NCBI GenBank assembly: GCA_022496805.1
Contig: CM040107.1
Coordinates: 8,266,501-8,330,500 of the forward strand
Direction: 5' to 3'
DNA from: Pohlia nutans
Taxonomy: Eukaryota > Streptophyta > Bryopsida > Bryales > Mniaceae
DNA length: 64,000 nt
Below, in pieces: positions 1 through 64,000 of this stretch. A program made the translations under genes and the position numbers. The notes under the pieces are model-generated. The model worked only from the letters and a program-made list of their open reading frames with translations. It had not been told where the DNA came from and ran no database searches. Position 1 is the first letter of the stretch. Each line of letters starts with the position of its first letter.

Positions 1-554
1 ATGACGGGGGCAACCTTTGAAGTCTCCAGCCGCTCCATCTTGGCTTCCTTTAAGGCAAAATACAATCCTCCAAGTCTACAACAGTGAGGTTGGCAAATGT
101 TGTAGCCCACCATCGATCAATCAGAAAGGGCTCTTGTAAAAAAAAAAAACACAATCAATATAAAGTTAGCATATTGGATACTATTGACAAGACAAGTAAG
201 AGCAAAAACAAAAAGGGATGAAGTATTAACCACATGCCACCGGTTTTAATTCCCATAATTCCGTGATCAAAAAACTACATTTTCATATTTAGAGTGTTGA
301 ACATGCTAATTCAATAATCTATACAAGACAAAACAAAAAAGGATGCAAATTCAAGGTTTAAGAAAACATAATACCTAGCTTCCTCCGAATTTGGATTGAG
401 AGTTAACTCATCATCTTCAAGCATTTGAAAAGTCTAATACATGCTTACCACTTTAGTCATCAAGTGCTCATTAATAAACAATATTTTTGAATGAAGCAAG
501 AGAATTTCATAGATTTCATAGGGTCACAAACAATATCCTAGATCAAAATCAATC
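1..554. other. AT-rich flank, no clear gene
   Basis: No convincing gene. On the minus strand a short open stretch at about 134-51, preceded by a pyrimidine-rich AG, could be a last exon ending in TAA, but it is under 30 codons and matches nothing I recognise. The rest is AT-rich with an A-run near 139-150. It may be the 3' non-coding end of the transposon whose coding region stops at 555; no terminal inverted repeat is visible because the window starts here. Confidence 0.3.
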
Positions 555-3500
555 TCATTTAGACTTTTCAACAAACTCATTCAAGGAGTTCCCATCAACC
601 GGATCAAGTTCAAAGACATCCCTCCCTGCATCAAATGACATAGTCACTGTGCAAATTATGCTATCGATATCAACCCAAATAGAATCTGAGTGGTCATATT
701 TGAATTTGAAGTGTCCGGGGACTCTTCTAAAATAATTAAGATAGACCATAAAACCTGATCCGACAATACCTGGCTTTTTACCTTTGTTCACCTCCCGATT
801 TTGAAGGTCTATAGGCTGCCAGCAACTTCCCCACCTTGGACCTACCTTCCGTTTCATTTTTTGAACTTGTCCTATACACCATGTGCCCCGGTCAACACCA
901 TTGAGGACACATGTCGGTTGCAAATTTTTGGAAGGTCTTCCTCTAGTCCTCTTAACAGCTGATTTGACTGTAGATGAGATAGTTGTCGTAGTTCTCTGCA
1001 TAAAATACACTCCACAATCCATCCCAAGACCCAACAACATTCTTTCGGTAGAAGATGAAGCATTGATGTAATCATCAGAATTGTTAAAATAAATAGAATT
1101 TTTCACTCTAGTTAGTCTATCCTTTGACAAAAAAGGGTTAGCATTCAACTGTGACACTAAAGTGGACTTATAAATATTATGTCCTCCATATTGAACAAAA
1201 GGTATAACCTTATCAGTCGGAAGTGCACTGCTGACTTGAGGCTCCTCCAAGTTCAACATCTCTGTCATTGCATCACGTGTCTCAATTTCTACATCAAAGA
1301 GATTTGGGGCCTCATCTTCAACAATGTCTTCTTCTCCTTCAATACAAGGGTTAGAATTACTATTCACGCTATCATGATCTAAAGAATTTTCTTCAAGATC
1401 AGCACGTAGAACCTCACCATCACCATCTTCTCCTCTCACTGGTGATTTTGTAGGAACATATGCAAAATTTTGCAGGTCTGCTTTTTCCACCAACCAAGGT
1501 GTCATAAACCACACTTTGTTTGCACATTGGATTGAAGGTGACATGTTCAAAACCCTAAGCATAGATTGGGCTTCTTTCAAACCTTCTTGTAGGGCAGCTA
1601 TGACATCATCATCAGTGGCAATTAGTGTGTAATCTGATAGGTTGCAAGCAAGTTCTCCCTCAGCAAGCGGATGGAGGTCAGCCCATACATTCTTCATTTT
1701 ATTATGAACCCTACCAAATTTCAGCCCATTATTTTTGTATTCAGTTGATGTTAAACGATTCAATGTGTTTGCAGTATTAACAAGTTGATGAAAGTCATAT
1801 GCTCTCTCATGCCCTTCCATTCCCCCAATCTTAGAAAAAAAAAATTCACATGAATCACTCCTAGTAAGATGGAGAGGAACAGCCAATTCAGGATATTTAT
1901 CTCGAAAGTGACAAATTAGCAACACTACAAAGTAACATGACATTTGCACATCTATAAAGCATTGTTGTGATATAAAATTATTGGCAAGAGTAAGTTTTTG
2001 AGAATTCCCACCAATTGTATGATTTCCAAATTGAAACCATAGTTTCCAAATACGAAAGAAAAAAGACACTTTAGAGGCTAAAACAATCCTTGACCTCAAA
2101 TTCAGCCTAGGGGACAAAAAGATGTCAATGTAGTTAGAGCAAACCTCCAAATACAACTCGGTGCCAAGTGTGCGCTCTTGGTGAACCTCCTTCGACCTCC
2201 GAAGTTCTACCAAGCAATCCCTAGTTCTCTTTTGGCAAATTCTTTGTGCTGACGCCTAATTCTGTCGGTCCTTTCGATTTGTGTCTTCCAATTTCAACCC
2301 ATGTTGGTCACAACTAAACTTATTGTAAACCAATCCCACATGAGTCAACGTGACTATATCAGATCCCAACTGCGGTGTTCTAACAGGAGAATCAATGGGA
2401 TTTATAAGTTTTTTTCCATTGTGAATGAAATCTTGATCATGCAACCCCATTGCATTACCATTAGAATCTAGTTCAGCGCTAAACACCCACCCTGGCCAAT
2501 CCACCTTTAAACGCTGCCCATCTGTAGACTTGTAGTCAGCAAGCATGAGCTGCCGCCTCCTTGAATCCCCATCACTTGCATGCCCAATTATTGGTCCAAC
2601 AACAATTTTGCAATGTTTATCCTATAATTTATCAATTCTATCCCACTGATCTTTAACCCATTGCGAATTAAAACAATTACAAGTGCAAGAAACACATAAT
2701 ACCAACCTTGGCAACTTGTCGTGGAGTGGGCTCACCATCACAACCCTTGCAAAACCTCCCACTTTATCAGATCGAAAACAATTCAAGATTTTATTGTAAC
2801 CGTCCTCTCCAATGCCTACACTTGGTTTATAATCTGATACACACATGTGGTTATCTTTGGGCCCACAAAATCCAGCAAGGGTGTCAAAACGTTGTTCATA
2901 AGATACTCTAGATCTGACCTTTGTCTCGTCCTCAGCTAGTATGACTGGAATTGGCCCAGTGATCCCGTGTGCAGCTTTTGCATCCTTGTAAATTTCAGCT
3001 ACAGCTGCAAAGATCTCTCCATGCTCGCCCGACACATGTTGTATGCCCTTTTTATTATCCCTTTTGATAGTACTATAACTTGGGCCACTATAGTTCAATG
3101 CAAATAAGTCACACATCCTCCTACCTCCATAGACCTTCATAGCTTGGGCAAGGGCCTTCGAATTCTCAGAGAACCTAAATCCCTCCTTCTTGCGATTCAA
3201 ATTAGCTGCTACATCTCGCATGAAGTCCCATAATGCTTGTCTACCTCCAAATGCACCTGACCTATGTGCACTCAAGATGTCTCCACAAAACTTATACAAA
3301 TTGTGTTCATTGGAGGCAGCAATTGCAGACTCTTTTAGGGTTGGACGCTTCACTTTTAATTGAGTGATCCTTAGCTTCGCTGCCCTATGATGTAAACGCT
3401 CAATTTTCAATTGTTCTGACATTGAACTACCATGTGTGATCAATTCGGGTAAGGTCAAATAACCAATTCGTAATCCACCCTTAGTACTTCGTGATCCTCG

Positions 3501-5004
3501 TTTTTCAATAGATTTATCTTCCCTTACCACCCTTAACCTAAAATCTGTTTCAAATGGGATATTTGCACACATATTGCAAGTTAGACCAACCCAAGGTTCA
3601 TTACTCATAGACACACGAAGGCAACTCTGATGTCTAAATGTTCCATTGATTTTTACACATTTACCATCCACCGTAATAACCTCTTTCAACCAAGGTTCAA
3701 CATACCAACTCTACTTTATAGGATTTGTATCAAACAACAAACCCTCTACTTTATAGGATTTCCCGGCATAGACTACGAATGGACCCCTAAAACCCCAACA
3801 CATTAAAGTTTTGCATTCAGATTGACTCATGGAATGGGAAAAACTTACCTCGGGATGGTCTGCTACATGGCCGAAGAATGCATGCAACTGCTTTTGGCTT
3901 GATTGAGAGTTGTCTCCTAAAGACTTTGTTGGTCTCCCCCTCTTGCCAGACCTCAAGGCACTTTTTCCCAATCTAGCAACCTCCAACACCTTCTCAGCAT
4001 GTCTACTCCCTCCAACATGGTTCCTCAAAATGGCTTCCAAGTTTTTTTTCGGTGGGCACAAGCTAAAGATGTCATTGCAAGTAACACACTTTGATTTCCA
4101 CCAAAAGCTCTTCAATTCAGTAGTTTGGGGATCTCCTCCAATAACTTCAAAAGTCTTTTTGGTAGGATCAAAAGTCTTTTTGGCTATCATTGACAGCATT
4201 CAATATGTCTACACCTTCCAACACCAACTGCCTATGATCAATTGAGGTAAGAATGACAGTTTTCTTTCCTTTTGCAATTGATTGTGGGTGATTGCACCAA
4301 TCTAAACCCTTCCTCAAGCACCAACTTCTGATGTGTTGATTACTCATTATGTGACTTTTTTTGAAATTGGAAAAGAGATTCGAAATTCTCTCCTTTGTAT
4401 GCTGCCCATCAATCCCACCAAAGTCCTTCTTGCACTCTCGACAATAGAGAACCACAACACCTTTTCCATAGCAATCGTACGACTTGAGGTCCCATTCATG
4501 ATCTTCTAAAGAGACATCCTTCAATGCTTTGCGCAATTTCACTTCTCCCTCCATGTACATTGCCATAACCTCACTTGACACAATTTGTGACTGCAGCAGA
4601 CATTCTTCACTTGAATCTATAGAGATTTCATGGTTTCCAACAATCTCAACATTGAGAGGTTGTGACACCATGCCCTCAACTTCATTCCTCTCAATTGTGT
4701 CGATGCAGTGGTATTCACCTCCAAGACGTTGGCGTTTACAAGCCAAATCTTCAACTTCCTCATTGAGGGCACGGATCATGAAAACCTTATCCTCAAGGTC
4801 ATTAAGGGACTCAAGGCTAGTTGCCACTCTACAACACTCATCTGCATCCCAATACTGAAATTCATACTGTAAAACCTTTTTTTCTTCTAGGCGCACTCTT
4901 AGGTCAGCTAAGGATTCTCCATCTTCCCCCTTCATAGTTCCAATGCACTTTGGAGATGCTCCTTCATCAGTGAGTGTATACACCTTGATCTTCTTCATTC
5001 CCAT
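555..5004 (-). pseudogene. zinc-finger DDE transposase, P-element/THAP9-like fold (broken)
   Basis: Large minus-strand frame from ATG at 5004 to TGA at 555. It is read with one frameshift near 4168-4199, beside a duplicated AAAAGTCTTTTTGG, and three in-frame TAG codons at 3713, 2624 and 2258; no TAA or TGA interrupts it. Order seen: an N-terminal region; a BED-like finger (YCREC ... SHIMSNQH); a second CX2C...HX5H finger (CVTC ... NHVGGSRH); a KRGRPTK AT-hook; then the presumed RNase H-fold core with first acid in ILAEDETKV and second in HASDGDSRRR. Downstream SDSCEFFFSKIGG resembles the last catalytic acid region of P-element/THAP9 transposases (D/E followed by FFS and GG). A second RGRP AT-hook lies near the C-terminus. 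Such proteins bind transposon ends and cut and join DNA. The superfamily is my inference; hAT or Kolobok-like relatives are alternatives. No TIRs were found, so the element edges are unknown. Confidence 0.55.
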
Positions 5005-5126
5005 GCCAAACTATAACCCTAATTTCAGACCTTACAAACCCCAAAAATAACTCGTAAGCATTCACATGATTTACGTATGTAATGGATGTAAGACTATAAA
5101 ACAAGTTGACAAGAAAACAATCAAAA

Positions 5127-5172
5127 CATTCACATGAGCATTCACACGGGCATTCACACGGGCATTCACGCG
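5127..5172. repeat. 12-bp minisatellite
   Basis: About four tandem copies of a 12-bp unit close to GCATTCACACGG lie just upstream of the transposase start. The last copy has a G for A change. Too short to assign a role. Confidence 0.75.
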
Positions 5173-5286
5173 GTCAATTCCATCTTCCTCCATATCAACT
5201 GGATCAGCTGTCTCAAAGAAGCTCTTGCTGACCAACAACAATAGCGAGTTTGGTGACATATTGTGTTGGTCAATGCATCCAAACAC

Positions 5287-6078
5287 GTTGGCAAAACCAA
5301 AGAGTCGGGCACTCTATCTTCATGTTCCACCCAGTTTCTAACTTTCAGCAGAAATTGAAGGCAATCTTCTTCATTCCAAAAGAATGGGTGTGCCAAAACA
5401 TCCTTGGCAGCGGGCCTACATGTGCCACAGATGATATCCTCATCAATAACATGGAACTTAACAAGCTAAGAGCTCTGAGTTGATGATTGTCAACAAAAAG
5501 GCTAAGTATGATTGAGGCTATATCACACAAAATTCAACTATGGTAAGAACAGATTTACTGTGCAACGCCCAAGTACTACTATGATATGGATATGCAAGGC
5601 AACACATACTAAAAAAAGCTTAAAGATCGTCTCCTTAACACATAGCTTAAAAGCTTCAATAGAACTAGAGAATTTACCACAGTCAACACACATGTATCTG
5701 ATACACATAATATACGTAGAAGTGTTTTTACGAGTAAAGGTTTTCACGAACATACATGTCCTCTACTTCATTGCTAATGTAAATATTCTACTGTAAGTGT
5801 TTGTCCCAAAAGACCTAAAAGCTGAAAGAAGAAAATTACCTTTTGGAAGGATCATGAGAAAGGAGTGCCTTAATCAGATGAAGAGCCTCTGGCAGATCTT
5901 CAATGTAAAAGAACCTTGGAGTCTCGTTTGTAATATTTGCATCTTGGAGAAAGGTCTCTCCATAAGGATGTTGTCTCCCTGTGATGCAAAAGAAGAGACA
6001 GCCAAGGCTGAATACATCCATTGAGTGAGTTTGGCGATCATCTTTAAGCTGCTCTGGAGCTTGCCAACCTTTGCTACC
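5287..6078 (-). pseudogene. IRE1: IRE1-like kinase/RNase, two exons (fragment)
   Basis: Exon A (6078-5840) begins GSKGWQAPEQL and continues MDVFSLGCLFFCITG, HPYG and a final LLSHDPSKR. This is the activation-loop end and C-lobe of IRE1 family kinases. It ends in a GTAATT donor. Exon B (5415 to about 5287), after a TGTAG acceptor, joins in phase to give RPAAKDVLAHPFFW, the kinase-to-KEN (RNase) hinge. IRE1 sits in the ER membrane and splices a bZIP mRNA during the unfolded protein response. The N-lobe, catalytic loop and most of the RNase domain are not found nearby, so this looks like a fragment, perhaps broken by the adjoining transposon. Upstream of GSKGW an alternative acceptor would add a short stretch holding an in-frame TAG. 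The family call is strong; functionality is doubtful. Confidence 0.75.
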
Positions 6079-6149
6079 CTATCCACCGTTACCTGCACAG
6101 ATTCCAAGCTGCAGTTCAGAAGCAGTCCATGGACCAAATTGGCTTTCTT

Positions 6150-6849
6150 TGGAAAAATAAATAAAAAACACAAGACATGCTTGTATGCATCACACGCCAA
6201 GTGGTTATGAAAGCAAGGACTCAAAGAAAGACAAATAAATTTGACACTTTTTATCTTGTATGTTATGACAGGCATTGTGGAGATGATTCAAAAGATACTG
6301 AAGATTGATTAAAACGAGATGTTTGTTCAGACCGATTTACTATTCTAGCCCAATTTACTATTCTTCAAAATTGTAAAAACTGTGTTTAACATAGCACTTT
6401 AATTAAAGCTCAAAACCCTAAAATTCCAATGTACACTACAGAAAAAAAATCTATCAAATTTCATGCTATGTAAGCTCAACAAGCATGCCACCTACACCTT
6501 ATTGTTCATCACTATTATGTACATTTTTCCTAAGCATTTCATACTATTCTAAGCTGATATGTAATTACTATGATTTTCACATGAAAAAGACTTTGAAAAA
6601 TCTTATAAAATTTTCTTTTATTTTAATAAGTATGAAAGAATCAAGGTAGACTGTTTAACAGTACCTTACATGAGAAAAATACCAGAGATATGTAATATAA
6701 TAAAATGTGAGGGATTGATGAGGTTTGACCAACTTGTTGTAGTGTGGATATTTAAAGGTTAACTATAGCCAAAACTTCAAAGAATGCAACTTGAAACTTA
6801 AAATTCATTAGAGAAAACTACTTCACGAGAAATCTATGACACATTAGAG
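6150..6849. other. AT-rich non-coding stretch
   Basis: No ORF, motif or repeat that I can support. It could be intron of the IRE1-like gene, but no upstream kinase exon (no HRDLKP-type loop) was found beyond it. Confidence 0.4.
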
Positions 6850-7172
6850 TTATCTTTAAAGTCACCTTGGGTTTGAATAAGAGACCATGAATTTTGCATT
6901 AATGTACTTTTATTGTTCCCCCAAGTAGTTGAAAGGTAGGGAAGAGCTTAGTGGTCTCTCATTATTAGGTGTGTAAGAGCTTGGTGGTCTCTAAACTCAA
7001 GGGAAACTGTGAGTTTTCCATGAGTTTGAAGACCATTAAGCTCTTACACACCTAACAATAATAGACCTCCAAGCTTTTCCATACTTTTTAACTATTTGGG
7101 GTCAAGAAATAAGAGTTCATTAAAGCAAAATTCACGGTATCAAACACAAGGTGATTTCAAGAATAAGTCTGT
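6850..7172. mobile_element. foldback / MITE-like inverted repeat
   Basis: Two imperfect arms of about 145-160 bp face each other with almost no spacer, centred near 7,010. The outer ends pair CACCTTG (6863 on) with CAAGGTG (ending 7153). Inner parts pair TAGGTGTGTAAGAGCTT with AAGCTCTTACACACCTA. The arms carry many mismatches, so the copy is old. No clear target-site duplication is seen. Confidence 0.6.
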
Positions 7173-7901
7173 TATCATACAAAAATAACAATCCGGTAAA
7201 TACCGTCACACACCTATGCAAAGTTGCGTTGATCTGCTGCTGATTGTTTGGTCGACAACTCCTTCAGGGTTTGATTTAGTACCATATCTTTTTGTTGAGT
7301 AGTGTGCTGAATCCAGAGACTGCAACTTCTGCTGCAAAGTTGAAAATAGCTCTAACTTGCAATCCAATGTGGTCTGATTTTCATAAGTCATACAAAAATA
7401 AGAGCAATCCATGTGTTCATAAGAACGCCAGTCTCTACTACGATGGTCTCGAGTACTACATGTGAACTGGATGACATCATATTGACTTTGATTTTTGTTA
7501 TAAATACACCACATATTCTCTAAATTTGACCCCATCTGATCCACAATTTGATTAAAAAGATTGGCCGATTATAACCATGGGAAAAGGTAGGAACAACAGT
7601 ATGCATAAAAAACGAAGGCCCCACCTGCAGATCATCATGTATGATTTGGAGTCTAGTAACACCACTATGATGGTACACTGTATAAATTTCCTCACGCAAA
7701 AGCCAAACTTGTACTACTACTTTCTAAAGACTGGATGGATGGATAATAGATCATCTTTCACAGAATCATGCACCTTCCTTGTTCAAATTATTTATCCTGT
7801 AAACACATATTCTTCTCGCCTGCACCATTGACAAGGAATGTTTCTTCAAAAACAAAACAAGTAAACGTATTAATTATGTCATTAATTAGTGGACATATTC
7901 A
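7173..7901. other. no supported gene
   Basis: A 112-codon minus-strand open frame (7544-7206) has no recognisable motif, and neither its length nor its composition argues for coding. Nothing else is visible. Confidence 0.35.
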
Positions 7902-8362
7902 GGCCCTCTTTACACTACAGGCGAGAAGCCGTGGAGAAAACCTCACAAGGGCCATGGCTCATTCTTGAGAAGCCAACCTTTGAACTTGACAGCCTTTGGA
8001 TTTAGTGTAAAGTGAGAAGGGGCCACAAAATAAAGTAACGATTCTTTAAAATAAAGTTCTTACATGTTTCTTAAAAAGTAAAAAACGATTGGTTGTGAGA
8101 ATTTTGGCCAAATGGCCCCCGGATTTTGTGTTAGACTCATCTCTTGAGGTGAATTTGACGCAAAATCCGGGGCCTTGAAAAATGTTCAGTTTTGTTGCCA
8201 CAAAGTACAAAAGTGTTGTCCATGTCATTTTCTCTTCCTTCCATCCCTTGGACTGAAAATTTTGAGTGTAAAGTGACATTCTTTGGTCTTCTCAGTTTTT
8301 AGGCCTCCCATTGGTTGAAATTTCTCTCTTCACGACTTCTCGCCTCTAGAGTAAAGAGGCCC
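7902..8362. mobile_element. TIR MITE, 461 bp, possibly PIF/Harbinger-like
   Basis: The left end GGCCCTCTTTACAC and the right end GTAAAGAGGCCC are inverted copies, and the match extends about 35 bp inward through AGGCGAGAAG and CTTCTCGCCT. The trinucleotide TCA flanks both sides (7899-7901 and 8363-8365), which fits a 3-bp target duplication. Open frames inside are short and unlike any transposase, so this is a non-autonomous copy. The superfamily is inferred only from target length and GG-rich ends. Confidence 0.6.
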
Positions 8363-8365
8363 TCA

Positions 8366-9870
8366 CATGATTTTACTTCCAACCGAAAGAGCTCGTTCAT
8401 AAACTAATCTTTTTCAACAGTGCATGATTAATAATTCGGCAGCTTTTCTTTCAACTCATGAACGCATGTCACTAGTGGGAATTAATATATATACATATGT
8501 CACTCCTGTTCTTGGGCTACTAAGTAAAAAACCGCGTTCATTATCAAAGGTGATTACTTGGTCCTTTCGAAATTGACCTATCTAGATCAGAAACTTACAG
8601 GAAAGCACATTCGAAGGCTGAATTTGTTCAAAAGCATCTTCAAACTTATTCAAAAGCATCTTCGACAAGCACGGACAACTGTTCCAACTCTTCCAAGCTC
8701 TGGCCTCCATCTTGCACAAAAAAGGTAGTCCTTGACATTGAGGTACATACTGGAACATAATTTGTCAGTCTGTTGCTTAACCATAAAACAACTAGGATGC
8801 ATCACAAATTCAATGGATTATAATTTAAAAGGGATCAAAATTTATTTCACCAAACTAGTGAAGAACATTGCATGTGTTGGTAAAAAATATTAAACAAAAT
8901 AAATGTACACATAGGACTTGCTAAAAACACATGAGGATCAATTTGGACTTTCTGGTTGTGTAGGGGTTAAGATGAACCATTTTCTACCGAGGTTACTCGG
9001 CAACAAAGCAATATGAAATTTACAAGATGCAAGACTGTTTTTGTCCAAAGAGAAACGAGTGGCCAAGGCAGTGCTAACCGTACAGGAATTGTCATTCTTC
9101 ATAATCGCTTTAAGAGCCTTTGAAGCTGCCGTTCTTGAGTCCGTGTCAGGCCCTCCAGATCCGCAAGTAGCTCTCAAACATTCTCCAAATCCCCAAGTAG
9201 CTCTCAAACATTCTTCTGAACAATGATCTGCAAGCACCGCAAGTGAGAAATGCAGACCCAACAATCAATAGGACAATGGAAATTGACAAAGTCGTACATG
9301 AAATCGCCGAGGTCAAATAAAAGAATGTTGTGACAACTATCGTAACTACACAAAAAACCTGATGCATTGCAAATACAGCAGCCCCTTGCCCTAAAAAATT
9401 CCAAAACAGATAAAAACGGAAACCTCACCTCCGATCCAGATCGAGTCTGCGATTTGTAAAGAGGACGCCCTCCACAGGTCCATCGTGTTGATGTGATGGC
9501 CACCAAGTGCAGTTACTTTGACTTTGCGTTGGAGATCTCCGCAACAGAAAAGATGTTCACCTCAGGCGCCCGTGAAACGCCTCGTATGAATGCCTCGTGT
9601 CAATGCTTACAAGTTTTACATGGGCAATGGAGTAAAGAAGAAAACTAAAAACATTTGTCTTATCTACAAGAGCAATGAAAGATCTCCTACCCGGACTCCA
9701 CGCTTCACCAAACGTTCTGTGCTTGCCCAAACCCTAAGCCTGTCTTACCTTGAAATTGCTCCAACAAAACCTCAGCAAAATCTTAATCACGAAACCAACG
9801 AAACCAACCATAAAGAGACCAACCTTGAAAGCTACGGACGATAAGAAGGACAGAAGTTGTAGAAAAATTA
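8366..9870. other. non-coding, small direct duplication
   Basis: Only short, unremarkable open frames are present. A 21-bp word (CAAGTAGCTCTCAAACATTCT) is directly repeated at 9164 and 9194, a 30-bp period. Nothing else supports a gene. Confidence 0.4.
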
Positions 9871-9871
9871 A

Positions 9872-10050
9872 CCGATTGCAAAAGCTGACAAAAAACCGAT
9901 CGCAAAGCTGAAGAAAAAAACCGATCGCAAAAGCGGAAGAAAAAAAACCGATCGCCTAAGTGGAAGAAAAGAAAACTGATCGCAGAGGGGGAAGAAAAAA
10001 AAACCGATTGCCGAAGCGGAAGAAAAGAAAACTGATCGCAGAAGCTCGTT
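9872..10050. repeat. 24-28-bp tandem repeat
   Basis: Seven degenerate units start with CCGAT or CTGAT at 9872, 9896, 9921, 9948, 9976, 10004 and 10032. The spacing drifts from 24 to 28 bp and each unit contains a GAAGAAAA run. An open frame through it would encode a Lys/Arg-rich low-complexity peptide, but length drift that is not in multiples of three argues against coding selection. Confidence 0.75.
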
Positions 10051-10059
10051 CTAGGCTAC

Positions 10060-11060
10060 CAGCGAGAACCCTAAACCTATTCGGCGCTGTTGTCAAACCC
10101 AACAGCAGTGCCAGCACATTCCTTTTCCCCAAAAAATCCCACCACCTTTCCCTCTATACTACAGTACTTAATTCAAATTTGGACAGAAAATACACACTTC
10201 TTCATCCAAGTAGTTAAACTTGTAATTATTTTACTGATCCTACTACACACTTTTTGAGGGATCCTATATCATCGATCTTATTTTTTTTCTACTAATTATT
10301 AAAATAGATGAATTATCCATCACCCTATTTTACATATAATCCTAATGAGACATATTTTCAATGCTATATTAGATCTAAGAAAGTTATAAATTTTACCCTA
10401 AACGAATTAAATTGACCCTATTTTTTATCTCACGTGGTTTTCTAAAATTTCGGTAGTCACCTCCCCGAGACTTGAAGTACTTAGTGCATGTACTCAATGC
10501 ACTAAAAATTCCATACTGAGTTAATTGATAACTTTCAGGAACATAATTGATAATTCCATGGCGTTGACGTTGTAGGTATTTTATTTTATTTTATTTTACT
10601 TTGTTATTATTAAATTTTTGACGCAAATGTAGATAAGTGCATTGCAAGTGGGGAGAATTTACAACAAACCACACCCTCGTTTTTTTTAAAAATATATTTG
10701 ATGGAACGGGCTGCGCACACAATGAGAACTAAGTTAACCTCTAAACCTGAAGCCCATAGACGCCGTGGAATGGAATCAGGAATCATAGATGTCGTGGAAT
10801 GGATGTTGTTAGATAATCCTATGTGTTTTCCAAGCCCTCGCTATGTAGGTTGTTTAGTCTATTATTATTTTGCTCGCGAGCAGGGGAGAATCTTTTGCTT
10901 GGTTTTGCGCGGCATGTTGTTATTTGTGTTGACTTTTAATGCAAAGGCTTTTGCCTATCGTATCATTAAAAAAAATGAAAAGAAAATAGAACACCAGATG
11001 CCCATGAACACTTAAACTAAGAACTCTCCAAGATAAATGTCAAGGGCAACAACCGAGCCT
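10060..11060. other. no supported gene
   Basis: AT-rich sequence with scattered short open frames. A 105-codon plus-strand frame at 10,698-11,015 has no recognisable motif. At 10,451 the word GTCACCTCCCCGAG resembles the right end of the MITE found at 53,888-54,141, but no left partner is visible. Confidence 0.35.
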
Positions 11061-11114
11061 AGAAAAAACGAAAGGGAGAAACGTAAAGAGTAGCTAATAA
11101 ACACGATGAATTAT

Positions 11115-11718
11115 CAAAAGCAAATACGACGGTTGGTATGAAATAAATCCAACGCCATTTCATCCTTAAGTGTAGGGTCCTTGAAGCTGAGGACCACAGC
11201 CCCAAAATCCTGAATATGCTCTAATGTGACCAATACGAGGAAGAAGAAGCTCTGGAGAGCTCAGCTACAGGTGGAATCCAAACTGCTACCCTTTAATCAC
11301 AAAATTCAGACAAGCAGTGCCTTGTCGAACGTCTTGCCTTTCTTAACATGAGAACTAGCCGCTCTAAATCATGATGACTAAAGTCAATAATGTTGGCAAG
11401 GAGAGGAGAGTCGGGAGATGGCAGCCACCAATGCTGAGAAAGCAAATCTGCAAAGCAGTGGAATTTCTTTAGGAAAAATTCCTCCCATTCCTCACCAAAG
11501 CCACAATGCATTTTAGCAAAATAGAATGTGCTCTTTAGAACAAGACCTTCTAGACTAGAATCAATCAAACGCCTCCATGACCTTGATTGCGATCTAAGTC
11601 CATAGAAAGCATACACTATTGTTCGCAATTCATGCAATTGTGTGCCTTTGTCAAGAGCGTATAAATCAGACAAGAGAAGGCCAGATCTGCCCAACAACAA
11701 CATCATTTGGGTGTCCTG
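11115..11718 (-). CDS. unrecognised gene fragment, probably two exons
   Basis: A clean minus-strand frame runs from a plausible acceptor (ATTCCAG near 11,719) to TAA at 11,293. It contains hydrophobic and aromatic stretches such as EEWEEFFLKKFHCFADLL and HHDLERLVLMLRKARR. After a likely splice, a second open stretch starting near 11,250 reads EHIQDFGAVVLSFKDPTLK and ends in TGA near 11,115. Both look protein-like: mixed amphipathic, not repeat-like. I do not recognise the family. The intron would be very short, so the junction is uncertain. Upstream (11,929-11,720) another frame is open but unconvincing. It could be the 3' end of a host gene. Confidence 0.35.
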
Positions 11719-12480
11719 GAATCAAGTTGCAGCACAAATCCTCGGAAGCGTCTCCACGCACGCATGTCATCGTGCAACCTTCTTTGTAAACCAAACACGG
11801 CATACACACCAAGGCCAAAGTTGAGCATGCAAAAGCACCAAATAGCAAGTCCTGCACTTCAGTGGACCACAACGTAACTGAACATTCAAGCGCGGGACGT
11901 AGGCGGCAGTGCGGGACGAAGGCGGCCATTGCATACGCTCGGCGTCCGCAATTGTAGGATCTGAGGCTAAAATTTCGACGGTGGGGATGAGCGACCCAAA
12001 TTATTGACGGTCAAGATGTATTGCACATTTGTACAATATGTACTCCACATACTCACTGTACAAAATCAACGCAGAAGCGCACATGAGATAAGACGTCGGA
12101 AGAACTGTTTTTTCGTGAATTCTTTGATTAGCCAGCGTAGATCTAGTATCAAGTATCTAGAATCCCCATTTGGATAAACGAAAATAATAATTTTTGGTAC
12201 ACTTTTCCCTTGCCAACTATACGAGTGCTAATTCTACAATATACGCCAAATTTGCAACTCCTCCACCAATCCTTTTATGGTTTTCAAAAGGCCATTCTAT
12301 ATGCTATTTCCTCTCTGAGATACAGCAAAGAAAACACAAGCCTAAACAAACTTTTGTGTACTTTTCCATTTTTTAAGTACTTGGGACATACTAAGTGAAC
12401 ACATCAAAAGTACAAAATTGACATGAAAAATAAGTGTTAAAAGCCTTCCAACAAGCTAAATAAGATCTTTGGCATCTTAC

Positions 12481-12886
12481 TGGTAGCTCTTCCTGGTAAG
12501 GACTTACTCGGTAATCAGTATTGGAAGGATTGATAGCTATCGAAGAAAAGGAGTTTAACAGAGTAGGCAACAAAACGCTCAAAAGTAGGTCGGTTATCAC
12601 AAAACCGAGGGAAGACAACTGATCAGAACATACAAATACAAACAAAAACTACTCGGTAAGCATCAGAAGAGAGTACTTCCAACAAGAATTCAGTTATCTG
12701 GGAAAATGTGGCGTGCCACTGAGGTTGGCTCTATTGCTTTTATACCACAGTACAACCAGATCTGACAGTTAGGTCAGATCGGTAAAAATGTGTTTCCTAG
12801 ATCTAACTACTAGGGTAACTTGGAAAATTACCCAGGTAAGACTTAGATCGGTAGACCTACCGTTAACTCCTAATTTGCGGTTAACA
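12481..12886 (-). mobile_element. Gypsy-1 3' LTR
   Basis: A 406-bp LTR in minus orientation, TGTTAACC...CTACCA when read on that strand. It pairs with the copy at 40,466-40,842. By eye they differ at about 19 of 377 shared positions, several being C-to-T at CpG in this copy. It has a complete TGTTAACC terminus, which the 5' LTR lacks. A purine-rich tract abuts it on the ORF3 side. Confidence 0.88.
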
Positions 12887-12900
12887 CTATCCCCCCTCTA
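12887..12900 (-). other. Gypsy-1 polypurine tract
   Basis: The minus strand reads TAGAGGGGGGATAG directly before the LTR terminus TGTTAACC. This is the position and composition expected of the plus-strand DNA priming site. Confidence 0.75.
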
Positions 12901-15106
12901 AACCAAGTTCACACTTGGAACTTGTTTTAAACTGTGATATACCGGAGGGAATTCTACGCCGGTTTGCCTACTGACGGTGCCCGAAAACCTGACTGCCTGG
13001 TCCTCAGATCCGGTTGTCTCCTCGGTATTCGGCGTGTTGTGCTGAGGAGGGCTGGGTGTCTTGGTGTCCGGTGCACTGATATTACCTTGCGTGGTGGGGC
13101 TGAGTAGTTCACGGCCATCAAATGAATCCTCAAAGATTGAGTCAAAGCCCTCCATCGGTAATGGAGGAGCTTGGATGGGGCCGTGGTATGTTGTGGCAGG
13201 GTTCACAATGTAAGTGTCGGTAGAATCCGGTGATAGGGGTTGCGGAACAAAATCCGGATGTGCTTGTTGGTACTGGTTGAGCATCGGGTAGGTGTTGTCA
13301 ACTACCGTCTCGGTCTCTTGTGCTTGGTTGTGGAGCGTGTCGTATTCAGTAATTAGCTGCTCCAGTTCGGTAGACACGGTTGCGCGGAGGTCCGACTCTA
13401 TCTGGAAAGCCTACCTGAGAGTGTAGATGGCGATCTTGTCTTCCGCTGTATCGGCTCTGAGCTGCTCCCGTTCCGCGGTGACGGCATCCAAGAGAAATGC
13501 CTGGGCTTGAAATCGCTGGGTCAGGTCGGCGACTTCGATGCGGGCACGTTCACGGTCTTCTCGAACTCGAGCGAGGTCGGTAGCATGCTGTTGTGCCTCA
13601 GCTTGGGAGGTGTCGAGTTGACCCTCCAGCTCGGTAATACGCTTTTGGGTGTTCTCAAGTTGGCGCTGATGTGCTGCCGGGTCGGAGATGGTGAGTTGTT
13701 AAACTTGCGTCTAGACCTCGGTAAGTACCTGAGACAATGTGTCTGTTGTACGTTGGAGGAAGCATACATTCTTAAACAAGTTCCGAGGTCCGTGGAGGGT
13801 CGGAGCGCTCCGTTGGGGAAATATCCGAGGTTAGGGGCGGTGCCATCTGTGCAGATGCTTGGACACCGGTAGTACGAGTGACCTCGGTAGTGAGCATACT
13901 TGAAGTCTGGAGTGGCGGGTTCACTGGCGGTGGTGGTGGATTTGCGCCAATGATCTGTGGTGGTGTCGAGGATGAGCGATTTGGTGACAGAACCGGTGGT
14001 GGAGATGGAGTGCGTTGAGATGATCGGTGCGTAGAGGAGGAATCGCCGCCATGCTCGGTTCGGGGTCGAGGATTCCTGCCAAATTCATTTAGGGCGTCGG
14101 TAAGGTCAAGTTGGTTCTTGCGTTTGGAAGTCGTGGGTGCCGGTGTGATCTGGCAGCAAAGTCTAGACGAGATCCCTAAGTCGGGGAAAGTAGAGAAGAG
14201 GGGCAATGATGACCGCCGCTTTGGCAGCTCGTACCGAAGCACGCGTCCTAGTACCAGGGAAGGCGGAGTACGAGTGTTGGTGCTCGGTACTGGTCCCGGT
14301 GCTGCTGTTGTGGTCGTGTTTGGTACCGGTACCGGTGCTGGTGGTACGGTCCTGGTGGCGGCTGGTTCTTGTCCTCGGAGAAGCATGTCCCAGATTTCCG
14401 TTGAGAGACAGATTGGAGAATGGCCTCCCTTAATGACGGCGAGGTCCTTCTGAAGCTGTCCGAGCATGAAGGAAGCTTTGTTCCAAGAGGCTCCGGTATC
14501 GATAAGGGAGAGTTCATCGGCCGTGAGTATCTCGCGGAGGCACTATTTGGACGTATAGGACTGCTTCTTCTTGAAGTAGATCCCTTGCAGCAACCCATAC
14601 TTCCGAGGTCGTAACTCCTCCGGCCCAAACGAAACACTGTAGCCATCGGTATGTGGTCGGTGAAGGACTTCATGTCCGTTGGGACCGATGCTCCAGTATT
14701 TGAACTTCTCCGGATCCGCGTTGTTGTTGACTTCGGTACTCGTGCCATTCGATAGTCGGAGGATGTTGGTGATGTCTACCGGGGTGATAATGTAGGTCTT
14801 CCCGATCGCTTCTCCGATGATCGACTGCTGTTTGGTGCTGTGCACGGTGTTGATAAAATTCTCCACGACATCCTTGCGGATTTCTTGACCCCACGATAGG
14901 TTGACGAAACCCTCGAGGCGGACTTGGTGAATCCACGCGTGTTCGTTCGGATTGGTGGCGGCAAATGCTTTCCAGGCAACCATGTGTTTGAGCGGTAGGC
15001 ACGTGAACTCCTTCCAGTCCGGTCCTACCGGGTTGCCGCGGGATGAGCTTCCACGGCGACTGTCGACCGCGGTTTTCTTCTGTCCTGTCATCCTGCAAAA
15101 CCGCAC
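12898..15106 (-). pseudogene. Gypsy-1 third ORF (after integrase), coiled-coil protein
   Basis: The minus-strand frame opens near 15,106 (an ATG, or MTGQKK a few codons on). The N-terminal ~190 residues include GKTYIITPVDITNILRLSNG and align by eye with the extra ORF of Gypsy-2 (TRVRTQ-like region followed by IVTIDSTVIHEVLNLP). After an in-frame TAG at 14,545 come a Pro/Thr-rich linker, then a coiled coil (QKRITELEGQLDTSQAEAQQ and following), then an acidic/Pro-rich tail ending near 12,898. At least three TAG, one TAA and frame changes break it. Its place between integrase and 3' LTR matches env-position or antisense ORFs of some plant gypsy elements. No signal peptide or membrane segment is seen, so it is not env-like. 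Function unknown. Confidence 0.6.
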
Positions 15107-15463
15107 ATGGAGAGTTCCTCGCGTTTTCTCTCGGGAGGTGGGAGATAGAGTGGCTACTAAGCAAGTAGGAGGAAGAACTCTAATCCGTGCTATTTGTCTC
15201 GGTCAATTGTGTCGGTGGCAGTGAACGGTAGCTACCGGCCGAGGCAGCCGGGAGAGAAGAGATGGAGACGGAGATGGAGGGTGGAGGTGGAGAGCTAACC
15301 GAGAGGGGGAGAAAACCATGGCGGCGGAAGAAGGCATGGTGAGGAAAGGATAAATAGAAGAAGAGGTGGACAAGGAAATGAATAAAGAGGGTGGTGGAAT
15401 GAAGAGAGATGGAGTGGGTGGGTGCAAACTAGGTTGGGAGAGTGGCGGCGCGGAGGGAGCAAC

Positions 15464-15541
15464 CGTGTGAGCAGAAATTGGAGAGCGAAGAGCGGAGAGC
15501 AGAAAATTGGAGAGCGGAGAGCAGAAAATTTACTGACAAAT
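15464..15541 (+). repeat. left subterminal inverted repeat
   Basis: Three direct near-copies of GGAGAGC(GG)AGAGCAGAAAATT. The same words occur inverted at 24,640-24,703, marking the ends of the inserted element. Confidence 0.55.
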
Positions 15542-15835
15542 CTAAAAATAGGGTATTTCACTTTCGAAAATTAGTAATTTTTTTTTAAAAATTCTAAAAA
15601 TAATTCAATAATTCTAATATTAGAAAAATATATTTTTAATTTCGACCTATTACCGCGGGACCTATTACTGTTTCTCGCAAAAAATTTGCCTCTTCGGTCA
15701 CGTCGAAGTGCAGTATATTTTGTGGGCCATCTTCTTGCTGTGTCAAATGACATCTCATTGACACATATGACAATACATTGAGTGGTCTCAAAGAGCATCT
15801 ATGGGAGTCTAACAAGGTAGTGCCAGGTCGTTAAT

Positions 15836-16315
15836 ATGCACAGATATATAGAGCTTTTTCAAGACTTAGGGTCTCTGAATTTTAAGCGGGGCAAATTTGG
15901 AGGGAATATCACGATGGAGAGAGCGAGACAGGATAGGCATAACGATGTCATGTCTTTGAGCGACGACATTGGGCCCTTTGAGCCAAATGTAGACAAAGAG
16001 TTGAACGAGCGAGTCGGTTTTAGTGACACCCTCGATGACGTGACCATGCGTAGAGCTAGACTTGTCGATGTTGAATTTAGTGGAAATGATGTTGAACGTT
16101 TTGAAAGTGAGAGCAATGAAACGCCGTTGGTCCCCCACGCATATTCAAGAGTTGGAGAGCTCCTTCCTGGAACATACTCGAGACCCACATCAAGTACAAT
16201 CTTTAAGTCCAAAACCGCTCCAAGATTGAAGAAGCCGTCACGACGAGCACTTCCCGTTCAAATCAAGTCATCTAAGCACACGGCTTGCTTCACTAAGTAT
16301 CGACCGTATGGATAA
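15836..16315 (+). CDS. unrecognised 159-codon ORF
   Basis: Plus-strand open frame from ATG at 15,836 to TAA. The product is charged (many Asp/Glu early, Lys/Arg/Ser late) with no motif I recognise. It lies near the left end of the inserted TIR element, on the strand opposite to the SWIM gene. Overlapping open frames on the other strand reduce confidence that it is coding. Confidence 0.2.
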   Translation: MHRYIELFQDLGSLNFKRGKFGGNITMERARQDRHNDVMSLSDDIGPFEPNVDKELNERVGFSDTLDDVTMRRARLVDVEFSGNDVERFESESNETPLVPHAYSRVGELLPGTYSRPTSSTIFKSKTAPRLKKPSRRALPVQIKSSKHTACFTKYRPYG

Positions 16316-16840
16316 GTTCATTACAGACTTCCAACTTACATCGTTATGTCAATTTGCACATTTGGAATGGATGCGGTGATCAGGTCCAGAATTAAGCGAG
16401 ACAAAACCGAGGACGGCATTAGCACAAAAGGAGCAAACTACTAGTTTGGGACGAGGAAAACGCGAGGACAAATTGGAAAGGCGAGGATGAAATGAGCAGA
16501 CGATGAGCGGATGACACAACGTCGATGAATGAATGACGTCATGGCCGACGTGCGCCCCGATGTAGCTTGTCGGCGCCGACCGGCTGCGACCGGCGACCAG
16601 AGACTAGGTCGTCATGAATGCTGCTAGGCCGGCAGTGGACTACATCCACGGCTCATAGAGTTGACTGCTTCTCGGGTCATAGAGTATAGAGGTAAAACTT
16701 TAAGTATAAAATAATATATATTTATGTATATTTCAAACAAACACACTCGTTATTCAATGTTTTTGAGACGAACTAATAAATGAACACCACCACTTGCATT
16801 TCGTAGATAACACTAAAGTGTACCCTGGCTTGGTCTAGTC

Positions 16841-18024
16841 CTATTCTTTTGAATAAGTCAAGATACCACTTTCGTGGAGAAGCTTGATTTCGTTGAAGCT
16901 AAGTGTTGATGCATGCATGAAGAGGTAAGAGTTGGCATCTCTATTGCAGACCTTGATGAGTACATAATAAACATGTTTGCAGTAGCTGAATGATCCGCCT
17001 TTCTTCCCAAACTTTGCCATGGTCCCTTTGAATGCCGAACAATTGCATTCCGGGTGAGAGCTCAACGTTAATCTCATATTGGGTGACTCTGGGTGGTGCT
17101 CCAGATTCCGGAGAAATGATACACCCATATCCGGGATGGGGTATCATCGTTACCTTGACGATCATAGCCTTTAGAATCAGTGCTGAGTCAATGCTGAGAC
17201 GTTGCTTGTAGGTTAGAACATTGGTTTGACGTCGAATTGTTTTTGGACTTCCATATGCGAGGATAGTCGTCGGCATTCTCTGGAACCGGGACAGCAGATA
17301 GATCATGTGGAAGAGTTGTCGTCGAGAAGAGCTTTCTTCGCGATACTTGCTCCTTCTTGGGCAGCTGGAAGCCGGCTGCCTCTAGGGCTCGAATCTCGCT
17401 CCGGTTGAGGTTTGTGCCTAGTTTCACAGGCCAGACATCCAGGATTGGCAGCCTAGCTCTGTTTTGGAATATTGAGTCACCCACTTCCGTCGCGTGCCCA
17501 TCACACACCTCTCAATATAATCAGAGCAGAAGAAGAATTGGACGGTCACCGGTGTATGTTGGAGCAGGGGTACTCTTGGCATTCCGTACAATCTCCGCCG
17601 TACATTTCTTCTTTGTCACAGCTCTCTGCGCCCAGCATGCCCTGGAAGATTCTTTGAGGACCCTTGCAATGTGCCAAATTCTCTCATTCACCTTGGTTTC
17701 GTGGACAGATGTAACCCAACAAATCCCACCTTCCAAAGCCGGTGATGCGCCGTCAAAACCAGGCGTTGCATCCACCTCATCCACGCTCGCATCGCTTTCT
17801 TCGGATATGACGGGGAGAGGCGCCCGTGGATCCAACGCGGCCCTTTTGGATGCTCGAGGCCGAGAGTAGTTCACAGTATCCAGCCTGTGAGACTCACCAT
17901 CAGCTCCAAATGGCACGTCGGGCTTCCGCTTGAGTGAGCCAATCACCTCTTCTCCTTCAAGATAAGGGTCGCGGGTGCAGAATTCATCGGCACCTGGCAT
18001 CTCTAGCATGATGTCCTTTAGCAC
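16841..18024 (-). pseudogene. SWIM zinc-finger protein, C-terminal part (frameshifted)
   Basis: The C-terminus contains ECNCSAF...FSYCKHVYYVL, a SWIM finger (C-x-C-x19-C-x-H). It is followed by a helical stretch of the kind seen after SWIM in ZSWIM2-like proteins (CKHhhhvLhKV ... L...E...L). SWIM fingers also occur in MULE transposases. Upstream come an acidic/Pro-rich linker (17,950-17,750), a helix-rich segment and QNRARLPILDVWPVKLG. Reading needs at least two frame changes (near 17,270 and 17,070), and two TGA codons occur near 17,513-17,523, so the copy is dead or the reference carries indels. No RING finger follows. It is the 3' part of the main minus-strand gene region of the inserted TIR element. 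Confidence 0.5.
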
Positions 18025-18669
18025 CTTTGGGTCACCGGTGACTCTGGCACGGCGATAGGCATTTCTAAGCTTGAGCTCTTCTTTGGCCGGTTATTTGCCT
18101 CCAACGTCTCACTTGAGGAATTGATAGAAAGCCACAACCTGCATGAATGCTCAAATGTAGTCGTCTACCGTAGCCGTATAAAGGTCGTTGCATCTGTTGC
18201 CGGACACTTGAAGCCACTTGTTATGAACACTTTCAGCGAGGTTGCATGAGGGCATCTCCGCAAGTTCGTCTTCATCAAGGTCCTGTGGAAAGCACGTTTG
18301 ACTTGTGTCAGATGCTAATATTTCGTATTTATAAATCCATATAATTTACAAATGTGGAACACTTACCAATTGCATGAAGCCACCCCACTGCCGGTATCAA
18401 AAGTGCCAAAAGGCAAGCCACAAGTCAAGGCTCCTCAAAGACGTCTCCGACGCAGCTCCAGATGACAGCCACCAAGCACGGATAGCTAAGTATCTCGTCT
18501 CCGCCTCGGCCATGGTTGTAGAGTCCCGGTACTGCATGCACAAACGTTTGTGGTGCTCTCAAAATTCTTCCGCAACGTATTGTTTGTTATGCTTTTCAAA
18601 GGACTGTGATCAATGAAAGAAGCAGATGTGCATAGTCATAAGTCTTCTTCTGATGGTAAGAGAAAATGT

Positions 18670-19151
18670 AATTCTGGTTGGTGGAGTCACACCAAGCAGT
18701 CGCCCAGGGCGGCATAGCTCTTAATGCCCCCGTCCGCTTCCTATGTACGCTTTCTCCCAGGCCTTGCAACGCCACTTGAGCAAGTAGGTAGGGAGCGAGT
18801 CGTAATTCCTCGACTGGAGATCCAGTGACGGTAAGAGGTCGTCAAGTATTTTAACAGCCTCATCCTCTAGCTGCAAAATTCAACGAGTGGAACAAACTCA
18901 GTCCAGACCTGAACTTTTGCAACACCAATGTCCACATATATGTCTGGGAAATAAGTTGTAAAGGAACTTACCCCCGCATAGAAGGACGCACGCTTCAACA
19001 AAGGAAGCAACAGACTCTCTGGACACAAAGATCGCGGGAGGAAGTATGTGTCACGAATGGCATGCCCGCTGTTCCACCACTTGAGCCACATGATCTTATG
19101 CGTTGCAGCGACAGGAGTAGTTGCTATTTTTTGAAGTTTGTCGAGGTGCAT
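18670..19151 (-). pseudogene. internal exons of the same minus-strand gene
   Basis: One exon ends KRASFYAG before a GTAAGT donor near 18,973. The next starts after TTTTGCAG near 18,873 and reads in phase through LEDEAVKILDDLLPSLDLQ and LLKWRCKAWEKAYIG to a TAA near 18,732. The match of donor, acceptor and phase supports a real intron. No domain is recognised. It lies between the ParB-like part and the SWIM part of the same gene region. Confidence 0.4.
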
Positions 19152-19285
19152 CTCGATCCTCTCAAAGGGAGTTGACCCGTAATGCTTGCGTATCTGCCAA
19201 ACTCAGAATTTTATGAATCATGAATACGAATTATTACTTTTATGAATGCCACTAGTGTGCTCGTGTTGCATCTCTCGCGTAGCTA

Positions 19286-20510
19286 GAACGAGCTCGAGCT
19301 CCACTTTGAGTGCAGCAAGAGCGAGGCCAGAGGGACAAAGCAGTAACTCATGGTCATGCCAAGGGCAGCACTTGTGAGCTCGAGCTGCAGCCATTGCGAG
19401 CCCATCGACATCGATCGGTTACTCAAAGCCACGACAAGGGCAACACTTGCGAGATCCGATTGCATCTCCAGCGCAACCATTGTGAGCCCATTGACATCGA
19501 TGGATAACTCAGAGCCACAACAAGGGCAGCATTCGCGAGCTCCAGTGCATCTGGTGCGCAGCCATAACGAGCCTATCGACATCGATCGATTACTTAGAGC
19601 TACGACAAGGGCAGCACTTGCAAGATCCGATTGCATCTCCAGCGCAGCGATTGCGAGCCCATCGACATCGATGGATAACTCAGAGCCACAACAAGGGCAG
19701 CATCTGCGAGCTCCGGCTGCATCTCGAGCGCAGCTATAACGAGCCCATCGATATCGATCGGTTCCTCAGAGCCACGACAAGGGCAGCACTTGCGAGATCC
19801 GATTGTATCACCAGCGTAGATATTGCGAGCCCATTGACATCGATGGGTTACTTAGAGCCAGGCCATGGGCACCAACCAAGAGCTCCAGCTGTATCTCTAG
19901 CGCAGCCATTGCAAGCCCATCGGCATCAATTGGTTACTCAGAGCTCCACTTGGAGTGCCATTTGTTAAGAATTTTGTAAAAATTAATTAAAGAATGTATC
20001 AAAATGTCCCGATAATGACATTGTTTAGGCAAATGATGTTAATTACCTTGAAATTGCAACTCAAGCGTAGTCCAAACGAGTCCATGGGCATCGATGGGTT
20101 ACTATTTGCCACGCAAAGGGCAGCATCTGCGAGCTCAAGCTATATGCCGTGCGCGGCCATTGCGAGCCTATCGGCATCGATGGGTCATTCAAAGCCACGC
20201 CATGGGCACCAACCACGAGCCCGAGCTGCATCCCGTGCGCAGCCAATGCGAGCCTATTGGCTTCAATGGGTTATTCCGAGCCACGCCATGGTCACCAACC
20301 ACGAGCTCCGGCTGTATCTCCAGCGCAGCTATTGTCAAGAGCTCCGGCACCAGGGGCTCACTTAAAGCCACTCAAAGGTTAGTCATAGTTTAGACATAGT
20401 CACGGTCATGCGAAGGTCACACTAGCGAGCTCGTGCTGCATTTCTTGCGCAGCTGGTACGAGGCCAGCGGGACCTAGGAGTTACTCTATGTCGCGCCAGG
20501 CAATCTATTC
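19286..20510. repeat. 86-bp tandem array with 172-bp dimer order
   Basis: The landmark word CCCATCGACATCGATGG (with variants) recurs at 19401, 19487, 19572, 19658, 19744, 19830 and 19916, then at 20081, 20167 and 20253. The spacing is 85-86 bp except for one break at 19,960-20,060. Units alternate: one type continues with GCGAGATCCGATTGCATC, the other with GCGAGCTCCGGCTGCATC. The higher-order period is therefore about 172 bp. Degenerate units extend to both edges. Eighty-six is not a multiple of three, so the long open frames through the array are by-products. It lies where an intron of the minus-strand gene would be. Confidence 0.85.
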
Positions 20511-20559
20511 CTTTTGCAAAGAGATCCCGAGTGGCGTGCTCGTTATATCAATTCTGTCA

Positions 20560-20790
20560 CTAGAGTGTTCGGAAGCCTACCTCATTCATGAATTCTGGGC
20601 CCATCGCTAGATTTGCAATCGGCTGGAGTTTGCTAAATCTTGCAACAACGTCCCTTTTCAACTTCATGATCGCCTCGTCAACAGCATTGCGGTGACCCCT
20701 TACTATCTGATTTTCCGGAGCAATGTCTAATTTGTACAGCATCGACGCCTCCTCCGCCATAGCTACAATTTTGTCATGCTCACCTCTCAA
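20560..20790 (-). pseudogene. short helical exon-like fragment
   Basis: Open minus-strand stretch with KLKRDVVARFSKLQPIANLA and an amphipathic helix before it. It sits between the ParB-like segment and the later exons and is probably an exon of the same gene. The family is not recognised. Confidence 0.3.
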
Positions 20791-21302
20791 CGATGTACAA
20801 TTTGCCTCTCAATGATTATTTGCTCTTCCGATTCAACAACATGCACATAAAATGAATCAGGTGATGCCACCAGTGAGCGTGTATTTAGTACCACATATAG
20901 AAAACAGATCATCATGTCGCCGGTGAGCGGGTACCACGTATTACTCTTCGCCTTCGTGATAAGACAATCATTATACTTTGCTTCGCTGATCAGTGGCTTG
21001 TAGTACTCTACACTTTGGCTCCCAAGCAGTTAACACGCTCTTACTCATGCCACAAGTTTGACTTCACGTGTGCGACTTTGTTGTCCCTACATTCATAAAG
21101 CTTAATAATAGGTTTCTAGAATCGGGTTCATAGAATTCTAGAACAACAAGTAATGTGAACTTACGAGTTGATGTTATGCATCGCTGTCTGAATCTGCGAA
21201 ATGCCGTGAGGAGGTATATCTAGAACCATGCAGTCCGGTTCCACTCTCGCTGTACCACTTGTTGAGATCCTCGCATTGGGCCGCTATCACTCGTTTCCAA
21301 GT

Positions 21303-22010
21303 TTAAAGTCTATGATTTCCATCCCACACGAAAAACATGAGACCACTCAACTGCTGTAAATCATAGTCCTGATTGAGAATCGCCTCAAACTTCTTGTTCT
21401 CCTCCTTCCATTCATCGTTCGAGGTTTCCTCAATCTCGAAACTTACAGTTATCTTGCTTCCGTCACTACAGGTTGCTGCTACGTAGAAGCAAGCGGATCC
21501 GGGGCGGTATCCATACTGAAACTCCCGCATCAAGCTCTGCACCTCCCTCTCCAACGTCACATTCACCTCGGGCAGTTCGACCACTCGACACAGTGGAATC
21601 TTTAACTTGCTACAGTTCTCGATCGGTAGATGGCGAATCAGACTAACACAGGCAAACGAGTCCCGGCGGTAGTCTTTCTTCATCTGCTCCTCGGCTGCGG
21701 TAATGCTTACTGGAAGTTCCGACGCCTTCCCTTCTTCGCTTAGCTCTTCCGCGGGCGCAGTTGCCATTGGAACCTGATTTGCAATTCTGATCTCCGGAAT
21801 AGAGTCGGCCTCAGTCTCGGCCTCCTCGCCTGACTCGCTCAATTCCCCTCTAGTATCCGATGTTTTGCTGCTGCGTCGACCTTGAACATTCTCGGATTCC
21901 GAGCGTCCGCTCACTCTGAGCGTCCGCTCACCATGAGACAATAGTTGCTGCGAAGTCCGCACTCTCACTCTTGTCGCTCGTAACTCTGCTCCGCTGATCA
22001 CAACACACAC
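21303..22010 (-). pseudogene. ParB/Srx-like segment with WDGNHR motif
   Basis: A 235-codon open stretch with a Ser/Arg-rich start, an acidic middle, and then IPLCRVVELPEVNVTLEREV leading to FFVWDGNHRL. After an in-frame TAA the frame continues TWKRVIAAQCEDLNKW. VWDGNHR followed by an aromatic/basic helix resembles the GxxRhxA motif of ParB/sulfiredoxin-fold proteins, which bind or cut DNA. This is motif-level evidence only. It lies upstream of the SWIM part on the same strand, so a ParB-like plus SWIM protein is possible. Confidence 0.4.
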
Positions 22011-22264
22011 TCAGACGCCGCTATCGTGATCGCATTGAGCACTCAACTCACACTCTGACCACATTGGCTGACACACACAAAGCGCACGATAGATCTGGCA
22101 GTGGCACTGCGCTCGCAAACCCTAGCTCACAGTCTGCCTTGCAATTCAAACTACGCAAACTCGCACTTCATTCCGCTTGATAAGACACAAACGTAGAGCT
22201 CACGAAACATACATTGTCCGCGGCCCATGACCTGATATGATGATGGAGGCGAACAAACTATCAT

Positions 22265-22744
22265 TCAATACAAAAGCCCTAAGTTCTTAGGACACGAGAT
22301 CGTACAGTGCAAAGGTCGTAACGACACTAGGAAAAAGAATCGTGCGGCCATTATATCGTGCGGTAGCAAAAACGATCGAAGTGCACTGCCAAGCCCATTA
22401 ATTGCGGCTACAATGTTTCTTACCTGTGTCTCATGGATTCTGTTGAGTTGAATCTCGTCAAAGTCGTGGTTTGTGCTTGAGGTTGTTGCTCCCCTTCTTC
22501 TGATTTTCTTCCCCTGTCGAGGTCCCGTACTTTTTGTCTGTACTGGGAGTTTCGCAAACTCTGCCCCAAGTGACTTGCTAGTCTGTCTCAACCTTGCATG
22601 TCGGGGTTTCAAGTTCTCGGTTCTCATTCTAGATCGCTTGATCTCTTTGGCAGAACTATACACTGGCTTCCTCCTCTTCTTCCTCTTAGGTGCGTCGGTT
22701 TGATCCCCACCTTTAGCCGGAGATCCGTGAAGCATTTGGATCAT
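22265..22744 (-). CDS. basic N-terminal exon, likely nuclear protein
   Basis: The minus-strand frame starts at ATG 22,744 and is rich in Lys/Arg (KRKKRRKP, KKIRRRG), suggesting nuclear localisation signals. A donor-like GTAAGAAACATTGTAG lies after HETQ near 22,424, so the rest of the open frame is probably intron. It may be the first exon of the ParB-like/SWIM gene, but the link is by position and strand only. Confidence 0.3.
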   Translation of the reverse strand: MIQMLHGSPAKGGDQTDAPKRKKRRKPVYSSAKEIKRSRMRTENLKPRHARLRQTSKSLGAEFAKLPVQTKSTGPRQGKKIRRRGATTSSTNHDFDEIQLNRIHETQVRNIVAAINGLGSALRSFLLPHDIMAARFFFLVSLRPLHCTISCPKNLGLLY

Positions 22745-23407
22745 TACCTATGATGTTTCGCTCACATACAATCATGTAATACGACTCTATTTTTTAGCTT
22801 GTTAATTGAATATTGATGTGGCTTTTGAAACAGATTTGAGAATTTTATAGTATTGGAATATTATGTAAGTCTACGAACCTTCGCAAAGTATGTAATGTTT
22901 TGATGTTAATACATTTGGCATCACGCCAATATTTTGATCGTCAATAAATTCCCGATGATGCCCTCTGTAAGCCCTTGCAAAAGTCGTGGGTCGATCTTGA
23001 CCTGATGTAGTTTGTAGATGCCGAGAGGTTGACTTTCGCTATATAGCCGAAGCCCGTCAATGTAGCCTGTCGATGCCGGTAGCTGGGCGTAATTTGTCGC
23101 TGCCGAATGGTCACACGTGTTGTATCAATGATAATTGTGTGTGCGTGCCTAAATGCGATGGACTTGATCAGAGTCTTTGAATGAGCCTTGATACATAGTT
23201 ATGTCGCAAGTAGTGTAGGAAATCATGTCGTTGTGTACTAGTAAATTTATGTATATTTCAAAATCCTCATACATGAGTACATGGCATCCCAATAGTAAAA
23301 TTGGAGGCTGAGCTATTTATCGCGTATAACCTTAATACTATAATTTCTACTCCATTACAATGTCTACATGCTATTGCAAGCATATTAGGAACCCTGTCCT
23401 AAGCCAC

Positions 23408-24010
23408 TCAGATGTTTGAACTACCCATAGAAGTTTTCACGCCATCGCTCAGCTGGGGCTCTGGGCGTCCAAATATTGTGTCCATGTAGAGCACCGTTCC
23501 GATTGGCCAGTCCTTATTGTTCATGTAGACTCTACGAGGCGCCCAATACCTTGTGTGCCGGTCACTCTCATAGCTATGGGATGAGCTTGCTCCCGTGCAG
23601 AGACTGTATCCTAGAGTCGGCTCCAAGAGCTCGAACTCTGCAGATGCTTTAAGATAAGCTCTGAGTAGCACTCGGTCCTGAAGGCACAAAAGGTGCAACT
23701 CGGTCTTCACCAGCCGCTGATCAATATCAAATGGAATGTCCCGAGAAGTCATAAAAAGCTTAAAAGTCTCCGCCCAGTAGTTAAAAAACATTCCCGTGCC
23801 TTCCTCTCTAATCAACTTCCTTTGTTTGTTTATCTTACGACGAGTAACACAATATGCACACCATGATGGCATTGCCTCGATCAGTGCACACCAATCTTCT
23901 CCGCGGTTGGTCAAATTCTCCAACACTCCTAGGTACGCGATACACCAGCTGCCATCCTCCAACTTCTCAGGATGCATCTTCGGCATTATGTCGTTGAAGA
24001 CCACCACCAT
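23408..24010 (-). CDS. unrecognised 200-codon ORF in TIR element
   Basis: Clean minus-strand frame with protein-like composition: LEDGSWCIAYLGVLENL, CALIEAMPSWCAYCV with four Cys, and RYWAPRRVYMNNKDWPIG. No known domain is recognised. It lies upstream of the basic exon and could be an earlier exon of the same gene or a second gene. No frame break within it. Confidence 0.4.
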   Translation of the reverse strand: MVVVFNDIMPKMHPEKLEDGSWCIAYLGVLENLTNRGEDWCALIEAMPSWCAYCVTRRKINKQRKLIREEGTGMFFNYWAETFKLFMTSRDIPFDIDQRLVKTELHLLCLQDRVLLRAYLKASAEFELLEPTLGYSLCTGASSSHSYESDRHTRYWAPRRVYMNNKDWPIGTVLYMDTIFGRPEPQLSDGVKTSMGSSNI

Positions 24011-24639
24011 AGCGATCTCTGGAGTCAGCCATTCTTCAGAAACATCAGCGACAACTCTTCTATGTAATTCACTATCCTAAACGGCTGCTGCAATGCAAAG
24101 CGGACCAAAGACTGGGAGAAGGAGATTGAAGACACAGACTATGAGAATGCTGGACTCGGAAGATATGGCTATCAAACATGAGATCGAGTTGGTTGCGTCT
24201 CAATTTACCATGTGGGATGAAGAAGACGGCTAGTCTTAGATTTTTTGCCATCATAAGGATTTGCATTATGAGATGTATATATTTAACATATCTCCCTGGA
24301 TTTAATTAATGCGGTATTCACAATGACTGCGATTTGCATGTAACAATGGTTTGGCCCAATCGCTATTTACTGCCTGGTAGTCACCAAGTTACACGGAAAA
24401 TATAACCCGTGGTAACATGGGGATGCACGGTTTCTAGGTCTAATAGGAACACGGTGACAGATAACGTCACTCGGTCATAAGTTGTGTGACTTCACGATAA
24501 CGAGAATATGTGACCGCACGGTTATAGGATTTCTTTTCTAAATTTAGACTAAATTTACGTCTAAATTTGGAATTTCTATTTCTATTTCTAGTCTGGATTA
24601 CATAATTCCGTGGTCATAGGGGTCCCTTTTTTTATGCTC
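24011..24639. other. non-coding right part of TIR element
   Basis: No open frame of note. It contains AT-rich sequence and small internal symmetries (CTAAATTTAGACTAAATTTACGTC near 24,540), ending in the right subterminal repeat. Confidence 0.4.
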
Positions 24640-24703
24640 TCGGCTCAAATTTTTGCACTCTGCCCTCCATTTTTTGCTCATTGCTCTCCGCTCTCCGCAC
24701 ACG
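24640..24703 (-). repeat. right subterminal inverted repeat
   Basis: On the minus strand this reads CGTGTGCGGAGAGCGGAGAG and continues through further GAGC and AAAAA(T)TGG words, the inverted counterpart of 15,464-15,541. Confidence 0.55.
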
Positions 24704-24988
24704 TACAAGCTTTCCCGGTGGCGTTGCGATAGGGTTGGGGACTGCCGAATCTGGCGCTCAGTAGGGTTTTTGCCTCGGTGATACCGAGGAAGTCGGTTCG
24801 GAATGTCGTAGCAGCAGCGTTGGTGGTGGCTGTGATGCTGTGGTCATGTCGGTTACCGAGGTCGGTGGTCGAATTAGGACGGTAGGTCGGGTCGAAAACA
24901 ATATCGGTTTGGTATCCAGGTACGACTCGGTATCCCGAGTTGACTGAGGAAAAATTTCCACGGTAATGCGGTTGGTCGAGATGGATTT

Positions 24989-25189
24989 CTAAGTAGCCTC
25001 TTCTTCGTCCTCTGCATCGTCCTCGGTTGCGTCTTGGTTGTCCAGTTGGTGAAGGATGACACTTTTATCAAGGGCGGTTCGGGCGGCTTGATGTAGCTGA
25101 TCGTCATTGAGAAATCGGTACAGTTTTAGTTTGTTGATGTTGACTATAATCGGGTCGGGGTCGAATTTGTCAACAGCGACGAGTAACAC
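24989..25189 (-). pseudogene. Gypsy-1 pol C-terminal tail
   Basis: The frame reads FDPDPIIVNINKLKLYRFL, which matches the C-terminal end of the Gypsy-2 integrase region (FDPDPVVVNVNKLKPYRVL). It is followed by an acidic tail. It marks the end of Gypsy-1 pol, beyond an internal deletion that removed the integrase between here and 25,316. Confidence 0.65.
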
Positions 25190-25219
25190 CGTATTGTTAG
25201 GTATGGGGTATTGAACTCA

Positions 25220-25316
25220 TTGATTACTCAATGTGGTAAGTAATTTACTGGTCACTGCTTTCTTAAGGACTCAAGAAAGCAGTGACCGGTAAATTACTTA
25301 CCACATTGATTATCAA
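25220..25316. repeat. templated-insertion palindrome at integrase deletion
   Basis: Two ~43-bp arms face each other across an 8-bp centre (AAGGACTC). Each arm is a mosaic of two nearby integrase pieces: CTTGATAATCAATGTGG (as at 25,771-25,787) fused to the stretch found at 25,591-25,620. The palindrome sits exactly where integrase sequence is missing. This looks like filler DNA made by template switching during double-strand-break repair. Confidence 0.8.
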
Positions 25317-25782
25317 GTAAGAAGTGCTTCATAAGGGCGTAAATAACCTTGTTGTTGACATGTACGCCTTGGTCGCAAACAAAATGAAGTGGACAACCAA
25401 ACCGGGTGAGGATGTTATCATACAGGAATTTAGCCGTCTCCTTAGCGGTGTTGTCACGGAGTGCAACTGCTTCTACCCATTTGGTGGCGTAGTCCGTGGC
25501 CACTAAGATGTATCGGTTGCCGGTGACTGTCCGTTTGAGGGGTCCTACAAAATCCAGTCCCCATTTCATAAAAGGTTCCATCGGTAGGATGGTAAGTAAT
25601 TTACCGGTCACTGCTTTCTTGAAACCTCCTACACGTTGGCATTCGTCGCAGCTCCGACAGTATTCAAAAACGTCTTTATGTAGAGATGGCCACGAGTAAC
25701 CGGCGTCGAGAATTTTCCGAGTGGTGATCTCGGTGGAAAAATGTCCTCCTGAGTTACCGTGGTGAAGCTCCTTGATAATCAA
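25294..25782 (-). pseudogene. Gypsy-1 integrase (truncated)
   Basis: The N-terminal HHCC zinc site is visible (ELHHGNSGGH ... YCRSCDEC), followed by the core with first Asp in VATDYAT and second in FVCDQGVHV. The catalytic Glu region (GLAESTN in the sister element) is deleted: at about 25,316 the frame runs into the palindromic filler and stops. Integrase inserts the cDNA into chromosomes; this copy cannot work. Two stops (TAA, TAG) separate it from RNase H upstream. Confidence 0.85.
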
Positions 25783-25872
25783 TGTGGTCTGTTTGCCGGA
25801 TATGACCTTCTATAAAGAGAAATTTTTGCTCTGTCGATACAAGGTGCCATCGACTAATTGAAATGGGAGGGC

Positions 25873-26715
25873 TTAGTAGGCTAACCTTTTCTTGCGCTCG
25901 GTACTCGAGTCGGCAGGGAAGGTGCCGGTTTTGAGGTAGTCGTGGGCTGTCGTGAGCTTCTCTCGTTGTATGGTGAATAGCTGGGCGTCGGACATGGTAT
26001 CGGTAATACCGCTGGCCGGTTCGGCTACCGTGTTCCGAGAAAGTGCGTCGGCAATACCGTGTGTCTTGCCTGGTTTGTAAACGACTTTAAAGTCAAATTC
26101 CAGAAACAAGAGTAACCATCTAGCAATACGGCCGGAAACTTGAGTTTTGTTGACCAAATAGATCATTGCCATGTGATCGACGTAAAACACGAACCGATTA
26201 CCGAGGAGGTAGTGTCGAAATTTGTTGATGGCGTAAACCATGGTTAAAGCTTCACGCTCGGTAGTCGTATAATTCGTCTCTGCGCGGCTTAGTAGTCGGG
26301 ATGCGTAGACAATGGGCAGGTTGATTTTCCCGGTAGGGTTCTGCGCCAACATAGCTCCTACTGCAATATCCGAGGCATCCGTATGAATGTGAAATTCGAG
26401 CTTCCAATTGACTGCGATAAGGATAGGAGCGTTAACATAACGCTTTTTTATCTCGGTAAATGCTTGGTTGCATCTAGTAGTCCAAGTAAATGGTTCGTCT
26501 TTTCTTGTAAGTAAAGTCATGGGTTCCATAATCCGGGCGTATCGCGGATGAAACATCTGTTGAATTGGACAAGGCCGTTGAAAACCCAGATGTCCTTGAT
26601 GTTGCGAGGGCGCGGCATTATGACGAGAGCTTCGATTTTCTTTGGATCGGGGAATTTGCCTTCTGCGGCGACGACATACCCAAGAATCATACTGGAGCGA
26701 ATTAAAAAACAGCAT
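25873..26715 (-). pseudogene. Gypsy-1 RT connection and RNase H
   Basis: Frame with EFHIHTDASDIAVGAMLAQN (first RNase H Asp), YASRLLSRAE, TTTEREALTMVYAINKFRHY (catalytic Glu) and FYVDHMAMIYL (third acid), ending GIADALSRN. This is the Ty3/gypsy RNase H that removes RNA from the RNA-DNA hybrid. All visible catalytic acids are kept. A frame change separates it from the RT segment before it. Confidence 0.9.
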
Positions 26716-27320
26716 TTTTCGGGGTTTAGACTTATACCGAACTCACTGCATTTGGTAAAACACTTTTGGAGTTTGTCGAGGATTGTCTCGGTAGTACTAT
26801 ACACGCTGAAGTCGTCGAGGAAGAGCTTCATGAAATCACCGAGATCGTCGAGATATTCCTTGAAAGCTTGGTTGACTGTTCGCTAGTACGTTGGTGGAGC
26901 GTTCTTCAAACCGAACGACATGACTACCCAGACAAAGGCTCCCCAGTCGGTAATGAACGCCGTCTTGTAGCGGTCCTCGGGTGCAATCTTGATCTGGTGA
27001 TAACCGGAGAAGCCATCGAAAAATGAGTACATCTCGTTACCTGCTACCGAGTCGAGTACCTCATCGATAAACGGTAGGGGATACGGATCCTTCTTTGTTG
27101 CCTTCTTGAGACGCCTGAAATCAACGCAAATTCAAAGTTCACTGTTCTTCTTTGGTACCACGACGATTGGTGCTAACCAGGAAGCATGGTCCACAGGTTC
27201 AATAAAGCCTGCCTGCAAAAGTTTATCAAGATCGGTTTTTACCGCTGCCGCATAATTAGGGTTCATTCGGTAGCATACGTGATGGGTTGGGGGAATGCTT
27301 GTGTCGAGTTCAATCTTGTG
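26517..27320 (-). pseudogene. Gypsy-1 reverse transcriptase
   Basis: The palm and fingers are recognisable: VVVPKKN, then ICVDFRRLKKAT-type sequence after an in-frame TGA near 27,130, then the conserved FSG-YHQI region, APPTY followed by TAG (26,885-26,883) and RTVNQAF, and MKLFLDDFSVYS with an intact FLDD active site. In Gypsy-2 the codon aligned with this TAG is CAG. The 5' part of the frame continues on the far side of the Gypsy-2 insertion (37,408 onward). Confidence 0.85.
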
Positions 27321-27325
27321 TTGAG
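27321..27325. repeat. target-site duplication, left
   Basis: TTGAG directly before the Gypsy-2 5' LTR; repeated at 37,403-37,407. A five-base duplication is standard for Ty3/gypsy integration. Confidence 0.92.
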
Positions 27326-27798
27326 TGTTAACCGAATATTCGTTTATATTCCCTTAGACTAAGAGTAGGCTAGTCAATACCCGGTAGTACAAGCTGGTAC
27401 AGACTGTTCGACCAGTCTGACACATTGTCAGACCAGTCTCCTATATGTACTTTCCCTCTCGTTGAGAGAGGGGTTGCTATACATTTTGTACATCTTCTTA
27501 GCACCCTTAGTTGTACTTCGTTCTTATCTTAACTCTTCTTGTACGCACTAGTATGTTTGACTACTGCTGCTGTTAGACTACAGCTCATTCTTACTCTTGT
27601 ATCGTTCTTTGTGTTTGTATCTTGATTAGTTGCAGTAGTCTGTCGGTATGCAGCATTCGACTCTCTAGTATACTGGTGCTTTTTCCTAGTCGATAGTATG
27701 TTCTTCTTCGTAGAAACCTCTTACTACTCCTCTCAGTCTCTAAGTGACTAGTCCAGCATCGTTCGTTTAAGGTCGGTTCCTAGAAAACCCCCTTGACA
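27326..27798 (+). mobile_element. Gypsy-2 5' LTR
   Basis: 473 bp, starting TGTTAACCGAATATTCG and ending CCCCCTTGACA. A short hairpin (CCTCTCGTTGAGAGAGG) lies near 27,455. It lacks two short blocks present in the 3' LTR (near 36,918-36,945 and 37,338-37,368). Confidence 0.9.
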
Positions 27799-27809
27799 TT
27801 TGGCGACCA
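27799..27809 (+). other. Gypsy-2 primer binding site
   Basis: TTTGGCGACCA immediately follows the LTR. The identical 11-mer follows the Gypsy-1 LTR. It would pair with a tRNA ending in TGGTCGCCA; which tRNA I cannot say. Confidence 0.7.
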
Positions 27810-27850
27810 TGCAAAATTCAGCTCAGACACCACTCTTTCTGTTGGGCTAG

Positions 27851-27889
27851 TCAAATCCAGATCTAGATCTAGATCTAGATCCAGATCCT
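27851..27889. repeat. AGATCT hexamer array
   Basis: Five to six tandem, partly varied AGATCT/AGATCC units in the Gypsy-2 leader between primer site and gag; related words continue to about 27,912. Confidence 0.8.
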
Positions 27890-28336
27890 AATCGATTCAG
27901 ATCTTGATCTAGCTCCTAGTCAATCCTGCCAACTATCGATAGGCGCTATACGTCCCTGGGAAACAGCAATCATCTGCTTCCTACACGAAAATCATAAGTC
28001 TTGAGAAAAAACCTGAGCCCAAATAGCCATCAAGAGCCTCAAAGATCATTGTGTGTGACAGCCGACCAAGGTAGTCAACAGTCGATAATGCTACTGACCC
28101 AGATTCTGTAAGAACAGTTTGTGAACAAAACTTAGGGAGCCAAAGAGCAACCTACTAGGCCAGCACAAAAGACTAGCCCAACAGATCTCAGAGCCCGATC
28201 TACCTAGCATAGCCAGATCTAGATCAGACTGCTGCCGCATCACTAGTATTGAACGACCGCGTACGCAAGCTACCGGTTCTCCTTTACTACTCGAAGTAAC
28301 TGCTGACCAGCTCTCTAACCCTCGTTTTCACAGAGA

Positions 28337-29864
28337 ATGGCGAAACTTACAGTCAGAGACCGTCCCACCGACAGTAGTACACGATACTACCAGGGGAACA
28401 GATCCCCGACCAACATACGAGATTCGGCGGCAAGTCGTAGCATCGACCTCTACCGACCCGTCTTTACAACACTACATGGAGTTCACACAGCAAAGGATGA
28501 ATACCCCAGAAGGTACCATTTTTCACGAAACTTCTGTACCGATGGGACGAGGCATCCCAACTATACCTACCCGACCCTTGGCGATACTACCGACCATGTA
28601 TACCACGACTCATCAGTTTACCTGCCCGACTGTGGCGTTCCAGACGATGTTTAACCCGTCTTCTCCACGAAGGGTCCTCGACGACCTACTCGACTTACCA
28701 GAACGACCTTCTAGTGTATATCAACGACTAGTAAGGTACGCTACCGAACCTCCCATCATTTCGCATCAACGACAATTAGAGATAGATAAACTAGGTCGTA
28801 ATAGGGACAAATTAGACTCCCAACTGGCCGGTCTCTTATCCAGTGAGAACCCAACATCTGAGCAACTACACTCGGAATCTCAACCACGTCGACTAGACCA
28901 GTCGCTTACATTTCACCAGGAACCCAGTTCTCCTGGTCAAATGAATAGTCAACCCGGGTCACCTAGTACCGACAACCAATATCCGACTCGCATAGACGGC
29001 TTCGATAATGACCCAGTCCATGGGATCAGACCGATCTATCAATCTAACCAACGAGTCGACTAGGTTGTAACTCGACCCAGTCTCCCGAATATTCGCACTC
29101 ATACTCATGAGCCGAATTTTCCATATCTAGATCAGTCGAGGGTAGTCCAAACCACCAGCCCCAGAGTATTGACCCCTCGGACTAGTCTACGACCTGGTTA
29201 CCAAACTCAGCCAGCAATGGGCATTCCTATGATTCTGCCTATCAACCTAACGAACCCGACCACTACCGAGCGAGCCGAGACTACCAAACGAGCATTCTGC
29301 AACCGATGCAAGAAGTCAGGCCATCTCGAACGCAATTGCTGGCTCAATCTAGAGAGCGAGATTGGAAAAAGGCGTGCAGCGGTTAATACGACAGTCCCGG
29401 TAGCAGCAGCCACACCAGTATCGACTACCTCCGAATCAAGGGGTCGACCGCCCCAGGATAGCACACCACGACGGATATTCCCTTGCTCTCTTTGCAAAAC
29501 CTTGGACCATCCGACACACATGTGTCCCCCGCTGAAGGATCTGAAGGTCGTCAAATTCCTTAATCAGCAGATTGAAACCAAGCCCAACACGTCGTCAGTA
29601 GTCATTGAAGAACTACCGAACACTACAATAGGTGCCCTGACGGTCGCATTACCAGAAGCCAGTCGACTCCTGAACAGTCGACTCCTGATGAGACCAGGAA
29701 TGACAACTGACTGGACTGCCTTAGATTTACTACGTGATCAAATCATGCAGGAAGTTCGTCAACTCCAAGCCGAGCTAGAAACAACGACTTCCACTAAAGA
29801 CCCAAAGTCGACTGAGGACTTGCCTCACTCAACTGGGACGCGGATGCATTACCGCAACAAATGA
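28337..29864 (+). pseudogene. Gypsy-2 gag, capsid core missing
   Basis: The frame begins near ATG 28,337 (then shifts) or 28,476. A Pro/Thr-rich N-terminal part includes RRVLDDLLDLPERPSS. After an in-frame TAG at 29,061 come two CCHC knuckles: CNRCKKSGHLERNC and CSLCKTLDHPTHMC. The retrotransposon gag (capsid) helices seen in Gypsy-1 (SNWFAYHRR ... FKRRYRT) are absent here, so the copy carries an internal deletion. It ends at TGA 29,862-29,864, overlapping the next ATG as ATGA. Confidence 0.75.
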
Positions 29865-30742
29865 TCACCCTTCAAGACAACCCAGACCATCCGACTCAGG
29901 CCACAGTCGACCAAGGCAGCATCGCGTTTGGCACCGTCCAGCAGCAGATCCTCGATCAACTGCAAGACTGCAAATTGCAGGTGTCCATCCGTGACTTACT
30001 ACAGTTATCACCGACCCTCACCAAACTTGTTTGGGATCGACTCACTCATCCCGACCAGGGATCGACTCCAGAGTTACCCTACTCAACTACAGAGGAGGTG
30101 ACGATCGCCGCTGCAGCAGTTATCAACAAACACATGCGAGTCATCACAGTCTCACTCGAAAAAAATATGGTCGACGACGTTCTGATTGATGGCGGATCCA
30201 CCATCAATGTGATCACCGAAGACGAACGCCGACGTTTGGAACTATCCAAGCCCTCAGCCGCACCATTCAATCTCAAGATGGCAAATGGCACCATAGCACG
30301 GCCCAAAGGATTAATCAGGGATGTCAAAATTCATATTCATGGCATCTCCTACATAGTCACTCTTATAGTCATCAACTGCTCGACAGTCAAGTCAGACTAC
30401 CGGTTATTACTCAGTCGACCCTCGCTTCGACATGCCAAAGTCATACACCACTGGGGCAACAACGAAGTGCAGATCATGGGCAATGGCACCGTCAAGACCG
30501 TCAAGATAAATCATCAATTAGGATACGAGGCGGTTACACCACATGCGCTAGTATGTTAGAACTTCGCGGAAGGTATCACCGATGAGGAGGAGGAAATCTT
30601 GATGGCCTCCGACCCGACCCTCCACACAATGGGCACAATCGACTGGAACCTCCTAGCTACCGAGTCAACAGTCGACCAGACTGGGACAGAATTGACTACG
30701 AAAGCCAGTACCACTAGGCACCAAGGTATTCAGCTTACACCA
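29861..30742 (+). pseudogene. Gypsy-2 aspartic protease region
   Basis: Starts at the ATG of an ATGA overlap with gag (-1 frame). It contains VLIDGGSTINVI, the single-aspartate active-site loop in the DGGS form also found in Gypsy-1 (VLLDGGSGVNVV), then LLLSRPSLR. An in-frame TAG at 30,557 replaces a Tyr codon of Gypsy-1 (VCYNY), and a TGA follows near 30,742. The protease processes the gag-pol polyprotein. Confidence 0.8.
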
Positions 30743-30748
30743 TGAACA

Positions 30749-31751
30749 ATGTTCGTAGACGAGACACCAATTCAAGAGAAGCTGCAATTCATGGACATTG
30801 CCCATTGGAATCACAATGAGGAGGATCGACTCGACCATATCAACGTCCGTACCTCTAGCCACCCCAAGATGTTGAAGCTGAATGCGAATTCGAGCCCTAG
30901 TCTCAAAGCCAGCGCCGAATCCCTGTTCAAGGAATTCATCGACATCTTTGCCTTCTCTTATGAAGATCTGCGATGTATACCGGAACACATAGCGACTCAT
31001 CGGATCGAGCTCGACCCGACCATCTTGCCTAGTTACCAGGCAAGATACCACATGAACCCGAACTATGCACAAGCCGTGAAGGACGACTTGGAACGGCTTC
31101 TAAAAGCAGGATTCATCGCGCCAGCTGACCAGGCTACATGGCTGTCCCTAATAGTCGTGGTTCCCAAAAAGAATGGGAAACTACGGATATGCGTAGATTT
31201 CCGTCGACTTAATGCAGCAACTAAGAAAGACCCGTACCTCCTTCCATTCATGGACGAGGTACTCGACGCAGTCATAGGCTATGAAGCCTACTCCTTCATC
31301 GACTGTTTTTCAGGCTACCACCAGGTACTGATCCACCCGACCGACCGCCCCAAAACAGCCTTCATCACCGAGTGGAGGCGCGTATGTATGGGTCGTGATG
31401 CCGTTCGGATTGAAGAACGCCCCGCCTACGTACCAGCGCATCGTCAACCAGATCTTCAAAGAGTACCTGGGCGACTTCATGAAGCTATTCCTAGACCATT
31501 TCAGTGTCTACAGCGACATCGACTCCCACCTACCGAAGCTCAGACTAATCTTCGACCGATGTCGACAGTACGGGGTAAGCCTTAACCTAGAAAAGTGTAT
31601 CTTCTATGTCCCTTCTGGTGTAATTTTGGGCTACATTGTAGGACGGGAAGGCAAGTTTCCGGATCCAAAGAAGATCCAGGCCCTAGTCGACATGCCACCA
31701 CCGAAGGACGTCAAAGCCATTCAGACGTTCAACGGACTAGCCCAGTTCAAC
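30749..31751 (+). pseudogene. Gypsy-2 reverse transcriptase, mutated active site
   Basis: Motifs in order: VVVPKKNGKLRICVDFRRLN, YSFIDCFSGYHQV (first catalytic Asp), a frameshift near 31,380, MPFGLKNAPPTYQRIVNQIF, then FMKLFLDHFSVYSD. The expected FLDD is FLDH: the second metal-binding Asp is His, which should kill polymerisation. A TGA at 31,752 replaces the Arg of FNRCFI, as expected from CpG decay of CGA. Confidence 0.9.
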
Positions 31752-31754
31752 TGA

Positions 31755-32557
31755 TGCTTCATCAAAAATTATGCTGCCATCATGGAACCCATCACCAAGT
31801 TGACCAAGAAATGCGTACCGATCGACTGGACACCGGCGTGCACGACAGCATACCAGACCATCAAGGATCGGTACCAGACTGCACCAATCCTGATCGGAGT
31901 CGACTAGGCACCAATCCTGATCGGAGTCGAGTCGACTTCCACATACACACAGACGCATCCAACATTGCAGTCGGGGCGATTCTAGCACAGAACCGGACCG
32001 GCAACATCGATCAACCAATAGCCTACGCTTCCCGACTACTCAACAAAGCAGAGAAGAACTATACAACAACCGAGAAGGTAGCCCTCGCAATGGTGTTCGC
32101 CATCAACAAATTCCGGCATTACCTCCTCGGTAATAAGTTTGTCTTCTATGTCGACCACCTGGCGCTCCAGTACTTGATTAACAAACCCCAAGTCTCGGGT
32201 CGACTGGCACGCTGGCTACTACTGTTTCTTGAATTCGACTTCACTGAGGTTTATAAACCAGGAAAAATGCATGGAGTAGCCGACGCACTATCAAGAAATG
32301 AAGGGGCCGAGCCAGCAATTGGCATCCCCGACCTAACAGTCGACGCGCAGCTCTTTTACACCGAACCCGACAGGCTACACTCGATAGTCGACTACTTGAC
32401 TTCCGGGACTTTTCCAGCGCATATGACGAAGGAGGCTCGCAAGCGAATAGCTCACAAAGCCATCCCATACCAAGTACTCGACGGCCAACTGTACCGACTC
32501 GGCAAGGACCACCAGCTCCGACAAGTCCTGACCGGTAGTCAGCCTAAAACAATCCTC
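31755..32557 (+). pseudogene. Gypsy-2 RNase H
   Basis: Contains DFHIHTDASNIAVGAILAQN, TTTEKVALAMVFAINKFRHY, FYVDHLALQYL and GVADALSRN, with the acids intact. Before it, a 27-bp tandem duplication (units starting at 31,881 and 31,908) and an in-frame TAG disrupt the connection. The frame ends at TAA TAA (32,558-32,563), inside what is coding in other gypsy elements. Confidence 0.88.
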
Positions 32558-33692
32558 TAATAACTACACAAAGGCAACGCTGGAGGACATTTTTCTCATG
32601 ACATCACTGTCCGAAAAATACTAGACGCAGGCTACTAGTGGCCGACTCTACACCTAGACGCTCTGCGGTACTGCCAATCGTGTCATGAATACCAGATGAC
32701 AGGCGGACTACCCAAGACAGTCTCCTCCAAGCTCGTCACGCAACTACCCGCGGAACCTTTTATGAAATGGGGACTCGACTTCATAGGCCCCGTAAAGAAG
32801 ACCCGACATACAGCCTCTCGATACATTTTGGTTGCTATTGACTATGCCACAAATGGATCGAGGCTAGAGCTCTCCGAGGAAACAGCGCGAGGGAGACCGC
32901 ACAATTCCTGTACGAGGCAATCCTTACCCGGTTTGGATGTCCAGTTCACTTAGTACATGACCAAGGTGCCCATTTTATCAATAGCACGGTGCACACTCTC
33001 GCAGTGCATTTTTTACTCCGACACAGGACTTCAACGACATACTACCCGCAAGGCAACGGACTAGCCGAGTCGACCAACAAGGTCATAGTCCGGATGCTCG
33101 AGAAGCTAGTCAACGAGAATCCAACCGACTGGGACTTACAGCTCTACACGGTCCTCTTCGCTTACAAAACGGCATACAAAGTTTCACGGGCCACACACCA
33201 TTCCAATTGGTGTATGGTCTGACACTGTTGATGTCAACCGAATACATTATCCCGACCCATCGGTCGACATCGACTACCGACTTTGCTCCCAGGCGAGTAC
33301 TAGCAGCCTGAGTCGCCGAACTCGAGAATTTAGAGGAGACCCGACTGGCAGCAGCCACCTACCACAGCGCAAAACAGTGGAACCGAGCACAATGGGCCGA
33401 GACCCTAGGTCAGTCGACTCTATACAATGTAGGTGACTACATCCTCTGGCACCCGAAAGGGACAAATGTCCATGCCGGTAAACTTTGTAGCAAATGGTTC
33501 GGCCCGTATCGCGTCCAGTATTCCCTTTCCAACAACACGGTCCTCCTACTCAGCATTCAACACTTTGACCCCGACCCGGTAGTAGTCAACGTCAACAAAC
33601 TCAAACCCTACCGAGTCCTAGGCGATAAACCTCCTACCGAATTGTCTAGCCCACTCACTAGCAAATCAGATATTAGGTCTACACTAGAATAG
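32558..33692 (+). pseudogene. Gypsy-2 integrase
   Basis: Zinc site (LHKGNAGGHF ... YCQSCHEY), then the core with Asp in VAIDYAT, a one-base shift just after it, the second Asp in VHDQGAHF and the Glu in GNGLAESTNK. The C-terminal domain has YNVGDYILWHPKG and FDPDPVVVNVNKLKPYRVL. Stops (TAG near 32,635, TGA near 33,309) break it. It stops at TAG near 33,690. No chromodomain is recognised. Confidence 0.87.
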
Positions 33693-34255
33693 AACAAAGA
33701 TGAGCCCAGCCGACAGCAGCCGACCCGACCCGACCTAGTAACCGTCGGTCGACTCAACTAGTCGACCCGACTGGTCAACCCGACCGGTCAAACCCTAGAA
33801 GAGCCGCCGTATTTATGGCCGCCGCCCTCACCTATCCCATCAGTTTTGAATGCGAGGCCAATAGGGCAAGTATTAAGCACAATGGCCGCACCTTGCTTTC
33901 TCCTCTTGCGTCCTCGCCATTTTCGTTAGCTCCTCCTCCAGCCGACCGACAGACCGCGCGCCTTCTCTCTCCACTTGCTCCCTCTCCACTCTCCTTCACT
34001 TCTCCTCCTGGCAACCGCCACGCCGCAGCCCTTGCGTTATGCATTCTTAGCAAGCGATTTAGACAATCGAGAGTAGAACGGCGAAGAGTAGTCAAGCGAA
34101 CTCGTAGCCCGACTGTGCGAGAGATAATCGAGAGTAGACAGAGTAGGAAATGGCCGCGCCCATCGCCACTGCAGCCGACTGTGGGCGAGCCGACTTCGGG
34201 GCTACTCCGGCCTTTTTCTTGTCTCTTTGTGCGCAGATTTGCAGCCGACCGATTG
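33693..34255 (+). other. Gypsy-2 spacer between integrase and third ORF
   Basis: GC-rich, with open frames on both strands but no protein-like motif. It probably holds the leader of the third ORF. A TATTTATGG near 33,810 is TATA-like but unproven. Confidence 0.35.
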
Positions 34256-36726
34256 ATGGCGAAAGGCAAGTCGACTGAACGCGGCCCACGACGTCTCTGG
34301 TCCTCCGCCTAAACCGACTTACAAAATTCCGATCCGCACTAGGGAAGGGCTCTATAAAACGCTCGCCTTTCAGTCGATGCGAACGATTTGGGAATGGCGC
34401 CAGTACGCCAATGAACACACAACCGAGGCAGATTTCATCAAGGCCATTGGCGTCTCTGAGTTTGTAGCACTCGACTGGGACAACGCCCAACGCGCGCCAC
34501 GCATGGAACTGGTCAAGGAGTTCGTCAACGCCACGATAGTCGACCTCGCCAACAAGTTGATCACGGCCCGCGTCCGCACGCAGATAGTCACGATCGACTC
34601 GACTGTCATCCACGAAGTCCTGAACCTCCCATAGAGCATTACTATACAGCGGATCGTCTCTGCGGAGTATCCACCGAGTCGGTTCAAAGAATATTCTGCT
34701 GCCGGCAAGACTGTTGAGGGCTACAGCATCTGCCACTTCAAAACCGAACACCACACGCGACTGACGGCGTTCATTCAAGGCCTCGGGTTCAAACGCAAGA
34801 CGACCTACATCAGCAAGGAAATGCTAGACGTCATATGCACAATCGAGTACCTGATCGACCGCGCCATGCAATGGGACTGGGCGACAGAGATGTTCAACTC
34901 GATCGCCATCGACTTCAAGACGATGCAGAGTACAAAGACCACGATCTGCCCTTCAGCCGAGGTATTGGACTTCCTCCTCGAGTCTTATTTTCCTAGCACT
35001 GACCAGGAGTATATATACACCAAACAGTCGCCCAGCAGAACACCAACGACCGACGTCCACATTCGGAGAATTCGGATAACAGCTCCGAAGGACCCGACTA
35101 CATCGTTTTCCAAGGTAGACTTGGAGCCGACCGCACATCGAAGGACCATGTTCGACCTCCCCGACCAGTCGACCAGGGCCATACATCGACTGCCCGGCCC
35201 CCTAGTCAGCAAACCACACCCGACCCAGCAGCACTGACAGCCACTACCGAGCGAGCGAAGGGAGACACGCTCCTCACACGCGCGCAAGCGCGACCAGGAG
35301 CAACAAGAGAAGCGTGCCAAGCGAGGCCGACTCACCCCCTTAAGCCACTTTCTACCTCGACAGGTGGACCTGACCTCATCCGACAGCGAGGCCCAGTCGA
35401 CTCCACCACCAACACCAGGTGAAACCCCCCTCCTTAACACACCTCCGCCCTCACTATTTGACTTCACGCCACTCAACCTCGAAGCGCCATATGAAACAGC
35501 ATCAACCGGCGAGTTTCGCCGGCCACCGCCCGTCCCCCCAACGACTCGACCTCAGACGTCACCTCGGGTCAATCGACCAGCACCCGACTCACCAACGTCA
35601 CGAGCCACGACATTAGCGATGCACTGGCGCCAGCGCCGGGATGACGTCCAAGGATCAGTAAGTCGACTCGAGGATGTCGGCTCCCGAGTGAACCTCCTTT
35701 TGTTCGAGGCCGTTCAAGCAAAGACCACCCTTCAAGCTGAGCTCAACCGCAACCGATTGGCGAGTAGTCGACTGACCAAGGACTCCACAGCCTACAAGCA
35801 GCAGGTCGACAACCTCACTACCGAACTAGCAAGAATGCGTACTACTCTCACCACCGTCACGGAGGAGAAGAGTCAGACCGACAATAGACTTGCTGAGCTA
35901 CAAGCCAAACCCAACACTAGTGAACAGCAGGAACAGACACACCAGAGCGTTTTCGTGGTAGTACGAAACGAACTCAGAGCGGCACGAGCCGAGGTAGCAG
36001 CAACCTAGCTCAGTCTTCAGCAAGCTTGGAAGGACATAGTCGACTCCAACAACCGACTCGACCTACTTCTCCAAGTCAACGAGGAGAAGTCTCGCCAATT
36101 TGCAACTCGGGAGCTGCAATTCCACAAACTTCGAGCGCGCAAGTACCGACTCGGACTCAAGGGAAGAAACCGAATCAAGGTTCTCAAACACACCCTCAGC
36201 GGCGATAGCCACCAGCTCAACATGTACCGCCGGCAACTCGACCAACTTTAGCTCGACCACCTGGACTTGGAGATTCTACAAGTCGACGAAGACAAAGACA
36301 AGGATACGAGCTACCTTGAACCCGACCATTCGCTCTGGGAGAACCAGTCGACTGACGACGACAAGGTATTGACCAACCGACGTCAAGTTGAGTGAGGACG
36401 ACGACGAAGATGACAGCGAGTCGACCAATAAAGACGAGGATTGAGATCAGAAACAGGAAGACTAGCAGACACCGCCAGCCAACCCTGAAGACACGGTGCA
36501 ACTGCAGCCAGCAGCATAGCACCCTCCTCCTCCACAGCAACAGCAGGATCTGCAGCACCCAGCACCCGACCAGATGACGACAACACTCACACCATCGGTA
36601 GTCAACACCCTAGTCGACTCACCCATTATCTCTTCACCGCACTCTCTCGGGTTCGACTTTTCAGGAATGCCTCCTGATATCTGCTCACCCGGCATGACCC
36701 AGGACTCCAGCGACGTCAACTACTGA
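34256..36726 (+). pseudogene. Gypsy-2 third ORF, coiled-coil protein
   Basis: After a basic start (MAKGKSTERGPRR) and a frame change near 34,300, one frame runs about 2.1 kb. It has an N-terminal globular part (ELVKEFVNATIVDLANKLIT, IVTIDSTVIHEVLNLP, EMLDVICTIEYLIDRAMQWD), a Pro/Thr-rich linker, a long coiled coil (KQQVDNLTTELARMRTTLTT, KVLKHTLSGDSHQLNMYRRQ) and an acidic then Gln/Pro-rich tail to TGA at 36,724. In-frame stops are mostly TAG (34,632; 36,006; about 36,249; two more in the Gln-rich tail) with TGA at 35,235 and near 36,440. The N-terminal part matches Gypsy-1 ORF3. It is not env-like; a structural or nucleic-acid-binding accessory is a guess. Confidence 0.65.
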
Positions 36727-36844
36727 CGAGTCGACCATAGTCTGGGTCGACTACTTGACTGCAGGTAATTTTGTCATTCCTCGTGACCATTTTCCATAGT
36801 CGCCTACCGGGGTAGACTGAAGTCCACAGGAGTATACTTAGCTC

Positions 36845-36857
36845 AGAGGGAGGGCAA
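36845..36857 (+). other. Gypsy-2 polypurine tract
   Basis: AGAGGGAGGGCAA immediately before the 3' LTR start TGTTAACC. Confidence 0.75.
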
Positions 36858-37402
36858 TGTTAACCAAATATTCATTGATATTCCCTTAGGCTAAGAGTAG
36901 GCTAGTCTATACCCGGCAGGAATAGACCCGGCAGGCGATACCCGATAGTACAGGCTGGTACAGACTGGTCGACCCGACTATTCCGGTCGACCAGTCTGAC
37001 ACACTGTCACACCAGTCTCCTATATGTACTTTCCCTCTCGTTGAGAGAGGGGTTGCTATACAGTTTGTACATCTTCTTAGCACCCTTAGTTGTACTTCGT
37101 CCTTGTCTTAACTCTTCTTGTACACACTTGTATGTTGGACTACTGTTGTTGTTAGACTACTGCTGATTCTTACTCTTGTATCATTCTTTGTGTTTGTATC
37201 TTGATTAGTTGACGTAGTCTGTGGGCATGCAGGATTCGACTCTCTAGTATACTGGTGCTTTTTCCTAGTCGATAGTACGTTCTCCTTCGTAGAAACCTCT
37301 TACTACTCCTCTCAGTCTCTAAGTGACTAGTCCAGCATAGAATAGTCTTCTGAGGAGTAATCTCATTTGTTTAAGGTCGGTTCTCAGAAAACCCCCTTAA
37401 CA
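36858..37402 (+). mobile_element. Gypsy-2 3' LTR
   Basis: 545 bp, TGTTAACC...CTTAACA. Longer than the 5' LTR because of an expanded CCCGGCAGG/GACTGGTCGACC section and an extra block with TCTTCTGAGGAG near 37,350. The terminus AACA is canonical; the 5' LTR has GACA. Confidence 0.9.
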
Positions 37403-37407
37403 TTGAG
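37403..37407. repeat. target-site duplication, right
   Basis: TTGAG directly after the Gypsy-2 3' LTR, matching 27,321-27,325. Confidence 0.92.
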
Positions 37408-37900
37408 CGATGTGTTCCGGGATGCCACGTAGATCATGGTAGGACCATGCAAACTCATCCTTGAAAATGCAGAAGAGATCGTCGGCCTCTGGTTGGAGGT
37501 AGTCCGGGATGGAAGTACCGATACAGATAATGTTGGGGTCGGTCTTGGTTCCGAGGTTGAGGTCTCTTAGTTGCTCTTCCTCTGTCTGCGACCACTTTGC
37601 TACCGATATTGTTTTTACCTTTTCCCAAATCGGTATTTCATCAACTGGCATGCTACCTTCCGTATGGGTTATGGCTAGTAAGGTGAGCTCGGTAGTGCTT
37701 ACTTGGCACAAGTCGTCAATAGCCAATGTTCCAATAGGGAGGAGGAACTCCTCTGCCTTGAGTAGGATGAGTTCTTCTTCGTCGGTAAGGTCTTCGACGT
37801 AGTTGTAGCAGACGACAGCATCGGGAGTTGTGGCTTCAAAACCTAACTCCCGGTTAATCCGTATTGTTCGGATGGTCTGTTCGGATGATCCCTGAGCCAT
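37408..37900 (-). pseudogene. Gypsy-1 pol, protease-RT linker
   Basis: Minus-strand frame with VVCYNYVEDLTDEEELILL, a Glu/Asp-rich linker and SYHDLRGIPEHIA, where it is cut by Gypsy-2. The same order occurs in Gypsy-2. Removing the insertion and one TTGAG brings this frame to the RT start at 27,320. Confidence 0.8.
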
Positions 37901-38268
37901 GGTCTTCCGAGCAAGAGCGTATAAGCCAAATTGACATCCTTACAAGAAATAACAATGAAAATAATGATATAGGGGATACCGTGAATGAAGATCTTGATGT
38001 CTCTAAGCAAGCCCAGAGGTTGGACGAAAGAACTGTCCGCCATTCTTAATTTCAAAGGTGCCGGTGTTGGGGTCGGTAGTCCAAACATGCGTCGCTCGAT
38101 TTTGGTGACGACATTTACTCCCGATCCTCCATCCAACAGGACATCATGTAATTGATGACTCCCAATCTTGGCTGAGATGATTGGCATGTGACGGTTGATC
38201 GCCACTACCGAATGGACTGCCACTATTGGTGGCTCGGTAACCGGGATGATTGACAGGGTTATTGACAT
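37843..38268 (-). pseudogene. Gypsy-1 aspartic protease
   Basis: Contains LHDVLLDGGSGVNVVTKIER (active-site loop, DGGS), IFIHGIPYIIIFIVI and YTLLLGRPWLR, the retropepsin fold signatures. It overlaps the next segment in another frame, so there is a frameshift near 37,870. Upstream, at 38,333-38,331, a TAG lies where Gypsy-2 has CAG (29,978-29,980). Confidence 0.85.
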
Positions 38269-38648
38269 ACACGGCGGTGGATATGTTCGGTAATACTAGG
38301 TGCAATAGCCATAAGGTTTTTTAGACTGACCTAGATTGTTTGTGATTCGATTTGTTGGAGGATGGTCTTGCAGATATCCATGGTGCTGTCCAGAGCGGTT
38401 GGAGCGACACGGGGTGATGGTGGCTCCAATGGCGAGAGGTCTTGTAGTTCACGTACCATCTTTATCATTTCTTCGCGCAGCTGCTCTTCGGCTTGCCAAT
38501 CGAACGCCTCGATTGGGCGAGGTGCTTCGGTAGTTGGTGTGGGACTGTTCGGAACTACCGAGTCTAGATGTTGTGTCTGACTCCGAGTGCGAGGGCCGAT
38601 ATGAGAGACATCTACGGTATGGACATTGGAGATGACTACCGAGGATCC

Positions 38649-40285
38649 TCAGTGTGCGCGTAGTTTGTTTTGGATGGCTTTTTTAACATCCTCATCCGAT
38701 AGAAGTGGACAACGATGTCCCGGATGTTCAAGTGATCCACATACATTGCATGGGTAGTGTTGTACCGGGGTTATACTACGAGAAGTACGGAGGTTCTCGG
38801 TACTTACCGGAGTTGGTGCTGGCTGAGTTTGAATCTGATGGACGGAAGCCGAATCGGTTTTCTTCCCGTAGTCGCTGGCCGGGTTGCGGTAACACGTCCC
38901 CCATTTATGGCCTATACAACCGCAGCCGGTACACTTCAAGTTACGTCGGAGGTTGTCTTCGGTACTAGTCGAGGGAAGGTTCGGTATCCGCGATTTGGGT
39001 AGGCCTTCCTCTGCGGTGCGTGCCGAGTCCACTGCTTCTCGAAAATGTTTGTCGTTGAAGTCCTACCTTGGCTACTTGCAGATATTCCAATAAGCTAGCG
39101 CGAAAATTGCTCAACATAAACATATCATCCGGAGGTACTTTTAGATTTTCCGCTAGTTGTTGGGGACGTTTGGCGTAATCATCGACAGATTCCTTCGGTT
39201 GCTGATTGATTGTACGAAATTGGATGAACGTTTGGTCGTCCGTTTTGATGGTTCGGTAGCGTCTTTTGAATGCGGTAAATACCTCCTGCAATGTATTAGT
39301 AGGATGTATCCGTCTATGGTATGCAAACCAATTCGACTCTATCTCGGTGAGAGAATTACCGAATAAATCCAATTGGACCATGGTTTCCATTTCGCCATTT
39401 AATCTAGTAGCAGATTCAAACTTACGGCAATGTATCTCGGGGCACTTACCGGTTTTGTACTTAGGATACGGTACTGCTTTTCGAGCGGTCGAGGTAGGGC
39501 GTCGACCTGCGGGTTGAACACTTGGGTTGCCGACAAGTCGGTAGGTTGGGGTTGGTACTCCGGTAGCCATAATGCGGCGCGGTTGGGGATAGTTATATAG
39601 ACAGGAAATAGAAGGGTGGTCGGTATGGCCACAGAACGTACAAAACCAAAGAGGAGGTCTAGGACGAACCTGGTGGTGGTGATGTGGAGGAGGATATCCA
39701 AAAAATTGTTGTTGTACCGGGTATTGGTTCCTGGAATCGGTTGTGGGCGCACCGTGTGATGCATTGATGGGGCACGTCCTTGATCTTGTCGAAACTGGCG
39801 TAAACGTAAATTGGGCAGTTGTAACCGCGACGCAGCTAAATCGAGGTCGAATTGAGGGGTCGGTTCTAGGGCTACGAGAAGTTTTTGATCCGTTGCATCT
39901 TCTTGCGGTAGTTGTTGGAGTCGGTCTTGGATGGCCGAGGACTGTAAAATGCCTGGGCACGAAACCGTTCGAATTCTTCGTCGGTGATCTGTAAGTCCTC
40001 TCCGGTAGCTGCAGGGTTGTGGAGTACCGAGTCGGAAGATGGCCTCTGCCAAGTGGATGAGTGCGGATGTCGTGCAGTTTGGAGTTCTCGCGAGGTCGGT
40101 AATTCATCCTGCGTGAGTACAGGTTGAGGCCGTTGTGTCGGATGAGTGGCTGTTGAGGGAGCTTGGAACATCGGTGACAGTAGCAAATCCTCTACGCTCC
40201 GGTGCATGCGAGTGTTGGAAATCGTGAGAGCCTCGAGGTCGAACTCGGGCGGTGGTCCTGCAGATCTAGTGTGGCGCCTGGCCAT
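38649..40285 (-). pseudogene. Gypsy-1 gag with three CCHC knuckles
   Basis: ATG at 40,285 (MARRHTRSAG). A Pro/Gln/His-rich N-terminal third contains an early knuckle FCTFCGHTDHPSISC. The capsid region follows (DLFGNSLTEIESNWFAYHRR, FTAFKRRYRTIK, SVDDYAKRPQQLAENL), then two C-terminal knuckles CTGCGCIGHKWGTC and CNVCGSLEHPGHRC. The frame changes at least three times, and a TGA at 38,651 interrupts before the protease. Gag packages the RNA. A knuckle ahead of the capsid domain is unusual for this family as I know it. Confidence 0.75.
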
Positions 40286-40454
40286 GGGAAAGTCTCGTCT
40301 ATTGGAGTTTTGGACAACCAGACTGTGAAAACGATAAATGATTTTGGTAAGACAGAAAAGGCGCGGTGTCACACAGATGCTAGGCGATAGTAGAGTACCG
40401 GGATCGGTAACTCGGTGTTTTTGAGCAATGGAGTTCTAGAATTCGAACACTAGA

Positions 40455-40465
40455 TGGTCGCCAAA
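40455..40465 (-). other. Gypsy-1 primer binding site
   Basis: The minus strand reads TTTGGCGACCA right after the 5' LTR, identical to the Gypsy-2 site. Confidence 0.7.
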
Positions 40466-40842
40466 TGGTAGCTCCTCGTGGTAAGGACTTACTCGGTAAT
40501 CAGTACCGGAAGGATTGATAGCTACCGAGGAAAAGGAGTTTAACAGAGTAGGCAACAAAACGCTCAAAACTAGGTCGGTTATGACAAAACCGAGGGAAGA
40601 CAACTGATCTGAACATACAAATACAAACAGAAACTACTCGGTAAGCATCAGAAGAGAGTACTTCCAACAAGAATTCAGTTATCTGGGAAAATGTGGCGTA
40701 CCACTGAGGTTGGCTCTATTGCTTTTATGCCATAGTACAACCAAATCTGACAATTAGGTCAGATCGGTAAAAATGTGTTTCCTAGATCTACCTACTAGGG
40801 TAACTTGGAAAATTACCCAGGTAAGACTCAAATCGGTAGACC
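40466..40842 (-). mobile_element. Gypsy-1 5' LTR (outer end missing)
   Basis: 377 bp matching the 3' LTR at 12,481-12,886 from GCTACCA inward to GTAGACC. The last ~29-44 bp including TGTTAACC are absent and unrelated sequence begins at 40,843, so the outer edge is deleted and no target duplication can be read. Confidence 0.88.
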
Positions 40843-42894
40843 TTATGAGCATTTAGTTATGCTCTGGTTTTGTTGTACGAGGACGTCATTCTTTGCTTAT
40901 TCCATGTTAAACATTGTTAATGATGTCAGAATATAGTGACTGTTCAACATATTCACTATTCTATACTTTGCATCAATTAAAAATTCTTCATAGATGGACT
41001 CAATATTGTGACCATATTATTGATACTAACATGGAATGTTGAGAATTTGTTACAATAGCACTACTCCATCCATGATGCTAGTTTGGAGCACACTAAGTTC
41101 CACCGAAGAAAGGGAAGATAATGACCTGGAAGATAGACATCAATAGATGGAATTTTTACCAAAGAACAACATCTCATCAAGGAAATAGCATTCATAAAGA
41201 CTACAGTGAATAGTACATGGAAATAATTTTAAGCACAATTACCGGCACGCATACAATTATTGACATATTTCAAACTAACCGCTCCCGAATTACGTATAAA
41301 TCGAACAAAAACAGTAGATGTATGCAATGCTGGGGTATACGAACAACAAGGTCATATTTAGGATCTGTAAACAACGATTTATTGATAAACGATCCATTGA
41401 GTCCAATTAACCCCTAAATTTTTGAGCCACCATATTCTGGTCGTTCCACTTTTTGGGCAGCCTGCAGGGGCCTCATATTTTTAAAATTTTCAATGAAAAT
41501 TTCAGTGTAGCTTCCAAAAACTACACTCTACATGTCGCACTTCATTTCATGTCATTCCGATAAGTATTGCAAAAGTTATAAGCATTTGAAGTTTTTGAAG
41601 CGAGATTGGGCAACAAGAATTCTTTTATTTTTTTACTCTTTTTCAAAATTTCTTTTTTGATTCATGATTGGTTGATCTTTATCTACAAATGAAGCTTTAA
41701 ATCTACCCAGTTTGAGCAATGGGATAAAAGTTATGAGGAGATCTGTTTTTTGGGCAGTTTGGACAAAAAACATTTTGAAGCTCATTTCTAAGCTCAATTT
41801 TCAATATTTTTTAATGAAATAAAAGGCATTGGGTGAAGATTTCCAAGTACAACATTCTCACTGTTAAGATTGACATTTTACAATTCCATGTCGAACTTAT
41901 TAATAATTTTCTTTTTCATTTCACTTTGTACCCACTTCTAGTAATTGTTTTATGAAAAAATTAATATGAGCTTTTTTCTTACAAGATTTTCTATTTGAAG
42001 ACTTAACCCAATTGTTAACATGGCCTTGTCATTCAATGAATTTCTAACCCACTCAAAAAAAAGATATTAATTTCTAAAGTTCAAATATGTCACCGGATTG
42101 AACCCCAATAAATCTTCTTTTGCAACTTTGATCCTTATAATCTAAGAATCTAGTGGTCATTTTGCTCTCAAGTTTTGTGCTCACATGAAAATTCAAGTTG
42201 GGTATTGGATCTTACGGTTAAATGATGAAAAAAATAGAAAACATATGATTTCTTCTGCAACTTCCAAATGCTGTGTTTTTCATGGTTTTCTGTGAGAATA
42301 CGGTCCTGGTCCCTTACGGGTCAATGGGGATTGCGAGCAGAGTGCAACCCCAGTGACACCTTACCCATTCAAATGATGGTTAGAAGAACTTATAGTGTTA
42401 AACTAGGTATACATATGACAGTAGGAAGTGTGACCGCACATATTTTTTATAAAAAGTATGAGAACATGTCAAAAATTCAAAGAACATTATTTAAAGATTA
42501 CAACGAACACACGGATTGTGAAGTTCCAAAAATAGATGTACACCTCCTTTCTAATGTATCGTATGTGAGGGTCAGATTCAGACAGTATAATTGTGTGTAA
42601 ATCTAATTTCCTCACTAGAATTTTGAAAGGTCCATGTCACCATAACCAAATGTTCAAAAGATGACATGTGGCACTCTTCTGACAAAAAAGACTAATTTAT
42701 GTCGAAACTGACCAGAATGTAGAGATATACGACTCAAAGTTGGTAAAGTTGTTAGATGTTGAACATTTTGAATGATAAATGTAATATCAATAAGTAGAGC
42801 TACTCGGTCATTGCTTGCCAGCGCACATGGTACATTTAGAATCTATGTGAGCCTACAGACATAGTCCCACTGTGAGCTGATTTTTCACAAAGTT
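40843..42894. other. AT-rich non-coding region
   Basis: No gene supported. A 110-codon plus-strand frame at 42,268-42,600 shows no recognisable motif. The composition resembles old transposon or intron DNA. Confidence 0.4.
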
Positions 42895-43695
42895 CTAGCC
42901 CGTCCACGTCCAAAAACCTTGAATTGAAAGGCAAAAAAAATTGCAACCCGCCCCAAAACCGGTGATTTTAAAATCATCCCGTCCATAGAAAGGTTGAAAA
43001 AAAAAACAACCCGTCCCAAAACCGGTTGCAAATTGAAAATACCTATCCCGTAATGTTTAGAAAAATTAAAATAAAATAAAATAAAAAACAAAAAAACAAA
43101 GAAAAAATAGCCGCTGCTAGGCCGAGGCTGCAGCCGGACCGCAGCCGGCCTGTGAGCACTGCAATATGTGAGAAGGGTTTTTCTAAACAAAACCTCATCA
43201 AAAGTCATCTACGTACTAGCTTGAAGTTGGAGACTTTAGATGCTTTGATGCGCATTTCTTGTGCAAATATTCCAGTTAAAAACATCAATTGGAATGCAGT
43301 GATGCTTGTTTGGAGAAACATGAAGGATAGGAAAATTCATCCAGTTGTTTGAAGGGTAAGTTCTTTATTTTGAAAATTTTGAACATGCTTATATAAAATA
43401 TTAATTATTCAATTTCTAAGTGTACCTTGAATTATAATCTTTGACATTGTGTTACAAAGGTTCTAAATATTGTAGTTAATGAATCATTGTATGCTATTGA
43501 AGATTAGTATTTGGATGACATTGTATGTTATTGAAGATTGGTATTTTGATTAGGTACTAGTGGTTTGACTCCATTAGGCTTACATTCACATGTCATTTAG
43601 AACCTGTCCAAAGTGAATTTAACCCGTCCAAAAACCGGTTCAGTTTTTTAGAACCCGTCCACTGGAAATGTTTTTTTTTTTTGAACATGTCCCTG
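42895..43695 (+). mobile_element. hAT relic with subterminal CCCGTCC clusters
   Basis: The word CCCGTCC (or CCCGCCC), often followed by AAAACCGGT, occurs about four times at 42,898-43,030 and three to four times at 43,600-43,690. The clusters flank a short hAT C-terminal coding piece. hAT elements carry clustered subterminal transposase-binding motifs. All copies here point the same way and no terminal inverted repeat was resolved, so the boundaries are approximate. Confidence 0.4.
43152..43352 (+). pseudogene. hAT transposase C-terminal dimerisation fragment
   Basis: Reads AICEKGFSKQNLIKSHLRTS followed by LKLETLDALMRIS, matching the hAT-C dimerisation region (E-R/K-GFS...IK...R..L..ETLDALMRI). 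The catalytic domain and zinc finger are absent. A Met start within it is incidental; the real protein would begin far upstream. Confidence 0.75.
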
Positions 43696-44239
43696 GACAT
43701 GTTAGGGACCTTGTTAAAAAAACGTGTTGGTCCCACACTACATGCTTGCCATCGGAGATAGGCCCACAGACTGCACTTTCCCACGGAATTCACACGGACA
43801 TAGGAGGGTTGGTCCTTGTATTTGTGTCCTCTTTCTTTTTTTGCAGTAAAGGGCTCTCCCCTATATGCGTCAAAAAAAAGAAAAAAAAAACTTGTGACTG
43901 GGATCAGAATTTCACATGAATAGCGGTATGTACTGAAGTAAATAAAAGTACAGAAATACCTTTTTTTTTTCTGGCACACATTGAAGAATCGATTGAATTT
44001 TGGCATAAACAATGGATTACCCTTTATTGCAAGATAAAACCAGAATACAAACCAACCCCACCGAGATGGGCTTGATCCATGCAATTGCAAGTAAGAATAA
44101 ATACATGCCACCATAGTAGGGAAGCCGATTGGCAACCTAAACCCAAAGACTAGTTAAAACTACAAGGGTTACAATCATGAAGGGCTCAAAATAGCATTGA
44201 CAGTGAGGACCTGTGACTATATTGTATTGAAAACTCAAA
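43696..44239. other. no supported gene
   Basis: Contains T- and A-runs (43,671; 43,875; 43,970) and the 3' flank of the dioxygenase gene. A 180-codon minus-strand frame is low-complexity and overlaps the hAT relic; not convincing. Confidence 0.4.
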
Positions 44240-45661
44240 CTACTTCTTAATTTTCTTCATTTCCAAACGTTCCAAAATTTCATCATAAAGACGTTTGTTT
44301 TTTTTGTCTTTGACTCTCCTGATCTCGTCTATTTCTTGTGTAACCCTTTCAAAAGAATCCAAGGTAGATTTTTTTGTAAGAAGAGCAGCTCCCATTTGGA
44401 TAAATCCACTATTTGCGACGGTTCCATGGCTAACGTTTTTTGAATCTAGTAATATAATGGATCCTGCTTTAGGTTTGATGTAATAGCCGTAGTCTTGAAG
44501 ACAAAACTCTCCACCTCTTTTGGGTATTCCATACAGATTTTTTGCAAAACCGTATTAGAAATAATGGATCAAATATTAGTAAAGTATTGTTCAGATCATA
44601 ATAAGATAAGTATAATCAGATTTACAATTGCCCTAAACAATGTTTATAAAATAATGAAGTTACGTATTTTCATTTTATTAAAACTTATAAAATTGATTTC
44701 ATCATTGAAATTTTAAAATACTCAAACACGAGATACAAAAATTACCTTTAGTAAACCACATAATAAATCCCATATTTTTGTCATCTCTATTTGTGTGCGG
44801 TTGCGTCCAATAATTTTTTGTGATACCCAAATGGGAAAACGGGGTATCTGCAAGTCTTCCATACTTTCTTCGAATCGTTGTAGGATACAACTTTTCTAGA
44901 GAGTCTGTCCAAGACAGAAACGCCGGTTGTAAGAATTTGAAAACTTCAACAGCAAACATCTCTCCAAGCTTGTGTATTTCTTCGTCACTTGGTTTTATAT
45001 CATTGTTTTTTCTCACTGATTGGGCATACCTATAGACATTGTTGTGAAATAAATAAATAAGATAATCATAGCAATAATCAAATGCAACTAACAATAATAA
45101 TATACTTAATTTTTATCAAACATAAGACGAGTTCTTTTCCTCACTATATAAAGTAGATTATAATGTAATTAGGGTGAAACGTACTTACACAACAGGCTTG
45201 TCTATAAACGTGTCAAGTCTCCACCCAACCATGACCATGTCTCCCCCAATTTTTCGTTGTCCTCGTTCAACAAAACCTCCATGCTCGTATATGAAATCTA
45301 GAAGATTGTACAACTTTTGACACGTCTGACTTGGAAAAAAACTATCGACGTATATGTCTAATATTTTTTCTCCTTCCATGAGAACGCATGACTCTACCAA
45401 TTCAGTCATGTTGGAAGTATTAAGTTTACGATCCTGATTGTGTAATTTTTGACATCTTATTACTTTGTTAATGACCTTAGGAAAAGATATCCCTAGAGCT
45501 CGTAACTTTTGTATTCCTTCATCAATGGTATTTTTGTTACCATGGTTATCTTTATCACTACAACGGAGTTTGTGTTTTCTACCTCTCTCGTGTGCTCTCT
45601 ATTGCTCTTCTGAATTGAAATTTTTGTTACAGGGACGACATATGTGTGTGATCGGATGCAT
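44240..45661 (-). CDS. 2OG-Fe(II) dioxygenase, TET/JBP-like, with C2H2 finger
   Basis: Three exons join in phase with canonical borders: 45661-45189 (donor GTAAGT), 45029-44746 (acceptor CTATAG, donor GTAATT) and 44514-44240. The product has ~343 residues. A C2H2 finger lies at residues 8-30 (CRPC...H...H, CX2CX12HX5H). The oxygenase core shows NYWTQPHTNRDDKNMGFIMW (H236, D240/241), a spliced KGGEFCLQDYGYYIKPKAGS and LLDSKNVSHGT (second His, ~282). H-x-N-x2-D followed by GGEF...PKAGS...HG resembles fungal-type TET/JBP dioxygenases, which oxidise 5-methyl bases in DNA. The usual 2OG-binding Arg after HG is not evident. Codon 21, inside the finger, is TAG. The next in-frame ATG (45,409) would give a finger-less ~259-residue enzyme. 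It ends at TAG, with TGA 17 codons on. Other 2OG oxygenase families remain possible. Confidence 0.65.
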
Positions 45662-46580
45662 TTTTTCCTATTATGTAGATTACTTAATTATAAAACTTTA
45701 TCAGAGGCTCTCAGAAAGTAGATATATAGCTATATTCAAAGACGCATGAATGAATGAATTATATAAAGCTGCCTACTGAATATTTGTCTACATTCTTTTA
45801 CTTTTTTAGTTACTTGATTCTATTTTTTTAACATTTAATTTGTTCTAAAAATACTTACATTGAACCTAAGTTTTTAATTTAATATTCAATTTGTATATGA
45901 CTTTTACTATTTTATTGTTAGATTATATAAAACAAGTACATTTTCATTATTACCTCTTTCTGGATTGTGCTTACGTTGTAATTTTTTTATATCTCATGTT
46001 TAGTTAATGTTTGGACAATTTAGTTAATGTGTTTGACTTTTATTTAATTTTGGTTGCTCTAGAAACAATTACATCAATTATAGTTCTTAATTGACCACTA
46101 TGATTTTATTTACTTTTAGTTATTTAGTTATGTTTATTTATATTCTTAGTTTCATTTATGACCATTGCTTAAATTTGGTTGTTCTAAAAACATTCGTTTT
46201 TAATTTTAGATTTCAATTGACAATTATATTTTTGCTGTATTTTTTAATTGACCATTGTATTTTTATTATTATTTTTATTATGTTAAATTTTCAGTGTATT
46301 GATTGACTTATATGTTATTTTGGTTGTTCTAAAACAAATCACATGAAATTTTAGTTTTTAATCGACCACTTTATTTTCATTCACAAATTTTACATGACTC
46401 TTATTATTTTAGGTTCGTGTTTATTAAAATTGTCGAACCTCGTTTATTCTTAAACGGGCAGTTAGGGTTGGTAGGGCAGTAAAGGATAGCCCAGGCGCCA
46501 TAAACGGGAGAAATATCGTTTATTATAGCCTCTTTATTTATTTGGAGGGAGTGGTGCTCTCGCGCGTACCTTAAGTGTTC
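45662..46580. repeat. AT-rich region with degenerate direct repeats
   Basis: The phrase TTGGTTGTTCTAAAAAC followed by AATTGACCA recurs in degenerate form near 45,840, 46,052, 46,178 and 46,322. It is probably a decayed transposon tail and possibly includes the dioxygenase promoter. No open frame is convincing. Confidence 0.5.
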
Positions 46581-47128
46581 GCTACAGAACCTAGGAATGG
46601 CGGCGGACCGGACAGAAGACCGGATGTGACACCGGATGTCGGAGGACGGGCCTCTGCTGGGCCCGGCCACGATCCGGGATTTGAATTGGGCCGCCTTAAA
46701 TTGGGCGGCTCACTATTCATTCCTCCACGGTTCCTCTTGCCCTTCGCGTGCACCATTTTTCACAGTTCCGGAGAGCGCTAGGGTTTCCATTTTGCACCCG
46801 GAGGTAGAGAGCAGTGAGCGACCGACTTGTGAGAATTTTGAGCACCCGGGAGTACGACAAATTGAGCGTCCGGGGAAAACAGTAGCGCGAGGTTAGAATT
46901 GGGAAGGGGCGAGCATCCGGACTGTGAAGGCCACCATTTCCGGCGAGGTTTGCGCATCCGGGAAGAGAGGTGCGGGGCCTCCGGGTGGTCAGGCGCATAC
47001 CACGGAAGCGGAAGGGGAAGCATCCGGAGAAAGAAGTGCGTGGTTTGAAGGAGAGAGAGAGAGCGCACCCGGAGAAGAAGCTGCGCCGTTTCCAAAGGAG
47101 TGAGAGAGCGCGTCCGGAGTCCGCAGCC

Positions 47129-49848
47129 ATGGCGCGCAGGGAGACCGGGTCCAAAATCCCGGAGAAGAGGATTCTTTCTGACATCCCACAGCATCCGGAA
47201 GACTTCGAGGAGTTGCTCAAGGACCTCGAACAGATCGAGTGTTTGGGGTTGTTTGGGAAGGTGTGGGATGTCTAGGACGCCCAGATGTTGGAAGAAATTG
47301 AGGGCGGAGCTATGGAGCCTGCCTTCCGGGCAACGATCCGGGCAAAGTACGGGAATTGGACCCAGAGGCATTGGCGAGCCGTGTACGACTTCCCGGACAC
47401 GAGTGAGGACCTGGAACCGGGCAGCAAGGGCGACACGGATTGGGTGAAGGCGCGCTTCACCCACCTCTCGGACCACGATGGATTCAAGGTAGCGGATTGC
47501 GTATATCCCCGGGAGCAATGTCTACTCGAGTACGTGGTGCCCATCCTCAACCCAGAGAAGCCCACCACCCTCACGATACACTGGCAAGGGGAATCTTGTC
47601 CGCACTCATCCAGAAGAAGAAGATCAACTGGGCATACCTAGTGCACAAGAACACTCAGAAGTGGACCCGGAACCTCGACAACAACACTAGTAGAAATCTT
47701 GTCTTATGTGACAAGTCTTTAATGACTCAATGTCGGGAATGACAAGTCCGTAATGACACAAAGTCCCTCTATGTGTCATTACGGACATGTCATTCCCGAC
47801 ATTGAGTCATTAAAGACTTGTCACATAAGACAAGATTTCTACTAGTGCAAGAAGGGGTGCCCGTTGGCCCCATTTCTCTACCATTTGTATGAGAAAGAGG
47901 GGTGCATCACGGAGGAGGAGAGGAAGAGATTAGACATTCCTCCCATCTCGGGACTGAGGAGCCCGGCCAAGAAGAAGATGGCTCTTCCAGGAGGAGGAGC
48001 AAGAACCAGTCGACCCAGATCCTCGCTGAGACCGGAAGAAAGAAGGATAGCTCCACCGGCAGTTCAACTAGACAAGAGCAGCATCCGGGAGGAGCGCAGT
48101 AATGAGGGAGAAGACCCGTTGCGTCCAGGTGGGGCCAGCGCTAACTCGAAGCTGAGAACAAAGTGGCGAGAAGACTGCCCGGGGAGAGGCCACCCGGGTG
48201 GTGCCAAGCCGCGATAGGAGGAGCGGCACGAGAGGAGAAAGGACCCGGAGTAAGGCCGACCGGGTGGGGCAAGACCTCAGCAGGAGCTGAGAACAAAGCG
48301 AAGGGAGGATCCAGACGAGGAAGAGGAGAAGGATTCCCCACAGCCGAAGCTGACCCGGAAGAAGCTGGTGAGGGATTGGGAGGCGGCTCCTCAACCGGAG
48401 GTAGGTAGTTCCTCCCAAGCGCAACCTCGGGTGGATCCGGTAGTGGAGTCCAGGCCAGCGGAGGAGAAAGGGCCTTTTCCAACACAGACCCAGGAGCAAC
48501 CTGTGGAGGGGTCCGGACTAATGGAGGATGATCCTACCCCGGAGGCTCTACAAGAACAGACGGCAGATAGGAACCAACCGGAGGAAGGAGGACCGTCACA
48601 GGTGCAACTTCAGGGCCTGAAGAAGAAGTTGGTCCTCACGGCCGAGGAGGAAGAAGAGCCGGAAGGACCGCAGACCACACCCCAGAAGAAGAAGGGACTG
48701 GCCTAAAGGAAGACAACTCCCCGGAACAAGCGTCCCAAGGAGGCAAGGGACGACGGGGAGGAAACCGGAGACGAGGTTGACCGGGAACAGGGACCGCCAG
48801 TGGGAGAAGAACCGGTCTGGGAGGCAGGTCCATCCGGAGGAACACAGAAGGAACGGGAGGCCCCGCTCCGGGTGGAGAACATGCTCCCGCAGACCCGGAT
48901 AGCGCTGGACATGGTGACGGAGTAGTACACTCCGATTTTCGCCGCGCTCCAGGAAACAAGTATTCTCCTCCAGACAGACGACGCCCTAAAGTATCCGGCG
49001 CGGATCCGGAAGCTCCAGAGGAATTTCTCCGGAGCCGGGAGAAGGAGAACGAGTTGGCCGGACAATTACAGGGTGTCCGGGAGGAAGAGCAAAAATCAGC
49101 CACTCTTTTGAGGGGTTAGGAGGAGGAGCTGCAACAGAAGGTGACATACATCGCAAAGATGGAGGCACACGTTCAAAGGAACGAGTTGCAGATCCGGGAA
49201 CAGGAGGATACCATCCGGAGGATAGGGGAGACGAGCCGACAGTGCGTCACCAAGCTGTCGGGGCTGTTCCAACCGGATGGGGAGGCACAAATGAAGGCCC
49301 GGTTGTATGACGAGCGGGTGGGCCAGCCGGGACTAGAGGGAGCAGCTTGGATGAAGAATGTGGTCCGGGAGTACTCGGACAAGATAGAGGCTTACCTCGT
49401 GGAATTCCGGGTATTGGCAGAGTGCATGAGGGAGAGCTCTTCCGACGAGGAATCGGATAATGAGGAGGCCGCCAACCAGGGTGAGAGGGTAGGTTCCGGG
49501 TGTGGGCTGCAGAGTGTGTTTAATATATCTGCAAATGCTCCTCAAGAGGGTGAGATCGACCGGTTGATGAGGAGGGGAAGATCAACTCTGGAGCACACCT
49601 CCCGGACCGCGCTAGATGTGGAACCAATCCACATGGTCAGATCCGCCGGAGTAAGTCCAGAGGAGGTCCGGGATCTGAGCGAGAATATGGAGGCAATGGA
49701 TGTCCAACCGGACAGGGCGGAGAAGCATCAGGTGGGACCACAGGTGGAACAGCCGGTGGCGCACGGAATGCGAGGAGATCGGCCGGCGGATCCGATCGTG
49801 GTGGGGAGCCCGGAAGATGAGGAGGAGCAGCCAAGGGAGGACCTGTAG
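47129..49848 (+). pseudogene. coiled-coil ORF interrupted by a MITE
   Basis: Starts MARRETGSKIPEKRILSDIP. An in-frame TAG at 47,273 precedes DAQMLEEIEGG, then comes a globular stretch (KARFTHLSDHDGFKVADCVY, REQCLLEYVVPILNPEKPTT), a frame change near 47,580, and KKKINWAYLVHKNTQKWTRN. A 163-bp CACTA MITE then interrupts; removing it with one CAA copy restores the frame into CPLAPFLYHLYEKEGCITEE. A long charged linker follows with further shifts, a TAA at 48,704 and TAGs at 48,923 and 49,117. The C-terminal part (49,120-49,848) is a coiled coil (EEELQQKVTYIAKMEAHVQR) with an acidic tail ending in TAG. No known domain. Confidence 0.5.
47685..47847. mobile_element. palindromic CACTA MITE, 163 bp
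   Basis: Begins CACTAGTAGAAATCTTGTC and ends with its exact complement. The ~75-bp arms differ by one base until near the short centre, and CAA flanks both sides (47,682-47,684 and 47,848-47,850), the 3-bp duplication typical of CACTA elements. The near-perfect arms and clean duplication suggest recent insertion. Confidence 0.93.
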
Positions 49849-51983
49849 CTGCCCGGGACCACCGGGGGTCCGGAATCAGTGGCACGGACTTAGTGGATCC
49901 GACCACTTAAAATAGGACTTTTTCAGTAGGTAGGCTAGAAGACTTTTTAATGTAAATGACTTCTAGGGTTTTAATGTTAGTGGCGGTTTAGGATAGGAAT
50001 TGAGCCGTGGGGGAAGCTCCCTGGATTTCCGGATCCCGGGAATGTAGGATCTGAGGATCTCTCGGGTCCGGGCTTTGGGTTGGCTTTTTATCAAGGGATG
50101 TTCTTCATTCCTTGGGTCTTTTGTGTACCTTTGTTCCGTGTAAATGAGTAGAAACATATATTCCTTGCACAAACTTTGTGTGTGTGTATGTGCATATGTG
50201 TATTTGCTTGTGTTATTGCCGGAACAGTGGCGCAACTAGTCCCTTGGTGACCGGATGGATTAGCTAGGTTCGGACGTGAAGTCAGTAAAGAGACCGGATA
50301 GGAGATTCGGAAGAATTAAGAGTGTTTGAATGTGGGGTTTCTTGTGTCCGATTGCACGTGGAAACCCGGGTTAATGGCTGGAAAAGCAGGAGGGGGTACT
50401 CCGGTTTTCTCAAAACTCCTGGACGAGTAGTTCGGTAGAGGTTCCAGCATCCGGCCAGATCTTGCAACTATAGAGTGAGGAAAAGCGAGAGTAAAACGGA
50501 TCTTGAGGTATTCAATTTCTTCCGGACACCCCGGTTACTGTCGATTCCGGTTAACAAGTCGTTGTAGTATTTTGGGGATAAGGGGGAAGCCAGGTTGCGC
50601 TTGTGTGACCGGCTGTGGGTTTGGGATAAGCCCATAGCTGAAGAGTATCCCGGGAAGTACTCGGACTAGGGAGTTGAGTTTGGATATCCGGAAAGTAGTG
50701 AATCCCCTATCATGGAAATCAGTAGGGGAGGGTGTGATTTTAGATCCAGCATCCTTAAAAAAGCAAATGGAGAACCCTTTGAGGGAAAACACAGGTTAAT
50801 GGGAAACCGGATTTAGTAGCAGGGGTTAGACCGGGTAGAGTAGGGTTGGTTAAGTTTCCAACCCAGACAGAAACCGGATCTAGCCATAACGGGGTCAGTC
50901 AGTAGAGAAGATCCGGTTTTTGTACAGAAAAAGGGAGTTATTTGGTGACCGGGAGAGAGCAGTCACCAATCCGAGTCAGCCTCCGGAAACTTCCCACTTC
51001 ACAGAGTCTCCGCAGAACAATAACTCGGAAATCACCTCTACGAGCATTCTTAATACAAAAAAGTGCGCTCTAGGGGAGTATCCGGTACCACGTGCTACCA
51101 CAAAAATAGATACATTTCTATTATTACTACTTTGTGGATTCAGCGATATATAATTTGTATTTGATTGCAAGTCATTTTCTTTTTCTTCTTCCCCGTGAGA
51201 AATTTATACGTTGCTATAAAGATCATTACTCTAAGAAAATGTTTGTATTCCCTATCAATGTATCATCAATATATTTTTGTAAGATGTAAACATATTAATA
51301 ATTATTCTATAGACATTATATTATTTCAATATACATCTTCTTAAAATATTTGCAATATATTTGATTCAGTCTTAGCACTTCCATTGCTAAATTATTCCTA
51401 TTAATTCCAATTCATTCCTCCAAAATTCACACTAATGTCAATAATTGGTGTACTAAGAAACCTATGAACACATGTTTCTTCATCCTCTGAGTAAATCCAT
51501 CCACGGAACTGAGTGATGCTGTCAGAAACGCCACCGTCACGCGTCCAATACCCATGGAAGGTAAGAATCTCAAGTCTTGGCACAAGACTCGGACCTCAAG
51601 TTCATTGCTTTGGTAAGAGGATCGGAGCACAGACGTGTGGGTTGGTCCCCGATCCGAAGACTCCTCCTCACCCCCTTCCGTGCACCATTTTCGAAAGCCA
51701 CTGTCGGTACTCAATTTTTTTGTTTTTTTAATTGATTGCAACACAACGAAGGAATTCAAGCGTGAGTGAGTGGTGATAGTTACTAACTCACTTTGTACAA
51801 GTTAGTTGCCTAGAGCGGTAATTCCGTTCTTGTCGTCGCCTAAGTAGCACAAGATATCTTCCCCTGATTTAGGGTTTCGTTTTAACTTTGCAGAGGTAGA
51901 AATCAATCGATTCATAGATGCGTGAGCTACAACGACGTGAGATTGTTGCCACAGTAGTTATGGGCTGTTTCCGCTTCAGCAAG
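49849..51983. other. non-coding, CCGGA-rich then AT-rich
   Basis: 49.85-50.95 kb keeps the CCGGA-rich composition of the preceding element without a credible frame and may be its LTR or 3' UTR; no second copy exists in the window to prove this. 51.1-51.9 kb is AT-rich and may hold the promoter of the next gene. Confidence 0.35.
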
Positions 51984-54900
51984 ATGGCAGAGGAGAATCC
52001 CTACGAGTTGGTGTGGTTGAAGAAAATTCGGGAATTGAACAACAAATTAAATGAGGTATGCCCTGGCGAAAACGTGTAACTTTTTGCACTAATTGAAATT
52101 TTTTACAGTTACTTCTGCATGTTTGTGCACAAGCAAAGTAAAAACCCATGATAGCAATGAATTGTGTCACCTCTATATTAGTTGCACCCGCTTTTCTCTG
52201 CCGCCGCCGTCTGCAAACAACACGCGAGTCCCCTGAATCATATTGTAGGTAAATGTCTCCGCATTGTCATTTGTCAATTTTTGTTCCTTTCGTTTCTATC
52301 ATTTTTTCCCTCTCTGTTCATCTGCTCTCTCCCTTTCTATAGGCCTGGCCGGTCCTGGCTGGGTCCTGGTTGTATTTGTACCCGGGTAAATGTCAACGGA
52401 AAAATACCCCTTTATTTCTGTGCAAAGAAAGAAGAAAAAAAAAACACACACACAGACACTGCATCACTGTAACTAGCAATACAGTGCCGGTACTTGTCGT
52501 AGATAGAAGGTACACAGTGAATACCACCCTGTACAGTCGCGAAGCCGTTCCGATGGACAACGCGCGTGGACTGAACAAGGAGTTAGTCCACACATAATGA
52601 ACGGGGGGTTCGGCGTTTTTATGGATCTGACAATGCAGCTCTAGCATTGATAGTGCTTGCAATATAGTTAGCTGTACTATTCGGATACACATGAATCTGA
52701 CCGTGCCAGTCGCATTGGACATTTGAGGTGTTACAGAAGCGCCGCCTAGTTGCGCCATTAAGGCAACCGATGGACCCACGATCAACACGATTGATCCTGC
52801 CTCATTATTGATTTAAGCATGGATCGACGAGCCTTTGATCAGTCAGGTCAGAGCTATTGTGAATGCAAGTCGCAAGAATAGTCAGATGTTGTACAACATC
52901 GTATGCTGTATTGTAAAGTAACCTGGTTGTTTACGTAATTCTACGGTACTTGGAGCATCTAGCTAGTGCTTGTTGTGTCTGAGGCGCCTTCAACCCCGTG
53001 CAGCACTTGAGAGTTCTTCTGGTTTTTTAGTTCCAAGTTCTGAGCTCAGACCCTAAATCACGTTGTCAGCCTAATGCAAAGAAGCTTAGTCATGGATGCC
53101 CAGTATGATGCATCGCACATGGACGACGTGGACATAGTGAGAAGCACGCAGGTCGTGGAGCACCCCGCACAAGGCTTAAGACGTGAGCTCGATCGCCGGG
53201 ACCAGCCCAGGTTTGAGCAAACACAGGTACCTTTCTCAGCCCTCATGCTTAACTCCAAAGTGACAGGATATATCCAGCCAATTTTTTTGCATATGGCACC
53301 TTCAATATATCCAAGTCGGTTTTGTCTTATCTGAGAACATAAAACAAGATCGAACCGTATAATGTTGAAGCTAGCTTGTAGAAGCGTCCGTCTGCAAAAT
53401 TCCAACAATTAATTTTGATGTTTGAACATTTTTCACTTTGTACAAAGCAAGTGTTGTAAGTAATGTGAAAATAAATGTACATTTAAGAACTAGGAGGATA
53501 GAAATTGACTTATGAGATTGTGTGCAAAGAGTTCAAATTTCGGTGAAAACCAATAAAACAAAGTCTAGAACATAAGGAGTCACTTTGAAGTGAAAACAAC
53601 CGAAAATCACGAATAATGTGCTATACAGGGAACTCCGACGGTAGGTCTGTTTTTTGGGTGAGATGTGGCTGTTTCTGGAAGTAGACACTTACTTGGATAT
53701 AGAATGCAATTCCTGCAAATTGGATTGGTGCAATATATTTAGCACATGTATTATGATGTGCTAAATAGAAATTAGATTATTTAACCCTTAAACCGATTGT
53801 TTAATTTGTTGTGTAGCGTCGAAATTCCACTGAACATATTAGGGTTCAATGGTGATATCAACAATCTCGCCGGTAATTACCCTAAAACTCGGGGAGGTCA
53901 CTCTTTGCATCATTTGAGTATCACGTGTGAACAAAGGGTATTTAAAAGCACCCTAAAATTTAAAAATAATGTTTACTATAATTAGTAATATTTTAAGAAT
54001 ATTCTCATTTTTATTCTTGTGATGAATTGTGAACATCCTATATTAATGTAAATCATTTATAAAAATTATCTTCAAAGATTTATTTGGACCCTATCTTTGT
54101 TCGCACGTTGTTACATAATATTTGGAAGTGACCTCCCCGGGCCCTAAACTCTCAGAATTCAAAACAACATAAATGAAAGAGATTTATTTGGATGATAATG
54201 TGCCACCTATCAATGAAAATCACATTTCATTGTCACCAAAAGCTTGATTTCCTGTTTCACCATTTGAACCCTAAACGTATTGTATTTGCATTTGCAAAAA
54301 CCACGAATCACACTTTCTGTCCTCAATGGCAGTTTGGGGTTAAAAGAGGCTGAATTAGGCTGAATTTGGTGCGATGAAAACTAATTTGATGAAAACTAAT
54401 GTGTGTAGATGGCCGGAATGCCATTTGGGCCGAGCTACAGTCAACCATCTATGGGGGTGAATTGCAAAGTTCCACACAGGTCTTTGGCAGTGTCCGCCCT
54501 CGCAACCCAAGCATGTACAATCTATGCATTGGCACATCTAGCACAACGCCTCCCAACTTCCGGAGCCATTTGCTCTACTCCTTACCTGCAACGGGATTTT
54601 GTCTTGGCGGGTCAGATCCCAATCACACAGGATATCACGGAATGCAGAACATGAGCTTGCAATACGGACGTGTGGAGGCTACGTTCCCTAACGAAGAGGC
54701 AGATCGAGGACCGGGCAGCCAATTTCACAGCAACACCATCTTACAAAGTGACAACTCCAGTAAGTCACCTCCTTCTGACATGTCACAAAGAAAGTTACTG
54801 CGCGTAGAAGAACGTGACTATTTAAAAGAAGTCAAGAGTGCCATTGCGGAAGGTAGAGTACCGCAAGTTCATCTTGAACAAAACAACAGTGGTGAAATTG

Positions 54901-56913
54901 TGAAATTCAAATCACAGTTCCTAAACGCTGTGAAATTGGCCACCCTTGCAATCTTTCCTAATGCTTTCATACATTTCAAATATCCTTCAACGATGCATGA
55001 GTTTATGGTAGAAGTTAGAAGGCAATTTGTAATAGAGAAGCTTCTCCCAGAAGGCATGATAGAGGGCTTTCTACAGTGTCTGTACAAGAGAAATAGAGCA
55101 TTGTATCGTAAGCATTGGTCACGATATGGGGATCAGAATAAGCCTGACGATTGTGCACCGGCGGCGTGGCTGGAAATGGTAGAGTATTGGAACTCAAGGG
55201 AGGGGAGCAAGGAGAACGAAAGGAACAAGCAAAATTCTTTGGCAAGGAAAGGAGCTACGGTATGTCCATTCGATGAAATACCCCAAAGTAATAAGTTTTG
55301 AATGCTTGCATCATGGAATGCAAACATAAAACAGACGTGAATCAAGATAACTTTCGTGAGGCACACTTTCCTGTTCAAAAAGCACTGCATGGTCCATAAC
55401 ACAAGCACATTGTATCACCCAGGTATAAACCATGAGCTCCTTCGAATATTGTTTGGGCAAAAAATGCTTCGATCATTGAGAAAATAAATTGTCTATGAGA
55501 AAGGTAGCAGGGTCCAAACGTAAGCTACAACACGTTTGTCGATAAACGAATTGAGCAGAACATTTGCTGAATATGCCAGAACTTTGTACTCGCTTCAATA
55601 ACTTCTCACAATAATGTCTTAGTATCAATGCAAGCAAGTTTAAGTAGAGAATTTGAGCGTGGTTGTCCAACACTGTGACGTACGGTGCAACACTAAGGCT
55701 TGAACATTGTGGAACTGCATGTGTGACTGTACGTAGCAGTGCTAGCAAGTGGATCGACAGGTGGGATTGCCGCACTAAATCGTGGGGACAGAACGCATGA
55801 AAGCAGAGTAGGGGATCAGTCGCTCGCACCGGCAAACACAAGGACAAACCATGTACGAACTGTTCTGCTTATGTGATTGATTAATGTTGGAATGTGTCGA
55901 TGCTGTATTTGTAGGCTGAAAATTCCTCAAACCATCGCTCCATGTCCGTGGCGTAATGAACATGGTAATTGTGGTTCGTTGGTACTTGTGAATTTCAAAG
56001 CCACAAATGCGTGTTTACATGTTCACACGAGAGTCAATAAGGATACGTCCCATATAGATTTTCCCACCGTACGTGATGGAAACGGCCCTCTATTTGCTCT
56101 CTACAGGCCAGAATCTCTCAGTCCGAACCAGACGACGACTCGCTTGACGCGAAAGAATTCACAACTCCAATGGACAATGACACAAAGGGATCTTGGAAGT
56201 GGTTACCCATGAACGACATCAGCAACAAGCTTCACGCCATGGTGGACGAATTTGTTTCTAATCTGTTGTCTAAGTGCGACTCTTTAGTGACCAAGGTAAC
56301 TGACAAAAATCATGAACTCGGCGAAGTGAATGTGGGACTCACAGCAGCCACGGCGCGAAGACCAATTAGCCGCACCCCAAGCGATATCTTGCAGGGATTG
56401 CAGAAACCTAGGGACGTCCAGTCTACATTTTGCACAGAAGTAGATGGATCATTGCAAAGTAGACAGAGACGACAAGGTTTGGATGCTCGTTCGATGAGAA
56501 CATCAAGTGGAGGTGAATGTATGGCCGTATTCTCGCTTGAAGACTGGTCACACCCTCAGTGAAGTCATTCATTTTATGATTGACATTGTAATAGTGAGCA
56601 ACAATATATTTTTCAAGTCCCTTATTGCCCACAGAGTGATGGTTATAATCAACCCAAGCACGACTTTTAATGTGAATTCTAAAAAATGTACGAAGTAGTT
56701 GTCTAGCACAACTTACAGAAACTGCAGGATTAAGGCACCGAAAGCTTGTACATAATTAGCAAAAAATAACGCATGTGGTCACAATATGGTGCAGGTCTAA
56801 ACGATTTGAAGGGCAAGAGTGCGTGGGACGACATGAGCCACACGACTGCAAGAGACCCTGCGAACACCCCATGGAAGAGACCATCACAAAGGAGGATGCA
56901 ACTCCGCCCATAA
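51984..56913 (+). pseudogene. PF03004-like (plant En/Spm-associated) transposon protein gene
   Basis: Possible exon 1 51984-52055 (MAEENPYELVWLKKIRELNN, donor GTATGC). Then about 53070-53226 (frame starting MQRSLVMDAQYD), 54409-55259 (donor GTATGT), 56107-56512 and 56795-56913, ending in TAA. The last three join in phase; the link from exon 1 is out of phase, so a part is missing or exon 1 belongs elsewhere. Near 54,460 a frameshift is needed. The core reads FLQCLYKRNRALYRKHWSRY ... CAPAAWLEMVEYWNS ... KENERNKQNSLARKGAT. This is the pattern of PF03004 (Transposase_24) proteins: a basic helix, W in the middle, then serNk.nR before a conserved splice. These accompany plant CACTA/En-Spm-like transposons. 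A MITE lies in the intron at 53,888. The family call rests on pattern memory. Confidence 0.45.
53888..54141. mobile_element. TIR MITE, 254 bp, intronic
   Basis: Ends CTCGGGGAGGTCACT and AGTGACCTCCCCGGG are inverted copies, and similarity continues about 50 bp (CACGTGTGAACAAAG against CTTTGTTCGCACGTTG). Flanks are CCCTAAAA on the left and CCCTAAAC on the right, a probable 7-8-bp target duplication as in hAT or MULE elements. No coding capacity. Confidence 0.65.
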
Positions 56914-56999
56914 AAAAACCCTCCTGTGTTCGGTCAATTTGTAGTGTCGAGCCTCTATGTAGATTGTGAAGCGTAATATAAGGTGGTTGGATGAAATTA

Positions 57000-57856
57000 A
57001 ACCTTTAAACCGATGAACAGTAACTAATTATTCGTGAGGTAGAATACAAATGTGATGTTCAATTTTAGCTAGAAATTGTGCAAGCTCGATATAGCATGCG
57101 CAGCTATAACTTATCTTGCTGCACTCACAATGCGGCACGCTTGAATCACAATTAAACCCCTGTAATGCCGTTGCCAAAATTCAAGCTTTATAATCACTGC
57201 CTTCTATAGTAAGGTTGCTTATTGCGGTGAAATCACAGTCATGTTTACTTGAAATCAGTTCCATACATCTCGCATCAGTAGCTAATCAATAGCAAGGTTG
57301 TTGTAGAAGGCAGTGCAATTTGAAGACGTGAGATAAAATATTCACCAGTGCTCAAGTCATTGATCTGTGTAATACAGTACACTTTCGGGCTGTGAGATGC
57401 CACTGCATGCAATATCCACAAAATACAAAGCGGTATGGATTGAATTTCCATCACGTGTTCTTGGCTCCTCTCTGTGCTTTTGGGCGCTGTCAGATATCTT
57501 GCAGGTGAAGGTGATGCCGCCACTCTTGGTCTCCTTACCAATTGTAGGCTTCCCGGCCATTATGATCAGCATTTGACGGAAAACATCCTGTCAACATATG
57601 AACAACGTCGTTGCAAAATGTCTTGAACAGAGAGTGTGTTACATTGAAATTCTAAAAGTCTATTGCATGCTCGTTTTGTTGCCGATGAAATAGGTACATT
57701 GCACCGTACGATTTCCCATCACGAGATTGTCATGGGCATGTTAGTGGCAGACACAAGCTATCAGTGAAGGGCATCCATGTGCCGGTTGAAGTATTATCGT
57801 CCGATCATTCTTCGGAGGACTCTCAACCGTGAACTCCAAAGCATGGAAAGGAAATA
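57000..57856. other. intergenic or intron
   Basis: A short exon-like open stretch at 57,772-57,830 (HVPVEVLSSDHSSEDS) follows an AG, but it does not join in phase with the ORF starting at 57,857. Otherwise nothing is recognisable. Confidence 0.3.
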
Positions 57857-59272
57857 ATGAGCCAGGCGAGTACAGTGAAGTCGAGACCAACAAATTTTGG
57901 AGCTAGGCCCAGGGCTGGAGCTAAACTGTTCCAAAGCGAGTCGTGGAATCCTGAGAGCCCCCATCCCCCGGACTATACGGATAATGAGGAGAAGACAAGC
58001 ATCGGGGTGGACCACACGACCGCTGTGGAAGCATTACAGAAGTTGAGGTGGCCAAAGAACCATGGAGATCTGTACAAAGAGGACGTACAAGGAATCGGCA
58101 ACCCAAACTCACTAGTCGAATAGAAGGTGGAGAAACCTGGGATTCTGGGAAGTACAAAGCAATCGGAGGATAGCTCCTTGGAAGAATGCGATGGGACAAA
58201 AGAAGAAGATTTTGGAAGCCACGGCGGTGGGAGCGACGAAGAAGAGTTGCCAGTGTTACCAAAGGTTCCTGTGAAACGGAAGCTAATGAGTGAAGCATGT
58301 GGCTCCGCGTCAAAAAATCAAAGAGGATCGAGGAACGGCGGAAGTGTATCTACGAAGAGGCAGAGAACACCACTCATTGACGCAACTGTCATAACAGAGC
58401 TCAAATTTGGCCCGCGACCTATGAACTCTGTGAGTACTCTCCTTACTAATCACTATTAAACTAAGCATGGATCCAATTTGCCACGACCATGTTGTAAACA
58501 TAGGACCCTGTAATGTTGGAATGCGGTGCCCAATTCAAGACTGAGGTACTCGAAGTAGTGATTGACTTGATCATCAGTGAGAAGGAGTAACGGAATGGAC
58601 AAAGACATCGATGAAAACAAAGAGACCCGCTCATAGCGGCGATAAAAGTTGTAAGGATGCCTATCTCTGTTATGCGATTTCTGATTTCACTGATGTGACC
58701 TTGTGTAGAATCCGACAAGACCACGGATGAAAATATGGGTTCTTCAGCCCAATTACGAAGGGAAAGTTGTAGCGGAAGCATATGCAAGAGTAAACCAGAA
58801 GTCACGGTGCCAAAACGATGAGAATTGACTGTGCAAAAAGGAGCAACAGTTGATCACTATAATGAGAGTATTTTACAAAGACACGCTAGTCATGTTCAAG
58901 AAGGATGTGAGGTTTCCGAAGCACATCTATTGTTTGGACCAAGCGGAAGGTCTTCCGAACTGCTTAGTCCTGCGGGGAGTCTCTTACCTCATTCAAATTC
59001 CCCGCATGGAGGAAATCACTTGCATGATGGGCAATTTTACTTCATCTCTATGTGGAAGAGCAACATCGAATCCCCCGGACGTGGGGTCCAGTGGAAGGGT
59101 ACCAAAATCAGTCTGTACAAAGAGTGATTCAGTGATTGAACCGTGCAAAGAGACGCCGGACCTTAACGCCCATAAAAAAACCGCAAGCAACGGAGGGAAA
59201 TGGCAAGAAGCTGGGGTGAAAAAACAACACCGAGAGGCGTTGCTGCAAGAGCTGGTGCGGACCCTTCTGTGA
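57857..59272 (+). pseudogene. acidic/basic nuclear-type protein, two exons
   Basis: Exon 57857-58429 (donor GTGAGT) and exon 58709-59272 (acceptor TTGTGTAG) join in phase 0. The first exon is interrupted by a TAG at 58,121 with the frame open on both sides. It carries an acidic stretch (SSLEECDGTKEEDFGSHGGG), a basic run and KRQRTPLIDATVITELKFGP. The second starts RPRMKIWVLQPNYEGKVVAE, passes a TGA at 58,826, and continues KDTLVMFKKDVRFPKHIYCL ... LRGVSYLIQIPRM. That beta-rich tail loosely recalls C-terminal domains of plant CACTA-associated proteins. It follows the PF03004-like gene on the same strand and may belong to the same element. Identification is weak. Confidence 0.35.
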
Positions 59273-62199
59273 CTTTATGCATGCTCACTTTGTCCACGCA
59301 GATGCCTGTGCAACTCATCTCCCTGATTATTGACCCTCAATACGTGAGAATAACTGTAATATGACAAAAAGATTCAGTAGCGGACTGCGATTTATTTCAC
59401 TAGAATTTGGACTTGTTAATCTATTAATGAAACGAACGAAATGTTGTATTATTGTGACCGTAGCGTGTTGGAACCCACCCTAGACCCCTAATTAGTGACG
59501 CTTAAATTTGACTTGGATATGGGTGGGGTTTGCACTTTGCCTGCAGTTGTATAGGAAGTAACTCCAAACCAGAATCAGCTAGCACATGGCATGTTCGGGT
59601 ACCACGTATTGCTGGAGGCATGAGCACAATTCTCCTGTCCAGCACAACCAAATCGCCATGGACATGGCCAGTGCTAGCTCTGGAACGTCCCAAGTAAGCG
59701 TGGACAAACTACTGCAGGACCGGAGTTTTTAAGACAAGCATTTCAGCAGCGACTTGGATATCACGGTGTCATAGCTCGCGTGGGCGGTTCGATCGCGCCA
59801 GTTCTTTTGTGTTATCGATCTCATCGAACCCTAAAACTGCAGGGGTGTTATTCACTATTTTTGGAGGAACAGAGGATGAAGCTCTGCAGTGCGGAGTTTT
59901 CATTTTTGAAGTTGTGCTTGAAATAAGGAACAAGAGGACTAATATTTTGAACCTTGAACCATGATTGTAGACCGGCTTGCATGTTCCCAAATGTACCGTT
60001 GTTGTAATTTTTAGTTATAAATGCACGGTATGCTTCCAAATAGTAAACTGGCATTGTTGGGGTGTGAAGTGATCGATGAATGCTTGAGCCAATTATGCCA
60101 ATTCTGGCCATGCGGTTGTCGGCACAGTCCTCAAGGGAGTCATTGTTCAATGTTTGAGATTGACTGGAATGCGGGTGTTATGAATGAATAAGAAACGCAA
60201 CAGTCCTAAACCTTCATCTAGCTTATACCTTTAGCTTGAATCTTTCTTCCCATGCTGAATACTGACGCAATGTACGTTCAAGGAAAAAAAACCAATGCCC
60301 CCGCAGTGATGGATCAAGTTAGTTCTTCGGTCAGGACTCAACTTCAATTCACCAGTCAATAAGGGTTTGCTCACAAACTAATGAACTCCCAGCACTCACT
60401 CGAATTGGACGCATGTCCAGTTGTCCATCAATCTCCAATGGGTTCATCTGGTTGAATCCCCATGCATGTCACTGTCTCGGTTGTGCAAGTCCGAGTACTA
60501 TTGGGTGCATGCAAATCCAAACAACCCTAAAACCATGTAACATGCTACAAATTGTGAGTTGCTCTACAGTGGAGCTTTTACTATCTGCTGCTCGTTGTAT
60601 GTTCTAGGGCTAGGGGCGTGGAAGTGCCGCATTTTCATAACCAATCTATTCGGCAACAAACAGTTTGCGTATCATTGTTGCAGGAATTGGAAGACCCCTA
60701 AACCGCCGGCAATATCTACTTCCCATTTATCTATCCGGGTGGGAACTTGCACACATGAACTCAGACTGTAAGGCTCGAGACCAGCATGGCAGTCATCGAA
60801 TGTACTAGCGCATGTGGCAGTGGCTTGGGGCTACAATTTCACACAGACCATCTATGTGCACGCTGCAAATTCAGAAACATCAGAGACCAAGGATGCAGCT
60901 GGACTCAGAATGCGGGTGTCAATCGACAGACTAAGGTGTGTTGCACGTGGGATTCGAACTATGCAATGGGCAATGTAATCAGGAGTATATATCTGCAATG
61001 TAACTTAAATTACAGTGCAAAAACGAACTAGGGGTATGTACGCAGAAACGCATAACACTGAGAATGTTGCAGTAGCATATGTGACTAAAAAAATTCAAAA
61101 CTGGATCCGTTCGCAATGGCAATTGATGTCTCTACTCGGGCATGAATGCAACAGATTGAACAAATCCGAGTGACACTCAGGTGACCATTGACAACCGATT
61201 GCTTCAAACACAAACCGTGCTGCATCTGACACCCAAAGCTTGGAGAATGAAGCGGGCCAGTTCCACACGGCACGGTGCAGTTCTGGGATGGAAGGACTAG
61301 ATTGCAAACTCCAGTTTATTGAAATCCGACGCTAGCTTAGTCCACCATGCAAAGATAATTGCATGTGATACCCAGCCGTCTGGTTTATGTACACTCCAAT
61401 TAAGTTTCATTGCATCGATCATTTGGTCTATCCCCGCGAATGTTGACTTTCACTTGGCACCACCCGAGATATAAAACCGCGTGAATAGAATGCATGCATA
61501 AGGTTGGATTCTCCAACACGGACAACAATATAATGTGAGCCTCAATGTTTCAACGATAGCATGAAATTGCTGTGAGTGAGCGGTAGCCAGGCAGTGAGCC
61601 ACGGTGAATGCAACCAGTCATGAGTGGAACAATAGACAAGAAGCACTGGTCTCCATGCAATTACAAATTAAAGATGCACATATCCCAAAAGCACCCTAGA
61701 ACCGTCCGTAAGAAAGGTGCATTCAAAATTTGTAATACTGACAAACGTCAAAATAGTAAATCGAGTTTTGACGCATCCATCTGTGAATTGAAGCACAACC
61801 ATTCGACTATATGAACTGAACAATGGTATTTGGCTAACCAACACTCATTCCGGTTTTGGCTGCACCACCATACACTTAGACCCCGAACATGCAACATAAA
61901 CACAATACATGCATACAGCATGCACCACACCTCGAATTGAATGACAACCGGAATGCAATATTCCCAAACGGAGCATGCACAATTCAATTGTCGACACGCA
62001 TTAAAAAATACAATATTTTGATGCGTACACCTAAATCAACAATCATGCGCGTTTGCGCACTGTGCAATACCAGTGTTATTGCGTCACTCGCAACCAATGC
62101 AACTTGGATGTATGCAAAGAATGATAACAATTGAACGAAAATACGCACACAAAAAAATTCCATGTGACAGTCAACGGAAAATTCAACTGTCACTGAAAT
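59273..62199. other. no supported gene
   Basis: Nearly 3 kb of short open frames on both strands with no motif I recognise and no clear repeat. It may be transposon interior or intergenic. Confidence 0.4.
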
Positions 62200-62221
62200 T
62201 TGAGGAAAAAACGAATTGCGA

Positions 62222-62290
62222 AAAAGGTGGTCAAAAGTACCTCAATAGGAAAACAACTGCGGTACTTTTCGACCATGTTTTCTACTAGTG
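62222..62290. mobile_element. possible CACTA-type right terminus
   Basis: GTTTTCTACTAGTG at 62,277-62,290 is the complement of CACTAGTAGAAAAC, the end sequence of the MITE at 47,685. Just inside, GGTCAAAAGTACC and GGTACTTTTCGACC form a subterminal inverted pair. No matching left end was found, so it may be a stray end or the right end of an element holding the 52-59 kb genes. Confidence 0.35.
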
Positions 62291-62508
62291 ATAGAAACAT
62301 CCTTGTACATATTCTGGGACGTCCTTGGACATCATCCTGGACATCTACACATCCTGCTGGACATAACCATGTCTTCATGGACATCCCTTGCGTCCAAGAA
62401 AAAAATAGGAGGACACCCAAACACATAGGGGAACTAATTACAGCAAAGATTGCAGGCTTGAAAGCAGGAACACAGATAAGACCTACTCACAGCAAACATC
62501 GGATGTAC

Positions 62509-62822
62509 CTTGCCACAACTTCTGCAAGAATCTTTCCCTTACGGGCTCATGCTGTTCAACAAAGTTCCAGTTGGGATCCAAGTCCCTAGTGAGCACTTGC
62601 ATGTCCGCATTGAACTGTTTGATCATTGACCCACATGGCTCGCCTCTATCATCCACATAGATGACGTACTTCTCCTCGGTCATGTCGCGTTGCCATGATC
62701 CGCGCCGCATGCGACAAACAGTCGGTGTTGCATCGTCAGAGGTGTCCTCCTCTTCAACGTTTTCTTCCTCTCCCTTCTCTTTGTCGCCTTCGTCGTCTTC
62801 CTCCTCCTCGTCCTCGTAGCCT
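62509..62822 (-). pseudogene. exon of a PF03004-like N-terminal region
   Basis: The acceptor TACTGCAG and donor GTACAT frame an open exon. A very acidic run (YEDEEEEDDEGDKEKGEE) precedes TEEKYVIYVDDRGEPCGSMI, then TRDLDPNWNFVEQ and RERFLQKLWQ. The G-x-P-x-G followed by a W-containing helix and a closing L-W resembles the N-terminal part of plant PF03004-type transposon proteins. No other exon of this gene could be fixed, so it is treated as a fragment. Confidence 0.4.
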
Positions 62823-63319
62823 CTGCAGTACAACAAAAATCTTTGCCTAAGTAAATGTTAATAGCCCCAACAACCGTTGTATCTGCACCGCATAACACAA
62901 TCCATATCGTCGTCCATAGCACGGCACAATCCATATCATGATTCAACGCAACTACAACCACAATCATGTCCTCCAAATTCCAAATAGCCTACTTATTGAA
63001 TTATGCAATTAAGAAGCTCAATTAGCCACGCCAACACACACCAAAAGATGTGCCACCAATTTTGTATCAGCATTGTATCGACGATCGACGTGGAATCTTC
63101 AAAATCATCGCTAGTGTCATGGTTTCATTTACACCAGAGGAGTGCCCTGTACACAAGACGGCAAAAACATACACAATATCACGGTGAAACAAATTAAACA
63201 AGCAAACCTATGGAATTAATAGAGCAGCTGCCCATCGGGAGACAGCCAGGGATTTTGTACCCACGACATTCATTGATGTCTATTACTCTGAGAAGCTTAC
63301 AGCCTCTCCTATGTCAGAG

Positions 63320-63415
63320 GTGACATCTTCATGACTCGTGTAACATGACCATGTCATCCGTGACGTCTTCACGTCCCATGTAACATAGTCAGGTCTTGGT
63401 TGACGTCATTTAAGA
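63320..63415. repeat. 40-bp tandem repeat
   Basis: Units begin GTGACATCTTC (63,320), GTGACGTCTTC (63,360) and TTGACGTCAT (63,400), exactly 40 bp apart, sharing a central TGTAACAT; the last is partial. TGACGTCA-like cores resemble bZIP sites but no function is implied. Confidence 0.7.
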
Positions 63416-63933
63416 CATTGGAACATCGGATACCACATTCAAATCAAGACAAAATTCTAAGTGCGAGAGCAAGGAAAAAAATGCTCTCCGGTTTTGTATG
63501 TAGAGTATTGGACGTGAGCTACAAGTCTCGGTCGACAACGTTTCTCTCCCTGTAATTTTCTTACAAATCTGGTGATCGACGTCTACACTCTGTCTAAGAA
63601 CACTAAAACTAACGAGTGATTTACATAACAAAAAGTGCGTGATGCATACTCCCGATGTCAGTGAAAACCATGTCGCGATTGCCTCAAATACTTCTACTCG
63701 ATCAGTTTCATCAACAAATAACCTAGCAAGCTAATGAAAGTCAACTTAAACTCGTGACACTTCCAAAAGCTCGCTACATCATGTCCACTTTCCAAGCTCC
63801 CGCCCATATCATACATGCGCGCAGCCATTGCTAAAAGCTGCAGTTACCTTAGCTCGCAATCTAGCATGTATTGTACATAGATTACAAGTTATACGATCAT
63901 ACTAAATATTCCGGGCGGTACATTGACATTTCT

Positions 63934-63936
<3 letters not shown>

Positions 63937-64000
<64 letters not shown>
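63937..64000. repeat. (TA)n microsatellite
   Basis: Uninterrupted TA dinucleotides, at least 31 units, running off the window end. Confidence 0.97.

What the first reader, a model, noticed from the sequence alone, without database searches (positions are those of the whole stretch)
44240..45661. TET/JBP-like 2OG dioxygenase gene with a C2H2 finger
Three exons that are unremarkable one by one join in phase into an Fe(II)/2-oxoglutarate oxygenase core (PHTNRDD, GGEF...PKAGS, SHGT) with an N-terminal C2H2 finger. The H-x-N-x2-D arrangement is closer to fungal TET/JBP dioxygenases than to plant AlkB or JmjC enzymes, as I know them. TET/JBP genes travel with transposons in fungi and some algae; finding one in a green-plant-like, transposon-filled region would suggest an enzymatic route to oxidised methylcytosine.
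Basis: partly seen in the sequence, partly recalled or inferred. Interest (0 to 1): 0.78.

Follow-up and report, generated by a model that had tools for sequence, protein, structure and literature searches.

The report
TET-like enzyme carried by plant transposons
The window holds a broken copy of a zinc-finger/TET-like enzyme gene that, in intact copies elsewhere in this plant genome, rides inside CACTA jumping genes, which suggests that these elements carry their own tool against DNA-methylation silencing.

Summary
The three exons are real (minus strand) and encode a C2H2 finger plus a TET/JBP-like 2OG oxygenase core; the closest solved structure by sequence is the Chlamydomonas 5mC enzyme CMD1 (six-member profile, E=2.4e-8). 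But this copy is broken: TGG->TAG in the finger, the intron-2 acceptor AG lost, and the iron-binding Asp of HxD changed to Asn (HTN), the change that abolishes CMD1 activity in print. The window copy is one of about 78 clusters of such matches on 21 contigs of a 698-Mb green-plant genome (probably a moss). Four of eight copies modelled are intact with HxD (352 aa, GT-AG introns at the same positions). Two of these sit in ~24.6-kb CACTA elements with CACTAGTAGAAA ends and 3-bp target duplications; the one scanned has plant TNP2 transposase exons. Five of seven close relatives of that transposase, but 1 of 119 remoter matches, lie within 20 kb of a TET-like cluster. dN/dS between clades is 0.09-0.25. 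The window copy lies in the same kind of element: its 5' terminus at 62290 recurs beside sister copies. Most likely this is transposon-borne anti-silencing by 5mC oxidation, known from fungal transposons; my searches found no plant report. The chemistry is inferred.

The parts
45189..45661 (-). exon 1: C2H2 (zf-C2H2_jaz/zf-met) finger and N-terminal part of the core
   Evidence: same exon length (473) and donor GTAAGT in five modelled relatives
45599..45601 (-). in-frame TAG (codon 21) inside the finger; of 15 copies in which this codon was read 13 have Trp, 1 (C3:11319k) Leu, 1 (window) stop
44746..45029 (-). exon 2: holds the first iron-site motif
44789..44797 (-). HTN: HxD iron-binding motif with Asp changed to Asn (equivalent, by the alignment, of CMD1 D347N)
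44542..44543 (-). lost acceptor of intron 2: AA where 14 of 18 copies read have AG; C22:3204k has AA too, two copies could not be scored
44240..44541 (-). exon 3 as in relatives (second iron His in SHGT); a cryptic in-frame acceptor would start it at 44514
62279..62290 (-). CACTAGTAGAAA, 5' terminal inverted repeat of the CACTA-family element that holds the gene; the similarity of 14 genomic copies ends within 7 bases of 62290 (9 of them exactly there)
51103..55345 (-). upstream part of the element, shared in pieces with sister copies C23:912k, C23:3834k, C22:3204k, C23:12296k
46431..51102 (.). later TG..CA insertion into the element, 5-bp duplication AAAAT; C23:912k lacks it at exactly this site
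43806..46430 (-). gene-bearing unit, 95.4% identical to C23:912k

Best explanation
The window gene is a decayed copy of a zinc-finger/TET-JBP-like oxygenase that is an accessory gene of CACTA (En/Spm) DNA transposons in this plant. Shown: the gene family, intact members, the place of two of them between the ends of CACTA elements that also carry TNP2 transposase exons, conservation of HxD..H, purifying selection, and the three lesions of the window copy. Inferred: in intact copies the finger helps dock the enzyme on element DNA (or chromatin) and the core oxidises 5-methylcytosine (or modifies it as CMD1 does with ascorbate), so that newly inserted or silenced elements lose methylation and can be transcribed and transposed; copies that fall silent then decay, as this one has.
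For: Tet_JBP is matched by 6 of 6 members scanned; PF20515 'Tet-like' (4 of 6) is the only other 2OG family listed. The profile's only 2OG hit in the PDB is CMD1, E=2.4e-8, with H, D and second H aligned. Copies C4:6159k and C5:24066k: elements of about 24.6 and 24.7 kb, CACTAGTAGAAA ends, 3-bp duplications ctt and gtc; in the C4 element Transposase_21 9.1e-51, DUF4218 1.5e-34, DUF4216 1.9e-7. Of 127 matches to that transposase, 8 rows (7 places) have at least 60% identity and 5 of the 7 places have a TET-like cluster within 20 kb; of the other 119 rows 1 has. Intact 352-aa HxD products at C4:9898k, C5:24066k, C4:6159k, C16:23835k (4 of 8 modelled). dN/dS 0.09-0.25 for pairs with dS above 0.4 (13 of 18 copies compared). 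The window's element terminus at 62290 recurs at the expected place and orientation beside C23:3834k and C22:9388k. 19 of the 39 window-specific substitutions are C>T/G>A, 12 of these in CG or CHG context, in line with decay of a methylated copy.
Against: No activity, expression or methylation data. Where bits were shown, all members score below the curated Pfam cut-off. No homologue in 5.8 billion proteins (that search needs shared 5-residue words), so the family is known here from one genome. Two of the 7 close transposase places have no listed TET-like copy near. The C5 transposase is split between frames. The window's 3' terminus and any transposase remnant were not found. Next to C22:3204k the terminus is inverted. 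The closest copy shares HTN, so a probably inactive lineage was copied. The C>T/G>A share of the window is like that of its three sisters, so it does not set this copy apart. No structure was predicted.
Confidence: 0.62

Rival explanations
1. The enzyme acts on RNA, not DNA: a finger of the jaz/zf-met/U1-C type often binds double-stranded RNA or sits in splicing and ribosome factors, and the core would oxidise methylated bases in element RNA or small-RNA precursors.
For: Finger matches zf-C2H2_jaz ('double-stranded RNA-binding') and, in the PDB, Bud20, ZFa, ZNF593 and U1-C.
Against: The core's only solved 2OG relative by sequence is a DNA 5mC enzyme; DNA methylation is what silences DNA transposons (established knowledge).
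Confidence: 0.2
2. Passive cargo: a captured host or foreign gene carried along by CACTA elements without benefit to them.
For: Plant CACTA elements often carry captured gene pieces (recalled). Many matches carry stops.
Against: dN/dS 0.09-0.25 between clades, conserved introns and HxD in 16 of 18 copies; TET-like copies of different divergence (75-86%, about 42% and 32% identity to the window) keep company with the same transposase lineage.
Confidence: 0.15
3. The HTN lineage (window, C23:912k) is not dead but a non-catalytic regulator, e.g. a competitor of active copies.
For: C23:912k keeps an intact 352-aa frame with HTN.
Against: The window copy also has a stop and a lost acceptor; only two copies of this kind were seen among 18 read.
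Confidence: 0.05
4. A different 2OG family (AlkB, prolyl hydroxylase, JmjC) unrelated to TET/JBP.
For: Scores below the Pfam cut-offs.
Against: Only Tet_JBP and Tet-like PF20515 were listed among 2OG families at E<=10, E<=1 and E<=0.01, though the filters drop most weak matches; CMD1 is the only hit named as such an enzyme in the PDB.
Confidence: 0.05

Closest known systems
TET+ EnSpm/CACTA and other DNA transposons of fungi (Kojima 2025, PMC12730594; abstract and passages seen)
   Same: A TET/JBP oxygenase gene inside complete DNA transposons, EnSpm with CAC..GTG ends and 3-bp target duplications among them; proposed escape from methylation silencing.
   Different: Fungal; in the text searched 'zinc finger', 'moss', 'algae' and 'Viridiplantae' occur 0 times and the 'plant' passages are about other elements. 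Here the carrier has plant-type TNP2 parts (DUF4216/DUF4218) and the protein an N-terminal C2H2 finger; relation to the fungal types PU/AG/PE was not tested.
CMD1, Chlamydomonas 5mC-modifying enzyme (PDB 7cy4; PMC7854593, passages seen)
   Same: Closest solved sequence; same HxD..H layout, and Asp at the place of D350, on which a passage discusses base contact.
   Different: CMD1 uses ascorbate; the aligned part is the core only; co-substrate of this family unknown.
VANC of Arabidopsis VANDAL elements (PMC10398659, start of abstract in a listing) and maize Spm TnpA (recalled)
   Same: Plant DNA transposons that encode a protein against their own silencing.
   Different: VANCs are described there as sequence-specific; no oxygenase core is known to me in either.

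Membership tests
TET/JBP 2OG dioxygenases | HxD..H iron triad | tested here: not met
   Window copy HTN..H. The family as a whole meets it: HxD in 16 of 18 window-type copies read; distant members L001-L003 HID, L034-L037 HQD.
TET/JBP 2OG dioxygenases | significant match to the Tet_JBP profile | tested here: inconclusive
   E 1.1e-6 and 1.4e-6 for two window models, 1.9e-6 for L002, 6 of 6 members at E<=0.01, but bits below the curated cut-off 34.9 wherever bits were shown.
TET/JBP 2OG dioxygenases | double-stranded beta-helix fold | not tested
   No model made: the spliced protein is not contiguous in the DNA and loci from the genome search are not on the fold tool's list of admitted sources, so nothing was sent.
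TET/JBP 2OG dioxygenases | oxidises 5-methylpyrimidine in nucleic acid | not testable with these tools
   needs an assay
CACTA/EnSpm transposon (elements at C4:6159k and C5:24066k) | CACTA terminal inverted repeats and 3-bp target duplication | tested here: met
   CACTAGTAGAAA..TTTCTACTAGT(G/A); ctt and gtc
CACTA/EnSpm transposon (elements at C4:6159k and C5:24066k) | TNP2-type transposase | tested here: met
   C4 element: Transposase_21 9.1e-51 with DUF4218 and DUF4216. C5: 96-97% identical pieces, split between frames
CACTA/EnSpm transposon (window element) | terminal repeats at both ends | tested here: inconclusive
   5' TIR exact at 62279-62290 and shared boundary; 3' end not found, and the search meant for it did not complete
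CACTA/EnSpm transposon (window element) | own transposase | tested here: not met
   tblastn of the C4 transposase against the window: none at E<=0.1; of the other one only short pieces at E 0.04-0.8; it would be a non-autonomous copy

The most novel reading that the evidence does not exclude
A land plant, a group held to lack TET enzymes, harbours an old and still mobile arsenal of transposon-encoded 5mC-oxidising (or 5mC-modifying) enzymes: at least two deeply diverged clades (26-31% identity) sit in large repeated elements, one of them amplified so recently that copies on four contigs are over 99.4% identical across 10 kb, so oxidised or glycerylated cytosine may exist, locally, in plant DNA.
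Probability: 0.45. Interest if true: 0.9.

Novelty: new variant of a known kind. Interest (0 to 1): 0.76.

Why it matters
[quoted passage not shown] Here a plant genome carries about 78 clusters of TET-like matches, at least four of them intact and two shown inside complete CACTA elements. If active, they would be a plant route to erase or rewrite 5mC that differs from the glycosylase route, and a sign that DNA transposons in plants and fungi converged on, or shared, an enzymatic weapon against silencing. It gives a direct test: clone the C4:9898k-type gene and measure modified cytosine.

Tried and rejected
Protein database searches with the spliced protein (703 candidates) and with a two-member alignment (4523 candidates) found nothing. 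A Tet_JBP search of the own genome found only three distant copies; the full family appeared with the protein query. The 23,995-bp element of the 399-aa type shows no TIR or target duplication; its transposase match is weak (PF02992 0.0097) and its spread could not be searched. TIR pattern counts in the window at up to 2 mismatches are no more than chance (8 against 5.3 expected); only the exact hits and the shared boundary carry weight. The outer side of 62290 is another repeat family whose copies mostly start at 62291-62293, as expected if the element had jumped into that repeat, but this was not shown. The probability 3.7e-11 treats copies of one element as independent and is only a guide; one search entered 33 of 127 rows, all 127. 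Iyer et al. 2014 and 2009 are not held; that Iyer 2014 mentions transfers of TET/JBP genes to Viridiplantae is recalled, and it bears on novelty. Literature searches for TET/JBP in plants, mosses, transposons or CACTA elements; no plant element of this kind appeared in the rows listed (2 to 20 per search), but most subscription papers are not held.

Full report
What is in the window. On the minus strand three exons (45661-45189, 45029-44746, 44541 or 44514-44240) encode a C2H2 finger of the jaz/zf-met type and an oxygenase core. Pfam gives Tet_JBP at 1.4e-6, below its curated cut-off, and, if exon 3 starts where relatives start it, the 'Tet-like' family PF20515 improves from 0.0028 to 3.4e-5. 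The single sequence finds CMD1 in the PDB at E=0.46; a two-member profile at 1.3e-5 and a six-member profile at 2.4e-8. No other hit is named as a 2OG enzyme.

The copy is broken. Compared with relatives: TAG replaces TGG in the finger; the acceptor TTTTGCAG reads TTTTGCAA (C22:3204k has lost it too); the HxD Asp is Asn (C23:912k has it too). In the alignment to CMD1 the Asn faces the Asp of its HxD, named D347 in the paper, whose D347N mutant 'completely lost the activity' (PMC7854593, passage). In the coding sense all three are G to A. Of 39 substitutions unique to the window in a four-copy alignment, 19 are C>T or G>A, 8 in CG and 4 in CHG context; the other three copies show 19 of 38, 25 of 59 and 37 of 84, so the window does not stand out.

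It is one of many. A search of the own genome (698 Mb, 332 contigs) with the core gave 170 exon matches at E<=0.001; the 150 listed fall into 78 clusters at 5 kb on 21 contigs (the tool under-counts repeats, and one gene or relic can be split). Eighteen window-type places were read: 16 HxD, 2 HxN. Of eight places modelled, five gave a 352-aa frame with GT-AG introns at the same positions (four HxD, one HTN), one gave an intact frame through another AG, one gave no model in my script, and the window is broken. Among 13 copies compared, pairs with dS above 0.4 have dN/dS 0.09-0.25 (simple NG86, stops skipped, decayed copies included), so the protein was under selection while it spread; close pairs have few changes and higher ratios (up to 1.33, C5:24066k against C4:6159k, on 13 changes).

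The carrier. The surroundings of C4:6159k and C5:24066k match at 94-98%; the match ends at CACTAGTAGAAA on the left and TTTCTACTAGT on the right, 24,643 and 24,699 bp apart, with 3-bp duplications ctt and gtc. Upstream of the TET-like gene lie TNP2 exons, scanned in the C4 element: Transposase_21 9.1e-51, DUF4218 1.5e-34, DUF4216 1.9e-7, weak Transpos_assoc; in C5 the first long frame is split in two. Genome-wide, 127 matches to this transposase were listed. The seven places with at least 60% identity include five within 20 kb of a TET-like cluster (C4:6149k, C23:5410k, C22:6847k, C5:24074k, C2:27772k) and two without (C4:32549k, C6:42241k); of the other 119 rows one is that close (C13:17100k). 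At C23:5410k and C22:6847k gene and transposase have opposite orientations, unlike C4 and C5. CACTA transposases are abundant in this genome (1,152 first-look candidates, 150 scored), so nearness to any CACTA would mean little.

The window's own element. CACTAGTAGAAA stands at 62279-62290 on the gene's strand. A DNA query across that point gave 44 matches: the window itself, 14 whose similarity ends at 62290 to 62296 (nine exactly at 62290), one (C22:3213674) that ends earlier, and 28 on the outer side, which is another repeat. Two of the 14 lie at the expected side, distance and orientation of sister copies C23:3834k (8 kb) and C22:9388k (11 kb); the one beside C22:3204k is inverted. Between gene and terminus the window carries a later TG..CA insertion, 46431-51102, with AAAAT duplicated, absent at this site from C23:912k. 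No transposase remnant and no 3' terminus were found.

A second, older branch. Relatives at 26-31% identity have single-exon frames: L002 (409-codon frame, HID) and a type with 399-codon frames at seven places of 26% identity; the four fetched have HQD and are 99.4-99.8% identical over 10 kb. Two were extended: 23,995 bp are shared (C2), with a weak Tnp2-like gene downstream; no TIR or duplication was seen at the ends.

Organism. 131 Chloroa_b-bind matches make it a green plant. An LHC protein's best PDB hits are 9vfj (a longer LHCI-2, source not known to me), then 7xqp and 8htu, which I recall as Physcomitrium; hence probably a moss.

How it most likely works. Fungal DNA transposons of 11 lineages, EnSpm among them, encode TET/JBP enzymes, thought to help escape methylation silencing (PMC12730594, abstract and passages). 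The same reading fits here: finger for docking, core for oxidising 5mC. Placement, conservation and selection are shown; substrate, chemistry, targeting and benefit are inferred. The window copy is a relic.

Noticed in passing
window 47685-47847: A 163-bp mini-CACTA with perfect CACTAGTAGAAA ends and CAA duplication; C23:912k (L045) shows the empty site.
   Followed up: partly
L034-L041 (C2:50.05M, C6:15.0M and others): A 23,995-bp, 34% GC element with a 399-codon TET-like frame and weakly Tnp2-like exons, 99.4-99.8% identical between contigs, so recently mobile, but without recognisable terminal repeats.
   Followed up: partly
window 43083-43349: Possible relic of a hAT dimerisation region (PF05699 0.0064, below cut-off) just downstream of the gene.
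   Followed up: no
window 25297-25809, 30746-32557, 38968-40191: Retrotransposon pieces (integrase, reverse transcriptase, RNase H, gag).
   Followed up: no
G000 contig pairs C1/C2, C7/C8, C11/C12, C15/C16: Light-harvesting genes recur at similar places on paired contigs, which suggests an old genome duplication.
   Followed up: no
window 2625-5010: Three long open frames on the minus strand (362, 162 and 280 aa) without a Pfam family at E<=0.01.
   Followed up: no
L042-L044, upstream of the TET-like gene: A 2-3 kb array of repeats (Gln/Lys/Asn/Ser-rich frames) between transposase and TET-like gene in the CACTA elements, possibly the binding region for a silencing-countering protein.
   Followed up: no
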